Assembly (NCBI RefSeq): GCF_035593305.1 | Contig: NZ_CP141615.1 | Span: 3,131,722-3,195,721 of the forward strand | Length of the DNA: 64,000 nt | Source of the DNA: Limnochorda sp. L945t | Lineage (GTDB): Bacteria > Bacillota > Limnochordia > Limnochordales > Geochordaceae | Direction: 5' to 3' | Shown: positions 1 through 64,000 of the stretch, one piece after another | Position numbering within the stretch: position 1 is the first letter of the stretch | How the letters are laid out: the number at the start of each line of letters is the position of its first letter | Position numbers and translations under genes: made by a program | The notes under the pieces: model-generated | Seen by the model: the letters and a program-made list of their open reading frames with translations, nothing else | Database searches by the model: none | Told to the model about the DNA's origin: nothing

Positions 1-117
1 ATGCAGGTCATCCGCAACGGCCTCGTGTTGATGGGCTTTCCCGCCTACTGGCAGCCGGCGGCCATCGGCGCGGTCATCATCGTCGCCATCATGATCGACC
101 AGCTCCGCCGGAGGTGA
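1..117 (+). CDS. Ribose-type ABC transporter permease, C-terminal end (partial)
   Basis: The reading frame is open from the first base and stops with TGA at 115-117, giving 38 residues. The sequence ([20 protein letters not shown] followed by [13 protein letters not shown]) is the usual end of RbsC/BPD_transp_2 permeases: a last membrane helix and a short basic tail. The body of the gene lies left of the window. It would belong to a sugar importer read rightward, whose downstream neighbours have been replaced by insertion-sequence debris. Substrate cannot be inferred. Confidence 0.8.
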
Positions 118-546
118 CGACCCCATCCGGCAGAGGTCCGGCGGCGCCTGCCGGTGTCAGGACCGCTGCTCCTTCTGGATCACGCACAGTTGTTCGAATG
201 TCCCGCCAGACCTCGTCAAGTAGAGGATGCCCCCACGAGGGCGATGAACCTGACAGGCCGGGCAGGCGCGCCTCGGGGCGCCGCACCTCCGTCCGGTCCA
301 GAGCCACCACGTGCCGGCCGGGCACGGTGCCGGCCCGAAACACCCTTGTTGCAGCGGGCCATTGCAGGATGGCGTCGTGGATGCCCCAAGCGCTGGGAGC
401 TCGGCGAGCATGGCCCGGTCTCGGATACGGTCGCGCAGCGGTGAAAGATGCGGACCCAACGGCTTACGAAAGGCCCCCTTCCGCGCCCACCGGGCCAGCT
501 CCATCACGGACGGCACGCGCAGGGCAAAGCCGAAAACAAAACTGGG
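118..546 (-). pseudogene. Remnant of an IS4-like DDE transposase
   Basis: Read on the minus strand, about 545 down to 157 gives [33 protein letters not shown] and, after frame changes, VALDRTE and CPACQVH. The same blocks occur in the same order in the transposase remnant at 27780-29180 (FGLALRVPSLMEL, GAFRKLLGERRPPLRDCIRD, PSLDGTE, CPACQIY). It is therefore the N-terminal third of the same transposase type, broken by frameshifts. It ends where the inverted repeat of the IS3 element begins, so the IS3 insertion or a linked deletion removed the rest. Confidence 0.6.
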
Positions 547-608
547 GTTGACCCGATTCCGCGGACACCTGCGCACTTGGGGCGGAGCCCCAACAAGGAG
601 GGTGTCCC

Positions 609-904
609 ATGCCACCAACCCGACCCCCCTACCCGCCGGCGTTTCGCGCCGAGGCCGTGCGGCGGGTGCGCACCTCCGGCAAGACACAGAAGGCGATCGC
701 CGCGGGCCTCGGGGTCTCCACGGAATCTCTGCGCAAATGGGTACGCCAAGCCGCGATGGACGCAGGGGACGCGAGGGCCTGACCACCGCCGAACGGGAAG
801 AGCTGCAGCGGTTGCGGCGTGAGGTGCGCATTCTCCGGGAAGAGCGAGCGATCCTGAAAAAGGCCGCGGCCTTCTTTGCTCGGGAGACCGACCGGACCCG
901 GTAG
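609..904 (+). pseudogene. IS3-family OrfA, frameshifted
   Basis: The ATG at 609 opens a typical OrfA start ([20 protein letters not shown], then [14 protein letters not shown]), the helix-turn-helix that binds the IS ends. That frame hits TGA at 780-782. The rest of OrfA ([20 protein letters not shown], a leucine-zipper-like segment, ending [18 protein letters not shown]) continues in another frame to TAG at 902-904. Restoring one C near 769-772 would rejoin the halves. An A-rich stretch before GCCGCGGCC near 854-860 is the likely site of the usual -1 frameshift into orfB. The break could be real decay or a base-calling error. Confidence 0.75.
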
Positions 905-918
905 CCGCCTTCCGGTTC

Positions 919-1794
919 GTGGAGCAGCAGAAGGCCGAGCATTCCGTCGCCATGCTGGGCCGGGTGCTGGACGTCTCCGCCAGCGGGGACTACGCATGGC
1001 GCCACTGCCCGCCCTCCCGGCGGGCCCAGCAAGACCGGGAACGCATGGACCGCATCCGGGCCATCCATGCGGCCAGCCGAGGCACCTACGGAACGCCCCG
1101 GGTGTGGGCAGAGCTGCGAATGGCTCCCGGCATCGACTGCTCTCGCCAGTGGCTGGCCCGGCTGATGCGCCAGATGGGCCTGCAGGGGGCGCATCGACGC
1201 ACGGGGCGGGGCCTCACCCGCCGGGACCCCCGCCGGCGGGTCTTCCCGGACCGCGTGCAACGCGTCTTCGCCGCCGATGCGCCCGACCGCCTCTGGGTGG
1301 CCGACCTGACCCAGCATCCCACCGACGAGGGGTGGCTGTACCTGGCGACCGTCCTCGACGCCTTCTCCCGCCGGGTGGTGGGCTGGGCCATGGGGGAGCG
1401 GCCCACGGCCGAACGGGTCATCGACGCCCTGAACATGGCCGTCTGGAATCGACGGCCCCGTGGCGAGCTGGTCCATCACTCCGACCACGGCGCCCAGTAC
1501 CCCTCCCTGGCCTTCAGCCGCCGCCTGGAGGCGGCCGGGATCCTGGGCTCCATGGGCTCGGTGGGGGATGCCCTGGACAACGCGGTGGCGGAAAGCTTCT
1601 TTGCCACCCTGCAGACCGAGCTGCTCGACCTGAGGCCGTGGCCGACCCGCCAGGTGCTGAAGACCGCTATCTTCGAGTACATCGAGGCCTTCTACAACCG
1701 CCGCCGGCGCCACTCGGCCCTCGGCTATCTCAGTCCGGACGAGTTCGCGAGGAGGTGGTACCTCCACCACGAAGTCCCTGATACGGCTGCTTAG
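919..1794 (+). CDS. IS3-family transposase OrfB (DDE integrase core)
   Basis: A 291-residue protein from GTG 919; in IS3 elements it is normally made as an OrfAB fusion by -1 frameshifting. It has the HTH_21 region (GTYGTPRVWAEL) and the rve catalytic core with the three acidic residues in LWVADLTQH, HHSDHGAQY and AVAESFFATLQTE, then the conserved tail (FYNRRRRHSALGYLSPDEF). Length and motifs are complete, so the catalytic half of the element looks intact. Confidence 0.9.
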   Translation: MEQQKAEHSVAMLGRVLDVSASGDYAWRHCPPSRRAQQDRERMDRIRAIHAASRGTYGTPRVWAELRMAPGIDCSRQWLARLMRQMGLQGAHRRTGRGLTRRDPRRRVFPDRVQRVFAADAPDRLWVADLTQHPTDEGWLYLATVLDAFSRRVVGWAMGERPTAERVIDALNMAVWNRRPRGELVHHSDHGAQYPSLAFSRRLEAAGILGSMGSVGDALDNAVAESFFATLQTELLDLRPWPTRQVLKTAIFEYIEAFYNRRRRHSALGYLSPDEFARRWYLHHEVPDTAA

Positions 1795-1817
1795 CCACAG
1801 GTTGTCCACGAAACTGG

Positions 1818-2000
1818 ATCAACTCCATCGGCTTCCGCAACCGGCTGCTGGTGCTGGTCAACTGGGGTTGGAACTATCTCTTCTACGACCGGGGCGTGCG
1901 GCGCATCACCGCTGAAGAGCCCGCGGCCCGCCCGGACGGCGGGTCGAGGGATGAGTCGAGAGTCGATCCACATGAAGATCTTCTGGACTCCCCTGGGTAA
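1818..2000 (+). pseudogene. C-terminal fragment of a type II NADH dehydrogenase
   Basis: The frame running out of the IS3 end reads GFRNRLLVLVNWGWNYLFYD followed by RGVRRI. This matches the membrane-binding C-terminus of NDH-2 enzymes, which move electrons from NADH to quinone (family pattern GFRNR..V...W.W.Y....RG.RLI). Only about 40 recognisable residues remain, after which the frame continues without known similarity to TAA at 1998-2000. The rest of the gene is absent, cut off by the IS3 junction. Confidence 0.6.
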
Positions 2001-2580
2001 GCAAAGGGCAGAGTTCCTCTGGCTTCTGACCGTCAGCGGCCTGCTGGGTGCCGCCGAAGCCTTGCTGCAGCCCCTCATGGGGCCTTTGCGAATCGGGTGG
2101 TCCTCGACCTCGATCTGCGGCTCTTGGAGCAAAGCCTGCGCCTCGACTGGCAGGCGTTCAACCGCCAGGGGTCGGGCTCCTTCGTGAGCCGCATCCACAA
2201 GGACGCGTCCGAGGGGTTCGTCCCCGCGCTGAACCTTGCGATCACCTTCGTGCAGCAGGCGCTCGCCGCTTCGGTCTTCGTCGCCGTCCTGCTCTACCTG
2301 TCCTGGAAGGCCACCCTGGCGCTCCTCCTCATGGTTCCACCGCTTATGTGGGCCGCCCACCGTGTGGGAAGGCGCGTCCGGCAGGTCACCTCCGAGGAGC
2401 GCGAGCACGAGGCCCGCTTCCTTCACATCCTCACGGGCTCCCTGAAAGCCTTTCGCATCCTGCGGGCCGTGTCCCATCTGCACCCGCCCACCCTCGCGGC
2501 CAACCGGCGCGCCCTGGGCGCGTACCTGGACAGCACCTATGAAAACCTCCGGCTCCTGAGCCTCCAGCGGAGCCGGCGAG
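1951..2580 (+). pseudogene. ABC exporter membrane domain, internally deleted and truncated
   Basis: ATG 1951 starts MSRESIHMKIFWTPLGKQRA and a first transmembrane segment (LWLLTVSGLLGAAEALLQPL), then the frame changes near 2090. From there FANRVVLDLDLRLLEQSLRL and a hydrophobic stretch (SVFVAVLLYLSWKATLALLL) are typical of the ABC_membrane domain. The loop between the two parts, about 60-80 residues in the family, is missing, and the nucleotide-binding half is absent. The homology fades near 2580, just before the convergent dhaL stop. Confidence 0.65.
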
Positions 2581-2616
2581 CGTCAGGGCCAACGTGGACA
2601 GGCTGCTTGAACCGCC

Positions 2617-3282
2617 TCAGCAAACCCCGGCTTGACCCGGCCGCTCGGTGCGCGCCGCGTACTCAGCCAGGGCCTTCATGAGCAGCATCCCGACGGTGGC
2701 GCCGGGGTCCGGTTTGCCCAGGGTCTTCTCGTGAAAGCAGGCGGCCTTGCCGTGCTGCGCCACCATGTCCTTGGTGGCCTCGAGACCCTGCTCGGCTGCT
2801 CGATAGGCCGAGGCCAGGCCCTCGGCCACGCTTTGACCGCTGGCAACCGCCGCCTTGAGGGCCTCGACGGCGGGATGGAGCGCATCCAAGACGGTCTTGT
2901 CTCCAGGCTTCGCCTTTCCCCGGATCATGATGCCTTCGACAAAGGCGGCCATCATGGCCGCCACGTCTTCCAGCGAGACCGCTTGCTTCCCGGCCACTGC
3001 CTTTCCGGCCCGCATGAACCCCGTCCCCATCAAGGTGCCCATGGTGGAGGGAGCGGTCGAGGCAATGACCATGCCAGCATTTCCCAAGACCTGGCCGACG
3101 TCCGTCTCCTGCATCGCCGCGACCGCATCCGCGGCCGCTCGAAAGCCTTTGCTCATGGTTAGGCCAAGATCGCCGTCGCCGATGACCTGGTCGAGTCGCC
3201 CGAGTTCCTCCTTGCACGCTTCTATGTGCGCCGCCAGGTTGGTCAGGATGGCCTTGACGTCTTGCGCACCGAGCGTTTCCAT
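2617..3282 (-). CDS. dhaL: Dihydroxyacetone kinase subunit DhaL (copy 1)
   Basis: 221 residues from ATG 3282; an in-frame start further out would overlap dhaK more deeply and adds nothing family-like. DhaL carries the nucleotide. The Mg-ADP site DQVIGDGDLGLTM is present with D31, D36 and D38, and GMVIASTAPSTMGTLMGTG and GDKTVLDAL follow as in the family. No DhaM (PTS) gene is nearby, and many stand-alone DhaKL pairs of this type use ATP. Last gene of the iclR-tctCBA-aldolase-dhaKL run, 13 bp after dhaK. The substrate is likely a short keto sugar (dihydroxyacetone, erythrulose or similar) but is not determined. Confidence 0.88.
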   Translation of the reverse strand: METLGAQDVKAILTNLAAHIEACKEELGRLDQVIGDGDLGLTMSKGFRAAADAVAAMQETDVGQVLGNAGMVIASTAPSTMGTLMGTGFMRAGKAVAGKQAVSLEDVAAMMAAFVEGIMIRGKAKPGDKTVLDALHPAVEALKAAVASGQSVAEGLASAYRAAEQGLEATKDMVAQHGKAACFHEKTLGKPDPGATVGMLLMKALAEYAARTERPGQAGVC

Positions 3283-3295
3283 GCCGGAACCCCCG

Positions 3296-4303
3296 TCAAA
3301 GCTGCCCCTGAGCAAAGAACGGCGTACTCGCCGGCCTGGCCAGGTAGCGCTTCAACTCGTCGTCCAACCGCAGCAGCGATATGGAAGCCCCGGCCATCTC
3401 CATGGACGTGGCGAACTCGCCGATGTACGCGTGCCAGACCCGGATGCCCTCGGCGTTGAGCACCTGGGAGACCCTCCGGTAGAGGATGTAGAGCTCCTCT
3501 TTCGGCGTCGCCCCAAGGCCGTTTACCAGAACCGAGACCTCATCGCCTCGCTTGAAGGGGAGATCCTCCATGATGGCCCGCAACATCTCGTCCACAACCT
3601 CGTCAGCGGGTTTGAGCGGCGCCTTCCCCTTCACGCCCGGCTCGCCGTGGATCCCCATCCCGATCTCCATCTCTCCCTCGTCGAGCTCGAAGGTAGGCCG
3701 CCCGATCTCCGGAATGACGCAGGGGGAAAGCGCCACCCCCATGGTCCGAACGTTGTCCCCGGTCTTGAGGGCAAGCCGCTCGACTTCGTCCAGGGAAGCC
3801 CCCTCCTCGGCGGCGGCTCCGGCGACCTTGTAGAGGTAGAACAACCCTGCGACGCCCCGCCGCTTGTCTTCCCTGCCGCGTGGAGCAGACGCTACGTCGT
3901 CGTTGCCGATCACCGTCTCCACCCGAATTCCTTCGACGGCCGCCATCTCCGCCGCCATGTCGAAGGTCATGACGTCGCCGGTGTAGTTGCCGTAGATGTA
4001 GAGCACGCCCTCGCCGGCGTGAATGGCCCGGGTCACCTTGAGCACTTGCTCAGGGCTGGGAGACTGGAAGACGCCCCCTACCGCGCACCCGTCGAGCATC
4101 CCGTCCCCCACGTAGCCGAGGAACAGGGGCAGATGCCCGGAACCGCCCCCGGTCGCCAGGGCGACCTTCCCGTGCTTCTTCCGGGTCCTGACAAGACAGC
4201 GCAGGTCGCCGTGCACGAAGGTCAGTTGATCCGGGTGCGCGGCGTAGATGCCTTCCAGCATGTCGTCTACAAACCGTTCGGGGGCATTGATGAGCTTTCT
4301 CAT
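3296..4303 (-). CDS. dhaK: Dihydroxyacetone kinase subunit DhaK (copy 1)
   Basis: 335 residues from ATG 4303. DhaK binds the keto sugar covalently through a histidine and receives phosphate from the nucleotide on DhaL. Family landmarks are GGGSGH at 52-57 (H57), D110 in NYTGD, and H219 in GMGIHGEPG, matching E. coli His56, Asp109 and His218. The end FFAQGQL is complete. It follows the DapA-like aldolase by 64 bp, so the aldolase product may feed this kinase. About 85% identical by eye to the second DhaK at 17230-18237, so the two arose by duplication. Confidence 0.9.
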   Translation of the reverse strand: MRKLINAPERFVDDMLEGIYAAHPDQLTFVHGDLRCLVRTRKKHGKVALATGGGSGHLPLFLGYVGDGMLDGCAVGGVFQSPSPEQVLKVTRAIHAGEGVLYIYGNYTGDVMTFDMAAEMAAVEGIRVETVIGNDDVASAPRGREDKRRGVAGLFYLYKVAGAAAEEGASLDEVERLALKTGDNVRTMGVALSPCVIPEIGRPTFELDEGEMEIGMGIHGEPGVKGKAPLKPADEVVDEMLRAIMEDLPFKRGDEVSVLVNGLGATPKEELYILYRRVSQVLNAEGIRVWHAYIGEFATSMEMAGASISLLRLDDELKRYLARPASTPFFAQGQL

Positions 4304-4368
4304 GCCTGTTCAGGTCCCTCCTCATGACGGCGGCGCTATTCAACGGCCACCGCGTGACGGACGCGCCC

Positions 4369-5304
4369 TTACCACCGCCACGTCCAGCCTTCGTCGGCCC
4401 ATATGGCGCGGAGCCGCTCGATCACCGGAGCCGCTTCCGATCTTGAACATTGGGTAAGCGGAAGCCGGACGCTGCCACCGCCCAGCCCCCTGTCCTGGGC
4501 GACCGCCTTGAACAGGTCCAGGCGGTCCCCCTCGCCCAGCAGCGCCGCGACGCGGCGTACCACCGCGTACCAGCGTGACTGCCCGGCCCGGTCACCTTGC
4601 CGGATGGCCCTGAATAGCTCGACAAACGGCTCGGGAACCACCGACGCCGTTCCCGAAACCACCCCGTCGCCTCCGGCGCGCATGAACGCCAGCGAAAGCG
4701 TGTCGCTGCCCGCCAGCACCGCGAAGGCGCGCGCGGCCGCCAGGGCCTCCCGAACCTCCAGGAGATCCAGCAGTGACCGCATGTCGCCACTCGAATCCTT
4801 GATCCCCGCCACGTTTTCGAAGGCCATGGCGAGTTCGCGGGCGAGGGCCGCGCTGATGCGATTACCGGTACGAGCCGGGATGTTGTATAGATAGACCGGC
4901 ATGTCGCCTGCCGCCGAGGCAACCGCCCGGTAGAATCCACGCAGCGCCGGCTCATCCAACCTGTAGTACCAGGGCGTGACGCAAGCCACCGCGTCGACTC
5001 CCACCTCGGCGACGGCCCGCAGCGCTTCCTGGGTCCCCTGGGTCGTTGCGGTCGTCACTTGCACGGCAACAGGGATCCGCCCCTTCACCCCCCGGACCAG
5101 CGCCTGCGTCAGCGCGACGCGCTCGTCATCACTCAGGAAGACGGCTTCGCCGGTGGTGCCGGCAACGAAGAGCCCGTCGACTCCCCGCTCGACGAGCCAC
5201 TCGGCCAGCGCTGTGGCCGCTGCCAGGTCGACTCGCTCGCCATCGTCGGACATGGGCGTGATGGTGGCCACGACGAGCCCATTGAACGGTGTCTGGCGCG
5301 ACAT
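4369..5304 (-). CDS. DapA-family (class I) aldolase, likely 2-keto-3-deoxy-sugar acid type
   Basis: 311 residues from ATG 5304; ATG codons at 5322 and 5334 are possible longer starts. A TIM barrel of the DHDPS/NAL family: GTTGE at 49-53, the catalytic tyrosine Y140 in YLYNIPARTGN, and the Schiff-base lysine K169 in AGIKDSSGD. The family condenses or cleaves pyruvate with an aldehyde. Placed between a TctABC carboxylate importer and a DhaKL kinase, it more likely cleaves an imported sugar acid derivative to pyruvate plus a small carbonyl compound than makes lysine precursors. The exact substrate is not visible. Confidence 0.85.
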   Translation of the reverse strand: MSRQTPFNGLVVATITPMSDDGERVDLAAATALAEWLVERGVDGLFVAGTTGEAVFLSDDERVALTQALVRGVKGRIPVAVQVTTATTQGTQEALRAVAEVGVDAVACVTPWYYRLDEPALRGFYRAVASAAGDMPVYLYNIPARTGNRISAALARELAMAFENVAGIKDSSGDMRSLLDLLEVREALAAARAFAVLAGSDTLSLAFMRAGGDGVVSGTASVVPEPFVELFRAIRQGDRAGQSRWYAVVRRVAALLGEGDRLDLFKAVAQDRGLGGGSVRLPLTQCSRSEAAPVIERLRAIWADEGWTWRW

Positions 5305-5342
5305 TGCGCCATTCCAGGCCATCTTCTGCAGCATCCTCTCGG

Positions 5343-6866
5343 CTACGAACTTTTCAGCGCATGGGGACGTAGGTGTATCCGAAGCCGTTGCGCTTCCGTC
5401 AGGACCAGACTCAAGGCCGCTGCCGCGAGGAGGGTTGCGGCGATGGGGCGGTCCAGGAAGATGCCCCAGCTGGCGTCGGACAAGACCAGGCTCCGACGCA
5501 AGTTCGACTCCGCCATCGGGCCGAGCACCAGGCCTAACACCATGGGCCCCGGCGGAAGGTCGAACTCGCGCATCCAAAGCCCGGCGACTCCAGACAGCAA
5601 CATGATCCAGACGTCCTGGATCGAATTGTTGAGGGCATACGTGCCGACCACGCATGCAACGAGCACCGCAGCCCATAGCCGCGCAGGTGACAGACGGGTC
5701 AGCCAGGTGACGAAGCTTCGGGCGCGTATCACACTGAGCACGAAGCTCAACACACTGGACACGATCAGCAGGCCCACGATGACATAGAAGAGGTCGAGGT
5801 GATCGCGGAAGAACAGGGGGCCGGGTTGCAGTCCCCAGATCAGTAAGGTGCCGATGAGGACCGCGGTCGGCGCGTCCCCGGGGATGCCCAGGGCCAGCAT
5901 GGTGGCCATGGCTCCGCCAATGACCGAGTTGTTGGCGGTCTCCGAGGCGGCCAGTCCCTCGATGGAACCTTTCCCAAACTCCTCCGGCTTCTTGGATACC
6001 TGTTTCGAAAGGTTCCATGACACGAGGCTCGCGATGTCGCCCCCCGCCCCCGGGATGGCGCCGATGAAGGTACCCACCAACGACGCAATCCCGATGGGGG
6101 GAAGAAGGCGCCGCCACTCAGCGAGCGTCGGCCATATCCGTCCGAGGGCCCCTCTGGCCCCTTCGACCCTCTCGGCATATGAGCGATCGCGGCCCACCGC
6201 AGCGTTGCGCGCCTGAGCCAGCACCTCGGCCACCCCGAAGAGGCCGATCATGACAGGGATGAACGGGACGCCGCTTAAGAGTTCGACGTTGCCGAACGTG
6301 AACCGAGGGTACCCCAGCATGGGGTCGAATCCCACCGTGGCGATCAGTATGCCCAGCATCCCCACTAACAGACCCCGCACCGCCGAGCTCCCGGACACGC
6401 TCACCATCATGGATAGCCCGAACACCGCGAGCGCGAAGTACTCCGGAGGGCCGAAGCGCAGAGCGAAATCCGCCAGTGGGATGGCCACGATCGCGAGGAC
6501 CACAAGCCCGAAGAGACTGCCGATCAGTCCTCCAATGGCATTGATGCCTAACGCGAGACCGCCCAGGCCCCTGCGGTGCATCGGGTAGCCGTCAAAGGTC
6601 GTCGCAATGCTGGCAGGGGTGCCCGGCGTGTTGAGCAGGATCGCCGTGATGCCACCGCCGAACATGGCAGCGTTGTAAACGCCGAGAATCATGCCAAGCC
6701 CCGCAGCCGGGGAGAGATTGAAGGCCAACGGCGTAAGGATGGCCACGCCCATGGTGGCGGTGAGCCCCGGCACGATGCCAAAGAGCATGCCGAGCGCAAC
6801 GCCAAGGACGGTGTAGGGCAACGTATCCGGACGGAGCGCGGCCATCAAGCCCTCAAGCAAGGCCAC
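5343..6866 (-). CDS. tctA: Tripartite tricarboxylate transporter, large permease TctA
   Basis: 507 residues, about 12 hydrophobic segments, starting at GTG 6866 inside the end of tctB (14-bp overlap), with GAAGG 6 bp upstream. Signature segments of TctA are present: GIVPGLTATMGVAIL, the GVYNAAMFGGGITAILLNTP motif with following PGTPAS, and SIEGLAASETANN. With the small TctB subunit and the periplasmic TctC protein it forms a secondary importer for carboxylates. It lies 38 bp before the DapA-like aldolase in one transcription unit. Confidence 0.92.
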   Translation of the reverse strand: MALLEGLMAALRPDTLPYTVLGVALGMLFGIVPGLTATMGVAILTPLAFNLSPAAGLGMILGVYNAAMFGGGITAILLNTPGTPASIATTFDGYPMHRRGLGGLALGINAIGGLIGSLFGLVVLAIVAIPLADFALRFGPPEYFALAVFGLSMMVSVSGSSAVRGLLVGMLGILIATVGFDPMLGYPRFTFGNVELLSGVPFIPVMIGLFGVAEVLAQARNAAVGRDRSYAERVEGARGALGRIWPTLAEWRRLLPPIGIASLVGTFIGAIPGAGGDIASLVSWNLSKQVSKKPEEFGKGSIEGLAASETANNSVIGGAMATMLALGIPGDAPTAVLIGTLLIWGLQPGPLFFRDHLDLFYVIVGLLIVSSVLSFVLSVIRARSFVTWLTRLSPARLWAAVLVACVVGTYALNNSIQDVWIMLLSGVAGLWMREFDLPPGPMVLGLVLGPMAESNLRRSLVLSDASWGIFLDRPIAATLLAAAALSLVLTEAQRLRIHLRPHALKSS

Positions 6867-7434
6867 AGCTTGCCTTCACCACCTCCAGGGGAACCCGCAG
6901 CCCCCATGCGAACAACAGCCACATGGCAGCGGTCAGGAGACCTGCGAAGAGTAGGGCGCGCCACAGCGAACATCGCTCGAAGACGTAGACAAAGGATGCG
7001 CCGAACAGCACCGTGGCGACCTCGTAACGGGAGCGTGACCACACCACGATGTACGCGGCCATCAACCCGATGAGCATAGACCACCGCGCCATCTCAGCGC
7101 GCGAGATCCCGCGCCAGTCGATGTGCTCCATCCCCAACACCGCGAGGATGGCTAACAGGCCTGCCAGGCCAAGCATGGCCGCCGCAGCCAGACGCGGGTA
7201 GAACGCAGGACTCAGGATTGCACCCATCCCCGGTGGAAACCGCCCGGAGTACCACCAAACCCATCCCGCGACCGCGGCGAAGACCACAGCGGTCGCAAGG
7301 CTTGGATGACGCCAGAAACGTTTGCGAGCCTGATCCGGCACAGTCACCAGCTCCGTCTCTTGGCTCTCGACAAACCCCCGGGCGCGCGAGGCGCCCCGGG
7401 AGGCACCTCGCGCGCATCCCGCCGGAGCCGTCAC
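6853..7434 (-). CDS. tctB: Tripartite tricarboxylate transporter, small permease TctB
   Basis: Up to 193 residues. GTG 7434 overlaps the tctC stop as GTGA, suggesting coupled translation; in-frame GTG codons at 7347 and 7341 would remove an arginine-rich, non-conserved leader and are equally possible. Four hydrophobic segments (around LATAVVFAAVAGWVWWY, AAAMLGLAGLLAILAVL, SMLIGLMAAYIVVW, LLFAGLLTAAMWLLF) match the TctB family, including the SPAFYPRLAA motif after the first helix. Sits between tctC and tctA as expected. Confidence 0.85.
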   Translation of the reverse strand: MTAPAGCARGASRGASRARGFVESQETELVTVPDQARKRFWRHPSLATAVVFAAVAGWVWWYSGRFPPGMGAILSPAFYPRLAAAAMLGLAGLLAILAVLGMEHIDWRGISRAEMARWSMLIGLMAAYIVVWSRSRYEVATVLFGASFVYVFERCSLWRALLFAGLLTAAMWLLFAWGLRVPLEVVKASCGLA

Positions 7435-8423
7435 TTGGCAAGACCAAGCCGGCTGAACAGTCGCCCGAACAGTTCGTATTGCCGGTTGGCAAATGCGGTG
7501 AACGCCGCAGGGTCCATGTACCCGGGTTCAATGCCCCGGTCCAGGAACGCCTTCTGGAAGCCCGGGTTGTCGTAAGCCTGCTTGAAGGCGGCGTGGAGCG
7601 TCTCCAGCACGGGCCGCGGCACCCCCTTCGGTAGCGCAAAGCCGCCCCACGCCATGATGACCAGGTCATACCCGAGCTCTCGGAAGGTGGGTACGTCGGG
7701 CACAACCTGCGACCGAGATTCACTCATCACCGCCAGGATCCGCAGGCGCCCGGCCTGCACGTGGGGCAACACCTCGGAGGGGCTCACGGTTACGGCATCC
7801 AGGTTGCCGCCCAGCAATGCCGCAACGGCGGGAGCAGCCCCGTCGAAAGGCAAGTGCTTGAGCTGCACGCCGGCCGCGTCCTCCAGGGCGGCGGCCGCCA
7901 GGTGCCAGATGGAACCCGGCCCCGCATTACCGACGCTCAAGGCGCCCGGGCGAGCCTTCGCCGCCCTGATGAAGTCTTCGACGCTGCGATACGGGGAATC
8001 GGCTCGCACGGTCAGCGCCGCCGGCAGGACGTTGGCCCGGAGGATGAGGTCGAACCGCCCCGGGTAGATGTCCGCGTAGCCCAGGTGCTTCAGCATGGAC
8101 AGTTCGACGGGCACATATCCGACGGTGTACCCGTCCGGCCGCGAGTTGGCCAGGAAGCCCATCCCCACGGCGCCCGCTCCGCCCGTTCGGTTGATGACGT
8201 TGATGCGCACGCCCAGGATGGGAGCCGCGTACTGGGCCATGGTGCGGGCGACGTAGTCGGATGCGCCGCCCGGCGCTGCCTGCACCACCATAGTGATGTC
8301 TCGCTCCGGATAGGCCGCCCCGGCCACGGGGGCCACCACAACCAGCATCGCCAGCAAGAAGAGCGCCGGCACCGTGACGCCCCACGCACGCACAGACCTC
8401 GTCCCCTGCGCTTTCCGACCCAT
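7431..8423 (-). CDS. tctC: TctC/Bug-type extracytoplasmic solute-binding protein
   Basis: 330 residues from ATG 8423, preceded by GGAGG at 8-bp spacing; an ATG 6 bp upstream lies too close to that site. A signal peptide (VPALFLLAMLVVVAPVAGAA) is followed by the Bug fold: YPERDITMVVQAAPGGASD, the V-N-R-T-G-G-AG loop, SRPDGYTVGYVP and the later SPSEVLPHVQAGRLRILAV. It captures a carboxylate and delivers it to TctAB. First structural gene after the IclR regulator, with a palindrome (8485-8513) in the gap. Confidence 0.92.
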   Translation of the reverse strand: MGRKAQGTRSVRAWGVTVPALFLLAMLVVVAPVAGAAYPERDITMVVQAAPGGASDYVARTMAQYAAPILGVRINVINRTGGAGAVGMGFLANSRPDGYTVGYVPVELSMLKHLGYADIYPGRFDLILRANVLPAALTVRADSPYRSVEDFIRAAKARPGALSVGNAGPGSIWHLAAAALEDAAGVQLKHLPFDGAAPAVAALLGGNLDAVTVSPSEVLPHVQAGRLRILAVMSESRSQVVPDVPTFRELGYDLVIMAWGGFALPKGVPRPVLETLHAAFKQAYDNPGFQKAFLDRGIEPGYMDPAAFTAFANRQYELFGRLFSRLGLAK

Positions 8424-8484
8424 AGCCATCTCCTCCCCAGGTTGGCATGCTTCGTCGACCGTGCGGCGATACCGCATGCAGTGC

Positions 8485-8513
8485 CGTATCGTGGTACCGG
8501 GGTCACGAATACG
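8485..8513. promoter_or_regulatory. Palindrome upstream of tctC, candidate IclR operator
   Basis: CGTATCGTG at 8485-8493 and CACGAATACG at 8504-8513 form an inverted repeat (one-base gap in one arm) around GTACCGGGGT. It lies about 60-90 bp before the tctC start and just beyond the iclR stop. A dyad of this size suits an IclR-type dimer, and the adjacent regulator is of that family. Binding is inferred. Confidence 0.4.
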
Positions 8514-8534
8514 CCGTCGGGTCCGGAGATCCTC

Positions 8535-9377
8535 TCAGGCGATGGGTCGGGCGATGTAGCGAGTGAGTTCGCCGCTGGTGTGAATCAGTATCTCGGCGAA
8601 CTGCGCTGCGGCGGCGTCCGTGAAAACGGAGAACGGGCCGCTTACGCTGAGGGCCCCGGCCAGTTGCCTGTTGCGAGCCCACACCGGCACTGCCACGCAC
8701 GCCACCATCGGGTCATGCTCGCGCCGGTCCCTGGCGTAACCTTGCCGTCGTACCTGCTCGAGCTCGGCCTCCAGCGCGTCCGGGTCGGTCAGGGTGTTTT
8801 CCGTGAACCGCGGCAGCCCGTGACGACGCACGATGTCCCGCACCTGCTCCGGGTCCATGTGGGCCAGCATGGCCTTGCCCAACGCGGTGCAGTGCATGGG
8901 GGCCGTCCTGCCCACGGCCGAGTACGGTACCCTTCGCTTGGGTGGGTAGAGGGCCTCGACGTAAAGCACCCGGCCGTCGTAAGGGACCGCGAGGTATACG
9001 ATCTGCCCGGTCTTCTCCAGCACATCCTCCATCAACGCCAGCACGAAGCGGGGCAACTGAAGCGACACCCGGGCCACGTAGCCGAGCTTGATGGCTTCCA
9101 TCCCGAGCCGATACACGCCTGGCCCTGCAGCCTCCAACAGCCCGCACGAGTGAAGGGTGCGGAGAAGACCGAACGTGGTGCTCTTCGGCAGCCCGAGGGC
9201 CCTGGCGATGTCGGCCAGGCTCCACTGCGGGTGGTCCTCGGAGAAGAGACGCAGCACCCGCAGCGCCTTTTCAACCGCTCTCACGGTGCCGGGGCCACGT
9301 CGTCCTCCAGCGACGTCCTCGGACACGGTCACCGAAGCCGCGGGTACACTTGCCGAGGGGGGAGTTGCCGAGCTCAT
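8535..9377 (-). CDS. IclR-family transcriptional regulator
   Basis: 280 residues from ATG 9377, with AGGGAG 6 bp upstream. A winged HTH (RAVEKALRVLRLFSEDHPQW then SLADIARALGLPKSTTFGLL, residues ~33-75) is followed by the IclR effector domain (YPPKRRVPYSAVGRTAPMHC, TALGKAMLAHM, RREHDPMVACVAVPVWARN, GALSVSGP). It is co-directional with and just upstream of tctCBA-aldolase-dhaKL, so it probably controls that operon in response to the imported acid or a breakdown product. Confidence 0.9.
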   Translation of the reverse strand: MSSATPPSASVPAASVTVSEDVAGGRRGPGTVRAVEKALRVLRLFSEDHPQWSLADIARALGLPKSTTFGLLRTLHSCGLLEAAGPGVYRLGMEAIKLGYVARVSLQLPRFVLALMEDVLEKTGQIVYLAVPYDGRVLYVEALYPPKRRVPYSAVGRTAPMHCTALGKAMLAHMDPEQVRDIVRRHGLPRFTENTLTDPDALEAELEQVRRQGYARDRREHDPMVACVAVPVWARNRQLAGALSVSGPFSVFTDAAAAQFAEILIHTSGELTRYIARPIA

Positions 9378-9717
9378 AACACGCTCCCTCGCATGAACGC
9401 TTATCCCGATGAAGGACCGGCCGAGAACGAGATTCGGTGATGCCGCACGTCGCTCCTCCTCGTTGTGCGAAAACTCTGCCAGACTGGTGGGGCGGCTGTG
9501 GTACGGCAGCCAAATCGGCGATACCGGGACGCTCTTCCCTCTCAGGGGCTGCTTCGCCAACCGAGTAGATTCGGGGCACGATACCGACGAACCCGTTGGT
9601 CCTTACCTGAAGCCCGACACCTGCATCGACAAAGGGGTCCCGGCTGGAGTTTGACACCCCACTTTGTAATTTTCCCGTAACGACGAGGTTTGCTGAGGGC
9701 GCGCGAGGGGCGTACCA
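9378..9717. other. Intergenic region upstream of the IclR regulator
   Basis: No convincing gene on either strand. It should hold the iclR promoter (read leftward). A TTGACA sequence occurs on the plus strand near 9652 but without a well-placed -10 box, and no gene starts after it. The right edge merges into transposase debris. Confidence 0.4.
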
Positions 9718-9972
9718 CTACGCGGCCTGGGTCGGGGGCAGCTCTTCAATCCGGTTGGGCGGTCGGATGCCGAGGATCCGGAAGACAGCTGGAGCGGTGG
9801 CCTCCAGGTCCGTGCGCGGCAGGTAGCGCTTGTCCTTGCTTTGCAGCGGCACCGCCTTCAGCTTCTCCAGATCCGGCAAGGCCTCGCGGTAGCAGACGGT
9901 CTCTCCCAGCTTGTGGCGCAGGTACGATTCCAGGACGAAGGCGAGCTCGGCGGTAGACGTGAGCCAGTTGAG
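9718..9972 (-). pseudogene. C-terminal remnant of an IS1634/IS4-type transposase
   Basis: The minus strand reads FVLESYLRHKLGETVCYREA, then DLEKLKAV, RYLPRTDLEA and VFRILGIRPPNRIEEL, ending at TAG 9718. This is the pattern at the end of IS1634-like transposases (WREAL.DLE.L.AV...L.RT......FRALGI.PP.R). No catalytic core precedes it; the frame runs directly into an IS110 fragment, so two unrelated elements have been joined. Confidence 0.5.
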
Positions 9973-10369
9973 GATCGACCCGGCGGGCGGCGTCGGCGGC
10001 GATGAAGAGAATGCGTTTGAGCCAGGCGGCGGCGATGGCTCGGGCATCCACGAGGTCGGTCTTATCTTGCCCGTAAAAGTCCTTCTGCCGGCGGGTCCAC
10101 AAGGGGTTGACGACCCGCACCTCGCGACCTCTGGCCTGGAGCACCCGGATCCAGGCCTGGCCGTACTGGCGGTGATCTTCGAGGCCGTAAACCAGTGCGG
10201 CCCGGTGGCGGACGGCCAGCTGCTCGAGGCGGGCATCGAGGGCTTCCATCGCCTGCAGGTCATGGGGCACCTGCGCTTCGAGGACGACCCGGTCGGGGTA
10301 CAGGACGGCGACGACGCCGTGGACGTGTTTGGCGGGGTCGATGCCAACGGCCAGGAGTCGTTGCGGCAA
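9973..10369 (-). pseudogene. IS110-family transposase, N-terminal fragment with internal deletion
   Basis: From TTG 10369 (GGAG 8-9 bp upstream) the frame gives LPQRLLAVGIDPAKHVHGVV, then LVYGLEDHRQYG and DKTDLVDARAIAAAW: the DEDD RuvC-like domain of IS110 (D, E, D, D present). It then passes directly to LKRILFIAADAARRVDPQLA, which in the intact IS110 at 26136-27449 lies near the C-terminus (LKRILFLAADRARHSDPQLA). The middle of the gene, including most of the Transposase_20 domain, is deleted, and the frame is lost after about 9990. Confidence 0.65.
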
Positions 10370-10617
10370 ACTGGTCTCCCCCTTTTGCGCAGGTTTGGCC
10401 CGACCCGTGCACTCAGGTATCGCAAGCGTTGGGCGCAGCGCTCTCTCGTCACCGGACCGGGCCCTTCGGGGGGAGGTGGCCCGCATACAGCAGCCTTGGT
10501 TGGCACGACCTCACGAAGCCCAGCCTCCCCCCGAAGACCCTTTTTCGAGGAACCGGGCGGAGGTCATGTCGCCCCTGGGAGGGTCCGATCTCCTCCGGTC
10601 GGTTCCGGAGGGATCTT
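10370..10617. other. Non-coding junction between two transposase remnants
   Basis: Lies between the start of the IS110 fragment (minus) and the truncated IS1634-type transposase (plus). Nothing gene-like is seen. It may include the left non-coding end of the IS110 element. Confidence 0.35.
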
Positions 10618-11703
10618 GTCATACCCGACCTGACCAGCGTCTATCTGGAGGGGAGGACCTGCCCTCTGGCCCGCTTCGGGTACAGCCGGGACAAGAAGCG
10701 GGGGAAGAAGCAGTTCACCGTGGGGCTGCTCACCAACGCGGAGGGCTGCCCGGTCGCCGTCGAGGTCTTCCCGGGGAATGTGGGAGACCCCCAGACCCTC
10801 CCCTCCCAGATCGACCGGGTGCGGCGCCGCTTCGGGATCGACTACGTGGTCTTCGTCGGCGACCGGGGGATGATCGTCACGGCACGCCTGGCCGACTTGC
10901 AGGCGGTGGGCTTCGGGTGGGTTACCGCCCTTCGGGCGCCCGACATCCAGGAGCTGCGCGCACAGGGGCTGTTCCAGCCGAGCCTCTTCGACCGGCAGGG
11001 CGTGGCGGAGATCACGGACCCTGAACGCCCCGGGGAGCGGCTGGTCATCTGCTACAACCCGCTGGTGGCCGAGGAGCGGCGGCGAAAGCGCGAGGAGCTG
11101 CTTTTGGCCACGGAGCGGGAGTTGGCCAAGGTGGAGGCCCGGGTGCGCCGGCGCCGCCGCAAGCCCCTGACGGCGGACGAGATCGGGGTGGCCGTGGGCA
11201 AGGTGCTGGGCCGCTGGAAGATGGGCAAGCACTTTCACCTCACCATCCGCGACGGGCACTTCGCCTTCCAGCGGGACCCCGCATCCATTGCCCGGGAGGC
11301 GGAGCTGGACGGGTTTGACGTGCTGCGCACGAACGTCTCGGCCGACCGGATGGACCCGGTCCAGGTGCAACGCACCTACCAGTCGCTGCGCCAGATCGAG
11401 CAGAACTTCCGAGCGATGAAAAGCGCCCTGGACCTGCGCCCGGTCTACCACCGGCTGGAGGACCGGGTGCGGGCCCCCACGTTCTTGTGCATGCTGGCCC
11501 TCTACGTGCGCTGGCACATGGAGCGGGCCCTGCGGCCGCTGCTCCAGGAAGACCCCCGCCAGTCCTTCGAGGGGCTGATGATGCAGCTGGAGACGCTGCA
11601 ACGCCACACTGCGGAGGTAGCCGGGCAGGAGGTCACGATCCTCGGCGAACCCGAACCCCTCCACCGCCGGATCTTCCAGCTCTTGGGGGTTCCCCTGACG
11701 TAG
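10618..11703 (+). pseudogene. IS1634-family transposase lacking its N-terminus
   Basis: A continuous frame of about 360 codons to TAG 11703: DLTSVYLEGRTCPLARFGYS, RDKKRGKKQFTVGLLT, VEVFPGNVGDPQTL, a DDE residue in VFVGDRGMIV, then HFHLTIRDGHFAFQRDP and RTYQSLRQIEQNFRAMKS near the end. These are IS1634/IS4-type blocks. No start codon with a ribosome site precedes the homology, and the N-terminal 100 or so residues (which hold the first acidic residue region) are missing, so it is probably inactive. Confidence 0.75.
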
Positions 11704-11755
11704 CCAGAAGGGGTGCACCGTTGAATCCCCTTGAAATGCGGTCGTCATCGGCACT

Positions 11756-11764
11756 CACACCGGG
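11756..11764. repeat. Left copy of IS256-element target site duplication
   Basis: CACACCGGG, identical to 13228-13236. Nine base pairs is in the 8-9 bp range made by IS256-family elements. Confidence 0.8.
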
Positions 11765-13227
11765 AGATTGTCCCGAGGTTTGTGGAAAATGAAGTGGCGG
11801 CTCCGGGGCCCCTGTGGTAGAAGAGGGGCTGGCAAAACCCAGCGGATGGGAGGAGCCGCCGATGCCAGCATATCACGTGGTCAGCCCGAATGGGAAGGTT
11901 CAGAAGGTCGACCGCCGGAAGGCTCGAAAGGTACCGTTTTTGCCCGAAAGCATCCAGCTTCCCCTGCGCCGGCTGGGGGAGCAGGTGAAGGGGGGCCTGA
12001 CGGCGCTGGTGCTGCAGCTGGCTGTTGCGGCCCTCGGGGAGATGATGGAAGCCGAGCTGGCCGAGCGGGTCGGACCCAAGGGGCGGCATCGCCGGGAGCG
12101 TCCCGCCTACCGCCATGGCCAGGCAAAGGGCTGGGTGGTGGTGCTGGGCCGCAAGGTGAGCGTCCAGCGTCCTCGGGCCCGCTCCAAAGACCGCCAGGAG
12201 GTGGTGCTCGACACCTACCTGTGGGCCCAGCAGGAGGACAGCCTGACCGAAGCGGTGGTGGCCCGGCTGCTCCACGGGGTGTCGACCCGGGGCTATCGGG
12301 AGACGCTGGACGGGACCGACGCGCTCCCGGGTAAGGGGGTCTCCCGAAGCCGGATCAGTGCCCGCTTCACCCAGACCATGGGTCGGCTGCTGGAGGAGCG
12401 CCTGACCCAGCGGCTCGATCAGGGGTCCATCGTCGCCTTGGTCGTCGATGGGGTGCGGGTGGGCGACTCCTCGGTGGTGGTGGCCTTGGGCATCGATGCC
12501 GACGGGCGCAAGCGGCTGTTGGGCTTGCGGGAAGGGGCGACGGAAAACGAAGCGGTGGTCAAGGGACTGCTGCAAGACCTGGTTGAGCGGGGTCTGTCCT
12601 CCGATCAGGGGCTGTTGGTGGTGATGGACGGGGCCAAGGCCTTGCGGGCCGCCGTCCGAGCCGTCTTCGGAAAGCAGGCCCTCGTCCAGCGGTGTCAGGT
12701 CCATAAGAAGGCGAACGTGCTGGACCACCTGCCGGAGTCGGCGAAGGCCTGGGTGGCCCGCAAGCTGGACCAGGCCTACGGGGAGCCGGACTACAGCGTC
12801 GCCAGGGAGGCCCTGGAGCGCCTGGCCGACCGGCTCGAGGTGGAGCACCCGGGGGCAGCGGACAGCCTGCGGGAGGGGTTGGACGAAACCCTGACGCTGC
12901 ACCGGCTGGGCATCCCGGGCCTGCTGCGGCTGTCGCTGGCCTCCACCAACACGGTGGAGTCGGCGCTGTCGGTGGTGCGCGCCAAGGCGGGGCGGGTGAA
13001 GCGCTGGCGTTCTGGTCAGCACGCCGAGCGGTGGGTGGGGATAGGGCTTCTGGCGGCTGAATCCCGCTTTCGGCGGATTCGCGGCTACCGCCTGATCCCC
13101 ATGCTTCAGGCCGCTCTGCGCCGAGCCATCGGAGCCGAAGTGGCCATGAGCGAGCCTGTACTCGCTACCGGTTGAAAAAAGGATCCCGGAGGCGCTATTC
13201 AAATTCCACATAACCTGGGACAACGTC
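11765..13227 (+). mobile_element. IS256-family insertion sequence, complete
   Basis: A 1463-bp element. Left end TTGTCCCGAGGTTTGTGGAA (from 11768) and complement of the right end TTGTCCCAGGTTATGTGGAA (from 13223) form the terminal inverted repeats. Perfect 9-bp direct repeats (CACACCGGG) flank it at 11756-11764 and 13228-13236, and the single transposase gene is intact. The intact duplication points to a recent insertion into older transposase debris. Confidence 0.88.
11862..13175 (+). CDS. IS256-family (mutator-type) transposase
   Basis: 437 residues from ATG 11862, with GGAGGAG 6 bp upstream. The N-terminal part has the zinc-free HTH-like region (GEMMEAELAERVGPKGRHRR); the catalytic core shows acidic residues in LVVDGVRVG (~195), VVMDGAKAL (~255) and STNTVESALS (~365), and the RCQVHKKANVLDHLP block typical of mutator transposases. 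No frameshift or internal stop. It is the only gene of the element and should be functional. Confidence 0.92.
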   Translation: MPAYHVVSPNGKVQKVDRRKARKVPFLPESIQLPLRRLGEQVKGGLTALVLQLAVAALGEMMEAELAERVGPKGRHRRERPAYRHGQAKGWVVVLGRKVSVQRPRARSKDRQEVVLDTYLWAQQEDSLTEAVVARLLHGVSTRGYRETLDGTDALPGKGVSRSRISARFTQTMGRLLEERLTQRLDQGSIVALVVDGVRVGDSSVVVALGIDADGRKRLLGLREGATENEAVVKGLLQDLVERGLSSDQGLLVVMDGAKALRAAVRAVFGKQALVQRCQVHKKANVLDHLPESAKAWVARKLDQAYGEPDYSVAREALERLADRLEVEHPGAADSLREGLDETLTLHRLGIPGLLRLSLASTNTVESALSVVRAKAGRVKRWRSGQHAERWVGIGLLAAESRFRRIRGYRLIPMLQAALRRAIGAEVAMSEPVLATG

Positions 13228-13236
13228 CACACCGGG
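13228..13236. repeat. Right copy of IS256-element target site duplication
   Basis: CACACCGGG, identical to 11756-11764, directly after the right terminal repeat. Confidence 0.8.
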
Positions 13237-13787
13237 TCGGAGGCCGGGAACTTCCGGACAGAAGCCGCATCATACCGGTACGCGGGCGAGTTGAGGAAAT
13301 CGAAACTTCGGGCTAGGCGGTTTCCCCCCGGGGCGCGCCGGTGCTACGTTGTCGTGGCGTGCAGGGGAAGATGAGAGGCCAGGTCTGGTCGCGGACCCGT
13401 GCCGGATGGGACCCCAGGTCGTCTGGCCGTCTCAACTGAAGCACCGCCTCCGTGCGGGCGTGAGCGTGGAGGTTTCAGCACGCCTCTGCGCCGACATGGG
13501 GTGGTCTTTTGACGCAGGCACGGTGCCCGAGCATACCCTCGGTGCGGTGAATCCGCCGGGTCACAACGAAAGGAGCGTGGTCAGTCGCTCGCGGTTCCTC
13601 AAATTGCTGACGACCGGCTGCCTGGTCACGGCTCGCACCGCGGCCACGTGGTCGGCGCCATCGCGGCGGAAAACCGGGGCGTGGCCCGCGGGCACCAGCG
13701 GCCATTTCAATCGGCATCGAAACGGGACCAAGCGGCGCCCCGCTACTCCCTTTCGCCAGCCCCCAACCGAACGGCCGGGATCCGCGG
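13237..13787. other. Intergenic stretch without a recognisable gene
   Basis: 551 bp between the IS256 element and the convergent end of the FGGY kinase gene. Open frames on both strands are low-complexity and arginine-rich and resemble no family I know. It is probably decayed DNA continuing the truncated region left of the IS. Confidence 0.4.
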
Positions 13788-15326
13788 CTAGCACGTCACC
13801 TGGACGCGGCTCAGCGCGTGCATCACATCCTTGTTACGGCGATAGAGGTCCAGGTACAGCTCATAGAGAGGCCGGTACCGGGCGGTGTTCGCAAGATCGG
13901 GTTCCACCCGCAAGACATCACGGACCCAGGTGTGAATTGCCTCGTCTGACGAAAACACCCCCACGCCCAGGCCCGCAAGAAACGCGTCTCCATATGCGGC
14001 ACCAGTCGTGACGGCGGGCACCTCCTGCGGCTTCCCGCAGATGTCGCTCACGATCTGAAGCCACAGGGGGTTCTTCGTCCCGCCGCCCACGGAACGAAGC
14101 GTCCGGGGAGCCGCGCCGGCGTCCTCCAGGACCTCGAGATGGTGCCGGATACCGTACCCGACCGCCTCGAGCATCGCCCGGTACACGTGTGCTCGTGAGT
14201 GGGCCAGCGTGAGCCCGAACACGAGCCCTCGCGCCTGCGGATCGTTGATGGGTGTACGTTCCCCGCTGAAGTAAGGAAGCACCACCAGGCCCCCCGCCCC
14301 CGGCGGGACGGTCTTTGCCTCGGCAGCCAGGGTCGCGTACGCATTTCGGCCGGTCCTCGATTCTTGCTCGGTGAGTTCACGGGCAAAGTTGTCCCGGAAC
14401 CACTTCGTGAGCGCCCCGCTCGTGGCCATGCCCCCCATCATCGCGTACCTGGAAGGGAAGAGGTATGGGGCCGACCACAGTTGCGGGTGGGTGAGCCGGC
14501 GGTCCAACACCTCGATCATGAAGAGGGTCGATCCGTACATCACCATCATCTGGCCGGGAGCGACCACGCCCACGCTCACGGCCTCCGCCGCGGCATCGAT
14601 GGTGCCCGCGATCACGGGTGTTCCGGCGGCAAGGCCCGTCTCCGCAGCCGCCTCCTTCGTTACGCTCCCGGCGACCTCCGTTGTCCACACGATCTCGGGT
14701 AGCCGCTCCGGTTCCACAATGGGACGGCACAGGTCCTCTGCCCACCTTCCCGTCCCGGCGTCATACATCGGGTCAAAACTCGCGCAGGAGTAATGGTCAA
14801 TCACGTACCGCCCGGTCAGCCGCGCCACCAGGAAGCTGGTGGCGCCCACGAACCTGTGCGCCCTGCGATAGTTCTCGGGTTCGTTGCGCTTGAGCCACAG
14901 GATCTTGGGGCCCACCGACTGCGCGGAGAGGACCGTTCCGCAGCGCCGATAAATCGCCTCTCGCCCAAAGAGAGCCTCGAGGTCCGCGATCTCCCTGGTG
15001 GCACGGGTATCGATGCCATAGAGCACCGCCGGACGCAGCGGGCGGCACCTCGCATCGACGGGCAGCATGTCCGGCCCGATAGCGCTACATCCGACGGCAA
15101 GGATTGAGCTCGGGGAGACGCCCGACTCCGCCAGGAGCCCTCGGGTGAGCGAGCAGAAATCGCCCCACCAATCCCGCTCCGCGTCGTGCTCCGCCCACCC
15201 GGGGCGGGGAATGGAGAGATTGTGGGATTTGACCTGGGTGCACACGACTCGTCCATCGGTCGTCGCAAGCACCCCTTTGGACTCGTACGTTCCGATGTCG
15301 ACCCCCAGGAGGTAGCCCTGCGCCAT
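13788..15326 (-). CDS. FGGY-family carbohydrate kinase
   Basis: 512 residues from ATG 15326, with AGGAG 9 bp upstream. FGGY_N opens with LLGVDIGTYESKGVL (phosphate-binding loop); the substrate region has GCSAIGPDMLPVD where xylulokinases have a GQMHG motif, so it is not a standard XylB. FGGY_C contains AGTIDAAAEAVSVG with the catalytic aspartate and SVGGGTKNPLW (ATP). It should phosphorylate a sugar, ketose or polyol. Last gene of the operon headed by the DeoR regulator at 24782, 88 bp after the M42 peptidase gene. Substrate unknown. Confidence 0.85.
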   Translation of the reverse strand: MAQGYLLGVDIGTYESKGVLATTDGRVVCTQVKSHNLSIPRPGWAEHDAERDWWGDFCSLTRGLLAESGVSPSSILAVGCSAIGPDMLPVDARCRPLRPAVLYGIDTRATREIADLEALFGREAIYRRCGTVLSAQSVGPKILWLKRNEPENYRRAHRFVGATSFLVARLTGRYVIDHYSCASFDPMYDAGTGRWAEDLCRPIVEPERLPEIVWTTEVAGSVTKEAAAETGLAAGTPVIAGTIDAAAEAVSVGVVAPGQMMVMYGSTLFMIEVLDRRLTHPQLWSAPYLFPSRYAMMGGMATSGALTKWFRDNFARELTEQESRTGRNAYATLAAEAKTVPPGAGGLVVLPYFSGERTPINDPQARGLVFGLTLAHSRAHVYRAMLEAVGYGIRHHLEVLEDAGAAPRTLRSVGGGTKNPLWLQIVSDICGKPQEVPAVTTGAAYGDAFLAGLGVGVFSSDEAIHTWVRDVLRVEPDLANTARYRPLYELYLDLYRRNKDVMHALSRVQVTC

Positions 15327-15414
15327 GCGCCCTCGCTCCTCAACCTCTCCCGAGCCGCCCCACCGGCGTCCTGTTGCCGACAAGCCCTTGTGCCCCGCTG
15401 ACCCCTCCAACGCC

Positions 15415-16581
15415 TCACCCGCCCCCGGGCGCCCGACCTGTCCCCGCCGCCCCTGCCTGACCCGCCCCGGGCAGCCCTCGGGCCCAATCGAGATCGGGCC
15501 CCAGAGAGCGAATGGTTTCCTCGAGCAGCGTGATCAACTGCTCAAGGTCGGAAAGCTGGCACGTTTCCACCGGCGTATGCGTATAACGCACAGGAAAGCC
15601 CAGGTCGACGCTGGGTATGCCCGTGCCGACCAACTGCACGTACGACCCGTCGGTCAGAATCCCGACGGTGGCGCTACGCTGGAGCGGCATTCCCAACCGG
15701 CCCGCCGCCTCTCGGATGAGGCGGGCCAGGAGCGGGTGGGGAATCGTGCCGTTCAGCGTGCCTCGCCCGTGGAAGTTGTACATTCCGAGAACCGGCCCAC
15801 CACCAAGACGCAGGTCGGAATGGCCCTTCATGTCGGGGGTGTCCCCGGCAAGCATCACGTCAACGGAGATCGCCACCTGAGGTTGCAGGGCCGCGGCTGC
15901 CAGCATGGCCCCGCGCAAATTGAACTCCTCCTGCACGGACCCTACCAGATGCAGCGTCGCCGCCGAGCGGCTCCGGGATACCCGTTCGGCCAGCCCGACC
16001 AGAACCGCGCATCCGCCACGGTCGTCCAGCGAGGTGCCAGAGACGCGGCCCCCCTGGAGCACCTGAAACCTCGGCTCGTAGACCACCGGACAGCCGATCT
16101 CGACTCCCAGGGCCCGGACCTCCGCAGCACTGGTGGCGCCGACGTCCACGTACAGCTCACGGTAAGGCGTGACCGTGTACTTCTCCTCGGGCGGCGTTGC
16201 GTGATGGGACTTGTTGCCAAATACCCCCGGCACCGTGTCCCCATCCTCGGTCTCCACCAGGACCGGCGTACCCGGCAGAATCTTCTCGGGAATCCCACCC
16301 AGGCGCTCCACCCGCAAGAAGCCGTCGTCCTCGATCCGACGAACGACGAAACCAAGCTGATCCATGTGGGCGAAGACCATCACCCGCGGGGCTCGTGGGT
16401 CGGTTCCCCTGAAAGTCGCCACGACGTTGCCGGCCGGATCCCCCTGAACCTCGTCAGCGTACGCGGCGATCGCGTCCCGCAGGTACCGGGCCATCCGCTC
16501 CTCGTGGCCGGACAGGGCCGGGATCATCGCCATGTCGCGCAACAGCGCCTGAAGCTGCATGGGTTGTATCCTTTCGGTCAT
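15415..16581 (-). CDS. M42-family metallo-aminopeptidase (FrvX/glutamyl-aminopeptidase-like)
   Basis: 388 residues from ATG 16581, which overlaps the dhaL stop as ATGA. Metal ligands of the family are visible: H72 and D74 in AHMDQLGF, D187 in TSLDDRGGC, the catalytic pair E218-E219 in SVQEEFN, D241 and H335 in YTHTPVE. The enzymes form large dodecamers that trim peptides. FrvX homologues occur in sugar operons, but why is not known. The last 20 residues are a Gly/Ala/Pro-rich extension. Confidence 0.88.
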   Translation of the reverse strand: MTERIQPMQLQALLRDMAMIPALSGHEERMARYLRDAIAAYADEVQGDPAGNVVATFRGTDPRAPRVMVFAHMDQLGFVVRRIEDDGFLRVERLGGIPEKILPGTPVLVETEDGDTVPGVFGNKSHHATPPEEKYTVTPYRELYVDVGATSAAEVRALGVEIGCPVVYEPRFQVLQGGRVSGTSLDDRGGCAVLVGLAERVSRSRSAATLHLVGSVQEEFNLRGAMLAAAALQPQVAISVDVMLAGDTPDMKGHSDLRLGGGPVLGMYNFHGRGTLNGTIPHPLLARLIREAAGRLGMPLQRSATVGILTDGSYVQLVGTGIPSVDLGFPVRYTHTPVETCQLSDLEQLITLLEETIRSLGPDLDWARGLPGAGQAGAAGTGRAPGGG

Positions 16582-17216
16582 CTCTGCGAGGTGTATTCGG
16601 CCAGGACTTTCATGAGCAGCATTCCGACCGTGGCACCGGGATCCGGCTTGCCCAGGGTCTGCTCCTGGAAGCAGGCGGCCTTACCGTGCTGCGCAACCAT
16701 CCGTTTGGTGGCCTCGAGACCCTCTTGTGCCGCCCGGTAGCCCGCGGCCAGGCCCTCGGCCAGCGTTTGCCCGCTTCGGGCTGCTTCCTTCACTGCTTCG
16801 GCCGCCGGGTGCAGGGAGTCCAGGATGGTCTTGTCCCCCGGCTTCGCCTTTCCCCGCGCGACGATCCCTTCGACAAACGCGCCCATGATCGCCGCCACGT
16901 CGGCCAGGGAAACTTCCTGCTTGCCCATCACCGCCTTCGCGCCCCGCATGAACCCCGTGCCCACCAAGGTACCCATCGTGGACGGCGCGGTCGAGGCCAT
17001 CACCATGCCGGCCTTTCCTAGCAACTGCCCGACATCGGTCTCCTGCATCCCCGCGACCGCATCAGCAACCGCTCGAAAGCCCTTGCTCATGGTGAGTCCA
17101 AGGTCCCCGTCCCCCATGGCCTGGTCAAGCTGACCCAGCTCATCCTTCTTCTGCTCCATCAGGAGAGCGAGGGTAGCCAGGATGTTCTTGACGTCCTGTC
17201 CGCTCAACGTCTGCAT
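16578..17216 (-). CDS. dhaL: Dihydroxyacetone kinase subunit DhaL (copy 2)
   Basis: 212 residues from ATG 17216. The nucleotide site is complete (DQAMGDGDLGLTM with D31, D36, D38), with the same GMVMASTAPSTMGTLVGTG and GDKTILDSL blocks as copy 1 at 2617-3282. Its start lies 14 bp after the dhaK stop and its stop overlaps the M42 peptidase start. Here the pair is fed by a ribose-type ABC importer rather than TctABC, so the two DhaKL copies probably serve different pathways. Confidence 0.9.
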   Translation of the reverse strand: MQTLSGQDVKNILATLALLMEQKKDELGQLDQAMGDGDLGLTMSKGFRAVADAVAGMQETDVGQLLGKAGMVMASTAPSTMGTLVGTGFMRGAKAVMGKQEVSLADVAAIMGAFVEGIVARGKAKPGDKTILDSLHPAAEAVKEAARSGQTLAEGLAAGYRAAQEGLEATKRMVAQHGKAACFQEQTLGKPDPGATVGMLLMKVLAEYTSQR

Positions 17217-17229
17217 GGTGGTTCCCCAA

Positions 17230-18237
17230 TCATAGCTGGCCCTGCACAAAAAACGGCGTGTCGGCCGGCCTGGCGAGGTACTTCTTCAGCTCGTCGTCCA
17301 GTCGTAGGAGCGAAATCGAGGCCCCCGCCATCTCCATCGAGGTAGCGAACTCTCCGACGTACGTGTGCCAAACCTTGATGCCCTCGGCGCTCAGGATCTG
17401 GGAGATCCGGCGGTAGAGCACATAGAGCTCCTCTTTCGGCGTCGCCCCAAGGCCGTTCACCAGCACGGAGACCTCGTCTCCCCTTCGGAACGGGAGGTCC
17501 TCCAGGATCGGCCGGACCATCTCGTCGACGACCTCATCCGCGGGCTTGAGTAGAGCCTTCCCCTTGACTCCCGGCTCGCCGTGGATGCCCATTCCGATCT
17601 CCATCTCACCCTCGTCGAGTTCGAAGGTGGGCCTCCCGATCTCCGGAATCACACACGCCGACAGCGCCACGCCCATGGTCCGCACGTTATCCCGGGCCTT
17701 CAGGGCAAGCCGCTTCACCTCGTCGAGAGGGGCTCCGTCCTCAGCGGCCGCTCCGGCAACCTTGTACACGTAGAACATCCCCGCGACCCCACGGCGCTTG
17801 TCTTCCCTCCCGCGGGGGGCGGATGCCACGTCGTCGGCCCCAATGACCGTCTCCACCCGGATCCCTTCCATGGCCGCCATCTCCGCCGCCATGTCGAAGT
17901 TCATGATGTCGCCACTGTAGTTGCCGTAGACGTATAGCACGCCCTCACCGCCGTGGATGGCCTTGGTGACGTTGAGCATCTGCTCCGCGCTGGGAGACTG
18001 GAAGACACCGCCCACGGAGCACCCGTCGAGCATCCCGTCGCCCACGTATCCCAGGAAGAGCGGCAGGTGTCCCGACCCCCCACCCGTAGCGAGGGCCACC
18101 TTGCCCTGCTTCTTCCGGGTCGTGACGAGGCACCGCAGGTCGCCGGCGACGTAGGTGAGCCGATCGGGATGCGCGGCGTAGATGCCCTCCAACATCTCGT
18201 CGACGAACCGAGCCGGGGCATTGATGAGCTTTCTCAT
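17230..18237 (-). CDS. dhaK: Dihydroxyacetone kinase subunit DhaK (copy 2)
   Basis: 335 residues from ATG 18237. Contains GGGSGH (H57), NYSGD (D110) and GMGIHGEPG (H219), the residues that bind the keto substrate covalently. Same length as, and about 85% identical by eye to, copy 1. It follows the second ABC permease by 23 bp in the DeoR-led operon. Dihydroxyacetone, erythrulose and similar short ketoses are the known substrates of the family. Confidence 0.9.
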   Translation of the reverse strand: MRKLINAPARFVDEMLEGIYAAHPDRLTYVAGDLRCLVTTRKKQGKVALATGGGSGHLPLFLGYVGDGMLDGCSVGGVFQSPSAEQMLNVTKAIHGGEGVLYVYGNYSGDIMNFDMAAEMAAMEGIRVETVIGADDVASAPRGREDKRRGVAGMFYVYKVAGAAAEDGAPLDEVKRLALKARDNVRTMGVALSACVIPEIGRPTFELDEGEMEIGMGIHGEPGVKGKALLKPADEVVDEMVRPILEDLPFRRGDEVSVLVNGLGATPKEELYVLYRRISQILSAEGIKVWHTYVGEFATSMEMAGASISLLRLDDELKKYLARPADTPFFVQGQL

Positions 18238-18260
18238 CCTGCATTCTCCTTCCCTGAAGC

Positions 18261-19394
18261 TTAATCTTGGGCGCCTGGCCGCCAGACCGAAGACTCGGCG
18301 CCTCGGGCCACATCGGCTTGCCTTTCGGCCTCCCGCCGGCGGCGTGCCTGTTCTCGGTTCGACCGGGTGTTGCTGACGTAGTTGACGACCATCACCACCA
18401 AAAGCACGGCTCCCCAGATGAACTCCTTGAAGAAGTTGCTGAACCGGAGCATGTTAAACCCGCTCGAGAGGAACTGCAGGGTAAGGATTGCCAGCACGAG
18501 CCCCAGGACCGTTCCGAAGCCTCCGGACGGATTGACGCCGCCCAGCACCGCAATCAGAATCGCTTGGAGCGTATACGACGAACCGTAGTCCGCCTTGGCG
18601 GAATTGGTCCGGGCGAGCACCACGAACCCCGCCACCGCGGCCATCAAGCCGCTTAGCATATACGTTTTGAGCAGCATCAGGGTGTTGTCGATGCCTGAAA
18701 AGCGCGCGGCGGTCGGGTTGGTACCCATCAGGTACAGCTTGAACCCGTAGGACGTCTTGTTGAGAAGCAGGGAGAAGGCCAAAGCGAACGCTCCGAAGAT
18801 GAGGAAGGGCACCGGGAAGATCCAGAGGCTTCCGTTTCCGAGGAACGTGATGATATCGGGGAAGCCGTACACGGCGGCGCCCTGGGTGATGACGATGGCA
18901 ATGCCGGTGTACAGCTGCATGGTGCCCAGGGTGGCCAGGATCGGCACGATACCGACGTAGCCAATCAAGAAGCCGTTGAAGAGCCCGCAGGCGATACCGG
19001 TGACGAGCGATATGGCAACGGCCAGCAGGCTGTACAGGACGACCTGAATCCCTGCCGCGTCGGGTGGCATCAGCCGTGTCAGGGTCAAGGCGGCCAGGAT
19101 ACCCGAGAGATTGGCGATGCCCACGATGGACAGGTCGATGCCGCCGGTGAGCATCGTGATCATCATGGCTATCGCCAGCAGGCCGAACTCCGGGAACTGG
19201 AACGCCATCGAGCTGAAGTTGTCTGGAGTGAAAAAGCGGTCCGGCCGGACCAGGCTCATCGTCACGAAAACGACCACGGTGATCGCCAGGAGGCGCATGA
19301 GATTGCCGTCCCTGGCCACGAAACTGAGCGGGGTGAGACGCTCACCCCTTTGGGAGCCTGTTGCTCTCGCTTCCGCTGCACCCTGCTTCATCAT
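18261..19394 (-). CDS. Ribose-type ABC transporter permease
   Basis: 377 residues; ATG 19394 has GGAG 7 bp upstream (a second ATG follows directly). RbsC/BPD_transp_2 family with 8-10 membrane segments and the GGIDLSIVGIANLSG and GVNPSGGFGTVLGLV motifs. It has a longer arginine-rich cytoplasmic tail than usual (after VNYVSNTRSNREQARRRREA). With the adjacent permease at 19407-20420 it forms the membrane channel; ATPase and binding protein are upstream in the same operon. Confidence 0.9.
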   Translation of the reverse strand: MMKQGAAEARATGSQRGERLTPLSFVARDGNLMRLLAITVVVFVTMSLVRPDRFFTPDNFSSMAFQFPEFGLLAIAMMITMLTGGIDLSIVGIANLSGILAALTLTRLMPPDAAGIQVVLYSLLAVAISLVTGIACGLFNGFLIGYVGIVPILATLGTMQLYTGIAIVITQGAAVYGFPDIITFLGNGSLWIFPVPFLIFGAFALAFSLLLNKTSYGFKLYLMGTNPTAARFSGIDNTLMLLKTYMLSGLMAAVAGFVVLARTNSAKADYGSSYTLQAILIAVLGGVNPSGGFGTVLGLVLAILTLQFLSSGFNMLRFSNFFKEFIWGAVLLVVMVVNYVSNTRSNREQARRRREAERQADVARGAESSVWRPGAQD

Positions 19395-19406
19395 AAGGGT
19401 TCTCCG

Positions 19407-20420
19407 TCACCCTGCTCCCTCTTCGGCCACGAGAACGCTGGCGCGCCTGGCCCGGAATCTGGCTTGCAAGGTCGGGATGCCCGTACCCAGGAGGATGAGC
19501 GCACCCAGCACCACCTGTTGCCAGAAGGACGAAATCCCGAGCAGAATCAAGCTGTTGTTGATGATGACCACCAGCGTCACCCCGAGAAGCGTCCCCACGA
19601 CGCTCCCGTGACCGCCCGTGATCCGGGCCCCACCCAAGACAACGGCCGCAATGACGTTGAGCTCGGTCCCCACCAGGTCGAAGGGCCTCGCCGTGCGCAC
19701 CAACGAGGAGTGGATGATGCCGCCCACTCCTGCCAGAAAGCCGACAAAACCGTATATGAAGAACTGCAGCGCTCGAATGTTGAACCCAGCCCGTTCGGCA
19801 GCGGTCCGATCGCCTCCGAGCGCGTAGATGCCCCGGCCCAGCATGGTTTTCCGCAGGAGGAGCGAGACAAGGATCGCCGCGACGACAAGGATCACGATCC
19901 CGAAATGCAGGCCGTAGGTGGCCCGGTTCTGCGTCACCTCCACGAGGAAGAAGCGAGAAAACCGGATCATGGCTGGGGGTAGGTTGGTGATCTCCATGGC
20001 CCCGATGAACGCCAGCATGAAGCCACGGTACATGCTCTGCGTGCCCAACGTTACGATCAGCGTATCGAGTTTGAAGAAGGAGATGAAGACGGCGTTGAGG
20101 AGTCCAAGAACGAGCCCAATCGTCGCCGAGATGGCAAACGGGAGCAAGATCGTACCCTCAAAGTGGTAGGGAACGAGCACCTTCGCGGTAACGAACATGG
20201 AGAAGGCTGCGACCGCCGTGAAGGACACGTCGATCCCACCCGACGCGATGACAATCAAGACGCCGAGGGCGAAGATGCCCGGGACAATGCTGTTCCTCAC
20301 CAGGTCGAAGAGGTTGCCTACCGTGAAGAAGATGGGATTCACCGTTCCAATGACGAGGCAGAGCGCGCCGATGGTGAGAGCAACGACAAACTCGGTCTTC
20401 CTGAAAAATCCCCTGGGCAT
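19407..20420 (-). CDS. Ribose-type ABC transporter permease
   Basis: 337 residues from ATG 20420; GTG 20423 directly before it is an alternative. RbsC-type: ASGGIDVSFTAVAAFSMFV, LDTLIVTLGTQSMYRG and the conserved GGARITGGHGSVVGTLLGV segment. It lies 10 bp after the ATPase gene and 12 bp before the second permease, so the importer is of the type with two different permeases. Confidence 0.9.
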   Translation of the reverse strand: MPRGFFRKTEFVVALTIGALCLVIGTVNPIFFTVGNLFDLVRNSIVPGIFALGVLIVIASGGIDVSFTAVAAFSMFVTAKVLVPYHFEGTILLPFAISATIGLVLGLLNAVFISFFKLDTLIVTLGTQSMYRGFMLAFIGAMEITNLPPAMIRFSRFFLVEVTQNRATYGLHFGIVILVVAAILVSLLLRKTMLGRGIYALGGDRTAAERAGFNIRALQFFIYGFVGFLAGVGGIIHSSLVRTARPFDLVGTELNVIAAVVLGGARITGGHGSVVGTLLGVTLVVIINNSLILLGISSFWQQVVLGALILLGTGIPTLQARFRARRASVLVAEEGAG

Positions 20421-20430
20421 CACGCAGGCG

Positions 20431-21930
20431 TCACGCTCCCGTTAGCGTCTGCGCCAGTTCGTTCTCACTGACGCGGCTCGACTCGAGCTCCTCAACGATC
20501 CGGCCCCTCCGCATCACCAAAATCCGGCCGCACGTGTGGAGGAGCTCCGGGATATCGTCCGAGATGATCAGCACCCCGATGCCCCGCTCAGCGAGCTTGA
20601 AGATGGTAGCATGGATATCCGCCTTGGAGCCGACGTCTACGCCCACCGTCGGGCCGTTGAGGATCAGGATACGGGGTTCGGTGGCCAGCCACTTGGCAAG
20701 GACGATGCGCTGCTGGTTCCCGCCCGACAGGCTCTGGACCGGCAGCAGGGCAGACGGCGTCATGACACGCAAGTTCGCAAGCCAGGTCTCGACCTCGGCC
20801 CCGGCCCTCCTCGTGTCCAGGAGCCGCCACCGGTTGGTGAGGCGGTCCACCACACTGGCGACGACGTTCTTGGCGATGGGCTGCACCAGGAAAAGCCCCT
20901 GTGTCAGCCGGTCCTCGGGCACGTAGCCGATGCCGTTTTGAATGGCATCCTGCACGTTGCGGATGGTGACGGGCTTCTCATCGATGTACACCTTCCCACG
21001 GTCGGGCGGACGAAGGCCAAAGAGGGCCATGGCCAGTTCCGTCCGGCCGGATCCGAGAAGGCCGGTGATGCCCAGAACCTCCCCTGGATACAACGCAAAC
21101 GAGACGTCGGCGAAACTGCCGCGCTGGCCAAGCCCCTCGACTCGCAGGAGACTGTGCCCCCTTCGTGCCGAACTGGGCGCCCTGAAGGCGGTCTCTCGGA
21201 TCTCCCGGCCAGTCATGTGGTAGGCAAGCTTCGCCCAGTCAAACTCCGAGGCCTCGCCGTCGGCCACCACCTGGCCATTTCTCATGACGGTGACCCTATC
21301 CGCGATCTCCAGAACCTCGTTCAGCTTGTGGCTGACGAAGAGGACCGAGATGCCTTTCTCTTGGAGGTCCTTCACAACGCGGAAGAGGGCACTGACCTCT
21401 TTGCGTGTCAGGGCCGTTGTCGGCTCGTCCATGATGATGAGCCGGGCGTCCTGGAGCAGGGCCCTCGTGATCGCAATCAGCTGCTTGCTGGCCACCGACA
21501 GGTCCTCAACGTTGGCCGTCAGGTCGATCTCGACCCCAATGCGCTCGATGGCTTCCCGGGCAATGCGGTGAATCTCCTTCCAGTTCACGAGACGGCGACC
21601 CTCCGACAGTTGCCGGTTGAGAGCGATATTCTCAGCCGCCGTGAGGTTGGGGAACAAGGAGAAGTCCTGGTAGATCACCTGGATGCCTTCGTGGACGGCT
21701 CCGATTGGGGTAAGCCGTTTGTACGCCCTGCCGTTGATGAGGATGACCCCGCTGTCGGGGTCGTACACGCCGGCGACGATCTTGATGAGGGTCGACTTGC
21801 CACAGCCATTCTCCCCGACCAGGCAGCGAATCTCCCCCCGGCGGATGGTCAGGTTGACGCCTCGTAAAGCCTGCACCCCGGCGAAGGACTTATAGATGTT
21901 CCTTGCCTCCAGGAGCACCTCGCCCGTCAT
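20431..21930 (-). CDS. Ribose-type (RbsA-like) ABC transporter ATPase, two nucleotide-binding domains
   Basis: 499 residues from ATG 21930 (upstream GGGGGAAGGG); the open frame extends further up but without family similarity. Domain 1 has Walker A GENGCGKST, Q-loop YQDF and Walker B IIMDEPTTALT with the signature region NVEDLSVASKQLIAI. Domain 2 has a variant Walker A GLLGSGRTE and LSGGNQQRIVLAKWL then ILILNGPTVGVD. In Walker B of domain 2, NGP stands where DEP is usual, so that site may be catalytically weak. Powers the importer encoded by its neighbours. Confidence 0.9.
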   Translation of the reverse strand: MTGEVLLEARNIYKSFAGVQALRGVNLTIRRGEIRCLVGENGCGKSTLIKIVAGVYDPDSGVILINGRAYKRLTPIGAVHEGIQVIYQDFSLFPNLTAAENIALNRQLSEGRRLVNWKEIHRIAREAIERIGVEIDLTANVEDLSVASKQLIAITRALLQDARLIIMDEPTTALTRKEVSALFRVVKDLQEKGISVLFVSHKLNEVLEIADRVTVMRNGQVVADGEASEFDWAKLAYHMTGREIRETAFRAPSSARRGHSLLRVEGLGQRGSFADVSFALYPGEVLGITGLLGSGRTELAMALFGLRPPDRGKVYIDEKPVTIRNVQDAIQNGIGYVPEDRLTQGLFLVQPIAKNVVASVVDRLTNRWRLLDTRRAGAEVETWLANLRVMTPSALLPVQSLSGGNQQRIVLAKWLATEPRILILNGPTVGVDVGSKADIHATIFKLAERGIGVLIISDDIPELLHTCGRILVMRRGRIVEELESSRVSENELAQTLTGA

Positions 21931-22056
21931 TCGCTGCCCTTCCCCCCTGGGACCGCCTGCGGCACCTGGATGAAGCCTTTCGAGACGGCCAGGAGGCGGC
22001 GGGCAGCCGGTGGCCGTCGCACCGCTGCCCTGCCGCCGTTTCATGTCCCTTCCGGT

Positions 22057-23034
22057 CTAGAAGTTGTACTGGTCAAGGTTCTCTTTGGTCACATGAACCC
22101 ATGCCTGGCCGTAGAGAACCTTGCCGTCCTGCTTGAGGTTCTCGTATCCCTTCACACCCAGGTTGATCCCGGCTCTAATCGGCTGCTTCTCAAGGACCAT
22201 GAGCGCCAGCTGGTTCATGGCGTAGCCGGCGTCCGCAGGGTCCCAGAAGCCGATCATGTCAACCGCGCCGCTCCTCACGTACTGGCCGGAGACCGAGGGA
22301 ATGCTGGTCCCCACCACGTGAACCTTGCCCTGAAGGCCCATCTCCTCGACGGCCAGCCCGGCTCCCGCCGGGTCGGTGGAAGCGCTGCCCTGAATGCCCT
22401 TGAGATCGGGATGCGCCTTCAGGAGCTCCTTCGTCTTCTCGTAAGCCCTTTGCTGGTCGTCATAGGCCTCAAACTTGCCGACGAACTGCATCTTGGGGTA
22501 GTTCTTCTTGGCATACGCAACCGCGGCGTCGACCCACTGGTTGTGCGACTTCGAGGTGAAGCTGCCGACAAACCCGGCCCACTTGCCCTCATAGTTCATC
22601 TTTTGGGCAAGCACCTTGATGAACTCCTCGCCATACGCTGCGTTATCGAACGCTTCGATGTCCCAATGGGTGTTGCGCTGGTTCTCCGCCTCGTGGGTGA
22701 TCACCACGATGCCCTTGTCCATAGCCTTCTTCAGCACCGGCTCGAGAGCCTCTACGGAGAATGGGACGACGCAGATCGCATCGACCTTCTGGGCAATGAG
22801 GTCTTCGATCATCTGCACCTGCAGGGCTGCGTCCGCTTTCGCGGGGCCAACCTGGAAGGCGTTTACGTTCGGATGGTCCTTCGCGAACCTCCGGATCCCC
22901 TCTTCCATACGGTTGAACCATCCCACACCGCTCAGCTTGACAACCGTCGCGATGGTATAGGTCTTGGCTGCGGCCGCCTGGGCCACGGCGGTAACGAGAA
23001 GCAATGCCAACACCGGCACGATGCCTTTCTTCAC
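22057..23034 (-). CDS. Periplasmic-binding-protein-like sugar receptor of the ABC importer
   Basis: 325 residues from GTG 23034, with GAGGG 7 bp upstream, giving a clean signal peptide (VKKGIVPVLALLLVTAVAQA). The mature part (TYTIATVVKLSGVGWFNRME, VDAICVVPFSVEALEPVLKK, GKVHVVGTSIPSVSGQYV) is of the Peripla_BP_4 type related to RhaS and LsrB receptors. It precedes the RbsA-like ATPase by 126 bp. The ligand is not readable from sequence; a short sugar or deoxy sugar would fit the DhaKL and FGGY kinases. Confidence 0.88.
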   Translation of the reverse strand: MKKGIVPVLALLLVTAVAQAAAAKTYTIATVVKLSGVGWFNRMEEGIRRFAKDHPNVNAFQVGPAKADAALQVQMIEDLIAQKVDAICVVPFSVEALEPVLKKAMDKGIVVITHEAENQRNTHWDIEAFDNAAYGEEFIKVLAQKMNYEGKWAGFVGSFTSKSHNQWVDAAVAYAKKNYPKMQFVGKFEAYDDQQRAYEKTKELLKAHPDLKGIQGSASTDPAGAGLAVEEMGLQGKVHVVGTSIPSVSGQYVRSGAVDMIGFWDPADAGYAMNQLALMVLEKQPIRAGINLGVKGYENLKQDGKVLYGQAWVHVTKENLDQYNF

Positions 23035-23146
23035 AGATGCACCCTCTTTCACGAAGATCCGGCCACCCTAACAAACCCAATCAGGGAGACACGTATCCTG
23101 CAGGTTGAGGAAGCACACCACCTCCCGAAACTTGCGTCGCATGTCC

Positions 23147-23947
23147 TTATCCCCTCGCCGCTCCCACGAACCGCTTCACCCTGTCGGGGTCGACCGGCTT
23201 CCAGGTGTTTCCGTCCTGCTTGAGCGCGGTCCCAACGATGACCCCATCGGCGACCTGAAGGATCTCCCGCACGTTTTCGGCACGGACTCCCGTGTTGGCC
23301 ACGACCGGGGTGTCCGGCACCGCTCTTTTCACCAGCTCCAGGTCGGGGAGCTGGGGCGCCTGGCCCGTCATGGTACCAGAAACCGCCACGACGTCGGCCA
23401 ACGAGGAGAACACCACGCTTTGGGCGATCAAAGGCAGAGGCCGCTGCCCCAGGAACCCTGCGAACTCGGCATTGATGTTGAAGATGAGCTTCACGTGATC
23501 CGCCCCGATGTTCCGCCGGAAACGCAGGCTCTCCCCGGCGTTGGTGTTCCAGAGCCCCATGTCGCTGGAGTAGACGCCGGTAAAGACCTCCCGCACGAAT
23601 CTGGCACCGGTTGCACTTGCGAGCGCGATCGCAGCTACGGGGTCCCACAACACGTCCACCCCGAAGGGCACCCGTATCTCCGATCGGAGCTGTCCGATGA
23701 CGGACGCCATGGTGGCGAGGGTCGCCGGGCTAGCCTTCAATGTGTAGGGCCGGTCCCCCTCGTTGCAGAACATGATGGCGTCCACTCCGCCATCCTGAAG
23801 ATGCCGGATGTCCCTGGCGACCCACTCCTTGATCCCCTCCAGCCCCGCCCGTGCGTCATAGAGCGGCGAACCCGGCATGGGCGGGAAGTGACACATGGCG
23901 ATAATCGGTTTCTCGACACCCAGGAGCTCCCTGAACACGGTCGACAC
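23147..23947 (-). CDS. BtpA/SgcQ-family TIM-barrel protein
   Basis: 266 residues from GTG 23947, with AGAGGGG 7 bp upstream. BtpA/SgcQ signature regions: KPIIAMCHFPPMPGSPLYD at the start, GVDAIMFCNEGDRPY, RVPFGVDVLWDPVAAIALA, FVREVFTGVYSSDMGLWN and DGVIVGTALKQDGNTW near the end. SgcQ is a predicted nucleosidase or aldolase-like enzyme in the E. coli sgc operon; the archetype BtpA affects photosystem I stability. No reaction is established. Its place between the regulator and the binding protein suggests a role in the same pathway. Confidence 0.82.
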   Translation of the reverse strand: MSTVFRELLGVEKPIIAMCHFPPMPGSPLYDARAGLEGIKEWVARDIRHLQDGGVDAIMFCNEGDRPYTLKASPATLATMASVIGQLRSEIRVPFGVDVLWDPVAAIALASATGARFVREVFTGVYSSDMGLWNTNAGESLRFRRNIGADHVKLIFNINAEFAGFLGQRPLPLIAQSVVFSSLADVVAVSGTMTGQAPQLPDLELVKRAVPDTPVVANTGVRAENVREILQVADGVIVGTALKQDGNTWKPVDPDRVKRFVGAARG

Positions 23948-23963
23948 TCGACCACCCCTCTTC

Positions 23964-24782
23964 CTATACGACGGTTACCGGAACGCCCAGGCGTTCGAGG
24001 CCCTGCAGTACGTCGGGCGAAACGCCGGAATCCGTGATGATGTGGTGGATCCTTTCGAGTCCCGCTACCTTTGCCAGGGCCATGCCACCGAACTTGCTGT
24101 GGTCAACGACCAGAACGACCTGCCGCGCCGCCTCGATGATCAGGCGCTTCGTCGCCGCCTCAGCGAAGGTGGCGTTGCTGATGCCGTGGGTGAGGTCGAC
24201 GGCGTCCGCGGATAGAAACGATTTGTTCACTTTCACTCCACGCAGCAGGTCCTCGGTGATCGGCCCGATCAACACGCTGAACCCCGAACGCCTGATACCA
24301 CCGGTTACCACCAGCTGGGTGGTCGGGTCGAATTCGAGAATGGCCGCGATGAGGAGGTCGTTGGTGATGATGGTCAGGTTCTTGTGACCGGCCAGGTGGT
24401 GGGCAACCTGGAAGGTGGTGGAACCCGTGTCCAGAATGATCGTCTCGCCATCGGCCACCATGGCGGCGGCTGCCTGCCCAATGCGGCGTTTCTCGTCCTG
24501 GAACAAAACCCTCTTCTCTGAATAGAGTCGCTCATACGCCGTGCTGCTTTCGGGCAGCACGGCCCCGCCGTGGGTGCGGCTCACCAGGCCCTGGGTCGCC
24601 AGGAAATCGAGGTCGCGACGCACCGTCGCCACAGAAACGCCCAGCGCCGCGGCCAGCTCTTCGTTCTTGGCGCTCCGGTTGGCCCGGAGAAACTCGACTA
24701 TCCGGCGGCGGCGCTCCGCCGGCACCACCGTCTCCCGTAGAGCCGTGGCACCCAGCCCCCAGTCATGGCGATGTTCGGGCAT
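23964..24782 (-). CDS. DeoR/GlpR-family transcriptional regulator
   Basis: 272 residues from ATG 24782; the open frame extends upstream without similarity, and the ribosome site before 24782 is weak. N-terminal HTH (RRRRIVEFLRANRSAKNEEL, AAALGVSVATVRRDLDFLA, then SRTHGGAVLP) is followed by a DeoRC sensor domain (ILDTGSTTFQVAHHL, VVTGGIRRSGFSVLIGP, VDHSKFGG). First gene of the minus-strand operon 24782-13788. DeoR regulators usually sense a phosphorylated sugar from the pathway they repress. Confidence 0.88.
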   Translation of the reverse strand: MPEHRHDWGLGATALRETVVPAERRRRIVEFLRANRSAKNEELAAALGVSVATVRRDLDFLATQGLVSRTHGGAVLPESSTAYERLYSEKRVLFQDEKRRIGQAAAAMVADGETIILDTGSTTFQVAHHLAGHKNLTIITNDLLIAAILEFDPTTQLVVTGGIRRSGFSVLIGPITEDLLRGVKVNKSFLSADAVDLTHGISNATFAEAATKRLIIEAARQVVLVVDHSKFGGMALAKVAGLERIHHIITDSGVSPDVLQGLERLGVPVTVV

Positions 24783-25193
24783 GGCGTTTTCCGCAAGTTT
24801 CTGGTCACTTTGGTTCGGCACCGGCACCCGGATCTCCTTCTTGTCGCGAGAAGATACCGTAGGTGGAGCTGCCTTCGCTCGCCGAAGGCCCGCGCCTTCG
24901 GCACCAGCCGGGACGGCGTTTGTCCATGGAGTTTGCTGATCGCTTCTGGTTGCTTCGCGTTCGACCCGGCACCTAACAGTCGGCTTGTTCAGGCGAAACG
25001 GCCCGAATCCAGGGGCCGGTGGCTTCCGCGGGGCCATGACCGAAGATGTTACCGGGTTGCTCGCATCTGATGTTTTCTGCACGGTGCCGTGCCCGGGCAG
25101 CTGGCAGCAATGTCACACCGAAGGGGTCGCCACGCTATCCGGCGACCCGTTCAGCGAGGCTGTGAGCCGGGCCGGGATGACTCCACGGCTCCC
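24783..25193. other. Upstream region of the DeoR-led operon
   Basis: About 410 bp with no supported gene. It should hold the promoter and operator for the operon read leftward. I see no clear promoter boxes; the right half may belong to the decayed esterase region. Confidence 0.35.
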
Positions 25194-25712
25194 TCAGCCC
25201 AGCCTGTCCGCCAGCCGCCGCATCTTCGCCAGCTCGTGCGTTTCTGGGACCTCGTGGTAGCAGAAGCGGTAGAGCCTGACCTCTTTCTCCCCACCCCCGT
25301 GGTTGAAGGCGGCCATGGTCGTGGAAGGCGGGCATACGTCGTCGCTCGCGCCCACCGACCAGAACCCGGGCGCCTTGATCAGGGTCGCCAGGTTCATGCC
25401 GTCGAAGTAGGAGAGCGTCGCGAAGACCTGCTCCTCCTTCTCCGGCCACCTTCGCAGGTAGGCCTCGATCTCGAGATACGGGCCGGACGTGCTGATCTGG
25501 ACGGGCCGTTCGAAGTTGCACAGGAACGCGCTGTCCGGCGCGTGAGCGGCCAGGCGTGGCTCAAGTGCCGCGGCCGCGATGGACAGGCCCCCACGCTGGC
25601 TTTCCCCCGTGGCCGCCACGCAGCCCGGATCGCCGAAGTCCAGGGATGCCGCCACGTCATACGCCCGGACGCAGTCGGCGTAAGCCCCACGGTAGTAGTG
25701 CGTCCCAGAAGT
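25194..25712 (-). pseudogene. Acetyl xylan esterase / cephalosporin-C deacetylase (AXE1), C-terminal part
   Basis: The minus strand reads YYRGAYADCVRAYDVAASLD, ATGESQRGGLSIAAAAL, FEKPV-like CNFERPVQISTSGPYLEI, EEQVFATLSYFDGMNLAT and SVGASDDVCPPSTTMAAFNH, matching the second half of AXE1 esterases: nucleophile serine in GESQ, aspartate in DDVCPP, histidine in YHEVPETHE. The first ~150 residues are missing, and the nucleophile motif GGSQGG is changed to GESQRG. It is a truncated remnant of a hemicellulose deacetylase, lost together with the start of the gene. Confidence 0.75.
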
Positions 25713-26135
25713 TCGAGCCTTGGACATGCAGAGCCTGCGCCAATAGCTCAACCACCCCGGTCGAAGGCCTGATGGGCCGAGATCCTCAGGAATAGGGGCT
25801 CCAGGTGCTCTTTCTCTTTTTCGCTGGAAAGGCCCGGTCCGGGCCTCCAGGAAAAGGCAAGCACCCCCGGGTGGCGCACCGACGGTCACCAGAAAGGACA
25901 ACCAGGGGGTGCTCCAGCCGATGGGAGACTGCCCCTCCCGCCGGCGATTGCGACAGTGCTCTAAGGTCATTGTCAAGGGGTCGAGCTCTCTCCGAGACGC
26001 TGCCTGAACAGGTTCGCCGCATTGACAGCCCTCCTTCGGGTGGGCAGTTTAAGTACCGGGGGCTGGTAGTGTTGGGGACCAGCGGAGCGGTCCGCCGAAT
26101 GCCTCTTGCGTCATGCCAGCCCTCGCCTGTGCTAT
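25713..26135. other. Non-coding DNA beside the IS110 element
   Basis: About 420 bp between the esterase remnant and the transposase stop. It likely includes the right end of the IS110 element, but IS110 members lack clear terminal repeats, so the edge cannot be fixed. No gene is supported. Confidence 0.35.
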
Positions 26136-27449
26136 TCAGGCGGCCGCGTTGCGCCGTCGCTGTCGCTGGCGCACCTCTTCGGGTACCTTCCACTGCTGGG
26201 CCAGGGCGCGAGCCCGGGCCGCCGTAATGGGTTGCCCCTCCAGATTCCGGAGTACGTAGGAGCGATGCTCTTTGAGCACGGTGAAGATCCGATCCAGCAA
26301 GTGCACGCCTACCTCGCACACCGCTTTGGCATGGGGAGCCCCCTTCATCACCATGGCCCGGTAGTAGATGAACGCGAGCTGTGGGTCGCTATGGCGGGCG
26401 CGATCGGCGGCCAAAAACAGGATCCGCTTCAGCCACGATGGGCCGGCTTTGCTCATCCGGCCGTGCCGCTTACGCAGCCCCGAGGCCTCGACCCGCGGCA
26501 CCCACCCGCTATAGTCCCGCAGCTGCCGGCTGTGGACCAGCACCTGAACCAGCGGAGCCAGCGCCAGGAACGCCGGCGCCGCAACCCGACCGACGCCGGG
26601 CAGGCTCTCCACGGAGCCATCGGGATCCAGGAGCCGGTAGAGGGCGTAGTTGCGCTCTTGCACGCGTTCCAAAGCATCGCGGATGGTTTGCAACAGCTTC
26701 CACTCGGTGGAGATGACCGTATCCAGCCCGCTGGCGGGAGCGGCCGGGATCCAGCCCAGCGCCACCGCCTGCTGGCCCAGTTGCACGAGCTCGCGGGCCA
26801 GGCCGAGCGATACCTTTTTCCCGCTCTGGCGCTCAAGCGCCTCGGCCAAGGCTTCCGGGGTCTGGCGCGCCAGGCGGCTGGCATGGGTCCAATGCAGGTA
26901 GACGGCTTTGGTGAGCGGGCTGTCGAGATCCGATAGAACAGCTGGAAGGCCCGGGACCGCCTCATCGACGGCCGCTTTCAGCGCTTTGGTCACGTTGCCG
27001 AGCAGCATGGCGAGCTTGTGTTCCAGCTTCACCCCGCGACGCAGCGCCTCCCAGTGGGCGCCTGTAGGGCGCACCACTCGGTTGAGGTGCTCCGGATGGG
27101 CTCCCAGATGCGCCAGCGCCAGCGCATCGGTTCGGTCGGTCTTGCGCCGCTTGTCGCCCAGGGCCGCCCGCATGGCCTTCACTTGCTCCGCGCCGGCCCA
27201 GAAGACCGCGTGGCCCTGGTCCACCAGGTAGTAGGCCAGCATCTTGGAGACCCCGCCGCTGGGCTCCAGCACGAACCGAAACTCCGTCCCCTGGGGCGCC
27301 TGGCTCACCATCGTGTTCAGGAACTTCTCGAGCTCGGTGATGGCATGGGAAAACTTCGTCTTGCGTACCGGGCGCTGCTCGTCGTCAAGCACCTGCGCCG
27401 TGTGGGCCGACTTGCTCCCGACGTCGATCCCCACCATCCAGGTCGGCAA
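26136..27449 (-). CDS. IS110-family transposase (DEDD recombinase)
   Basis: 437 residues from TTG 27449; ATG 27437 is an alternative four codons in. N-terminal DEDD_Tnp_IS110 domain: WMVGIDVGSKSAH (D), FVLEPSGG (E), KTDRTDALALAHL (D, D). C-terminal Transposase_20 domain: ESLPGVGRVAAPAFLAL, DYSGWVPRVEASGLRKRHG, then the catalytic-serine region MSKAGPSWLKRILFLAA. No internal stop, so probably active. In this family the enzyme works with a bridge RNA made from a non-coding end of the element; the upstream region 27450-27720 is the place to look. Confidence 0.92.
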   Translation of the reverse strand: MPTWMVGIDVGSKSAHTAQVLDDEQRPVRKTKFSHAITELEKFLNTMVSQAPQGTEFRFVLEPSGGVSKMLAYYLVDQGHAVFWAGAEQVKAMRAALGDKRRKTDRTDALALAHLGAHPEHLNRVVRPTGAHWEALRRGVKLEHKLAMLLGNVTKALKAAVDEAVPGLPAVLSDLDSPLTKAVYLHWTHASRLARQTPEALAEALERQSGKKVSLGLARELVQLGQQAVALGWIPAAPASGLDTVISTEWKLLQTIRDALERVQERNYALYRLLDPDGSVESLPGVGRVAAPAFLALAPLVQVLVHSRQLRDYSGWVPRVEASGLRKRHGRMSKAGPSWLKRILFLAADRARHSDPQLAFIYYRAMVMKGAPHAKAVCEVGVHLLDRIFTVLKEHRSYVLRNLEGQPITAARARALAQQWKVPEEVRQRQRRRNAAA

Positions 27450-27720
27450 TGTTCATACCCCCGATAGCGCTGAGATGTCAGGCGGGTAAGGGCCTCCCGG
27501 ACGGCTGCAGCTCCAAACTTGTCTCTGATGAGGCGCCGCCGCTCGGCCCAAGAGGGCCGGAGGGCTCGCCAATGCTCTGTAATCGGGCCCTGGCAGCCGG
27601 CGGGAAGCAAACGCTCTGTCCGTCAAGGGCCTACGCCCTGATTCGTCTAGTGGTCGCCTCGTCCCGCCCCCGCCAGAGTAAGCCGTCGCTGAAGCGAGCC
27701 CTTCCAGCCACACTTATCCC
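27450..27720 (-). ncRNA. Candidate IS110 bridge RNA region
   Basis: Non-coding DNA directly upstream of the IS110 transposase, where IS110-group (not IS1111-group) elements carry the bridge RNA. It contains two compact hairpins: CGGCCC-AAGA-GGGCCG at 27544-27559 and AGGGC-CTAC-GCCCT at 27626-27639. The assignment rests on position and structure only; guide loops cannot be identified without knowing the exact element ends and target. Confidence 0.3.
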
Positions 27721-27779
27721 CTTATCCACAGCCATCCACAGGGGTTCCCCCCGGCCCCCCTCCCCCGGGCTACTACGTC

Positions 27780-29180
27780 ATGGTCGCGGGACGAGAGGCC
27801 TTCCGGGAAGGACCATACAAGTTCGTCAGGTACGCCGGATCTACCTTCCGCCTGGGCCCGCATCTGCACCGCCTGTGGGGTCACCGAAAGCGGGTGGAGA
27901 TCCCGGGTGCCGTCATCGGCGGCGGCGTCCTCTTCGGCTTGGCCCTGCGGGTGCCGTCGCTGATGGAGCTGGACTGGTGGGTGCGCGAGGGGGCCTTTCG
28001 GAAGCTCCTGGGTGAGCGGCGTCCCCCCTTGCGCGACTGCATCCGGGACTGGGCCAGCCTTTCCGAGCCTCCGAGCGTGTGGGCCCTCCACGACACCATC
28101 CTGGCGACCGCGCGTCGCAACAGTGTGGCAGGGTGGCAGTGTGCACGGCTGGCACGTGGCCATCCCTGGATGGCACGGAGGCCTGGCGCACCGAGGCGCG
28201 CTGCTGTCCAGCCTGTCAGATCTACCACCACCGGGACGGGCGGGTGGAGGACGTCCACCGGATGGTGCTGCTCCAGACGGTGGCGCGGCCGGACCCGGGG
28301 GAGTCCGAGCGCGGGGGTTCCGGCAGGCGGGCGGCGTCGGGGCCGCCGCCGCTGGTGTGGGGGATGGAGGGACAGCTCCCGGGGGAAGGCGAGGTTGTGG
28401 CGGCCCGGCGGCTGTTGCGGCGCACGGTCGAGCGTCACGGCCACTTCTGCGACGTCCTGACGGTGGATGCGGGGTATGCGCAGGCACCGTTCCTCAACGA
28501 GATCCGGGAGCTCGGGCTGCACGCGGTGGTGCGGCTGAAAGACGAGCGCTACGAGGTGGTGAAGGATGCGGCGGAGCCGGCGCTGCGACAGCCGCTTTTC
28601 GACCCGGATCGGCTCGATCACCCTGGACGTGCGGCTCTGGGATACCCCGGGCCTGACGAGTTGGGAGGGCCTGCAGGAGCCCGTTCGGGTCGTCGATGCC
28701 GAAGAGGAGCTGAGCTGGTGCGAGATCCAGGGGAACACGACCTGGGAGTGCAAAGCCCTTCGCATCCTGGAAGTCGCCACGACCCTGAGCCCGGCCAAGG
28801 CGAGTGCCCGGGTGGTATGGGAGATCGCCCGGGCCCGATGGGGGGTGGAGAATGAGGGGTTTCGGGAGCTGAAGAGCCACTGGCACCTGGATCACGGCTT
28901 CCTCCACCACCCGACCGGCATGATGGTGTTGTGGGCGCCGCTGTCGGCGGGCTTCAAGGGGTTCCAGCTCTTCGTCGCCCGCCGCATCCGGAGGCGAAGC
29001 CCCCTCGAGGAGACGGACCGGGGGGTGGCCGAGCGGCTGCGGGCGGGGCTTCTGGTCCGGGATGCACCCCAGGACTCGTACCTCTGCGCAGGGGCTCGGC
29101 CTCTCAGAGCCTGCCACCACGCTCAGCTACATTCGCCAGCTAAGCCCCGACTCTTGGCAAGCGGAGGAAGTAAGCTGTAA
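27780..29180 (+). pseudogene. IS4-like DDE transposase with frameshifts
   Basis: Read in three successive frame segments: 27780 to ~28120 (YKFVRYAGSTFRLGPHLHRL, ALRVPSLMELDWW), ~28100 to ~28600 (GTWPSLDGTEAWRTEARCC, then DVLTVDAGYAQAPFLNEI) and ~28600 to 29180 (RLWDTPGLTSWEGL, ARARWGVENEGFRELKSHWH). The acidic residues in LDGT, TVDAGY and VENEGF fit a DDE transposase. At least two frameshifts separate them, so it is dead. A more decayed copy lies at 118-546. The exact IS family within the IS4 group is uncertain. Confidence 0.65.
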
Positions 29181-29381
29181 ACTGCTATAGGCTGCTTTTC
29201 GGCAGCCGACGCCGGCTGCCGCCGGCGAAGGGAAAGCGTGGCCACGCGGCCGATGCGGCCCAGCGGAACCTGGCACAAGCTCGTTCGTCGGACGGTCGGG
29301 ACATGGTCCGTCGCGGAGAGCCGCTTGTCCCTGACGGGATCCGCACGCGATGCCGCGCGCGGCGCGCTTAGAAGCGACAGT
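29181..29381. other. Non-coding spacer with a perfect hairpin
   Basis: CGGCAGCCG at 29200-29208 and CGGCTGCCG at 29213-29221 form a 9-bp stem with a 4-base loop just after the transposase remnant. There is no T-run on either side, so it is not a standard terminator. Nothing else is seen. Confidence 0.4.
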
Positions 29382-29459
29382 GGCCCTCTAGCTCAGGCGG
29401 ACAGAGCAGCAGTTTCCTACAGCCGCCTGTCGGAGCTTCGACTCCTCTCGGGGCCACCA
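29382..29459 (+). tRNA. Degenerate tRNA-Arg (CCT anticodon), probable pseudogene
   Basis: A cloverleaf can be traced: acceptor GGCCCTC with CGGGGCC and encoded CCA at 29457-29459, TA, D-arm GCTC-AGGCGGACA-GAGC, anticodon CCT within TTTCCTA, T-loop TTCGACT. The last acceptor pair is C-C, the anticodon stem (GCAGT with GCCGC) has a mismatch and an eight-base loop, and the T-stem has a C-C pair next to the loop. A normal tRNA-Arg(CCT) would fix all of these with a few changes, so this is most likely a decaying copy beside the IS-rich stretch. Confidence 0.6.
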
Positions 29460-29479
29460 GCAACGCCAAGGGTTTGTGA

Positions 29480-30319
29480 ATGTTGTACCTCCTGCCCCTA
29501 GCAGGCCTGGCCATCGGGCTCCTTGTGTCGGTCATGGGAGGCGGGGGCGGAATCTTTTACGTCATCATCCTGACGGGGCTGTTCCACTTTCCGGTCCCCG
29601 TGACCGCCTCCAGTTCCCTGGCCACCATCATCCCGACCACTTTGACCGCCTTCCTCAGCCACTACCGCCAGGGTCATATCCGGCTCGAGGTGGCTCGGTG
29701 GGTCATCCTGGGGGCCATGGCGGGCACGGTGGCCGGTTCATTCGTAACGGCCTGGATACCGGAACCCTACCAGAAGAAGATGTTGGGCCTCACCCTCCTG
29801 GCCATGCTCGTCCCGATGGCTCGGCGCGCCCGCAAGGCGCAGCCGGCGGTAACCCGGTCGCCGGCCGGGTCATCGGACGGTGCCGGTGAGAGCTCGCTGA
29901 CTGGCTCCGGCCGCGGCGATGCTCCCGGCGACGGCCCCTCCTCCGCGCCGAGTCCCCGGAGGCACGTCCTTGCCATCGCCTACGGCTTGCTGGCCGGCAT
30001 CATGTCTGGGATGGTGGGCATCAGCGGCACCCCTCCGGTCATCGCCGGCCTGTACGCCCTCGGATTGAAGGCCAAGGAAGTCGTGGGCACCTCCTTGATG
30101 GTCCTGCTGGCCATCGGCATCACGGGGGTCGTCGCCCATTCCGCCCTGGGGGAGGTAAACTGGCCCATCGTCTTTCTGCTGGGGGCCGGTACGGTCACCG
30201 GCGCCTTCCTGGGGCCGCTTCTCCTCAGCCGTGCCAATCCGGCTGCACTGGAGAAGGTCTACGGCCCCTTCTTTTTGTTGCTCGTGGGGTTCTTCGGGGT
30301 GTACATGCTGATGGGTTAG
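29480..30319 (+). CDS. TSUP (TauE/SafE) family membrane transporter
   Basis: 279 residues from ATG 29480, with AAGGG 7 bp upstream. Eight or so membrane segments in two halves, each with the family's glycine-rich pattern (SVMGGGGGIFYVIIL in the first, GIMSGMVGISGTPPVIAGLY in the second), separated by a charged Ser/Pro/Gly-rich loop (~118-160). TSUP proteins export or import sulfite, sulfoacetate and related organic sulfur anions. The gene is alone, starting 20 bp after the degenerate tRNA, so the substrate is open. Confidence 0.85.
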   Translation: MLYLLPLAGLAIGLLVSVMGGGGGIFYVIILTGLFHFPVPVTASSSLATIIPTTLTAFLSHYRQGHIRLEVARWVILGAMAGTVAGSFVTAWIPEPYQKKMLGLTLLAMLVPMARRARKAQPAVTRSPAGSSDGAGESSLTGSGRGDAPGDGPSSAPSPRRHVLAIAYGLLAGIMSGMVGISGTPPVIAGLYALGLKAKEVVGTSLMVLLAIGITGVVAHSALGEVNWPIVFLLGAGTVTGAFLGPLLLSRANPAALEKVYGPFFLLLVGFFGVYMLMG

Positions 30320-30340
30320 GAGGTGAGACGAGGTGGCGAG

Positions 30341-30516
30341 CGCACCGTCCCTCAGCAGCCCAGCAAGTGCCGTAGCCCCTCACTCTTCTGCCGCCCGCAG
30401 CTCGGCCGAGCCGACGGCCGGCCGCCCGTGCCAGAGTTCGTGGCTGATGAGCAGGAGATGGCACACCTCCACGCCCCGGAAGCGGCCCAGCATGTACAGG
30501 GCCGAGGTTTCCATGC
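30341..30516 (-). repeat. Duplicated fragment of a nucleoside phosphorylase gene (copy 1)
   Basis: 176 bp closely similar to 32308-32482. The minus strand encodes METSALYMLGRFRGVEVCHL then LISHELWHGRP, the substrate-binding segment (M-E-T/A-S-AL) of PNP_UDP_1 phosphorylases. It begins directly after the ribosome site and first codons (GTG 30333) of a lost gene downstream of the TSUP gene, and ends 4 bp before the IS3 remnant. Confidence 0.7.
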
Positions 30517-30520
30517 CGCG

Positions 30521-30735
30521 CTGCAGACGGAGCGGCTCAATCGCGGCCGCTGGCCGACCCGTCAGCTCCTGAAGACGGCCATCTTCGAGTACGTGGAGGG
30601 CTTCTGCAACCGCCATCGGCGCCACTCGGCCCTGGGCTCCCTGAGTCCGGACGAGTTCGAGAGGAGGTGGTACCTCCACCACGAAGCCCCCGTTACGGCT
30701 GGTTAGCCACAGGCTGTCCACAGAGACGGATCAAC
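30521..30735 (+). pseudogene. Right-end fragment of an IS3-family element
   Basis: Encodes the tail of OrfB (RWPTRQLLKTAIFEYVEGFC, NRHRRHSALGSLSPDEFERR) followed by the right terminal repeat near 30710-30735 (CAGGCTGTCCACAGAGACGG). It is closely related to the last 55 codons and right end of the IS3 at 547-1823. The left nine tenths of the element are missing; the cut abuts the phosphorylase fragment, suggesting an IS-linked deletion. Confidence 0.8.
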
Positions 30736-30763
30736 TCCGCCGCGCGCGGCGGGAACGCGAGCA

Positions 30764-31561
30764 TCACCCGGAGTGCAGACCAAGCTGCTGCATCATGTAC
30801 CGGACGAAGGCAGCCAGGCGGTCGCGCGGCGGTGCCAGGGCTGAAGGCTCGTCCCGATGAGCCGCCAGCGCCCAGGCCGCTACCTGCCTGTGGGCTTCCG
30901 GAAGCGTCATCGCCGCCCACGCACCCGCCTCGGCCTTGCTGGGGATGTCGCCATCAGCGAGGTAACGTGCCACTCGGCACAGGTTGAGGACGGTCGAGAT
31001 GGGATTCTCCCCGACCGTGACCTGAGCATCGCCTACGTCCCGGAAGATGGCGTCCCGGTAGTCGTCGGGCGGGACCTCCGGGAAGACTTCAGCGATGGGT
31101 GCGCCGCAAAGACAGACCCCCCGGGCTCGCAGCACTGTCACGTGTGCCGCCAGATCCGGATCTGTCGCTGGCATGAGCTCCCGGGGATCCTGCAGCCGGG
31201 CGAGCGCGTCCCGTATGGGCTGGCGCCAGGCCTCACTGTAATGGAAAGCAAATGGGGTGGGGTGGCGCCAGGGATGCAGGTCCCCCATCGTCAGCACGTG
31301 GATTTCGAAGGGATGCGGGTTCCCGGAGTGTTCGAGTAGCCAGGCCGCCAGCGGCCGTCGGAAGGTCACGCCGGGAGCACTCTGAGTGACCACCAACAGG
31401 TCGAGGTCGCTGGCGCGTGGGTTGAAACCGCCCATGGCCAGGGACCCGTGCAGGTAAACCCCTACAAGAGACGGGCCGGAGAGGCCGCTCACGAGCGTGA
31501 CGAACCCGTCGACGGCCTCATGCACGGAGGCGGGGCAGTCGGGCCAGCGATGGGGTTGCAC
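30764..31561 (-). CDS. Aminoglycoside-nucleotidyltransferase-like protein (AadA-type)
   Basis: 265 residues from GTG 31561, with AGGAGGG 7 bp upstream. The nucleotidyltransferase core LVGVYLHGSLAMGGFNPRAS then DLDLLVV carries the GS and DxD residues that bind Mg-ATP. The C-terminal half (FRDVGDAQVTVGENPISTVL, NLCRVARYLADGDIPSKAEA, GAWA) matches the DUF4111 domain of ANT(3'')/ANT(9) enzymes that adenylylate streptomycin or spectinomycin. Chromosomal members are not always resistance genes. It stands alone between remnants, with no integron sequence visible. Confidence 0.82.
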   Translation of the reverse strand: MQPHRWPDCPASVHEAVDGFVTLVSGLSGPSLVGVYLHGSLAMGGFNPRASDLDLLVVTQSAPGVTFRRPLAAWLLEHSGNPHPFEIHVLTMGDLHPWRHPTPFAFHYSEAWRQPIRDALARLQDPRELMPATDPDLAAHVTVLRARGVCLCGAPIAEVFPEVPPDDYRDAIFRDVGDAQVTVGENPISTVLNLCRVARYLADGDIPSKAEAGAWAAMTLPEAHRQVAAWALAAHRDEPSALAPPRDRLAAFVRYMMQQLGLHSG

Positions 31562-31695
31562 GACGATTCCCTCCTCTCTCCTCCTCCGTCGCAGAAAGGG
31601 ACACGGCGAGGAACGGTAAACCCATAGGGTACCCATCGCGAGGCGCACTTTGCCATGTTCCAGGCGACCTCGTGCGCTGCGGGGGGTGTCAGCTG

Positions 31696-32262
31696 ATGCG
31701 CGACCGGGTGCGGGTACAGGCCCTCAAGTACGACGGAACGGTGTACCGCTGGTGGGACGTCACGGTGGAGCGCCGGGTCGGGACCCTGATCGTGACCTTC
31801 AACCCTCCGGGCCATCTCGTCTTCGACGCCACAGGCCCGTGGGCCGCGCGCGTGGCGGTCCGCGCCTACTACTGGCTGGATCGCCCCTACAACGTCTTGG
31901 AGACGTTCCGGCCGGACGGCGCGCCGGAGGAGCTGTACATCAACGTGGCCTCTCCCGCGTCGTGGCACGACGGCGTCCTCTCCTTCCGAGACTTCGAGCT
32001 GGACGTGGTGAAGCGGCCGGGCCTGCCCGCGACCATCGTCGACCAAGACGAGTTCGAGGAGGCGTGCCGTCGGTACGCCTACCCATCCCACTTCATCGCG
32101 CACTGCCGGGCGGTGGCGGAGGAGGCGTGTCGGGTCGCTGAGGGGTGGGTCTGGTCCAGGCTCGAACACCCGGCGGTGGGGCGGTGGGCAGCTGAGCCCA
32201 ATCCCGTACGATCCTGTTCGGAGGGGGTACGGCGATGCGGAGTAAGGTCGGGCACCGGTTGA
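31696..32262 (+). CDS. DUF402-domain protein
   Basis: 188 residues from ATG 31696. The DUF402 fold is recognisable: YDGTVYRWWDVTVERRVGTL, WLDRPYNVLETFRPDGAPEE, LYINVASPASWHDGVLSFRD, ELDVVKRPG. Members include staphylococcal Ntdp nucleotide phosphatase and the RNA-related FAU-1 type, so hydrolysis of a phosphoanhydride or RNA is possible. The last ~30 residues look unlike the family and the frame overlaps the next start, so the native end may be altered. Divergent from the nucleotidyltransferase gene. Confidence 0.75.
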   Translation: MRDRVRVQALKYDGTVYRWWDVTVERRVGTLIVTFNPPGHLVFDATGPWAARVAVRAYYWLDRPYNVLETFRPDGAPEELYINVASPASWHDGVLSFRDFELDVVKRPGLPATIVDQDEFEEACRRYAYPSHFIAHCRAVAEEACRVAEGWVWSRLEHPAVGRWAAEPNPVRSCSEGVRRCGVRSGTG

Positions 32263-32342
32263 GCCGGCGCCTGTCGCTCTTGATGGTGGGGCTCGGCGCC
32301 ATCGTGACGCACCGTCCCTCAGCGGACCAGCAAGTACCGTAG
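32235..32342 (+). pseudogene. Start of a lost gene, cut after its signal-like N-terminus
   Basis: ATG 32235 has GGAGGGGG 7 bp upstream and opens MRSKVGHRLSRRLSLLMVGL then GAIV, a basic plus hydrophobic start typical of a secreted or membrane protein. At about 32308 the frame enters the phosphorylase fragment read on the wrong strand and stops after 35 codons. Only the 5' end remains. Confidence 0.5.
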
Positions 32343-32482
32343 CCGCTTGCTCTTCTGCCGCCTGCAGCTCGGCCGAGCCGAAGGCCGGCCGCCCGTGCCA
32401 GAGTTCGTCGCTGATGAGCAGGAGATGGCACACCTCCATGCCCCGGAAGCGGCCCAGCACGCACAGGGCTGAGGTTTCCATG
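32308..32482 (-). repeat. Duplicated fragment of a nucleoside phosphorylase gene (copy 2)
   Basis: 175 bp matching 30341-30516 with scattered substitutions. This copy is joined to more of the parent gene (see 32308-32755). Confidence 0.7.
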
Positions 32483-32755
32483 TCCACGCCCGCGACGCCT
32501 GCGGTAGCGTTCCACCTTGCTGCGGAGCGCTCTATACCGGGCGTCTGTCGTCCAGACGGTGCCGGTGACCGGCTGGATGCCCCGGGGTTCGCAGGCGGTC
32601 GGGATGAAGAAGCTGCCTACCGGCACGCCGGTCTGGATACTGCCGGCGTACCCCACGCTGATGAGCACGCGGGTGCCGCAGGCGATGAGTTCCTCGGACA
32701 GCACAACGGCTGCCCGAGCACCCACTCGTGACAAGGTGAGAGCGGGCATGTCTAG
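32308..32755 (-). pseudogene. Nucleoside phosphorylase (PNP_UDP_1 family), broken
   Basis: The minus strand reads MPALTLSRVGARAAVVLSEE, IACGTRVLISVGYAGSIQTG and FIPTACEPRGIQPVTGTVWT in one frame, then, near 32487, continues in another frame as MDMETSALCVLGRFRGMEVC and LLISDELWHGRP. The first part is the phosphate/nucleoside site region, the second the purine or pyrimidine site. About 40 residues expected between them are missing, and the N-terminal quarter is unclear. A non-functional remnant of a purine- or uridine-phosphorylase-like gene. Confidence 0.7.
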
Positions 32756-33187
32756 TCCGACGGGCTCCGGCCGATAGCCCGGTGGAACCGCACATACTGG
32801 CGGTACCGGGCCTCGTCCACTTCGCCGCAGGCCACGGAAGCCTTGACCGCACAGCCCGGCCGCACCAGCTTCATGAGACGGCGGGCCCACATAGTGCGGT
32901 CCCACGCCCGCTCACCGGGAGGGGGAAGAGGAGAACAAGACGGTACCGGGCGCTTCGCTGCCCCGGCAGAAGGCTCAACCCTGCCGGCGAACCGGGCGGT
33001 GCACCATCGGGCGCGCTATGGCGACACCGACTGGCACGAGATGACCTGCTTCCATCCTCACGGCACACCACCCCTTTCACGCCCGCCCCGAACCGCGTGA
33101 GGCAAGGCCATGAGCCGATCGCGAGGAGCGCTACCAGAATGAGACCCGCCCGACAGGGAAGTCAACGCCATGGGTGATCGCGGGGTC
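32756..33187. other. Intergenic DNA upstream of the SorC-led operon
   Basis: About 430 bp. The left part may hold the decayed start of the phosphorylase gene (minus strand ARYRQYVRFHRAIGRSPSD, no family recognised). The right part has no gene. Confidence 0.35.
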
Positions 33188-33216
33188 TTGACATTTCCGG
33201 TGCAGGGTGGTATCAA
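33188..33216 (+). promoter_or_regulatory. Sigma-A-type promoter of the SorC-led operon
   Basis: A perfect -35 box TTGACA at 33188-33193 and TATCAA at 33211-33216, 17 bp apart. Transcription would begin near 33223, downstream of the TTG at 33217, which argues against that codon as the regulator start. Confidence 0.55.
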
Positions 33217-33234
33217 TTGGAGTGGTGGGAAAAC

Positions 33235-34221
33235 TTGCTGCAAAAACTTGCAACCACAGCGCTTGAGCCACCGAGCCCTGAGCGCGTCGCACGTGCGCTG
33301 CGGGTCGGCGAAATGTACTACATCGAGGGCAAGAGCCAGCAGGCGATAGCTCGGTCCCTCGGGTGCTCTGTCTCGACCGTGTCGCGGCTTCTGAGGGATG
33401 CGCTCGAATACGGCATTGTAACCATAACCGTGCGCAATCCTTTTGCCGTCGCGGACCGCCTGGCCAAGGAGCTTGAGAGCCGGTTCGGTCTGGCGCGAGC
33501 GGTGGTGGTGGGGGTCCATACCAAAGAAGAGGGTGCTCTTGCTATCGCTGTAGGGCGAGCCGCAGCCAGCCTTGCTATTGAAATCCTACAGGAAGGGGCA
33601 CGCGTTGGCCTATCGTGGGGCAGGACAATGCTGGCACTTGTCGACTTTGCCTCGAGCAGCGCCCCCCAGCGCGCGATTACGGTTGTTCCACTGCTCGGCG
33701 GCATCGCCCAGATAAAGCCAGAGCTCCAGGTTGACGAACTGAGCGTGCGCCTGGCCCGAGCGTTCGGCGGCGAAGTGGTCCTGTTTCACGCGCCCGCGGT
33801 ACTCAACCGGCCGGAAGCGAAGAGAGAGCTTTTGCAGGAGCCTTCGATCCAACGTGCTACCGGACTTTGGCGAAACCTCGACGTGGCGTTATTCGGGATT
33901 GGGGCAGAGATCCCGCATTCTCCCATGCTGTCGACAGGGTTGTACAATGACGAAGAAGTGGGAGAGCTCATCCGCTTGGGTGCCGTGGGCGACATTGCCG
34001 GTAACTTCTTTGATGAGCGCGGCGTTCCCCTCGACTCCGCTGCGAATCGGAAGCTGCTGGCCATCGACTTTGAAACCCTGAAGCGTATTCCTATTCGCCT
34101 CGCTGCCGCAGGAGGCCCGGCGAAGGTCCGAGCCATCTGCGGCGCTATCCGGGGTGGGATGGTGACCTACCTGGTAACCGACGAGTCCACAGCGGAAGCA
34201 CTATTGCAGATGGGGGGTTGA
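33235..34221 (+). CDS. SorC-family sugar-binding transcriptional regulator
   Basis: About 328 residues from TTG 33235 (TTG 33217 lies upstream of the predicted transcription start). N-terminal HTH: VARALRVGEMYYIEGKSQQA, IARSLGCSVSTVSRLLRDAL. C-terminal sugar-binding domain: ILQEGARVGLSWGRTMLAL, VVPLLGGIAQ, LFGIGAEIP, VGDIAGNFFDERG, LAAAGGPAKVRAICGAIRGG. SorC members such as LsrR and DeoR(Bsu) bind phosphorylated sugars made by the pathway kinase. It heads the plus-strand operon to 41097 and overlaps its promoter closely, suggesting autoregulation. Confidence 0.88.
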   Translation: MLQKLATTALEPPSPERVARALRVGEMYYIEGKSQQAIARSLGCSVSTVSRLLRDALEYGIVTITVRNPFAVADRLAKELESRFGLARAVVVGVHTKEEGALAIAVGRAAASLAIEILQEGARVGLSWGRTMLALVDFASSSAPQRAITVVPLLGGIAQIKPELQVDELSVRLARAFGGEVVLFHAPAVLNRPEAKRELLQEPSIQRATGLWRNLDVALFGIGAEIPHSPMLSTGLYNDEEVGELIRLGAVGDIAGNFFDERGVPLDSAANRKLLAIDFETLKRIPIRLAAAGGPAKVRAICGAIRGGMVTYLVTDESTAEALLQMGG

Positions 34222-34228
34222 CGGGCGC

Positions 34229-35260
34229 ATGAAGGCAGCTGTGTATGGCGGGCCTGGCAGGGTTCATCTGGAGGATATTCAGCGGCCGCAGGTGGCTGCC
34301 AACGAAGTCCTCGTGCGTGTCCGCGTAGCCCTCATATGCGGTACCGACGTCAAGACTTTTCTGCGTGGGCACCACTCGTTCAAACCCGGGGACATCCTCG
34401 GGCACGAATTCACCGGTATCGTAGAGGAAACAGGCCGCGACGTGACCGTCTGCAAGCCTGGTGACCGGGTAGCCGTCGCTCCGTACGTGAACTGTGGCTA
34501 TTGCTTTTACTGCCGCCAGGGGCTCGAGGACCTGTGCGTCGACAAGAGCTACATATCAAACGGGGCGTTCGCCGAGTACGTCAAACTGACCGAGTTCCAC
34601 GCACGGAAAGGTCTGTACATTCTGCCACCGGCTACATCTTTCGTACGGGGTGCCTTCTCAGAGCCGCTCGCTTGCGTCCTGAACGGCGTAGGCGACACCG
34701 GGATCGAGCCCGCTGATGTGGTCCTGATTATGGGAGCTGGCCCGATGGGACTCCTGCACCTGCTCGCGGCGCACCTGCGGGGTGCCACGAGGGTCGTCGT
34801 CAGTGAACCCCAGGCCCACCGCCGTGCCATGGCCTCCTCGTTGGGCGCTCATGCGATTCACCCCGAGGAGGCTTCCGAAGTCATCATGGCATACACGGAA
34901 GGCCGCGGGGCGGACCGGGTCATCGTCGCCAACGCGGTACCTGAACTGGTAGCGGCAGCTATGCAGCTTGTCAGGCCAGGAGGTCGAGTGACCCTCTTCG
35001 GTGGATTTGCCTCGGGGACAACTGTCAGCATTGACCCCAACCGGATCCACTATGGCCGTGTGGTCCTCGTGGGAGAGTCCGGATTTGCCCCGCTCCATTT
35101 CCACCGAGCCGCCGACCTTCTGGCCACGGGGCACGATGCGCTTCCGGTAGAGCGCCTGGTGACGCACCGCTTCAGCTTAGACGACATCCGGGAGGCGTTT
35201 GAGGTGGCGGCTTCGCAGCAGGCGGTCAAAGTCGAAATTGACGTCGAAGGAGGAGAGTAA
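34229..35260 (+). CDS. Zinc-dependent medium-chain alcohol/polyol dehydrogenase
   Basis: 343 residues from ATG 34229, 7 bp after the regulator stop. Catalytic zinc ligands C37 (ALICGTD), H59 and E60 (LGHEFTG); structural zinc cysteines C89, C92, C95 and C103. The Rossmann motif is GAGPMG. Related to sorbitol and threonine dehydrogenases. Within this operon it probably oxidises the imported polyol or a sugar alcohol to the ketose that the FGGY kinase then phosphorylates. Substrate not determined. Confidence 0.88.
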   Translation: MKAAVYGGPGRVHLEDIQRPQVAANEVLVRVRVALICGTDVKTFLRGHHSFKPGDILGHEFTGIVEETGRDVTVCKPGDRVAVAPYVNCGYCFYCRQGLEDLCVDKSYISNGAFAEYVKLTEFHARKGLYILPPATSFVRGAFSEPLACVLNGVGDTGIEPADVVLIMGAGPMGLLHLLAAHLRGATRVVVSEPQAHRRAMASSLGAHAIHPEEASEVIMAYTEGRGADRVIVANAVPELVAAAMQLVRPGGRVTLFGGFASGTTVSIDPNRIHYGRVVLVGESGFAPLHFHRAADLLATGHDALPVERLVTHRFSLDDIREAFEVAASQQAVKVEIDVEGGE

Positions 35261-35262
35261 CC

Positions 35263-36742
35263 ATCGCGGCCGTTCTGCGAGGCCTAGGGCTGACGAAGCA
35301 CTACCCTGGACACACCGCCCTTCGAAGCGTGGACTTCGAGCTTCAGCTGGGTGAGATCCACGCCATCGTAGGGGAAAACGGCGCGGGCAAGTCCACGCTC
35401 GTCAAGATCTTGTCCGGCGCGATCCAGCCCAGCGCGGGTACGCTCGAACTATATGGCCAGCCAGTTGGTCTCCTCACGCCGTGGCATGCGCTCCGTCTCG
35501 GCATTGCGTCCGTGTACCAGGAACGCGACCTGGTTCCGCAACTGACGGCCGCTGAGAACATCCTACTGGGGATTGAGCCGCGGCGGCTGGGCTTCATCCG
35601 GGGACGCCTTCTCTTGGAGCAGGCTAAGGTTCTGTTGCAGCAGGTTGGGGTAGAGATCCCCCTCAACGTTCCTGTCGGGCAGCTTGGCGCCGCTGAGCAG
35701 CAACTGGTAGATATTTTGAAAAGCGTTTGCAAGTCACCCGCGAGTTCTTCTGCTTGACGAGCCGACTGCGAGCTTGTCCCGACAGGAGACCGACAGGCTC
35801 TTCATCCTGCTGCGACAGTGGAAGAGCCGTTCATCGATCGTGTTCATCTCCCACCGGCTGGAGGAAGTCCTGGAAGTCGCGGACCGCATCACCGTGCTGA
35901 GGGATGGCCAGAAGGTGGCAACGCTGCCTCGCGACCAGGCGTCCGTTGATCACCTCGTTTCCCTAATGGTAGCGAGGCAGATCGAGAATCGGTTTCCGAA
36001 GATTCCCGTCGCAGCTGGCCGAACAGTGTTGGAAGTCATGCACCTGACCACGAGAAAACTTCAGGATGTCAGCCTCACGGTCCGTCAAGGCGAGATCGTC
36101 GGCATCGCAGGCCTGGTAGGGTCCGGCCGCTCCAGCCTGCTGGAGACCATCTTCGGCATCTACAAGACTTGGCCAAGCGGAGTCCTCCTCGCTGGCCACC
36201 CCATTGGACATCTGCCGCCCCACGAGCGAATCCGGGTAGGCGTGTACCTCGTCCCGGAGAATCGTCGCTTGAAGGGTCTCGTCACGAGTGCCTCGGTGAA
36301 GGAAAACCTCAGCATGGTCCATCTCCGCGAAACCTGCTGTTGCGGGTTCGTCAATTTCCGCAGGGAGCACGCCATGGCACGTGAACTCGTCGACCGCTTC
36401 GATGTCCGAATTCGCAGCCTGAGCCAACCTGTCGCAACTCTGAGCGGCGGGAACCAACAGAAGGTGTCGATTGCGCGGTGGTTTGCCCGGAGCGGATCCG
36501 TACTTCTCCTGGACGAACCGACTCAAGGAGTGGACGTGGGAGCCAAAGAGGAAATTTACCGCCTCATGGTCGACCTGGCTCGGCAGGGTCTCGGCATCGT
36601 GTTCGTATCCTCGGAGCTACCCGAACTCCTCGGGATGAGCGATCGCATCTACGTCATGCGGGACGGACGTATCACCTCGGAATTCGAACGACAGCACTTT
36701 TCCCAGGAAGCCATCCTGAAGAGCGCCTTGGGGGGAAGCTAG
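35263..36742 (+). pseudogene. Ribose-type ABC ATPase with a +1 frameshift and no normal start codon
   Basis: Homology begins at VLRGLGLTKHYPGHTALRSV, but the only codon correctly placed after GGAGGAG is ATC at 35263. Domain 1 has Walker A GENGAGKST and the signature-like GQLGAAEQQLVDILKS. The frame then breaks: one extra G near 35742-35746 shifts reading, and the rest (RVLLLDEPTASLSRQETDRL) continues in another frame. Domain 2 is intact, with GLVGSGRSS, LSGGNQQKVSIARWF and VLLLDEPTQGVDVG, to TAG 36742. With both a lost start and a frameshift it may be inactive; a base-calling error could explain the frameshift. Confidence 0.8.
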
Positions 36743-36744
36743 GG

Positions 36745-37737
36745 TTGGGTGACGTCAGTCTAAAGCAACACACGCCCACCGGTGTGCGCGGAGCCTTTGT
36801 CGACCTACATGGCCTGCTGCGCCGTTACGGCGTGCTGTTCGCTCTCATGGGCCTCGTGATCCTGTTCGGGGCTCTCCGAAGAGAGTTCCTCGACCCTCAC
36901 AACCTCGTGAACTTGCTGCGGCAGGTGTCTATGCTCACGATTGCCGCAACAGGGCTGACGTTTGCCATGATTGTGGGCGAGTTCGATCTCTCTTTCGGCG
37001 AGGTTTGCGGCCTCGCCGGAGTCGCCGTGACATCACTGTTACTGACCGGGTATGGCTTTTCGACCGCGTTGGCGTGCGGTCTGCTTCTGGGCGCGGCGTT
37101 TGGACTGCTAAACGGGGTCATGACCGTCAAGGTAGGGATTCCCTCCTTTATCACTACTCTCGGGAGTATGTCCCTGGCCGTTGGCTTCAACTTCTTCCTC
37201 ACTCGAGGGCAGCCGGTTTACGGTAGCTTCCCTCCGGAGTTCAGCGCGCTGGGGCGCGGCTTCGTGGGGGCAATCCCGATCCCTGTCCTGGTCTCTGCGG
37301 GGGTGGTGGTTGTCAGTTTCGTCGTGGCGGAGCGCATGGCCATCGGGCGTTACATGTATGCGACCGGAGGTAATATTGTAGCAGCCATGCACTCCGGCAT
37401 CCGAGTCACCCGCTACCGAATCCTCGGCTTGGTCTTATCGGGAACTTACGCTGCACTCGCCGGCGTCATCCTGGCCTCCCGGCTAGGCTCCGGCCAGCCG
37501 ACGGCGGGAAGCGGGTTTCTGCTAGATGGGTTTGCAGCGGCGTTCCTGGGTACCACGGTGATGAAAGACGGGCTGCCAAACGTCGTCGGCACACTCGTGG
37601 GAGTAGCCGTGCTCGGCGTTCTGAGCAACGGCATGACTTTACTCGGGCTCCCCTACTACGCGGAGAACATCGTTAAAGGTGCCGTGCTTCTGGGGGCTGT
37701 GACAGTTTCACGGCTGGCGGCGCGGGCGGGGAGGTGA
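36745..37737 (+). CDS. Ribose-type ABC transporter permease
   Basis: 330 residues from TTG 36745, 9 bp after GGGGGG and 2 bp after the ATPase stop. RbsC family: VGEFDLSFGEVCGLAGVAVT, GIPSFITTLGSMSLAVGFNF, a late GFLLDGFAAAFLGTTVMKDG block and the closing AENIVKGAVLLGAV. Forms the channel of the importer with the ATPase upstream and the receptor downstream; a single permease gene, so presumably a homodimer. Confidence 0.88.
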   Translation: MGDVSLKQHTPTGVRGAFVDLHGLLRRYGVLFALMGLVILFGALRREFLDPHNLVNLLRQVSMLTIAATGLTFAMIVGEFDLSFGEVCGLAGVAVTSLLLTGYGFSTALACGLLLGAAFGLLNGVMTVKVGIPSFITTLGSMSLAVGFNFFLTRGQPVYGSFPPEFSALGRGFVGAIPIPVLVSAGVVVVSFVVAERMAIGRYMYATGGNIVAAMHSGIRVTRYRILGLVLSGTYAALAGVILASRLGSGQPTAGSGFLLDGFAAAFLGTTVMKDGLPNVVGTLVGVAVLGVLSNGMTLLGLPYYAENIVKGAVLLGAVTVSRLAARAGR

Positions 37738-37818
37738 TGCACAACGACCGAACTCGTCGCCGGACGGCTCACATGCCGGGAGTGCTGAGGAAAGGCTCTG
37801 AAGAGGGGGCTCCGTATC

Positions 37819-38769
37819 ATGCGACAAGGGCGAGCGATCTGGGCGATCCTTCTACTGGCAGCAATCCTGGCTCTGGGCTTCCCTGGCTTCGTCGCGATCG
37901 CCGCCGGGGTGGAAGTGGGCCTGGCAGTTGCCAATCTCGGTGCGACGTCGCAGGCTCGCGTGGCCGCCGAGTTCGAGAAGGTCGCCTCATCCAAGGGATG
38001 GACCGTGATCACGACAAATGCAGCCGGATCATGGAGCACTTTCACCAGCCAGATGGAGAACCTCGTCTCGCGGCGCGTGCGGGCGATCGTGGTGGCGATG
38101 GCCGACCTGCCCAGCATCCAGCCAGCCATCGACTCGGCTCTCCGGGCCAACATCCCCGTGGTGGCCATCGACTCGGGGTACGTCCCGGGCATCGTCGTAA
38201 ACATCACGATGAACAACTTCGTCGCCGGTGCGAAAGTCGCGCAGTACTTGGTCGATCGCTTGGGCGGGGAGGGGAATGTCATCCTTTTCAAGTTCCAGCA
38301 GCACTTCGGCACCCGCCAGCGCGGTAAGATCATGGACACCGTGCTCACCGAGTACCCGCGCATTAAGGTACTCGCGCAGCACGAGCTTCCACCAGTGGGC
38401 TTCGTTCAGGATGCTCAGGCTGCCATGGAAAACTTCCTGGCAAGGTACGGAGACCGCATCGATGCCGTTTTTGCACCATGGGACGACCCTGCGGCAGCCA
38501 TCACGCAGGCCATCACGGCAGCTGGATACAAGCGGGATAGCATGTTCGTGGTGGGAATCGACGGAACCCGGCAGGCTTACGACATGATACGAGCGGGTAC
38601 GCCCTTCGTGGCCACCGTCGCTCAACCCTTCGAAGCGTACGCGGACGAAGCTGTTCGCGTCGTGGAGGAACTGGTCGTGCACGGAAAGACCAAAGAACAA
38701 GTAACCGGTGGAGTGCCCACCATCTACCTGGATGCGCCCCTGATTACCCCGGCCAACGTGCCCCGCTGA
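37819..38769 (+). CDS. Periplasmic-binding-protein-like sugar receptor
   Basis: 316 residues from ATG 37819 with a signal peptide (AIWAILLLAAILALGFPGFV). Peripla_BP_4 fold: VEVGLAVANLGATSQARVAA, VRAIVVAMADLPSIQPAIDS, IPVVAIDSGY, DAVFAPWDDPAAAITQAI and FVVGIDGTRQAYDMI. It delivers a sugar or polyol to the permease encoded just upstream. A strong stem-loop follows the gene (38790-38830). Confidence 0.88.
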   Translation: MRQGRAIWAILLLAAILALGFPGFVAIAAGVEVGLAVANLGATSQARVAAEFEKVASSKGWTVITTNAAGSWSTFTSQMENLVSRRVRAIVVAMADLPSIQPAIDSALRANIPVVAIDSGYVPGIVVNITMNNFVAGAKVAQYLVDRLGGEGNVILFKFQQHFGTRQRGKIMDTVLTEYPRIKVLAQHELPPVGFVQDAQAAMENFLARYGDRIDAVFAPWDDPAAAITQAITAAGYKRDSMFVVGIDGTRQAYDMIRAGTPFVATVAQPFEAYADEAVRVVEELVVHGKTKEQVTGGVPTIYLDAPLITPANVPR

Positions 38770-38789
38770 TCTAGGTATTGGCAAGAAGT

Positions 38790-38830
38790 GCTGGGGGGTC
38801 GGCCACCACACAACGCTCTGGCCCCCCAGC
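38790..38830 (+). promoter_or_regulatory. Intercistronic stem-loop after the receptor gene
   Basis: GCTGGGGGG at 38790-38798 pairs perfectly with CCCCCCAGC at 38822-38830, extendable by two or three pairs, around a 23-base loop. No T-run follows, so it is not a typical terminator. Such hairpins after binding-protein genes often protect the upstream mRNA and raise receptor levels above those of the downstream enzymes; that role is inferred. Confidence 0.5.
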
Positions 38831-38856
38831 GCTCTCAGGAAGGGGCAGACGAGACC

Positions 38857-39597
38857 ATGCCCGGTCTTGAACCGATCACCGGACCCGACGGTCGAACCCT
38901 CATCATCGCTATCGACCATGGAGGCACCTTCGGTCCCATGGAGGGCCTCGAGGATCCGCTGTCAGTGGCCAAAGCGGCCCTCGAAAGCGGCGCCGACGCT
39001 CTCATCGTGACGCTGGGCTTTGCGAAACGATACCACGGTGCCCTGGCCGGCGCGCCGCTCATCGTCCGCGTCGATGGAGGCACCTCCTCCATTGGGCCGG
39101 ACTGGCGCCGTATGCGCCGGCTGTTCTCCGTAGAGCAGGCGCTCGAAGTAGGGGCCAGGGCCGTCATCGCCATGGGCTTCGTGGGATACGAGGGGGAAGC
39201 CGAGTCACTGGGGCAACTGGCTGAGGTCTGCGCGGAGTCCATGAAGCTACGCGTACCCCTGGTTGCCGAGATGCTGCCGGCCGGAAAGGAGGGGGAGACG
39301 GATCCGGATAGGCTTGCACTCGCTGCCCGCATCGGTGCCGAAATCGGAGCCGACCTTGTTAAGACGGGCTATACGGGGTCTCCGGACACCTTCCGAAAGA
39401 CCGTGCGGGGCTGCTTCGTGCCGGTTGTGGTCCGGGGTGGCCCCAGGATGGCAGACGAGGAGCAGGTCGTAGAGACAGCGCGCGGCGCAGTGGCAGCGGG
39501 CGCCATCGGGGTTGCATTCGGCCGCAACGTCTGGCAGAGCTCCGACATGCGCGCCATGATTCGACGGCTGACGCAGGTCGTCCACTCCCGCCCATGA
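38857..39597 (+). CDS. LsrF/FbaB-like class I aldolase (DeoC/LacD superfamily)
   Basis: 246 residues from ATG 38857. A TIM barrel with LIIAIDHGGTFGP (D20, H21), the region LIVRVDGGTSS, and the Schiff-base lysine K169 in ADLVKTGYTGSPDTF, as in LsrF and archaeal-type class I FBP aldolases. It would cleave or thiolyse the phosphorylated ketose produced by the FGGY kinase, whose gene follows 12 bp downstream. The closest operon analogue is lsr, where LsrF acts after LsrK and LsrG, but LsrG is absent here. Confidence 0.82.
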   Translation: MPGLEPITGPDGRTLIIAIDHGGTFGPMEGLEDPLSVAKAALESGADALIVTLGFAKRYHGALAGAPLIVRVDGGTSSIGPDWRRMRRLFSVEQALEVGARAVIAMGFVGYEGEAESLGQLAEVCAESMKLRVPLVAEMLPAGKEGETDPDRLALAARIGAEIGADLVKTGYTGSPDTFRKTVRGCFVPVVVRGGPRMADEEQVVETARGAVAAGAIGVAFGRNVWQSSDMRAMIRRLTQVVHSRP

Positions 39598-39609
39598 GGA
39601 GGCGCTGCG

Positions 39610-41097
39610 GTGGCTGATTTCCTGGTGGGCATCGACCTTGGAACCAGCAGCGTGAAGGTCGGCCTGGTCGCGGAAGACGGCCGGATCGTGGCCGTCGCCG
39701 CGCGCACGTACGAGACCTCTCATCCGTATCCGGGGTGGTCGGAGCAGCAGCCGGAGGAGTGGTGGGAGGCCACCGCCAGCGCGGCTGCAGCGGTCATGGA
39801 TGCTCTCCCAGCGGACGGACACGTCGTCGGCGTCGGCCTAAGCGGCCAATCGCCGGGCCACGTCGTGGTCGCAGAAGACGGCACGCCTTTGGGCCCGGCC
39901 ATTATCTGGTCCGATTGGCGAGCAGGTGACGAAGCCAGGCTAATATCGAACCTGGTGAACCCCGAGGAGATGCGACGGTACACGGGGTTCGGTTTCCCTG
40001 CCAATGCCTCCAACCCGTTGAGCCGGCTGCTTTGGCTTGTGCGTCATCGGCCCACCTGGATCGCCCGGGCGGCGGCCGTCCTTCAGCCGAAGGATTACAT
40101 CGCCCTGCAGCTCACAGATAGGATGGCCACGGATCAGTACAGCGCGTTTTCGGTGGCTCACGTGATCGAGCGCTGTTACCATCCGGAGCTCTTTGACCGT
40201 CTTGGCCTCCCCACGAGCCTGCTGCCTCCGCTCCTTTCCCCGGAAGAGACTGTGGGGCAGGTTACCTCGGCGGCTTCCGCCGAGACGCGCATTCCGGAGG
40301 GTACCCCGGTTAAAATCGGAACCATTGACGCTTGGTGCAGCATATTCGGTGCTGGCGCTTTGCTGCGGGGAGTCGCCGTTGACATTGCGGGGACGTCGGA
40401 GGTCATCGCACTGGTAACTGATCAAGCCCCCTACCAGGCTGACAGCGGGCTCATGCCTCTGTGGCCGGGCCTGTTCTTCGCGGGCGGGCCGACTCAGGTG
40501 GGAGCGTCTGCACTGCATTGGGTTTGGGGAGCCCTTCTCACGGACCGGAGGTCGTTCGACCCCGTGGTTCTCGAGCAGACGGCCCAGGGTTCGGAGCCTG
40601 GGGCCGAGGGACTGGTTTTCCTACCGTATCTGAGGGGCGAACGCGCCCCGATATGGAATAGGCACGCGCGCGGCGTCCTGTTCAATCTGACTGACCGGCA
40701 CCGGGCCTCTCACCTGGTTCGGGCCGTCTACGAAGGGGTGGCTTATAGCGTCCGCCATGTGCTGGAAGTCGCTTCCGCGGCCACAGGTCAGGCAGTGTAT
40801 GAAGTCCGCGTAACGGGCGGTGGCTCCCGAAGTGCTTTCTGGAATCAAGTCAAGGCAGACGTTCTGGGATTGCCGGTGATCCAGCTGGAATCGCACGAGA
40901 GTGCCGTTCTGGGCGCGGCCATCCTTGCGGGTTGCCCGGATGGGCGTCCGGAGATGTTGTCCGACCTGGTGCAGCGCATGGTGCGGCCCGCGCGCAGCTA
41001 CCCACCGGATATCCGCCACAAAGCCCGTTACGATCGGCTTTTCGAAACCTACAAAGCCTTGTATGCGGCAGTCAAAGACTTATACGAGCCTGTTTGA
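39610..41097 (+). CDS. FGGY-family carbohydrate kinase
   Basis: 495 residues from GTG 39610, with GGAGG 7 bp upstream. FGGY_N starts FLVGIDLGTSSVKVGLVAED; VGLSGQSPGHVVV replaces the GQMHG of xylulokinase; the catalytic aspartate is in IGTIDAWCSIFGAGA, and VTGGGSRSAFWNQVKADVLG is the ATP-side motif of FGGY_C. Complete length. Last gene of the SorC-led operon, in the position of lsrK. It probably makes the phosphorylated inducer sensed by the SorC regulator. Substrate unknown. Confidence 0.88.
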   Translation: MADFLVGIDLGTSSVKVGLVAEDGRIVAVAARTYETSHPYPGWSEQQPEEWWEATASAAAAVMDALPADGHVVGVGLSGQSPGHVVVAEDGTPLGPAIIWSDWRAGDEARLISNLVNPEEMRRYTGFGFPANASNPLSRLLWLVRHRPTWIARAAAVLQPKDYIALQLTDRMATDQYSAFSVAHVIERCYHPELFDRLGLPTSLLPPLLSPEETVGQVTSAASAETRIPEGTPVKIGTIDAWCSIFGAGALLRGVAVDIAGTSEVIALVTDQAPYQADSGLMPLWPGLFFAGGPTQVGASALHWVWGALLTDRRSFDPVVLEQTAQGSEPGAEGLVFLPYLRGERAPIWNRHARGVLFNLTDRHRASHLVRAVYEGVAYSVRHVLEVASAATGQAVYEVRVTGGGSRSAFWNQVKADVLGLPVIQLESHESAVLGAAILAGCPDGRPEMLSDLVQRMVRPARSYPPDIRHKARYDRLFETYKALYAAVKDLYEPV

Positions 41098-41352
41098 GTG
41101 CCGGTAGACAGGCAGAACCGCTCCACCAAAGGGCGCGAAGGGTACGGTCGGGGCCGCAACCGGAAGCGCCGGGGCTACCGACCACCTCTTACGACAGGCG
41201 GGTCTCGCCGTACCCGTTCCCCGGGAACCTAAGTCCTTCAGGACCTTGACTCCGCCCAGCAACCTTCAGCTACCTTCTCAGCGGAGGCTGCACACCGCCA
41301 CGCCTCGGAAACTTCAAACGAACGAGCGGACACGCAGGGAGGCCGGGCTCAA

Positions 41353-42195
41353 CTACCCCCTTAAGCCGCCCTGAGTCAAGCCCTCAACGAATCGCCGCTG
41401 CAGCAGCAGGAACAAGGCGGCAATGGGGATCAGCATGATAACGGCTCCAGCGCTGGTCATGCCCCAGTCCCGCCCGTAGCGGCTGGCAAAGGCCAAGAAG
41501 CTCGTCGTCACCGGCTTGAGCGCGTCGCTATGCAGGAATGTGACGGCAAACATGAACTCGTTGTAGGCCCAGAGTCCCACCACCAGCGCGGCCGTGAGAA
41601 ACCCTGGCCACGACAAGGGGACGACAATGCGGGTAAAGATCAGCCACTCTGAGGCTCCATCCACTCGAGCCGCATCCTCGAAGTCCGGCGGGATGGTGAG
41701 CATGTAAGAGCGCAACAGAAACGTGGCAAACGGAGAGTACAGGGCACAGTAGATAATCACGATGCCGCCCAGGTTATCCAGTAGTCCGAGCCATTTCCAT
41801 AGCACGAAGAGAGGTACCATGAAAAGCTGCGCGGGGATGCTCGTGCCAATGAGGAGGTACATCATTAGGAAGTTTGCCCCGCGGAAACGAAACCGGCTCA
41901 GCGCGTAGGCGGCCAAGCCAGCTACGAGGCAAACTCCGAGTATAGTAGCTGCGACAATGAGGCCGCTGTTACGCAATGTCACGGCGTAACGGCCCAGTGC
42001 CCAAGCCTTCGGGAAATTGCCCCATTCTACGCCTATCGTAGGCGGGCCAAGGGGGTTACGGGCAATATCCGGCACCGACTTAAGCGAATTGAAGAACAGC
42101 ACCGACAGCGGTCCCAAAGAGAAAATCGCGAGGAGGGTGAGCACTACGTAGTTGACCACGAGGCGGCCCGTTGCCGCCCTGCGCTTACGTATCAT
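41353..42195 (-). CDS. MalG-type ABC sugar permease
   Basis: 280 residues from ATG 42195, which overlaps the stop of the preceding permease as ATGA. Six membrane segments and the EAA loop (FEDAARVDGASEWLIFTRIV then VPLSWP) that contacts the ATPase. CUT1-type importer. No ATPase gene lies in this operon, so a shared MsmX/UgpC-like ATPase elsewhere in the genome is expected. Confidence 0.9.
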   Translation of the reverse strand: MIRKRRAATGRLVVNYVVLTLLAIFSLGPLSVLFFNSLKSVPDIARNPLGPPTIGVEWGNFPKAWALGRYAVTLRNSGLIVAATILGVCLVAGLAAYALSRFRFRGANFLMMYLLIGTSIPAQLFMVPLFVLWKWLGLLDNLGGIVIIYCALYSPFATFLLRSYMLTIPPDFEDAARVDGASEWLIFTRIVVPLSWPGFLTAALVVGLWAYNEFMFAVTFLHSDALKPVTTSFLAFASRYGRDWGMTSAGAVIMLIPIAALFLLLQRRFVEGLTQGGLRG

Positions 42196-43121
42196 ATCTC
42201 CCATCCCCGCCGCCGCAACCACATGAATAGACTTACCACAATGGCCGTGAAGAGGCTCATGCTAAGCCCAACCGCTGCTGCATACCCAGCTTCGAATCGG
42301 GCAAACGCGGCCTGGTACGCCTCGGTTGCCAATACCTCCGACGAGTGGGCTGGGCCGCCGCGGGTCAGAATGTAGATGTAGTCGAAAACGAGAAACGACC
42401 ATATGACTGTCATCAGCAATGTAAAGACCAGTGTCGGCCGGATCATCGGAAGGGTTACGTACCGGAACTCCTGCCACCGCCCCGCCCCCTCCAGGCGTGC
42501 CTCCTCATACAGCTGCGGATCCACCTGCTGCATGGCCGCGAGATAGACCACAACGAGGAAACCCCACCAGTGCCAGTTGTCCACGAAGGCTACCGTGTAT
42601 AGAGCTGTCTCTTCCTTTCCGAGGAAGGCCACGTTGAAGTACGGGATGCCATGGTGTGCGAGCCACGGGCCGATGCCGAGCAGCGGATTCAGAATGTTGC
42701 GCCATATCTGGGCATTCACGACGCTAGCGATGATGTAAGGTATGAAGTACGCGATGCGATAGAGGATCTGGCCACGTCGGATTCCTGCGAGTAGCGAGGC
42801 ACCGAGAAGCCCCATCGCGATGGGCACAGTGAGGAAGATGGCCGTCCACCTCAGGTTGTTGATCAGCGCGATGCGGTAGACGGGGTCATGTACCATCCGC
42901 ACGAAATTGGCCACGCCTATCCATCGCGCATTCCCCATGCCCGTCCAGTCCGTGAAGGCGATGATGACGCTTCCTACCGACGGCCCTAACACCACGAGTA
43001 CATTAAGCGCCAAGAGAGGGGAAAGGAACAGCCATGGCAAAAGACCCCGACGTGCGCGAGGGCGGCGCAAGACGCCCGCCCTCGCCTGTGCCTCTGCCCT
43101 AAGCTTGGCATGCACACCCAT
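42192..43121 (-). CDS. MalF-type ABC sugar permease
   Basis: 309 residues from ATG 43121. Six membrane segments (first LPWLFLSPLLALNVLVVLG) and the EAA loop LYEEARLEGAGRWQEFRYVT then LPMIRP. Partner of the MalG-type permease downstream and of the binding protein 37 bp upstream. The extended N-terminus is basic. Confidence 0.9.
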   Translation of the reverse strand: MGVHAKLRAEAQARAGVLRRPRARRGLLPWLFLSPLLALNVLVVLGPSVGSVIIAFTDWTGMGNARWIGVANFVRMVHDPVYRIALINNLRWTAIFLTVPIAMGLLGASLLAGIRRGQILYRIAYFIPYIIASVVNAQIWRNILNPLLGIGPWLAHHGIPYFNVAFLGKEETALYTVAFVDNWHWWGFLVVVYLAAMQQVDPQLYEEARLEGAGRWQEFRYVTLPMIRPTLVFTLLMTVIWSFLVFDYIYILTRGGPAHSSEVLATEAYQAAFARFEAGYAAAVGLSMSLFTAIVVSLFMWLRRRGWEI

Positions 43122-43158
43122 GCCGCCTCATTGCTCCCCTATGCTTCTGTCGTCGACC

Positions 43159-44502
43159 TCATCGGGTCGGAAGGGGTGGTCGCCGGCCTTGTTTGAGCTC
43201 TTCCTGAAAGAGCTCCTGCTGGCGGCGCTGGTATTCCAACACGGTGATCTTGCCGTTCCACACTTCTTCAAGCCCGTCGATAATGTATTGTTCCGTCCTG
43301 GCCGGCCAGAAGGTCCAGGTGGTGTAACCATAGTCGCCGGCAGCCGACGCCTTCGCCACGGCATCCAGCGCTCGTACCACCCGCGGATCCGCCTGCGACG
43401 GGAAGTAGTGGGGCGCGATCGCGATGGGTACCACCCACTCGCCTCTGACTTCCGAGATGATCTGAGCTGCCCTCGCTGGATTGTTGTACAACCAATCCAG
43501 CACCTCGGCGGCGGCGTCGGGATGAGCGCTCTTGGCGTTGATAGAGACCGTGCTACCAATGCCGATATCATAGGTGGGCCGCACTCCGGCGCGAAGCGAA
43601 GGGAGAGGCGCCCAGTCCCAGTCGTTCCCCGTGCCCTGGAAGTAAGAAGGCGCGTGCAAAAACCCCCACGTGCCCTCCATTTTCATCCCAGCCGTCCCAT
43701 TTCCGAGCGCTCCCCAGATAGTGTCCCAGTCGAGCGCATAGTACCGCTCCCTGCCTCCACCAAACCACCCGCTATCCACGTACGACTTCAGCAACTCCAT
43801 GGCCTGTACGAACAGCGAGTCATCCCACCGCCGCTTGCCACTAAGCGCCTCGTACACCGCGTCCGGGCCGGCGTAGTGGTTGTAGAACACGGTGACAAAC
43901 CACTCGTTGGTGCCCTTCCAGCTCGCGTTGCCGTGCGAGAAGGGGATTATGCCGCTCTTTTGCATGACCGTCGCTAGCTGTTCGAGTTCTTCGCGATTGG
44001 CGGGAGGTTTCCAGCCGTTCCTCTCGAAGAGGGTACGATTGTAGAAGAGCACCATGAACTCGTACGTGAGCGGCAGGCTGTATAGCTTTCCGTCAATCTC
44101 GCCGACTTGATATGCCCAGGGGAAGAGTTTCTGTTTCCAACCGTAGCGTGCCGCATACCGGTCGAGGGGGAGCAAGTGACCCGCCTGGGCGTATTCCACC
44201 ACGTACGCCGGTCCAGGGGTTTGTACGATGTCCGGCCCCGCACCCGCCTGCATGGCCGTACGGAGTACCCGGTCGAGGTCCTCCTTCCAGACAACTTCCA
44301 ATTCGACGTCCTTGTGGGCCTGGTTGAACGGTTTCACGAACAGCCGGTCGATGGCCTCCCGCTCCACCTCCTGCAAGGGCTCCGTCCACCACACAACCTT
44401 CACTTTCTGTGCTTCGACAGTCGGCGAGGCGCTACTCATCAATAGTATGCCCAACGCAGCACCGACACCGACGCTATATGCCAACCGCGCCAGCGTCTTC
44501 AT
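43159..44502 (-). CDS. Family 1 extracellular sugar-binding protein
   Basis: 447 residues from ATG 44502, with GGAAGGGGA upstream and a signal peptide (LAYSVGVGAALGILLMSS). SBP_bac_1 fold: VKVVWWTEPLQEVEREAIDR, TPGPAYVVEYAQAGHLLPLD, YSLPLTYEFMVLFYNRTLFE, and AGMKMEGTWGFLHAPSYF. It lies 123 bp after the GntR-glycohydrolase gene, and a GntR-type palindrome (44535-44549) sits 33 bp before its start. Confidence 0.9.
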   Translation of the reverse strand: MKTLARLAYSVGVGAALGILLMSSASPTVEAQKVKVVWWTEPLQEVEREAIDRLFVKPFNQAHKDVELEVVWKEDLDRVLRTAMQAGAGPDIVQTPGPAYVVEYAQAGHLLPLDRYAARYGWKQKLFPWAYQVGEIDGKLYSLPLTYEFMVLFYNRTLFERNGWKPPANREELEQLATVMQKSGIIPFSHGNASWKGTNEWFVTVFYNHYAGPDAVYEALSGKRRWDDSLFVQAMELLKSYVDSGWFGGGRERYYALDWDTIWGALGNGTAGMKMEGTWGFLHAPSYFQGTGNDWDWAPLPSLRAGVRPTYDIGIGSTVSINAKSAHPDAAAEVLDWLYNNPARAAQIISEVRGEWVVPIAIAPHYFPSQADPRVVRALDAVAKASAAGDYGYTTWTFWPARTEQYIIDGLEEVWNGKITVLEYQRRQQELFQEELKQGRRPPLPTR

Positions 44503-44534
44503 TTTCTCCCATCCCCTTCCGACGACATCTCTGG

Positions 44535-44549
44535 ATGGTCTTTGACCAT
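44535..44549. promoter_or_regulatory. Palindrome ATGGTC-TTT-GACCAT, candidate GntR operator
   Basis: A perfect 6+6 bp inverted repeat around TTT, fitting the GT-N(x)-AC pattern of GntR/FadR-type operators. It lies 33 bp upstream of the binding-protein start, between it and the GntR-fusion gene, so it could control the importer. Confidence 0.55.
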
Positions 44550-44625
44550 GCTCCTACAATAACCCGTGAACCACTTCGTCGCCCCTTCTCCGCAACGAGA
44601 TTTGACAGGCTACCCTACCCTACCT

Positions 44626-46194
44626 TTACCTTTGCTGCGCTACAACGAGAGTTCGCCGCGCCAGTTCGGAGATCCGACACTGGGGCTCACGCTGAAGAGC
44701 CGTCTCCAGGCGGTCGTTCAAGGGAGACGTCCACCGGGACGGCAGCCGCGCCGCACCTAGCACCCCACCAATGATAGTGCCCACACTTGCCCCGTTGCAG
44801 TCCGTGTCCAGACCGCACATCACTGCAATGGAAACCGCTTGGGTAAAGTCGCCTTGCCCCCATAACAACCCGATCAGCTCTGCTGCTAGATTATTGAGGG
44901 AGTGAACCCAATGATAATGCCCCCACGTTCTGTACAGGTGATCACACGCTTCTTCCCACGTGCGCCCGGACCTCCACAGCTGAAGGAACTCACGCACCAC
45001 GCCCATGGTTCGAGATTGCTCCGGCACCTGCGACATTCCGGCACGTATGATTGTCTCGATGTCGTCGGCTACAAGCGCAGCTGCGACGCATCCTGCTTGA
45101 AACATGGCGCTGTAAACACCGTTCTTCGTATGAGACAACGAAGCGTCGCGATAAGCCATCTCGGCCGCCAGACGCGGGTTGCCAAGGTTTACTAAGCCGT
45201 AAATGTCAGCTCTGATGCGGGCGCCGATCCATTCTCGGAAGGGGTTGCGGTATGTGGCCGTTCTTGGAGGAACCAGCCCTTGCACGAGATTCCGATAGGC
45301 CATTCTCTCGGCAGTGTACACGAGAAGATAGGGCAGGTTGTGGAGCCACGCTTGAGCCACGTCGCGCGTCGTAAAGCCCCGACCCTTTTCCTCTAGAAGC
45401 CTCAAGCCAAGCACCGTGTAGTCGAGATCGTCGTCGCGTACCCCGTGGTCGAGGTAGGGCTTGGTCGCCCGCTTTGACTCATCTGAAATGGTGAAATCTT
45501 CCGGAACACACTCCGGACAGTAAGGAAGGTAGTCGGTCGGTGGCCAGTACCCTGTAGCCTCAAGGTATCGACGGATGGCGGTCCGCGACCATCCCTCTAT
45601 GGGTTTGCCTAGCATGCAGCCGGCGACCCGGCCCAGCCACGCTCCGTAGATCCGGTCGTAGAGAACATCGGGGTCACCTGGACAAGGTAGCTCCGCGCTT
45701 GCAGGCAGCGTCTTCTGGATGTCCTGAAAGTCCTGTGGCTCTTGGTAGGGAAAGGATGGATCGGAAGGTAAGCCCTGCAATCTGTCGAAAAATGCCGATA
45801 GCTCGCCAGGCGACCACACCCGCTTCCCCGTGTCCCAGGTAAGGCGAGCCTCCTTGACATCGAAACCTTCCTGCTCAAGTTGGGTGAGCTCTTCGGTGAT
45901 CAGTTCACGAAGCTCTTCTTCTTGCATGCTTTGCTCCTCCTGCTGCTCCGACAGGTTCATCCGTACGAAGATTCCTTTGCCAGGCACAACCGTAATGACA
46001 CCTATGTACTCGAGCGCTCGCAGGCCCTCGCGCAGAGAAGAGCGTCCCACGTTCAGCTGCCGCATCAACTCTTGCTCAGACGGTAACGGATCGCCAGGCT
46101 CCATATGGCGAGAGGCAATGTAGCGCCGGACTTCCTCGGCAACGAGCAATGACAAGCTCTCCCGTCGGACCGGCCGAATGCTGTCAGCGGTCAC
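44626..46194 (-). CDS. GntR HTH - ADP-ribosylglycohydrolase fusion protein
   Basis: 522 residues from GTG 46194 (AAGGGG 8 bp upstream; the GTG at 46203 is too close to that site). Residues ~14-77 are a GntR winged helix (LLVAEEVRRYIASRHMEPGD, LPSEQELMRQLNVGRSSLRE, VVPGKGIFV). A glutamate-rich, probably coiled linker (~81-112) leads to an ADP-ribosylglycohydrolase domain from ~175: YDRIYGAWLGRVAGCMLGKP, metal-site acids DDD at 254-256 and D463/D465 in CGLDTDCNGASVG, plus AYRDASLSHTKNGVY. The catalytic acids are kept, so it may be both regulator and enzyme, or use the domain as a sensor. In E. coli, YegU (glycohydrolase) and YegW (GntR) are separate neighbours. Confidence 0.88.
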   Translation of the reverse strand: MTADSIRPVRRESLSLLVAEEVRRYIASRHMEPGDPLPSEQELMRQLNVGRSSLREGLRALEYIGVITVVPGKGIFVRMNLSEQQEEQSMQEEELRELITEELTQLEQEGFDVKEARLTWDTGKRVWSPGELSAFFDRLQGLPSDPSFPYQEPQDFQDIQKTLPASAELPCPGDPDVLYDRIYGAWLGRVAGCMLGKPIEGWSRTAIRRYLEATGYWPPTDYLPYCPECVPEDFTISDESKRATKPYLDHGVRDDDLDYTVLGLRLLEEKGRGFTTRDVAQAWLHNLPYLLVYTAERMAYRNLVQGLVPPRTATYRNPFREWIGARIRADIYGLVNLGNPRLAAEMAYRDASLSHTKNGVYSAMFQAGCVAAALVADDIETIIRAGMSQVPEQSRTMGVVREFLQLWRSGRTWEEACDHLYRTWGHYHWVHSLNNLAAELIGLLWGQGDFTQAVSIAVMCGLDTDCNGASVGTIIGGVLGAARLPSRWTSPLNDRLETALQREPQCRISELARRTLVVAQQR

Positions 46195-46220
46195 TGCACG
46201 CACCCCTTGTGAGCAGCTGA

Positions 46221-46239
46221 TCAGACCTGTCCGATCTGA
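46221..46239. promoter_or_regulatory. Inverted repeat TCAGA-N9-TCTGA before the GntR-fusion gene
   Basis: A perfect 5-bp dyad with a 9-base spacer, 27 bp upstream of the gene start; its arms contain the GGTCTGA-like half seen in the neighbouring site. Confidence 0.35.
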
Positions 46240-46270
46240 CCCTACTTTCGGGGCTTGGGACTTTGCAACC

Positions 46271-46284
46271 GGTGTCAGACCATG
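46271..46284. promoter_or_regulatory. Candidate GntR/FadR-type operator (ATGGTCTGACACC on minus)
   Basis: On the minus strand ATGGTCTGACACC resembles the FadR core TGGTCNGACNT and shares ATGGTC with the palindrome before the binding-protein gene. It lies 77 bp upstream of the GntR-fusion start, suggesting autoregulation. Confidence 0.4.
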
Positions 46285-46703
46285 CTACGGGGTAGCAGGA
46301 CAACCCGTTTTGCGTGAGCCTTGACTAGCGCTCGCGCACGGCGCTTCTTGCCCCGTTACGCGCGCACACTCGGCAGAAGACCCTACGGTACCAGCTCCCG
46401 CAGAAACTCCCTGGCACTATTGAGATCGACGACAACCCGCGGTCGGTGCGAAGGACCCAGTGGCCCAGAGAGAGCCCCTCCCGGCTGCTCGACAGGGCCA
46501 AGCGGACCAGCACCAGCTGGGGCCGAGAGAACGTGTCCGGAAATGTCCGAATTGCGACCGTTGGCGACACGAGCCGCGGAGTCCTGCGAAGAAGAAAACG
46601 CGTACTTTTTACATTACCCCCGGCAGGATGATCGGGGGTGAAGATCGTATCCGTTTGCACACCAGACCGAACCTGTCCGGATGGACCCAGGCGGGTGAGA
46701 CCG

Positions 46704-47471
46704 ATGCTGGCGGAGCGGCGGCGGGCCCGGATCCTGGAAGCGGTACAAAACGGGCGCGCGGTGGCGGTGCGCGACCTCTGCCGGCTCCTCGGCGTGTCGG
46801 ACCGGACCGTGCGCAGGGACCTCGAGGTGCTCGACCGCTTCCGGCTCCTGCGCCGCACCCACGGTGGCGCCGTAGCCACCGCGACCGTGGACGATTCCCG
46901 TATCCCCCTGGAAGAGCGCTACGGGCTCGCCTCCGCCGAGAAGGAACGGATCGCCCGGGTGGCGGTGTCGCTCCTCAACCCCAACGACCGTGTGATCCTC
47001 GACGCAGGTAGCACCACGTACCAGGTGGCGCTACAGATCCCCCGGGACCTGCCGCTCGTGGTCATCACCCACGCGATCAACGTGGTGACGGCCCTCTTGG
47101 ATCTGCCGCTCGTCGAGGTATCGGTGTGCGGCGGGGCCCTCCGCCGGAGCAACCGCTCTCTCATCGGCCCCGATACCGTGAAGGCGTACGAGAACGTGCG
47201 CGCGGACATCGCCTTCCTGGGGGCCACAGGGGTGACTCCCGAACTTGACTTCGTCAACACCAACCGGATGGAGGGCGAGGTCAAGCGCGCCATCCTCCGG
47301 GCAGCCCGTCGTAGCATCATCCTCGTCGACCACACCAAGTTTGGGAAGCTGGCCCTCACGCCTTTCGCATCAGTCTCCCACGGCATCTCAGGGGTCATCA
47401 CGGACCGGCGGACACCCGAGGATTACGTGCGCCGGCTACGTGACGCCGGCATCTGGGTCCGCGTGGTGTAG
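46704..47471 (+). CDS. DeoR/GlpR-family transcriptional regulator
   Basis: 255 residues from ATG 46704. HTH: LAERRRARILEAVQNGRAVA, LCRLLGVSDRTVRRDLEVLD, RRTHGGAV. DeoRC domain: ILDAGSTTYQVALQI, VCGGALRRSNRSLIGPDTV, FLGATGVTPELDFVNTN, LVDHTKFGKLAL. It heads the plus-strand operon of importer and dehydrogenases up to 54060 and probably represses it until a phosphorylated intermediate appears. Confidence 0.9.
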   Translation: MLAERRRARILEAVQNGRAVAVRDLCRLLGVSDRTVRRDLEVLDRFRLLRRTHGGAVATATVDDSRIPLEERYGLASAEKERIARVAVSLLNPNDRVILDAGSTTYQVALQIPRDLPLVVITHAINVVTALLDLPLVEVSVCGGALRRSNRSLIGPDTVKAYENVRADIAFLGATGVTPELDFVNTNRMEGEVKRAILRAARRSIILVDHTKFGKLALTPFASVSHGISGVITDRRTPEDYVRRLRDAGIWVRVV

Positions 47472-47589
47472 GAGGGAGGAGTCCGGGGCCATTGGGCGTG
47501 CCTGGCCACGATAGGTTGGGTCGTGGGAGGACGGCAGTTCATCGGGCGACCGGAGTCCGGGGTCCGAGCCTTGAGGGGAGGCCTATCAG

Positions 47590-49056
47590 ATGGAGAGCCT
47601 GCGGAGTTGCACCCGGCGCGTGCCGGCCAAGGCCGTCGTGGCGATGCTGGGGGCGTTGAGCCTGTTGCTGGCGATCGGTGGGGTTGCAGCCGCAGCGGAG
47701 TCGTGGTGGGCGCAAGCCGCCCGGCCGTATCGCGGCGTGACCATCACAGGCATCTCGGAGAGCACTCCTCCCTCAAAATACATGCAGCAAGTGCTGGCTC
47801 CGGCCTTTGAGAAAGAGACGGGCATCAAAGTCCAGTTCGAAGTGACATCCTGGGACCAGATGTACGACAAAGAGATCAAGGATATGGAGGCGGGGACGGG
47901 CGTCTACGACTTCGTCTACATCGAACAGGACATCGTCTACGCCTATCTGGCCCGCAACTTCCTGGTCGACCTGACGGAGTTCATGAAAACCCATCCCAAA
48001 CTGGTCGAGCCCGAGCTCGAGATCGGGGACTTCACGTCGTTCATCAACTACTACAAGTCGGCCGAAAGCGGCGACATCTTCGGCATACCGTTCGAATCCT
48101 TCCTCAAGGTATACGTCTACCGCAAGGATCTCTTCGAAAACCCGCAGATCCGGTCCGAGTTCAAGGCCAAGTATGGGCGGGATCTGAGGCCTGCGGTCAA
48201 CTTCAAGGAGTACGAGCAGATTGCGGAGTTCTTCACGGATTACGGCAAGCGCCACAACATGCAGCTGTGGGGTACGACCGTCACCGCGGGGCCGCATCCG
48301 GCCGCATTCTACGAGATGGTCGAGACGATCTGGCCGTCCTGGGGAGTCTACAATTGGGGCATCAATACCCAGACGTGGCGCGCCACTACCGCCAATGGCG
48401 GCGCTCTTGACAGTCCTCGCGCCAAAGAAGCCTTCCGGTGGTGGGTGAGCCTCCTGAAGTACGCGCCGCCTGAGGCCACCAACAGCACGTGGGACGAGGT
48501 GGCGGCCAGCATGGCCGCGGGCCGGGCTGCTCAGGGCTGGGTCTACGGCGAAAACGTCGCCTGGATCGCCACCGACGCCTCTCGGTCGCGGGTGGTGGGG
48601 AAGATCGGGGTGGCCTTACCGCCGCTCTATCCGGGAGTGATCAACGAAGCCGCCAAGGGCGAGGGGTACATTGGTTACTACGACGGCGGAGCCCTGGGCA
48701 TTCCGCACTCCTCTCGCAAGAAAGAGGCAGCCTTCCTGTTCATCCAGTGGGTCGCCCGCAAGGCCGTACAGGGTGACTTCGCCGCCGCTGGTGCCCGGAT
48801 CGTGCGGACATCCACGTTCGACGACCCCAAGGTGAAAGCCATCGATCCCAAGGTCGACCACTACTTCACGCTCATGAAGACGGCGGGCCCGCTCTTTGCC
48901 GGCGCTCCGCCCTTCCCGTTCCATGCTACCATCCGTGAAGTCATGCTGCCGTACATCCTAAAGGGCATTTCCGGTGAGCTGAGCCCGGAGGCCGCGCTTG
49001 ATCAGGCGGCCAAAGCGGTGGACGCCGAACTTTCCAGGCTGGGGTACGGTAAGTAA
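47590..49056 (+). CDS. Family 1 extracellular sugar/polyol-binding protein
   Basis: 488 residues from ATG 47590, with GGGGAGG 8 bp upstream and a signal peptide ([20 protein letters not shown]). SBP_bac_1 fold: [91 protein letters not shown]. Members of this type often serve polyol importers. Permease genes follow directly. Confidence 0.9.
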
Positions 49057-49057
49057 G

Positions 49058-49954
49058 ATGGCCGTCGTTTCACAGGGGATTCGCAGGGAACGCACAGCGT
49101 GGGGGCTCCTCGCCCCCACGCTCCTCATCCTGGGCTTCACGGGCCTCCTGCCCTTCGTGTACGTGCTCTACGTGGGATTCTTCGACTGGAACGTCTTCGC
49201 CCGTGTGGCGCAGCTCACGTGGGCAGGCGTTGCCAATTACCGTCAACTGGTCTTTGACACGGACTTCCTGGCCTCGTTGTGGCGCGGGATCCGCTTCACG
49301 CTCTGGGCGGTAGCGATCGAAATGGTGCTGGGCTTCGCCCTGGCTCACCTGCTGATGAAATCCTTCCGCGGCCGTGGTTTCTTTCGGGCCGTGCACGCGC
49401 TGCCCCTGACCATCGCTCCGATTGCCGTTGGCGCCACATGGCGACTCATGACGTTACCGGGGTTTGGCATCGTGCCGTACTGGCTGTCGCGATGGGGCAT
49501 CGATTACAACATCGGCCGCGATGCCACCCAAGCCTTCTTCACCACCGTGGTCATGGACGTTTGGCACTGGACGCCTTTCGTGACCCTCACCTTGCTGGCA
49601 GGACTCAACGCACTTCCAAAGGAGCCCTTCGAGCAAGCCCAGGTCGACGGGGCCGGCCCATGGTACATCCTGCGCTACCTCACCCTACCGTTGCTGCGTC
49701 CGGTGCTTCTCACGGCGCTCTTCTTGCGCATCATGGACGCGCTGCGGATTGTGGACGAGGTGTGGATGCTGACGGGGGGCGGTCCTGGCACCGCGACCCG
49801 CTATGCCGGTATCCACGTGTGGCGGGTGGTCTTCCCCAAGACGGACTACGGGTACGGCTCCGCCATGTCGGTGCTGCTGCTCTACTTCACGATCGTCCTC
49901 TGCTGGCTGTTGATGACCTCCATCACGCAGGCCCGCAAAGAAGGTGCCGGGTGA
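49058..49954 (+). CDS. MalF-type ABC sugar permease
   Basis: 298 residues from ATG 49058, 1 bp after the binding-protein stop. Six membrane segments and the EAA loop [20 protein letters not shown] then LPLLRP. Its stop overlaps the next gene as GTGA. CUT1 importer subunit. Confidence 0.9.
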
Positions 49955-50829
49955 GCAGGATGCGACGGGCACGCCTCGTGGCTGGCAGTTGGCGATGGTT
50001 CAAGCGATCCGGATGGCTTTACGCCGCCTGGACGCTCCTGAGCCTCGTGACGCTGTTCCCGATTTACTGGATGCTACTGGTGTCGGCCCGCACTCGACTC
50101 GAGCTGTTCTCGGAGCCTACCCTCGTCCAGAAGAGCTTCTACGCGGAAAACTACATCCGCCCGCTGCTGCGCGACATCTACGGCGCGTATCTGGGTAACT
50201 CGCTGCTGGTGGCGACCGGCAACACGTTGGTGGTCGTGGTGGCCGCGGTTCTGGCCACTTACGCGCTGTCCCGCTACCGGGTGAGCGGGGCCCAGAACAT
50301 CTTCTTCTGGGCCATCACCAACCGGATGGCGCCGCCTGCCGCGTTCATGCTGCCCCTCTATCTCCTCTATACCCGGGTGATCAGGGTGGGGGACTGGTCG
50401 CTCTTCGACACGCGCATCGGGCTCATCCTGGCCTACTCGGTGTTCAACTTGCCGTTTGCGATCTGGCTGTTGAAGGGTATCGTCGACGGCATTCCAAAGG
50501 AGCTGGACGACGCGGCGATGGTCGACGGGGCGTCGCTATTCCAGGTGCTGACGAGCATTATCGTGCCTCTGGCCGCGCCGGGCATTGCCATCACGGCCTT
50601 GCTCAGCTGGATCTTCGCCTGGAACGAATACCTTTTCGCGGCCACCTTGACCAGCTCGCACGCGCGGACAATCACCACGGGCCTTGCTGAATTCGTCACC
50701 GTGGTGGGCACCAACTGGGGCGAGATGGCCGCGATGTCCGTGGTGGCCACGTTGCCGGCTCTCGTCCTGCTCGGACTGGTGCAGCAGTACATCATATCCG
50801 GGCTGACTTTCGGGGCGGTACGCGAGTAG
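49951..50829 (+). CDS. MalG-type ABC sugar permease
   Basis: 292 residues from GTG 49951 (AAGAAGG 6 bp upstream, coupled to the preceding stop); ATG 49960 is an alternative. EAA loop [20 protein letters not shown] then VPLAAP, and the closing [13 protein letters not shown] typical of the subunit. No ATPase gene is present in the operon, as for the importer at 41353-44502. Confidence 0.9.
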
Positions 50830-50861
50830 GAGCGCGGGCCGGAGAAGGGGGAGCGTCACAG

Positions 50862-51113
50862 ATGAGCATGCCTTCCGGCCATCCGGCCCGCAGGGCCGGA
50901 TGGCAGCCGCCGTCGGCCGGGGGTAGCAAAGAGCCTCGCCCGCCCGGCTGGCTGCGGATGGAGACCAACCTCTTCGACCGGATCTTCATCGGGGGTGTGC
51001 TGTTCGTAGCGATCCACCTGCTTTGGATGCGCTTCGTGGAGGCGTATGTGCCGTTGGGGCTGGCCACAGTGCTGTCCCTGGCGCTCATGGCCGCGATCAT
51101 CAGGTGGGGGTGA
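50862..51113 (+). CDS. Small membrane protein of a sugar ABC transporter operon
   Basis: 83 residues from ATG 50862. A Pro/Gly-rich soluble start is followed by two membrane segments (RIFIGGVLFVAIHLLWMRFV and LGLATVLSLALMAAIIRW). Small two-helix proteins of this look occur after MalG-type permeases in polyol/sugar operons; no function is established. It may be an accessory subunit of the importer. Confidence 0.65.
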   Translation: MSMPSGHPARRAGWQPPSAGGSKEPRPPGWLRMETNLFDRIFIGGVLFVAIHLLWMRFVEAYVPLGLATVLSLALMAAIIRWG

Positions 51114-51122
51114 GGGGCCAGT

Positions 51123-52205
51123 ATGGCGAGCGCGAAGACGATGGACGCGGTAGTCGTGCACGGCCCGAGGGACTACCGTTGGGAAAGCCGGCCGGTACCC
51201 GAGGTGGGCCCGGGCGAGGTGCTGGTCAAGGTACTGGCCACGGGCATCTGCGCCAGCGACGTCAAGACCTTCTACGGGGCGCGGGTGTGGGGGTCTGACG
51301 ATATCCCTGCTTACATCGAGGCGCCGGTCATCCCCGGGCACGAGTTCATCGGGCAGGTGGTGGCGCTGGGTGAAGGGGCCGGAGAGAAGTACGGGGTCCA
51401 GGTGGGGGATCTGGCCGTCTCCGAGCAGATCGTGCCGTGCGGCCGGTGCCGCTTTTGCAGGCGGGGCCAGTACTGGATGTGCCAGCGGCACGACATCTAC
51501 GGGTTCAAGAAGGATCGGGCCGAGGGCTCCTGGGCCCAGTACATGAAGTACCCGGCCAACTCGCTGGTGTACAAGGTGCCTTCGGACATGCGCCCGGAGG
51601 TCGCCGCGACCATCGAGCCGCTGGCCTGCGCCATCCACGCCGTAGAGCGAGGCGACATCCAGCTGGGTGACGTGGTGGTCATCGCCGGGATGGGGCCGAT
51701 CGGGCTTTTCATGCTGCAGGTGGCCCGCATGAAAGGGCCCGGCTTGCTCATTGCGGTCGACCCCAAGCCGCACCGGCTGGAGGTGGCCAGGCAACTCGGC
51801 GCGGACCTCGTCCTCGACCCGGCCGCCGAGGATGCGGTGAAGGCCGTGCTGGATCGGACGGACGGGTACGGCTGTGACGTCTACATCGAGGCGAGCGGCG
51901 CGGGCGCCGCCATCCCTCAGGGTCTGCAGATGTTGCGCAGGCTCGGGACCTTCGTGGAGTTCAGCGTCCATGCCGGTCCGGTAGCCGTCGACTGGTCGGT
52001 CATCGGCGACGTGAAGGAGCTCAACGTCCACGGCTCGCACCTGGGGCCCTACGCCTACCCGAAAGCCATCCAGTACCTGCATACCGGCAAGGTGACGGCC
52101 GATCCCATCGTGACGCACCGGTTGCCGTTGCGCCAGTATCTCCAGGGCATCGAGATGGTGCACGAGGGCAACGAGTCGATCAAGGTCGTCTTGATTCCCG
52201 ACTGA
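51123..52205 (+). CDS. Zinc-dependent polyol dehydrogenase (MDR family)
   Basis: 360 residues from ATG 51123. Catalytic zinc C43 (ATGICASDVKTF), H73 and E74 (IPGHEFIG); structural cysteines C106, C109, C112 and C120; Rossmann GMGPIG. The pattern is close to erythritol/L-threitol and altritol dehydrogenases described for polyol pathways, but also to other sorbitol-type enzymes. It follows the small membrane protein by 9 bp and precedes an SDR dehydrogenase. Confidence 0.87.
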   Translation: MASAKTMDAVVVHGPRDYRWESRPVPEVGPGEVLVKVLATGICASDVKTFYGARVWGSDDIPAYIEAPVIPGHEFIGQVVALGEGAGEKYGVQVGDLAVSEQIVPCGRCRFCRRGQYWMCQRHDIYGFKKDRAEGSWAQYMKYPANSLVYKVPSDMRPEVAATIEPLACAIHAVERGDIQLGDVVVIAGMGPIGLFMLQVARMKGPGLLIAVDPKPHRLEVARQLGADLVLDPAAEDAVKAVLDRTDGYGCDVYIEASGAGAAIPQGLQMLRRLGTFVEFSVHAGPVAVDWSVIGDVKELNVHGSHLGPYAYPKAIQYLHTGKVTADPIVTHRLPLRQYLQGIEMVHEGNESIKVVLIPD

Positions 52206-52227
52206 ACGACCTACGGGCGGAAGGCGG

Positions 52228-53007
52228 GTGGACGCAGTGGGCATCCTCGATCGGCTTCGGTTGGACGGGCGGGTCGCGCTGGTGACGGGCGGCGGCCAGG
52301 GGATCGGGCGCGGCTTCGCCCTGGCGCTGGCGGAAGCCGGCGCGCACGTGGCGATCCTGGACCTCAACGAAGCGACGGCCAACGCGGTGGCCGGCGAGGT
52401 TCGGTCCAGGGGCCGGGAGGCCCTGGTGGTGGTAGGAGACGTCACGGTGGCGGCCGACTGCCGCCGTGCCGTACAGGCTGTGGTGGACCGCTGGGGAAGG
52501 CTGGACGTCGGGGTCAACAATGCCGGCGTCGGTTCATGGGCTGATGCCGAGGTATACCCCGAAGCGGAGTGGGATCGGGTCCTCGCCATCAACCTCAAGG
52601 GGGTCTTCTTGTGCGCCCAGGCTGAAGCGCAAGTGATGATCCCGCGCAAGTACGGCAAGATCATCAATACCGCCTCGATGTCGGCGCACATCGTCAACCG
52701 CCCCCAAAACCAGGTAGCCTATAATGCTTCCAAGGCGGGCGTGGTGCACCTGACCCGCACGCTGGCTGCCGAGTGGGCCCGCTACGGCATTCGGGTCAAC
52801 AGCATCAGCCCCGGGTACATCCACACGCCGCTGGTGGAATCGGAGGCGGTTCGGCACCTCGTGCCCCGGTGGCTGGAGGCGACGCCGCTCGGCAGGCTTG
52901 GGGAGGTGGAGGATCTGCAGGGTGCGGTCGTCTACCTGGCGAGCGAGGCGAGCGACTTCATGACGGGCCACGACCTGGTCATAGACGGCGGCTACACCGT
53001 GTGGTAA
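52228..53007 (+). CDS. Short-chain dehydrogenase/reductase
   Basis: 259 residues from GTG 52228; GTG 52237 is a possible start. Classical SDR: VTGGGQGIG at 19-27, NNAG at 97-100, N122, and the catalytic S150-Y165-K169, with SPGYIHTPL and the closing DGGYTVW. Similar in layout to D-threitol, sorbitol and sorbose dehydrogenases. With the MDR enzymes on either side it suggests stepwise or stereo-specific oxidation of a polyol. Confidence 0.88.
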   Translation: MDAVGILDRLRLDGRVALVTGGGQGIGRGFALALAEAGAHVAILDLNEATANAVAGEVRSRGREALVVVGDVTVAADCRRAVQAVVDRWGRLDVGVNNAGVGSWADAEVYPEAEWDRVLAINLKGVFLCAQAEAQVMIPRKYGKIINTASMSAHIVNRPQNQVAYNASKAGVVHLTRTLAAEWARYGIRVNSISPGYIHTPLVESEAVRHLVPRWLEATPLGRLGEVEDLQGAVVYLASEASDFMTGHDLVIDGGYTVW

Positions 53008-53049
53008 GACGGGGGAGGCACATTGAGGAAGGAAGGAAGGGAGCTCTCC

Positions 53050-54060
53050 GTGCGGGCTGTCGTCATGGACCGGCCGGGGCAGGTCGAGGTGCGCGAGGTG
53101 CCCGTGCCCTTCATCGGGCCGCATGAGGTCCTGGTCAGGGTGCGGGCCGCCGGGATCTGCGGGACCGACGTGCACATCTTCCGGGGGGAGTTCGTACCCC
53201 GGTTTCCCCTTACTCCTGGCCACGAGTTTTCCGGGGAGGTCGAGGCGGTGGGCGACGCGGTGCGGGGGTTCCGCCCCGGCGACCGCGTCGCGGCCGATCC
53301 CAACGTCTACTGCGAACGGTGCTACTTCTGCAAACAAAACAAGCAAAACTTCTGCGAGAACTGGGAAGCGATCGGCGTCACGCTGCCCGGCGCCTTCGCC
53401 GAGTACGTGGCCGTGCCCGACGCCTCCCTCTTTCCCATCGCCGACGGGATGTCGTTCGCGCAAGGGGCCTTCACGGAGCCGCTCTCTTGCGTCGTATACG
53501 GGCAGCAGCGCGCCCGCCCGCCGCTCGGCGGCAGTGTGCTGATCTTCGGAGCCGGCCCCATCGGGCTACTGCACCAGCAGCTCGCCAAGAGGAACGGCGC
53601 CGGCCTGGTCGTGATGGTCGACGTGCGCCGGGACCGCCTCCAACAGGCGAAGTCCCTCGGGGCCGACCACGTCGTGCCGGCCGGAGACGGGATGGAGCAG
53701 GAACTGCGGGCCGTTGCCCCCCGGGGGTTCGAGCTCGTCGTCGAGGCGACCGGCGTGCCGGCCGTCGTGGAAAACGCCATCCGGTTCGTCCAGAACGACG
53801 GGACGCTCCTGGTCTTCGGCGTCAGCCCCAACGAGAGCAGCATCCGGGTCAACCCGTACGAGATCTACAAGCGGGACCTGCGGATCGTCGGCTCGTTCTC
53901 GCTGCGCAAGACCTTCCAGGCGGCGCTCGAGCTCCTGGCGCAGCGGGCCATCGACGTGGAGCCGCTCATCGGGCAGCGGATCGGGCTGGACGAGTTTCCC
54001 CGGGCCCTGCAGGCCATGGCCCGTGGGGAGGCCCCGGGCAAGATCCTGGTCCAACCGTAA
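53050..54060 (+). CDS. Zinc-dependent sugar/polyol dehydrogenase (MDR family)
   Basis: 336 residues from GTG 53050, with GGAAGGGAG 6 bp upstream; TTG 53023 is a weaker alternative. Catalytic zinc C37 (AAGICGTDVH), H58, E59; structural cysteines C88, C91, C94, C102; Rossmann GAGPIG. Related to threonine/sorbitol dehydrogenases. Last gene of the DeoR-led operon, ending 50 bp from the convergent araM gene. Confidence 0.87.
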   Translation: MRAVVMDRPGQVEVREVPVPFIGPHEVLVRVRAAGICGTDVHIFRGEFVPRFPLTPGHEFSGEVEAVGDAVRGFRPGDRVAADPNVYCERCYFCKQNKQNFCENWEAIGVTLPGAFAEYVAVPDASLFPIADGMSFAQGAFTEPLSCVVYGQQRARPPLGGSVLIFGAGPIGLLHQQLAKRNGAGLVVMVDVRRDRLQQAKSLGADHVVPAGDGMEQELRAVAPRGFELVVEATGVPAVVENAIRFVQNDGTLLVFGVSPNESSIRVNPYEIYKRDLRIVGSFSLRKTFQAALELLAQRAIDVEPLIGQRIGLDEFPRALQAMARGEAPGKILVQP

Positions 54061-54109
54061 CACCGCCCCGGCGGCGCCGGCGGCGGGAGGTGGGCCAGAC
54101 GCCTCCTCC

Positions 54110-55492
54110 CTACAGCACGCCCAGCTCTCCGGCCAGGTGGAGCACGGTGTACCGGGAGCGTACCTCCCGGGCGGCTCTCAGGGAATCGGTCACGACGCCG
54201 GAGGCGAGGCCGAGCTCTTCCCAGGAGGCCGGCGCGCCGGCCGAGCGCAAGAACGCCTCGAGCGCTTCGGGGGGCGCCAGGAAGGGACGGACGGCAGCGA
54301 CGGCGTCGTCCCACCGGCTCACGACGTGCGCCCGGCGCCTGGCGATCTCCTCGGAGTCGCGCCCGAAGAGGCGCCACGGCCCGTCGGCCCAGGAGCGCTG
54401 CTCCGCGAGCAGCGGCCCTGCCAGCCGGCCGAAGTACCGGGCCACGCGCGCTTCGTGCTGCTCCCGGGACGGCAGGGCAGGAGACGGCCACGCCGCAGGG
54501 CCCGTCTCCAGGAGCGCCCGGTACAGGCGCTGTACCATGAGGGTGCCGACCCCGACGCGCTCGCCGTGCAGCGCCGGCTCCCGCCCCTCCAGCAGGTCTC
54601 GCATCTCCCAGAAGTGGGCCAGGTGGTGCTCGGCGCCCGAGGCGGGACGGGAATTGCCGACCATGAGCATGGCCACCCCGACCTGCAGCAGGCCGCGCAT
54701 CAGCGCCTGCACGCGCTCCGGCGCGTGCCACGAGCCACCTCCACCCGGCTCCTTGCGCTCCCAGGCGGAGCGTACGGGCGCCGCCGCCTCTTCCACCATC
54801 TGCACGGCCACCGGGCAACGGTACTCGCCGTTGAGCGCCTGCGCCAGCGCCCAATCGGCCAGGGCCGTCCACTTGCCGGAGAGCTCGGCCCACCCCGAGG
54901 CCGTGAGCCGGGGCGGCGCGTGCGCGTAGATCTCAGGGTCTGCCACGACCGCCGCCGGGGGCGCGGCCGGGTAGGTCACCCGAACGCCGCCGGCGATCAT
55001 GGCGGCAACCGACGAGGTAAACCCGTCCACGCTCGCCGCCGTGGGCACCGCCACCAGCGGCACCTCGAGGCGAGAGGCGACAAAGCGCGCCAGGTCCGTG
55101 ATGGTGCCCGACCCGACGGCCACGACGGCGGCGTCGCGACCCGGAATGTCGAGCGCGAGCCTGCCCAGCGCCTGCTCGTTGGGATGGGGCGGCGGATCTC
55201 CCGGGAGCACGGAGGCCGTGAGCCGGATGCCGGCCCGGCCGAGGATGCTGCGCACTCGCTCGCCCGCGGCCCGGTCTGTGTGCTCGTCGGCGATCACCCA
55301 CGCCGCCCCCGCTCCCAGCCGCTCGAGCACTGCCGGGAGCTCCTCCAGGGCGCCCGGGCGGTTGACCAGCCGCCGCATGGCCACCTCGTGCTCCCGGCCG
55401 CACGCGCACCGTACCCGTCCCGGCCGGACCTCCTCGCCCCGCAGGAGCGCCGCCACGGGCTCAGGAAGCCGGTAGTGCTGCATCGTACCCAT
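54110..55492 (-). CDS. araM: AraM-type glycerol-1-phosphate dehydrogenase
   Basis: 460 residues from ATG 55492 (ATG 55483 also possible), 3 bp after araD. Iron/zinc alcohol-dehydrogenase-like fold of the EgsA/AraM family: nucleotide motif VGSGTITDLARF (127-133) and VPTAASVDGFTS (150-160), with the metal-site region WAELSGKWTALADW and GAEHHLAHFWEM. B. subtilis AraM makes sn-glycerol-1-phosphate and lies in the ara operon next to araD and araL, as here. Longer than average by a C-terminal helical part. Confidence 0.88.
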   Translation of the reverse strand: MGTMQHYRLPEPVAALLRGEEVRPGRVRCACGREHEVAMRRLVNRPGALEELPAVLERLGAGAAWVIADEHTDRAAGERVRSILGRAGIRLTASVLPGDPPPHPNEQALGRLALDIPGRDAAVVAVGSGTITDLARFVASRLEVPLVAVPTAASVDGFTSSVAAMIAGGVRVTYPAAPPAAVVADPEIYAHAPPRLTASGWAELSGKWTALADWALAQALNGEYRCPVAVQMVEEAAAPVRSAWERKEPGGGGSWHAPERVQALMRGLLQVGVAMLMVGNSRPASGAEHHLAHFWEMRDLLEGREPALHGERVGVGTLMVQRLYRALLETGPAAWPSPALPSREQHEARVARYFGRLAGPLLAEQRSWADGPWRLFGRDSEEIARRRAHVVSRWDDAVAAVRPFLAPPEALEAFLRSAGAPASWEELGLASGVVTDSLRAAREVRSRYTVLHLAGELGVL

Positions 55493-55495
55493 CCC

Positions 55496-56146
55496 TTACC
55501 CCGCCACCTGCCCGTACTTTTGCCGGTAGGCGCGGTGAGCCCTTTCTACCTCGTGGGCCGGGATGGGCTCGACCTGGCCCCGCAGCATCGCCAGGTGCAC
55601 CGTCATGGCCACGTCCTCCACCATGACGGCCGCCTTGAGCGCCGCCCACGGATCGGGCCCAACGGTGAAAACGCCGTGCTGCTTGAGCAAAACGGCCGGT
55701 GACGAACCGATGTGCTCGACCACCGCCCTCCCGATGGCGTCGCCTCCCACGGGCGCGTAAGGAGCGCACGGCACCGGCCCGCCGAACTCGTCGGCGATGG
55801 CCGTGAGCACTACCGGGATGGGCTGGCCCAGCGCGGCAAAGCTGGTGGCGTACGGCGAGTGGGTGTGAACGATCCCGCCCACGTCGGGCCGGTGCCGGTA
55901 GATGTACAGGTGGGCCTGGGTGTCCACGGAGGGCCGCAGGCGCCCCTCGACGACCTTCCCGTCCAGGTCCACGACCACGAGGTCCTCCGGGCGCAGCGTC
56001 TCGTAACGGACCCCGCTGGGCTTGATCACCACGAGACCGGTCTCGAAATCCCGACCCGAGGCATTGCCGCTGGTCATGGTCACGAGCCGCTGGCGGGGCA
56101 ACTCCAGGTTGGCCTCCCAGACCGCGCGGCGCAGGGCTTCCAGCAT
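55496..56146 (-). CDS. araD: L-ribulose-5-phosphate 4-epimerase
   Basis: 216 residues from ATG 56146 (GGGAGG 6 bp upstream; ATG 56152 abuts that site). Class II aldolase/AraD family: MTSGNASGRD, IKPSGVRY, zinc ligands H94 and H96 (VHTHSPYATS) and H157 (LKQHGVF), and D119 in place of E. coli Asp120. Converts L-ribulose-5-P to D-xylulose-5-P. Slightly shorter than E. coli AraD at the C-terminus. Divergent from the LacI regulator, co-transcribed with araM. Confidence 0.9.
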   Translation of the reverse strand: MLEALRRAVWEANLELPRQRLVTMTSGNASGRDFETGLVVIKPSGVRYETLRPEDLVVVDLDGKVVEGRLRPSVDTQAHLYIYRHRPDVGGIVHTHSPYATSFAALGQPIPVVLTAIADEFGGPVPCAPYAPVGGDAIGRAVVEHIGSSPAVLLKQHGVFTVGPDPWAALKAAVMVEDVAMTVHLAMLRGQVEPIPAHEVERAHRAYRQKYGQVAG

Positions 56147-56177
56147 GGCCATCCTCCCAACGTGGCTTCGCCGGCAT

Positions 56178-56185
56178 CGTTACCG
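56178..56185. promoter_or_regulatory. Half-site CGTTACCG upstream of araD
   Basis: The exact reverse complement of CGGTAACG at 56333-56340. The pair brackets the divergent promoters, one near each gene start, as expected for a LacI-type repressor acting on both sides. Inferred only. Confidence 0.3.
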
Positions 56186-56332
56186 AGGATTCGACGATGA
56201 GCTATCGCCTCCTGCGGTAGGACGTCCCCGATCCTCTTGACCGCCTCATACCCACCCCGGGGGGAACGACCGGCAGGGCCCGAGGATGGGAGCCGCGAGT
56301 CAGTGCTCCAGGCAGGAACTCGCCCGCCGGTC

Positions 56333-56346
56333 CGGTAACGTTTATT
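56333..56346. promoter_or_regulatory. Candidate LacI-type operator before the regulator gene
   Basis: CGGTAACGTTTATT contains the near-palindrome TAACGTTTA with the central CG common in LacI-family operators. It ends about 16 bp before the GTG start, touching the ribosome site, so a bound repressor would limit its own gene. Confidence 0.4.
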
Positions 56347-56362
56347 TCGAGGGGGGTGCCCG

Positions 56363-57388
56363 GTGCCCGAGAAGGCAAGGGTGGTGCGTCCCATCACCTT
56401 GCGCGACATCGCCCGCGAGGCAGGGGTCTCCATCAACACCGCCTCCCGAGCGCTGACGGGCAAGCCGGACGTGAGCGACAAGACGCGCCGGCTGGTGCAA
56501 GCGGTCGCCGACCGGCTCGACTACCGCCCCAACCAGCTGGCCCGCGGCCTTCGCCAGCGCAAGACGGCGACCATCGGGGTAGTGGTGGCGGATCTGGCCA
56601 ACCCGTTCTTCGCCGAGGTTGCCGAGGGCATCGAGCGGACGGCCGCGGGCGAGGGCTACAGCATCATCGTGGCCAACACGGAGGAAAACGAGGAGCGAGA
56701 GCGGCGGGCAGTGCACACCCTGGTGGAGCGCCAGGTCGACGGCATCCTCATCGCACCCACCCAGAGCTCCGACGCTTCCATCCGCTACCTGCTGCAGCGC
56801 CGGATCCCGGTCGTGCTGCTGGCCCGCTTCTTCGAGCACCTGCAGGTGCCGGCGGTCATCAACGACGACCGGGAGGGTGCCCGGCTCGCGGTGCGTCACC
56901 TCATCCAGCGGGGCCACCGCGACATCCTCTACCTCAACGGCCCTCCATACAACTCGAGCGCCCGGCTTCGCCTGAGCGGCTATCAGGACGCGCTGCAGGA
57001 GGCCGGCATCCCCTTTCGCTCGTCCCTGGTCATCTCGACCGATGCCCGGGCCGCGGGCGGATACGCGGCCATCCAGCAGGCGCTCGCGGCAGGCTTGCCC
57101 TTCACCGCGGTCTTCTGCTTCAGCGACTACGTCAGCTTCGGCGCCATCCGGGCGCTTCGCCAGGCGCGCCTCGGTATCCCCAAGGACGTGGCGGTGATGG
57201 GGTACGACGACATCGACCTGGCGGGCCTGGTCGAGCCCGCCCTGTCGACGGTGCACATCGCCAAGACGCGGCTCGGCCAGGTGGCCGCCCGCATGCTGAT
57301 GGGGATGATGGAGCCTTCGGGCAAGCAGGCCGAGCGCGTGGGGGTCACGGTGCTGGCGCCGCAGCTGGTGATCCGAGAAAGTGCATGA
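56363..57388 (+). CDS. LacI-family transcriptional regulator of the arabinose-type genes
   Basis: 341 residues from GTG 56363, with GAGGGGGG 6 bp upstream. LacI HTH and hinge: [40 protein letters not shown]. Effector domain: [71 protein letters not shown]. It differs from B. subtilis AraR, which has a GntR HTH. Divergent from araD and directly upstream of araB. Confidence 0.9.
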
Positions 57389-57428
57389 AGGCGGGAAAGC
57401 GCACGAGAGAGCGAAGGGGGTCGGGGCC

Positions 57429-59126
57429 GTGGATGCGAGGCGGCGGTTCACCATCGGGATCGACTTCGGTACCCTGTCGGGGCGTGCCATCCTGGTGGAC
57501 GTGGCCACAGGGGAAGAGGCGGCGACGGCCGTCTACGAGTACGAAAACGGCGTGATCGACGAAGTCCTGCCGGTGGGAGGGCCGCCGCTACCCCCCGACT
57601 TCGCTCTGCAGGACCCGGCGGACTACGTCCGCACCGTCGAGCGCACCATTCCGGAGCTCCTGCGTACCTCCGGGGCCAGGCCGGAGCAGGTCGTCGGCGT
57701 CGGCATCGACTTCACCTCGTGCACCATGCTGCCCGCTCGCGCCGACGGGACGCCGCTCTGCTTCTTGCCGGAGTTTCGCCCCAACCCCCACGCATGGGTG
57801 AAGCTCTGGAAGCACCACGCCGCCCAGGACCACGCCAACCGGCTCAACGCCATCGCCCGCCGGCGCGGCGAGCCGTGGCTGCCCCGCTACGGCGGGAAGA
57901 TCTCTTCCGAGTGGTTTTTCCCCAAGGTCTGGCAGATCCTCGAGGAAGCGCCGGAGGTCTACGCCGCCGCCGACCGCCTCCTGGAGGCGGCGGACTGGGT
58001 CGTCTGGCACCTGACGGGCCACGAGACCCGCAACTCCACCACCGCCGGCTACAAGGCGATCTGGAGCAAGCGGGAGGGGTTTCCTTCCCGGGACTTCTTC
58101 GCGGCCCTCGACCCGCGGCTGGCCGACGTCGTCGACCAGAAGATGTCCCGCCGCATCCTCCCGCAAGGCAGCCTCGCGGGGGGCCTGCGGGCGGAAGTCG
58201 CGGAGCGGATCGGGTTGCTCCCCGGCACCGCGGTGGCGGTGGGCAACGTGGACGCGCATGTCGCCGTGCCGGCCACCACGGTGGTCTCGCCCCACAAGAT
58301 GGTCATGGTGATGGGCACGTCTATCTGCCACATGGTGCTCGACCGGGAGGAGCACATGGTCGAGGGCATGTGCGGGGTCGTCGAGGACGGGATCCTGCCG
58401 GGGCTGTTCGGCTACGAGGCCGGCCAGTCGGCGGTCGGCGACATCTTCGCCTGGTACGTAGAACAGGGCATCCCGGCCGAGTACCAGGAGCAGGCCCGCC
58501 GCCGGGGCATCGGCCCCCACGAACTCCTGGAGGAGAAGGCGAGCCGCCTGAAGCCGGGGGAGAGCGGGCTTCTGGCCCTTGACTGGTGGAACGGCAACCG
58601 CTCCGTCCTGGTGGACGTCGACCTGACCGGGATGATGGTGGGCATGACCCTGGCCACCCGCCCGGAGGAAATCTACCGGGCGCTCATCGAAGGGACGGCT
58701 TTCGGCACCCGCCTCATCATGGACGCCTTCGAGCGCCACGGGGTGCCCATCGAGGAGGTGGTCGCCTGCGGGGGCCTGCCCGATCGCAACCGGCTCCTGA
58801 TGCAGATCTACGCCGACGTGACCGGGCGGGAGTTCCGCGTGGCCCGCTCCTCCAATACTTCTGCGCTGGGTTCGGCGATGTTCGCCGCGGTGGCCGCCGG
58901 CGCCGCCCGGGGTGGGTACGACGACATCGTGACGGCGGCAGCGAGGATGGCCGGGGTGCGCGACCAAGTGTACCGGCCGGACGCGGAAAGCCACCGGATC
59001 TATACGGAGCTGTACCGGGAGTACCAGCTGCTCCACGACTATTTCGGGCGCGGCGCCAACGACGTCATGAAGCGGCTGAAGGCGCTTCGCGCCCGGTACC
59101 GGGCCAGCACGGTCAGGGCCTGCTAG
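57429..59126 (+). CDS. araB: L-ribulokinase
   Basis: 565 residues from GTG 57429, with GGGGG 8 bp upstream. FGGY kinase of the AraB type, longer than xylulokinases: [20 protein letters not shown], the [20 protein letters not shown] stretch, [28 protein letters not shown] and [14 protein letters not shown]. Phosphorylates L-ribulose before AraD. The gene order LacI-araB-araA-like-araL-like fits an arabinose operon. Confidence 0.92.
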
Positions 59127-59191
59127 AGCGGCCGGGGCCCGTCGTACGAGCCAGAGGTCGCAGCTGTTGACGCAAAGAGGAGGCCAGCGAC

Positions 59192-60607
59192 ATGCCACAG
59201 CCCAGGGCGAGGCTCGGAGTCATCGTCGGCAACCGGGGGTTTTTCCCCGGCCACCTGTGTGAGACGGGGCGCCAGGAGATCCTGCGGGCGCTGCGGGAAG
59301 AGGGTGTCGAGCCCATCATCGCGCCCGCGGAGGCGACCCGGTACGGAGCGGTGGAAAATTACGAGGAGGCTCGCCGCACGGCCCAATTCCTGCGCGCGCA
59401 TCGCGACGAGATCGACGGGGTGGTCGTGAGCCTTCCCAACTTCGGCGACGAGCGGGCGGTCGCCGACACCTTGCGCATGGCGGGGCTCGACCTGCCCGTC
59501 CTGGTGCACGCCTTCCCCGACGAGGTCGGCAAGATGGGGATCCAGTTGCGGCGGGACGCCTTTTGCGGCAAGATGTCGGTCTGCAACAACTTGCGCCAGT
59601 ACGGGGTGCGCTACTCCCTCACCACCAGGCACACCGTGGGGGTCGACGACCCCTCGTTCCGGGAGGACCTCCGGTGGTTCGCCTCGGTGGCCCGGGTGGT
59701 CAAGAGCCTCAAGGGGGCCCGCTTCGGTGCGATCGGCGCCCGCCCGGCGGCGTTCAACACGGTGCGCTACAGCGAGAAGCTCCTGGAGCGAGCCGGCATC
59801 AGCGTGGTGACGGTGGACCTGTCCGACGTGCTGGGCCGGGTCGGCCGGCTCGACGCCGGCGATCCGGAGGTCACGCACAAGCTCGAGGCCATCCGGGCCT
59901 ACGTGCCGGCCAAGGGCGTGCCGCCGGCCTCGCTGGAGCGCATGGCGAAGTTGGGCGTGGTGGTCGACCGGCTGGTGCGGGAGCACGCGCTGGTGGGCAC
60001 CGCCATCCAGTGCTGGACCGCGCTGGAGGAGTTCTTCGGCATCGTGCCCTGCACGCTCATGAGCATGATGTCCAACGCGCTGCTCCCGAGCGCCTGCGAG
60101 ACGGACGTCACGGGGGCGATCGCCATGTACGTGCTGCAGCAGGCCTCCGGACGGCCCAGCGCCATCGTCGATTGGAACAACAACTACGGCGACGACCCGG
60201 ACAAGGGCGTCATCTTCCACTGCAGCAACCTGCCCAAGGAGATCTTCGAAGAGCCCAGCATGCACTACCAGGAGATCATCGCCGGGACGGTGGGCAAGGA
60301 GCAGGCGTACGGCACCGTCTACGGCCGGGTCAAGCCGGGGCCGTTCACGTACTTGCGCATCTCGACGGACGACGAGGCCGGCCTCATCCGAGCGTACGTG
60401 GGAGAAGGGGAGCTCACCCGGGATCCCGTTTCCACCTTCGGCGGGTACGGGGTGGTCCGGATCCCCCACTTCCAGGAGCTGTTGCGCTACATCTGCGACA
60501 ACGGCTTCGAGCACCACGTGAGCATCAACATGGATCGCACGGCCCGGGCGGTGGAGGAGGCGCTGGCCCGCTATCTCGGCTGGCAGGTGTACCGCCACGA
60601 GGGGTGA
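59192..60607 (+). CDS. L-arabinose/L-fucose isomerase-family protein
   Basis: 471 residues from ATG 59192. Not the classical AraA; it belongs to the FucI/AraA-like superfamily: VENYEEARRTAQFLRAH, DGVVVSLPNFGDERA, VHAFPDEVGKMGIQLRRDAF, then SNALLPSACETDVTGAIAMY with the metal glutamate E303, SAIVDWNNNYGDD (D328) and GVIFHCSNLP (H343). Its place between araB and araD genes suggests it isomerises L-arabinose to L-ribulose, replacing AraA. Another aldose substrate remains possible. Confidence 0.82.
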   Translation: MPQPRARLGVIVGNRGFFPGHLCETGRQEILRALREEGVEPIIAPAEATRYGAVENYEEARRTAQFLRAHRDEIDGVVVSLPNFGDERAVADTLRMAGLDLPVLVHAFPDEVGKMGIQLRRDAFCGKMSVCNNLRQYGVRYSLTTRHTVGVDDPSFREDLRWFASVARVVKSLKGARFGAIGARPAAFNTVRYSEKLLERAGISVVTVDLSDVLGRVGRLDAGDPEVTHKLEAIRAYVPAKGVPPASLERMAKLGVVVDRLVREHALVGTAIQCWTALEEFFGIVPCTLMSMMSNALLPSACETDVTGAIAMYVLQQASGRPSAIVDWNNNYGDDPDKGVIFHCSNLPKEIFEEPSMHYQEIIAGTVGKEQAYGTVYGRVKPGPFTYLRISTDDEAGLIRAYVGEGELTRDPVSTFGGYGVVRIPHFQELLRYICDNGFEHHVSINMDRTARAVEEALARYLGWQVYRHEG

Positions 60608-61442
60608 GGCAGGCGGGGGCCGGGCCGGGGAGGCGCGCCGGGCGTTCGATTGGCGCAGCTTCCGGGGCTTCATCTTCGATCTGGACGGCACCGTCTACCT
60701 GGGAGAGCGGCTCATCCCGGGTGCCGACGAGGTCATCCGCACGCTGAGGCGCCACGGGATCGGCGTCGTCTTCCTTTCCAACAAGCCGCTCGAGAGCCGG
60801 GAGAGCTACGCAGCGAAGCTCACGCGCCTCGGCATCCCCACCGATCCCGAGGACGTCATCACGTCGGCGTACGTCACCGCCGAGCACCTGGCCCGCGCGC
60901 ATCCCGGCGCGCGGGTCTACGCCCTGGGCGAGGAGGTACTCGCCCGGATCCTGCGGCAGGCCGGCGTCGTGCTGGTGCCGGGCCCGGGACGTTGCGATCC
61001 TGCCGAGGTCGACCTGGTGCTGGCCTCTTTCGACCGCACGCTCACGTGGGAGAAGCTCAGCTTCGCACACCAGGCCCTGCGGCGTGGAGCCCGGCTGGTG
61101 GCGACCAATCCCGACCCGACCTGCCCGGTCGAGGGGGGAGACGTGCCGGATGCAGGGGCGATCATCGCCGCCCTCGAAACCAGCTCCGGAGCCCGGCTCG
61201 AGTGGGTCGCCGGCAAGCCCTCCGAGCTCATGGTCCAGGCGGCGCTGCAGCGCCTGGGCGTGGAGGCGGCCGAGACGGCTTTGGTGGGCGATCGAGCCCA
61301 GACGGACATGCTGATGGCCCGCCGCTCGGGGGTGACCGGCGTGCTGGTGCTGACGGGCGTCACCACCCGTGAGGACACCGCCCGGCTGCCGGCCGACCGG
61401 CGCCCCGACTATGTGCTGAGCAGCATCGCGGAGTTGCTGTAG
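60604..61442 (+). CDS. HAD-IIA sugar phosphatase (AraL/NagD-like), frame break near the start
   Basis: The HAD body is clear: FRGFIFDLDGTVYLGERL (nucleophile D), VVFLSNKPLESR, RRGARLVATNPDPTCPVEGG, and VAGKPSELMVQAALQRLG with LVGDRAQTDMLMA. It lacks any ATG, GTG or TTG in its own frame near the start. GTG 60604 overlaps the isomerase stop as GTGA but is in another frame, so one base is gained or lost within the G-rich stretch 60610-60635, or a rare start is used. B. subtilis araL encodes the same type of phosphatase in the ara operon. Confidence 0.75.
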
Positions 61443-61490
61443 ACGTGGACGTCGGGGGGCAACCCCGGCGTCGGGAGGAGGGCGGGACCC

Positions 61491-63029
61491 GTGGCTGCGG
61501 GCCGCTATCTCATCGGCTGCGACGTGGGTACCACCGGTACCAAGACGCTCCTCGTCGACGAACAGGGTCACGTCCTTGCCCGTAGCCTCGACGAGTACCC
61601 GCTGCTGGCGCCCCGTCCCGGCTGGGCCGAACAGGAGGCCGACGACTGGTATCGCGCCACGGTCCAGGGCATCCGGAAGGTGGTGGCCGAAGCGGGCATC
61701 CGGCCTCAGGACGTGGCGGGCATCAGCTTTTCGGGGCAGATGCACGGGTCCGTCTTCCTCGACCGGGAAGGCCGGGTCATCCGGCGGCCGCTGCTGTGGT
61801 GCGACGTGCGGACGGCCGACGAGGTGCGCGCCATCAACGAGACCGTAGGGCGCGCCCGCATGATCGATCTCGCCGGGAGCCCCGCGATGGAGGGGTTCAC
61901 GGCGCCCAAAGTGCTGTGGCTGCGGCGCCACGAGCCCGGCCACTTCGAGCGGATCGCCACGGTGCTCTTGCCGAAGGACTACGTACGCTTCCGCCTCACC
62001 GGGGAGCGGGCGGCCGAGGTATCGGACGCGGCCGGCTCGGCGATGTTCGACATCGAAAAAGGAGAGTGGTCGAAGGAGCTCCTCGACGTGGTGGGGCTCC
62101 GGCCCGAACAGCTGCCGCCCGTGCTGCGTTCGGTCGACGTCGCCGGCAAGCTCACGGCCCGGGCGGCCGAGGAGACGGGGCTGGTGCCGGGCATTCCGGT
62201 CGTGGCCGGCGGCGCCGACAACGCCTGCGGCGCGGTGGGGGCCGGCGTGGTGCGGTCGGGGCGGGCTCACGTGAGCATCGGGTCCTCCGGCGTGGTGGTC
62301 TCCTTTGCCCCGGTGCCGAGCCGCGACCCGGGCGGGCGGGTGCACACGTTCAACCACGCGGTGCCGGGCGCCTGGTACGTGATGGGCGTCATGCTGGCGG
62401 CGGGCCTGAGCCTGCGGTGGGTGCGCGACGAGCTGGGCCAGGCGGAGCGTGCGGTGCAGGAGGCGACCGGCATCGACGCGTACGAGCTGCTCACCCGGGA
62501 GGCCTCCCGGAGCCCTGCGGGGGCGAGGGGCTTGTGGTTCTTGCCCTATCTCAACGGCGAGCGCACGCCGCACGCCGATCCCTACGCCCGGGGTGTCTGG
62601 TTCGGGCTCAGCAGCGCTCACCGGCGGGCCGACCTGATCCGGGCGGTGCTGGAGGGGGTCGCCTTCGGGTTGCGGGATAGCCTGGAGGTGCTCCAGGAGA
62701 TGGGGGTCGAGGTGTCGCAGCTGCGGGCCATCGGAGGCGGCGGCAAGAGCGCGCTGTGGCGACAGATCCAGGCCGACGTGCTGGGTATTCCGCTGGCCCG
62801 CCTCAACGTCGACGAGGGCCCGGCGTACGGGGCAGCGTTGATTGCGGGCGCGGGGGTGGGGGTCTGGTCCGACGTGGCCGAGGCTGCCGACGCCGTGGTG
62901 AAGGTCAACGAAACCATCGAGCCTGACCCGCAGCGCTCGGCCACGTACGAGGCCTCCTACCGCATCTTCCGGGAGCTCTACCGGGTACTGCGGCCGGTCT
63001 TCGAGGAGGCCGCGTCCCTTTCGTCGTAG
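61491..63029 (+). CDS. xylB: Xylulokinase
   Basis: 512 residues from GTG 61491. YLIGCDVGTTGTKTLLVDEQ opens FGGY_N; the xylulokinase signature SGQMHG is at 81-86; catalytic D243 is in GGADNACGAVGAGV, and IGGGGKSALWRQIQADVLG is the ATP-side motif. It phosphorylates D-xylulose to D-xylulose-5-P, the same product made by AraD. No xylose isomerase gene is in the window. Confidence 0.9.
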   Translation: MAAGRYLIGCDVGTTGTKTLLVDEQGHVLARSLDEYPLLAPRPGWAEQEADDWYRATVQGIRKVVAEAGIRPQDVAGISFSGQMHGSVFLDREGRVIRRPLLWCDVRTADEVRAINETVGRARMIDLAGSPAMEGFTAPKVLWLRRHEPGHFERIATVLLPKDYVRFRLTGERAAEVSDAAGSAMFDIEKGEWSKELLDVVGLRPEQLPPVLRSVDVAGKLTARAAEETGLVPGIPVVAGGADNACGAVGAGVVRSGRAHVSIGSSGVVVSFAPVPSRDPGGRVHTFNHAVPGAWYVMGVMLAAGLSLRWVRDELGQAERAVQEATGIDAYELLTREASRSPAGARGLWFLPYLNGERTPHADPYARGVWFGLSSAHRRADLIRAVLEGVAFGLRDSLEVLQEMGVEVSQLRAIGGGGKSALWRQIQADVLGIPLARLNVDEGPAYGAALIAGAGVGVWSDVAEAADAVVKVNETIEPDPQRSATYEASYRIFRELYRVLRPVFEEAASLSS

Positions 63030-63100
63030 CGGGAGCTCGTGCGGCGGGGGAGCTCGCGCGCTTCGACTGCGAGGTGGGATGGACTACGACGGGCGGAGCC

Positions 63101-64000
63101 GTGTTGATCGGCATCGACATCGGCACGACCAACTGGAAGATGGGGGCCTACGACGAGGACGGCCGGGAGCTGGCCCGGTACCGCCGGCCCACGCTCACGC
63201 ACGAGGAGCCCGGCGGCCGTGCCACGTACGACCCGGCTGAGATCTGGCAGGCCGTCGAGGAGGGGCTTGCCGAGCTGGTGCGCCAGCTCGGTCCCGGCGG
63301 GGCGCGCCGGGTGGCCGGGATCGCCGTGACCTCCATGGCCGAGGCGGGGGTGCTGCTGGACCGCGCGGGGGAGGCCGTTTACCCCGCCATTGCGTGGTAC
63401 GACCCCCGGACCGAAGAGCTGGGGCGGTTCTGGCGAGAGCAGGTCGACCCGTACCGGGTGTACGAGATCACGGGCTTCCCGCCGCAATACATCGCCTCGG
63501 TCAACAAGATCCGCTGGATACGGCAGCACCATCCGGAGCGCTTCGAGCGGGCCGTCCGGTGGCTGTGCATGGCCGACTACGTCGCGTGGCGGCTCTCGGG
63601 CCAGCAGGCGATGGACTTCTCCCTGGCCTCCCGCACCATGATGTTCGACATCCGAAAGCGCGCCTGGTCCCGGGAGCTGCTGGAGCTCGCCGCCCTGGAC
63701 GAGGCGCTGCTGCCTCCGGCCGTGCCGAGCGGCACGCCGCTGGGCCGGATCCGGCCCGAAGTGGCCGAGGCGACCGGGCTTCCTCAGGGGGTCATGGTAT
63801 CGGCGGGCGGCCACGATCACTGGTGCGGGGCGCTGGCGGCAGGGGTGGTGGCGCCCGGCGACGCGCTCGATTCCACGGGCACGGCCGAGGCCATCATCAT
63901 CGTGCTGGAGCGGCCGGTTTTCAGCAAGGAGCTCTTCCAATCGGGGTTCGCGGTAGGCTGCCACGTCGTGCCGGACCGGTACTACGCGGTCGGGGCGACC
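63101..64000 (+). CDS. FGGY-family carbohydrate kinase, N-terminal part (runs off the window)
   Basis: Open from GTG 63101 (in-frame GTG 63074 is a longer alternative) to the window end, 300 codons so far. VLIGIDIGTTNWKMGAYDED is the FGGY phosphate loop; IAVTSMAEAGVLLDRAGEAV replaces the xylulokinase MHG motif; SAGGHDHWCGALAAGVV contains the catalytic aspartate, followed by LDSTGTAEAI. It differs from the xylB product next door and probably acts on another sugar. The ATP-side half lies beyond the window. Confidence 0.85.
   Translation, partial: MLIGIDIGTTNWKMGAYDEDGRELARYRRPTLTHEEPGGRATYDPAEIWQAVEEGLAELVRQLGPGGARRVAGIAVTSMAEAGVLLDRAGEAVYPAIAWYDPRTEELGRFWREQVDPYRVYEITGFPPQYIASVNKIRWIRQHHPERFERAVRWLCMADYVAWRLSGQQAMDFSLASRTMMFDIRKRAWSRELLELAALDEALLPPAVPSGTPLGRIRPEVAEATGLPQGVMVSAGGHDHWCGALAAGVVAPGDALDSTGTAEAIIIVLERPVFSKELFQSGFAVGCHVVPDRYYAVGAT

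Follow-up and report, generated by a model that had tools for sequence, protein, structure and literature searches.

One gene in the window (the whole 64-kb stretch of DNA analysed here) encodes a GntR-type DNA-binding head joined to an ADP-ribosylglycohydrolase (ARH) domain, and this fusion protein is probably an autoregulating repressor of its own operon, with the ARH domain sensing an imported glycoside or a product of that glycoside. Among the sequence comparisons on which this proposal is built, the position of the gene in its operon speaks most strongly for the fusion as the regulator of that operon and for its ARH domain as the replacement of a LacI sensor. The gene and its domains are laid out as follows.

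44626..46194, minus strand: GntR-ARH fusion gene (522 amino acids from GTG 46194; 525 amino acids from GTG 46203)
46203..46208, minus strand: ribosome-binding site AAGGGG, serving GTG 46194 (assigned from the sequence)
45964..46143, minus strand: GntR winged helix, FadR-type, residues 21-80 (Pfam PF00392, E 1e-16)
45679..45912, minus strand: cap at the N-terminal side of the ARH, residues 98-175, kept in stand-alone relatives
44734..45645, minus strand: ARH domain, residues 187-490 (Pfam PF03747, E 2.9e-50)

The reading frame on the minus strand is uninterrupted from either of two GTG codons (44626-46203 or 44626-46194), and GTG 46194 is the better start because AAGGGG lies 8 nt ahead of it and overlaps GTG 46203; residue numbers used here are those of the 525-amino-acid version and exceed those of a preliminary description of this DNA by 3. 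That description had proposed a single frame joining a GntR winged helix to a full ARH domain, which agrees with our results, as the frame 44626-46194 is intact and Pfam finds both domains. The N-terminal winged helix scores 60.7 bits against PF00392 (cut-off 27), with GntR also recognized in the fused proteins of two further genomes (G004 and G007, two species of one genus in a different family than the window's), and the match to PF03747 (172 bits) covers the whole profile, 1-287. The top NCBIfam matches of the head are the FadR-subfamily regulators NanR, LldR, PhnR, GlcC, and PdhR; Pfam found neither an FCD helical sensor domain nor a UTRA domain in the fusion, where GntR and ADP_ribosyl_GH are the only domains. 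The Glu-rich linker that had been described between them did not stand as a long linker: the true linker is short (about residues 82-95, with low pLDDT at 86-90), and most of the remainder is a conserved ARH cap, with the pattern ELxQxxEEGxD...FPYxEPSxLxxI common to the fusion and its stand-alone relatives. Since these relatives begin at about fusion residue 98 and carry the cap, the fusion is best described as a GntR head joined onto the start of a normal capped ARH member (clade ARHlong).

GntR-ARH fusions with the same domain order are present in the window's genome (G000), G004, and G007, and hence in two genera and two families; the proteins of G004 and G007 share 45-47% full-length identity with the window's protein, and the three form one clade (support 94/93). 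A frame break between the domains, named beforehand as a potential refutation, was sought and not found, and the architecture is full length in both other genomes. For an assembly or annotation artefact no supporting point was found, and the same architecture recurs in three assemblies, two of which are single-contig genomes, leaving this explanation with a negligible probability; frame error or artefact is ruled out for GntR-ARH by these three assemblies. The other potential refutation, that the domains are always separate in homologues, describes the great majority of them, yet three species, spread over two families, have the domains joined. Of the 73 genomes of the class, 20 gave a match with an E value no worse than 1e-60; the GntR fusion is present in three of these, and one has a LacI head on the same ARH clade:

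L122:1141-2760 (G044:C324), minus strand: LacI-type helix-turn-helix joined to the same ARH clade, 540 amino acids (Pfam LacI 3.7e-15, ADP_ribosyl_GH 1.4e-50)

The LacI-ARH is known from this one draft genome contig alone, where a truncated ABC permease comes next and the contig ends within the first part of another ARH, a stand-alone one. It groups apart from the GntR fusions, beside a sequence from a Chloroflexota sample (support 96/93); a single clade of all four fusions had no support but was not rejected either (AU p = 0.20). As GntR and LacI heads belong to different families, at least two grafting events would be needed. Some 1,700 genomes contained about 260 other ARH genes without such a fusion. 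Specifically, no GntR-ARH beyond those already known was found in 398 genomes of the window's phylum, and none was found in samples around an Anaerolineae (400 genomes), an Armatimonadota (251), an Actinoallomurus (297), and a Phycisphaerae genome (246), among 80 further loci from genome contigs, or in a plasmid search. Seeming matches that start from residue 59-77 had no helix-turn-helix at the loci examined; outside those loci a GntR head is excluded for such matches, while other head types are not. The absence from samples of other groups led us to reject the idea that GntR-ARH is a widespread architecture.

Downstream of the fused gene, the operon continues with the genes of an ABC importer.

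43159..44502, minus strand: ABC solute-binding protein (SBP), CUT1/sugar type, the next operon gene (Pfam SBP_bac_1 2.2e-29)
42192..43121, minus strand: ABC permease 1 (orthologues in L113, L114, L121, and L261)
41353..42222, minus strand: ABC permease 2 (orthologues in L113, L121, and L261)

Strong matches to the window's SBP (>400 bits) were found in 6 of the 73 class genomes, with an ARH in every one of the six operons; SBPs beside other ARHs score only about 20-45 bits. The G000 operon runs GntR-ARH, SBP, permease, permease, with no other ARH inside, and those of G004 and G007 run GntR-ARH, SBP, permeases, and then a second, separate ARH at the end (the second permease of G004 was not called by a simple gene finder, and the gap fits one). 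The operons of G042 and G046 consist of LacI, SBP, permease, permease, and a stand-alone ARHlong, and that of G040 consists of LacI, SBP, permease, permease, and another ARH. As three of the six operons thus start with GntR-ARH and three with LacI while encoding a separate ARH, the fusion occupies the regulator slot. The LacI protein of G042 bears a normal periplasmic-binding (sugar) sensor domain, and the window's SBP is 45% identical to the SBP of one unfused operon and 46% identical to that of one fused operon. The separate terminal ARH in G004 and G007 is what a sensor role of the fused copy would predict. That the fusion takes the place of LacI as the first gene of orthologous transporter operons strengthens the earlier suggestion that the glycohydrolase fold is likely the sensing part. 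The functional link between ARH, regulator, and transporter that had been drawn from Escherichia coli also gains from the 6/6 orthologous operons with an ARH and from the report that YegW is the repressor of yegTUV (PMC10819704).

A neutral or incidental fusion, in which the GntR head has no regulatory function or two domains are merely co-expressed, would be in keeping with the rarity of the architecture (4 of roughly 260 ARH-bearing cases) and with the absence of the region from a genome labelled as the same species; it is at odds with an operon position that matches the regulator slot and with a winged helix that is still a clear Pfam GntR in 3/3 species at ~45% protein identity, and we consider it improbable. 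A SorC-type regulator gene, divergent from the fused gene in G004 and G007 (L113:4383-5624; L114:5813-6889), could be the actual or a second regulator of the operon in these genomes. With regard to the ligand, comparison of the SBP with solved structures returned generic sugar binders only, with no clear ligand. The initial suggestion of an ADP-ribosylated or ribosylated compound holds up in part: a small imported glycoside is suggested by the sugar-type ABC importer, but nothing points specifically to ADP-ribosylated proteins or ADP-ribose.

The ARH domain was further characterized with regard to its predicted structure and to the following active-site positions.

45595..45597, minus strand: E203, glutamate of the ARH3 E41 type by alignment position (E in 164/167 stand-alone relatives and in all fusions)
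45427..45435, minus strand: D257-D258-D259, first metal-site acids (conservation alignment)
44797..44808, minus strand: D466-T467-D468-C469, second metal-site motif (conservation alignment)

An AlphaFold2 model of the fusion (23 aligned sequences) has a mean pLDDT of 90 and a pTM of 0.84, and its head and ARH are connected through a weak hinge (residues 86-90). The G007 protein (L033), when modelled, shows the same domain order (mean pLDDT 87.5), with the wing and the following segment (62-82) poorly predicted. The modelled head matches GntR heads at Z 11-13, and the modelled ARH part matches ARH3, DraG, and ARH1 at Z 28-33 (for ARH3, Z 33 and rmsd 2.7 over 302 residues; for DraG, Z 30) and also matches MJ1187. 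The likeness to DraG, ARH3, and MJ1187 lies in the fold (Z 30-33 over ~300 residues) and the metal-site acids, whereas sequence identity to structures of the ARH3/DraG type is 15-20% and the fusion has an added cap, R256 and C469 in place of Thr ligands, and a DNA-binding head. The structure prediction and metal-site check proposed in the preliminary description thus yielded an ARH fold at pLDDT 90 with D257, D258, D466, and D468 present. The acids that it had listed as kept (254-256, 463, and 465) are D257, D258, D259, D466, and D468, all of which, like E203, are 95-100% conserved in 167 stand-alone ARHlong sequences; the metal-site acids (DD and DxD) and E203 are present in 4/4 fusions. ARH3 and DraG carry what we take to be two Thr metal ligands (T76 and T317 in ARH3), and R256 and C469 stand in their place, as judged by sequence motif position and not by superposed coordinates. 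Because stand-alone relatives differ there too, the missing Thr ligands represent a trait of the clade and no loss in the fusions.

These features bear on two alternatives for what the ARH domain does. Signalling similar to that of DraG or ARH3, in which removal of ADP-ribose from a protein, a nucleic acid, or the fusion itself would be coupled to transcription, is compatible with the fold match to ARH3, DraG, and ARH1 (Z 28-33), but we judge it very unlikely given an identity of just 15-20% to these proteins, the absence of the ARH3-type Thr ligands, an operon that encodes a solute importer, and the finding that no ADP-ribosyltransferase gene was recognized among the annotated neighbours of the fused genes. 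On the other hand, since all metal-site acids are kept, the fused ARH may also hydrolyse its ligand. Taken further, the ARH would be a full catabolic hydrolase of the imported glycoside whose turnover state sets DNA binding, making the fusion a trigger enzyme that is pathway enzyme and repressor in one. The retained metal-site acids and E203, unlike the lost catalytic motif of the Nudix-type NrtR/AraR repressors (PMC4666351), and the G000 operon without any other ARH are consistent with this reading. By contrast, G004 and G007 encode a separate ARH in the same operon, G000 has another ARH gene at ~553 kb on C1 (L002:403-2436; no DNA-binding head, adjoining an apparent ABC permease gene), and the two Thr ligands of ARH3 and DraG are not kept (R256; C469), though likewise in stand-alone relatives. 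On balance we treat full catabolism by the fusion as a tentative possibility, though as the main rival to the proposed autorepressor. We are similarly doubtful about a bifunctional trigger enzyme, i.e., a working ARH sensor by which the inducer is degraded, that would have arisen two or more times through the joining of unrelated heads (GntR and LacI) to the same ARH clade.

If the fusion is an autoregulating repressor, its operators would be expected just upstream of its own start codon, where the following candidates are located.

46220..46241, minus strand: two candidate operator sites of the motif GGTCWGAY, GGTCTGAT (46220-46227) and GGTCAGAT (46234-46241)
46272..46282, no strand assigned: candidate FadR-type palindrome GTGTCAGACCA, with 1 mismatch to TKGTMNKACMA (not significant alone)

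GGTCWGAY occurs four times in the 64-kb window, and three of these occurrences fall within 62 bp, at 46220-46281. G004 and G007, which belong to a single genus, both have a TTGACA promoter ahead of the fused gene and, after it, an identical GAACATATCAGACAAGT, in otherwise diverged DNA. The core of this sequence, GTCTGAT, occurs once in the window (5.7 expected), at 46220, 26 nt upstream of the fused start; the longer footprint reaches 11/15 there, tied with three other places in the window. The GGTCWGAY-type sites resemble, by their letters, the FadR-subfamily operator consensus TKGT/ACMA (TKGTMNKACMA; PMC4494728), and a scan of the window with that consensus gave 14 sites against 9.8 expected, which is not significant. 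A palindrome search upstream of the fused gene showed nothing clear, and a promoter scan found none before the window's fused gene. As the motif was picked with the sequences already in view and the agreement of the longer footprint with the window is only 11/15, we regard it as a lead and not as proof.

In the proposed autoregulation, the operon under control would comprise the regulator-ARH, the SBP, permease 1, and permease 2. GntR heads need dimerisation, and the fusion would act as a dimer whose heads bind sites of the GGTC(T/A)GA(T/C) type close before its own start codon. The solute that the ABC importer takes up, probably a small riboside-like glycoside, or what is formed when it is hydrolysed, would bind in the metal-containing ARH pocket and shift the DNA-binding heads, releasing the promoter. 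Since the active-site acids are kept, the protein may also hydrolyse its inducer, slowly or at full rate, and the switch may be reset or modulated in this way. We infer a small riboside-like glycoside from the sugar-type importer, the PfkB kinase beside related actinobacterial ARHs, and ARH chemistry.

Joining a helix-turn-helix to an enzyme fold that retains an active or near-active site is a known arrangement in MocR/GabR and BirA, where the fold is that of an aminotransferase or a biotin ligase and not, as here, an ARH. With the FadR subfamily of GntR regulators, the fusion shares the head domain and TKGT/ACMA-like candidate sites, but it has an ARH with its own cap instead of the FCD helical sensor; a 2015 paper on the GntR family divides it by C-terminal domain into FadR, HutC, MocR, YtrA, AraR, and PlmA, none of which is an ARH (PMC4494728). 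E. coli YegW (GgaR) is a single-target repressor of yegTUV, which encodes an MFS transporter, an ARH, and a sugar kinase, with ADP-glucose as its reported effector (PMC10819704). Both systems combine a GntR regulator, an ARH, and a transporter in one local unit; however, regulator and ARH are separate proteins in E. coli and one fused protein in the window, the E. coli transporter is of the MFS nucleoside:H+ type whereas that of the window is an ABC importer, and the window's operon lacks a kinase. In NrtR and BtAraR, a winged-helix repressor uses a Nudix fold as ligand sensor, the ligand rotates the head, and the catalytic motif is lost (PMC4666351); these proteins likewise carry an enzyme fold on a winged helix, and the fusion, like them, is encoded at the head of the presumptively regulated operon, but head and fold are different and the active-site acids are kept in 4/4 fusions. 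With the parts of the YegW system separate and the NrtR/BtAraR motif lost, the fusion thus follows a known design, a helix-turn-helix with an enzyme-fold sensor, and its unusual trait is the intact enzyme site. In the open-access literature, to which our search was limited and whose silence is therefore a weak absence, no paper on GntR or LacI joined to an ADP-ribosylglycohydrolase was found and YegW alone surfaced; domain-architecture databases may already list GntR-ARH.

The ARH would join a short list of enzyme folds that serve as sensors for DNA-binding heads. As the capped ARH clade is common and no assigned substrate was found for it, a regulator with that ARH as its sensor provides a handle on the clade: the inducer of the operon is probably the ligand of the ARH, and, with the active site apparently intact, it can be tested directly if regulators are able to use up the signal to which they respond. 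If the trigger-enzyme reading were true, these operons would report directly on the substrate for which a large orphan ARH clade is built.

Divergent from the fused gene's operon, the window carries a further operon (46638-50829) that has a DeoR regulator of its own and encodes another ABC sugar importer, distinct from the first, and the region from 33 kb to 64 kb is crowded with sugar genes, including FGGY kinases, dehydrogenases, LacI, and SorC. In G072, whose label gives the same species, nothing closely matches the 18-kb sugar-operon region at 36000-54000 (short matches of 69-73% only), and window positions 10-30 kb match G072 in short pieces only (66-92%); the sugar-operon region looks accessory, or the species label of G072 is doubtful.

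Outside the class, the capped ARH clade is frequent, being present in half of the sampled Armatimonadota genomes and in a sixth of an Actinomycetia-type sample. In Actinoallomurus, Nonomuraea, Streptomyces, and relatives (L045, L049, L054, L057, and others), as many as four different ARH genes stand in tandem behind a CUT1 transporter, and at one actinobacterial locus (L104) a PfkB kinase follows the ARH genes. Finally, loci of the Porticoccaceae/SAR92 type (L034-L055) encode marine gammaproteobacterial ARHs of the capped clade that bear a conserved extra C-terminal domain of ~90 residues, and these ARH genes adjoin genes of the enolase superfamily and SDR genes.
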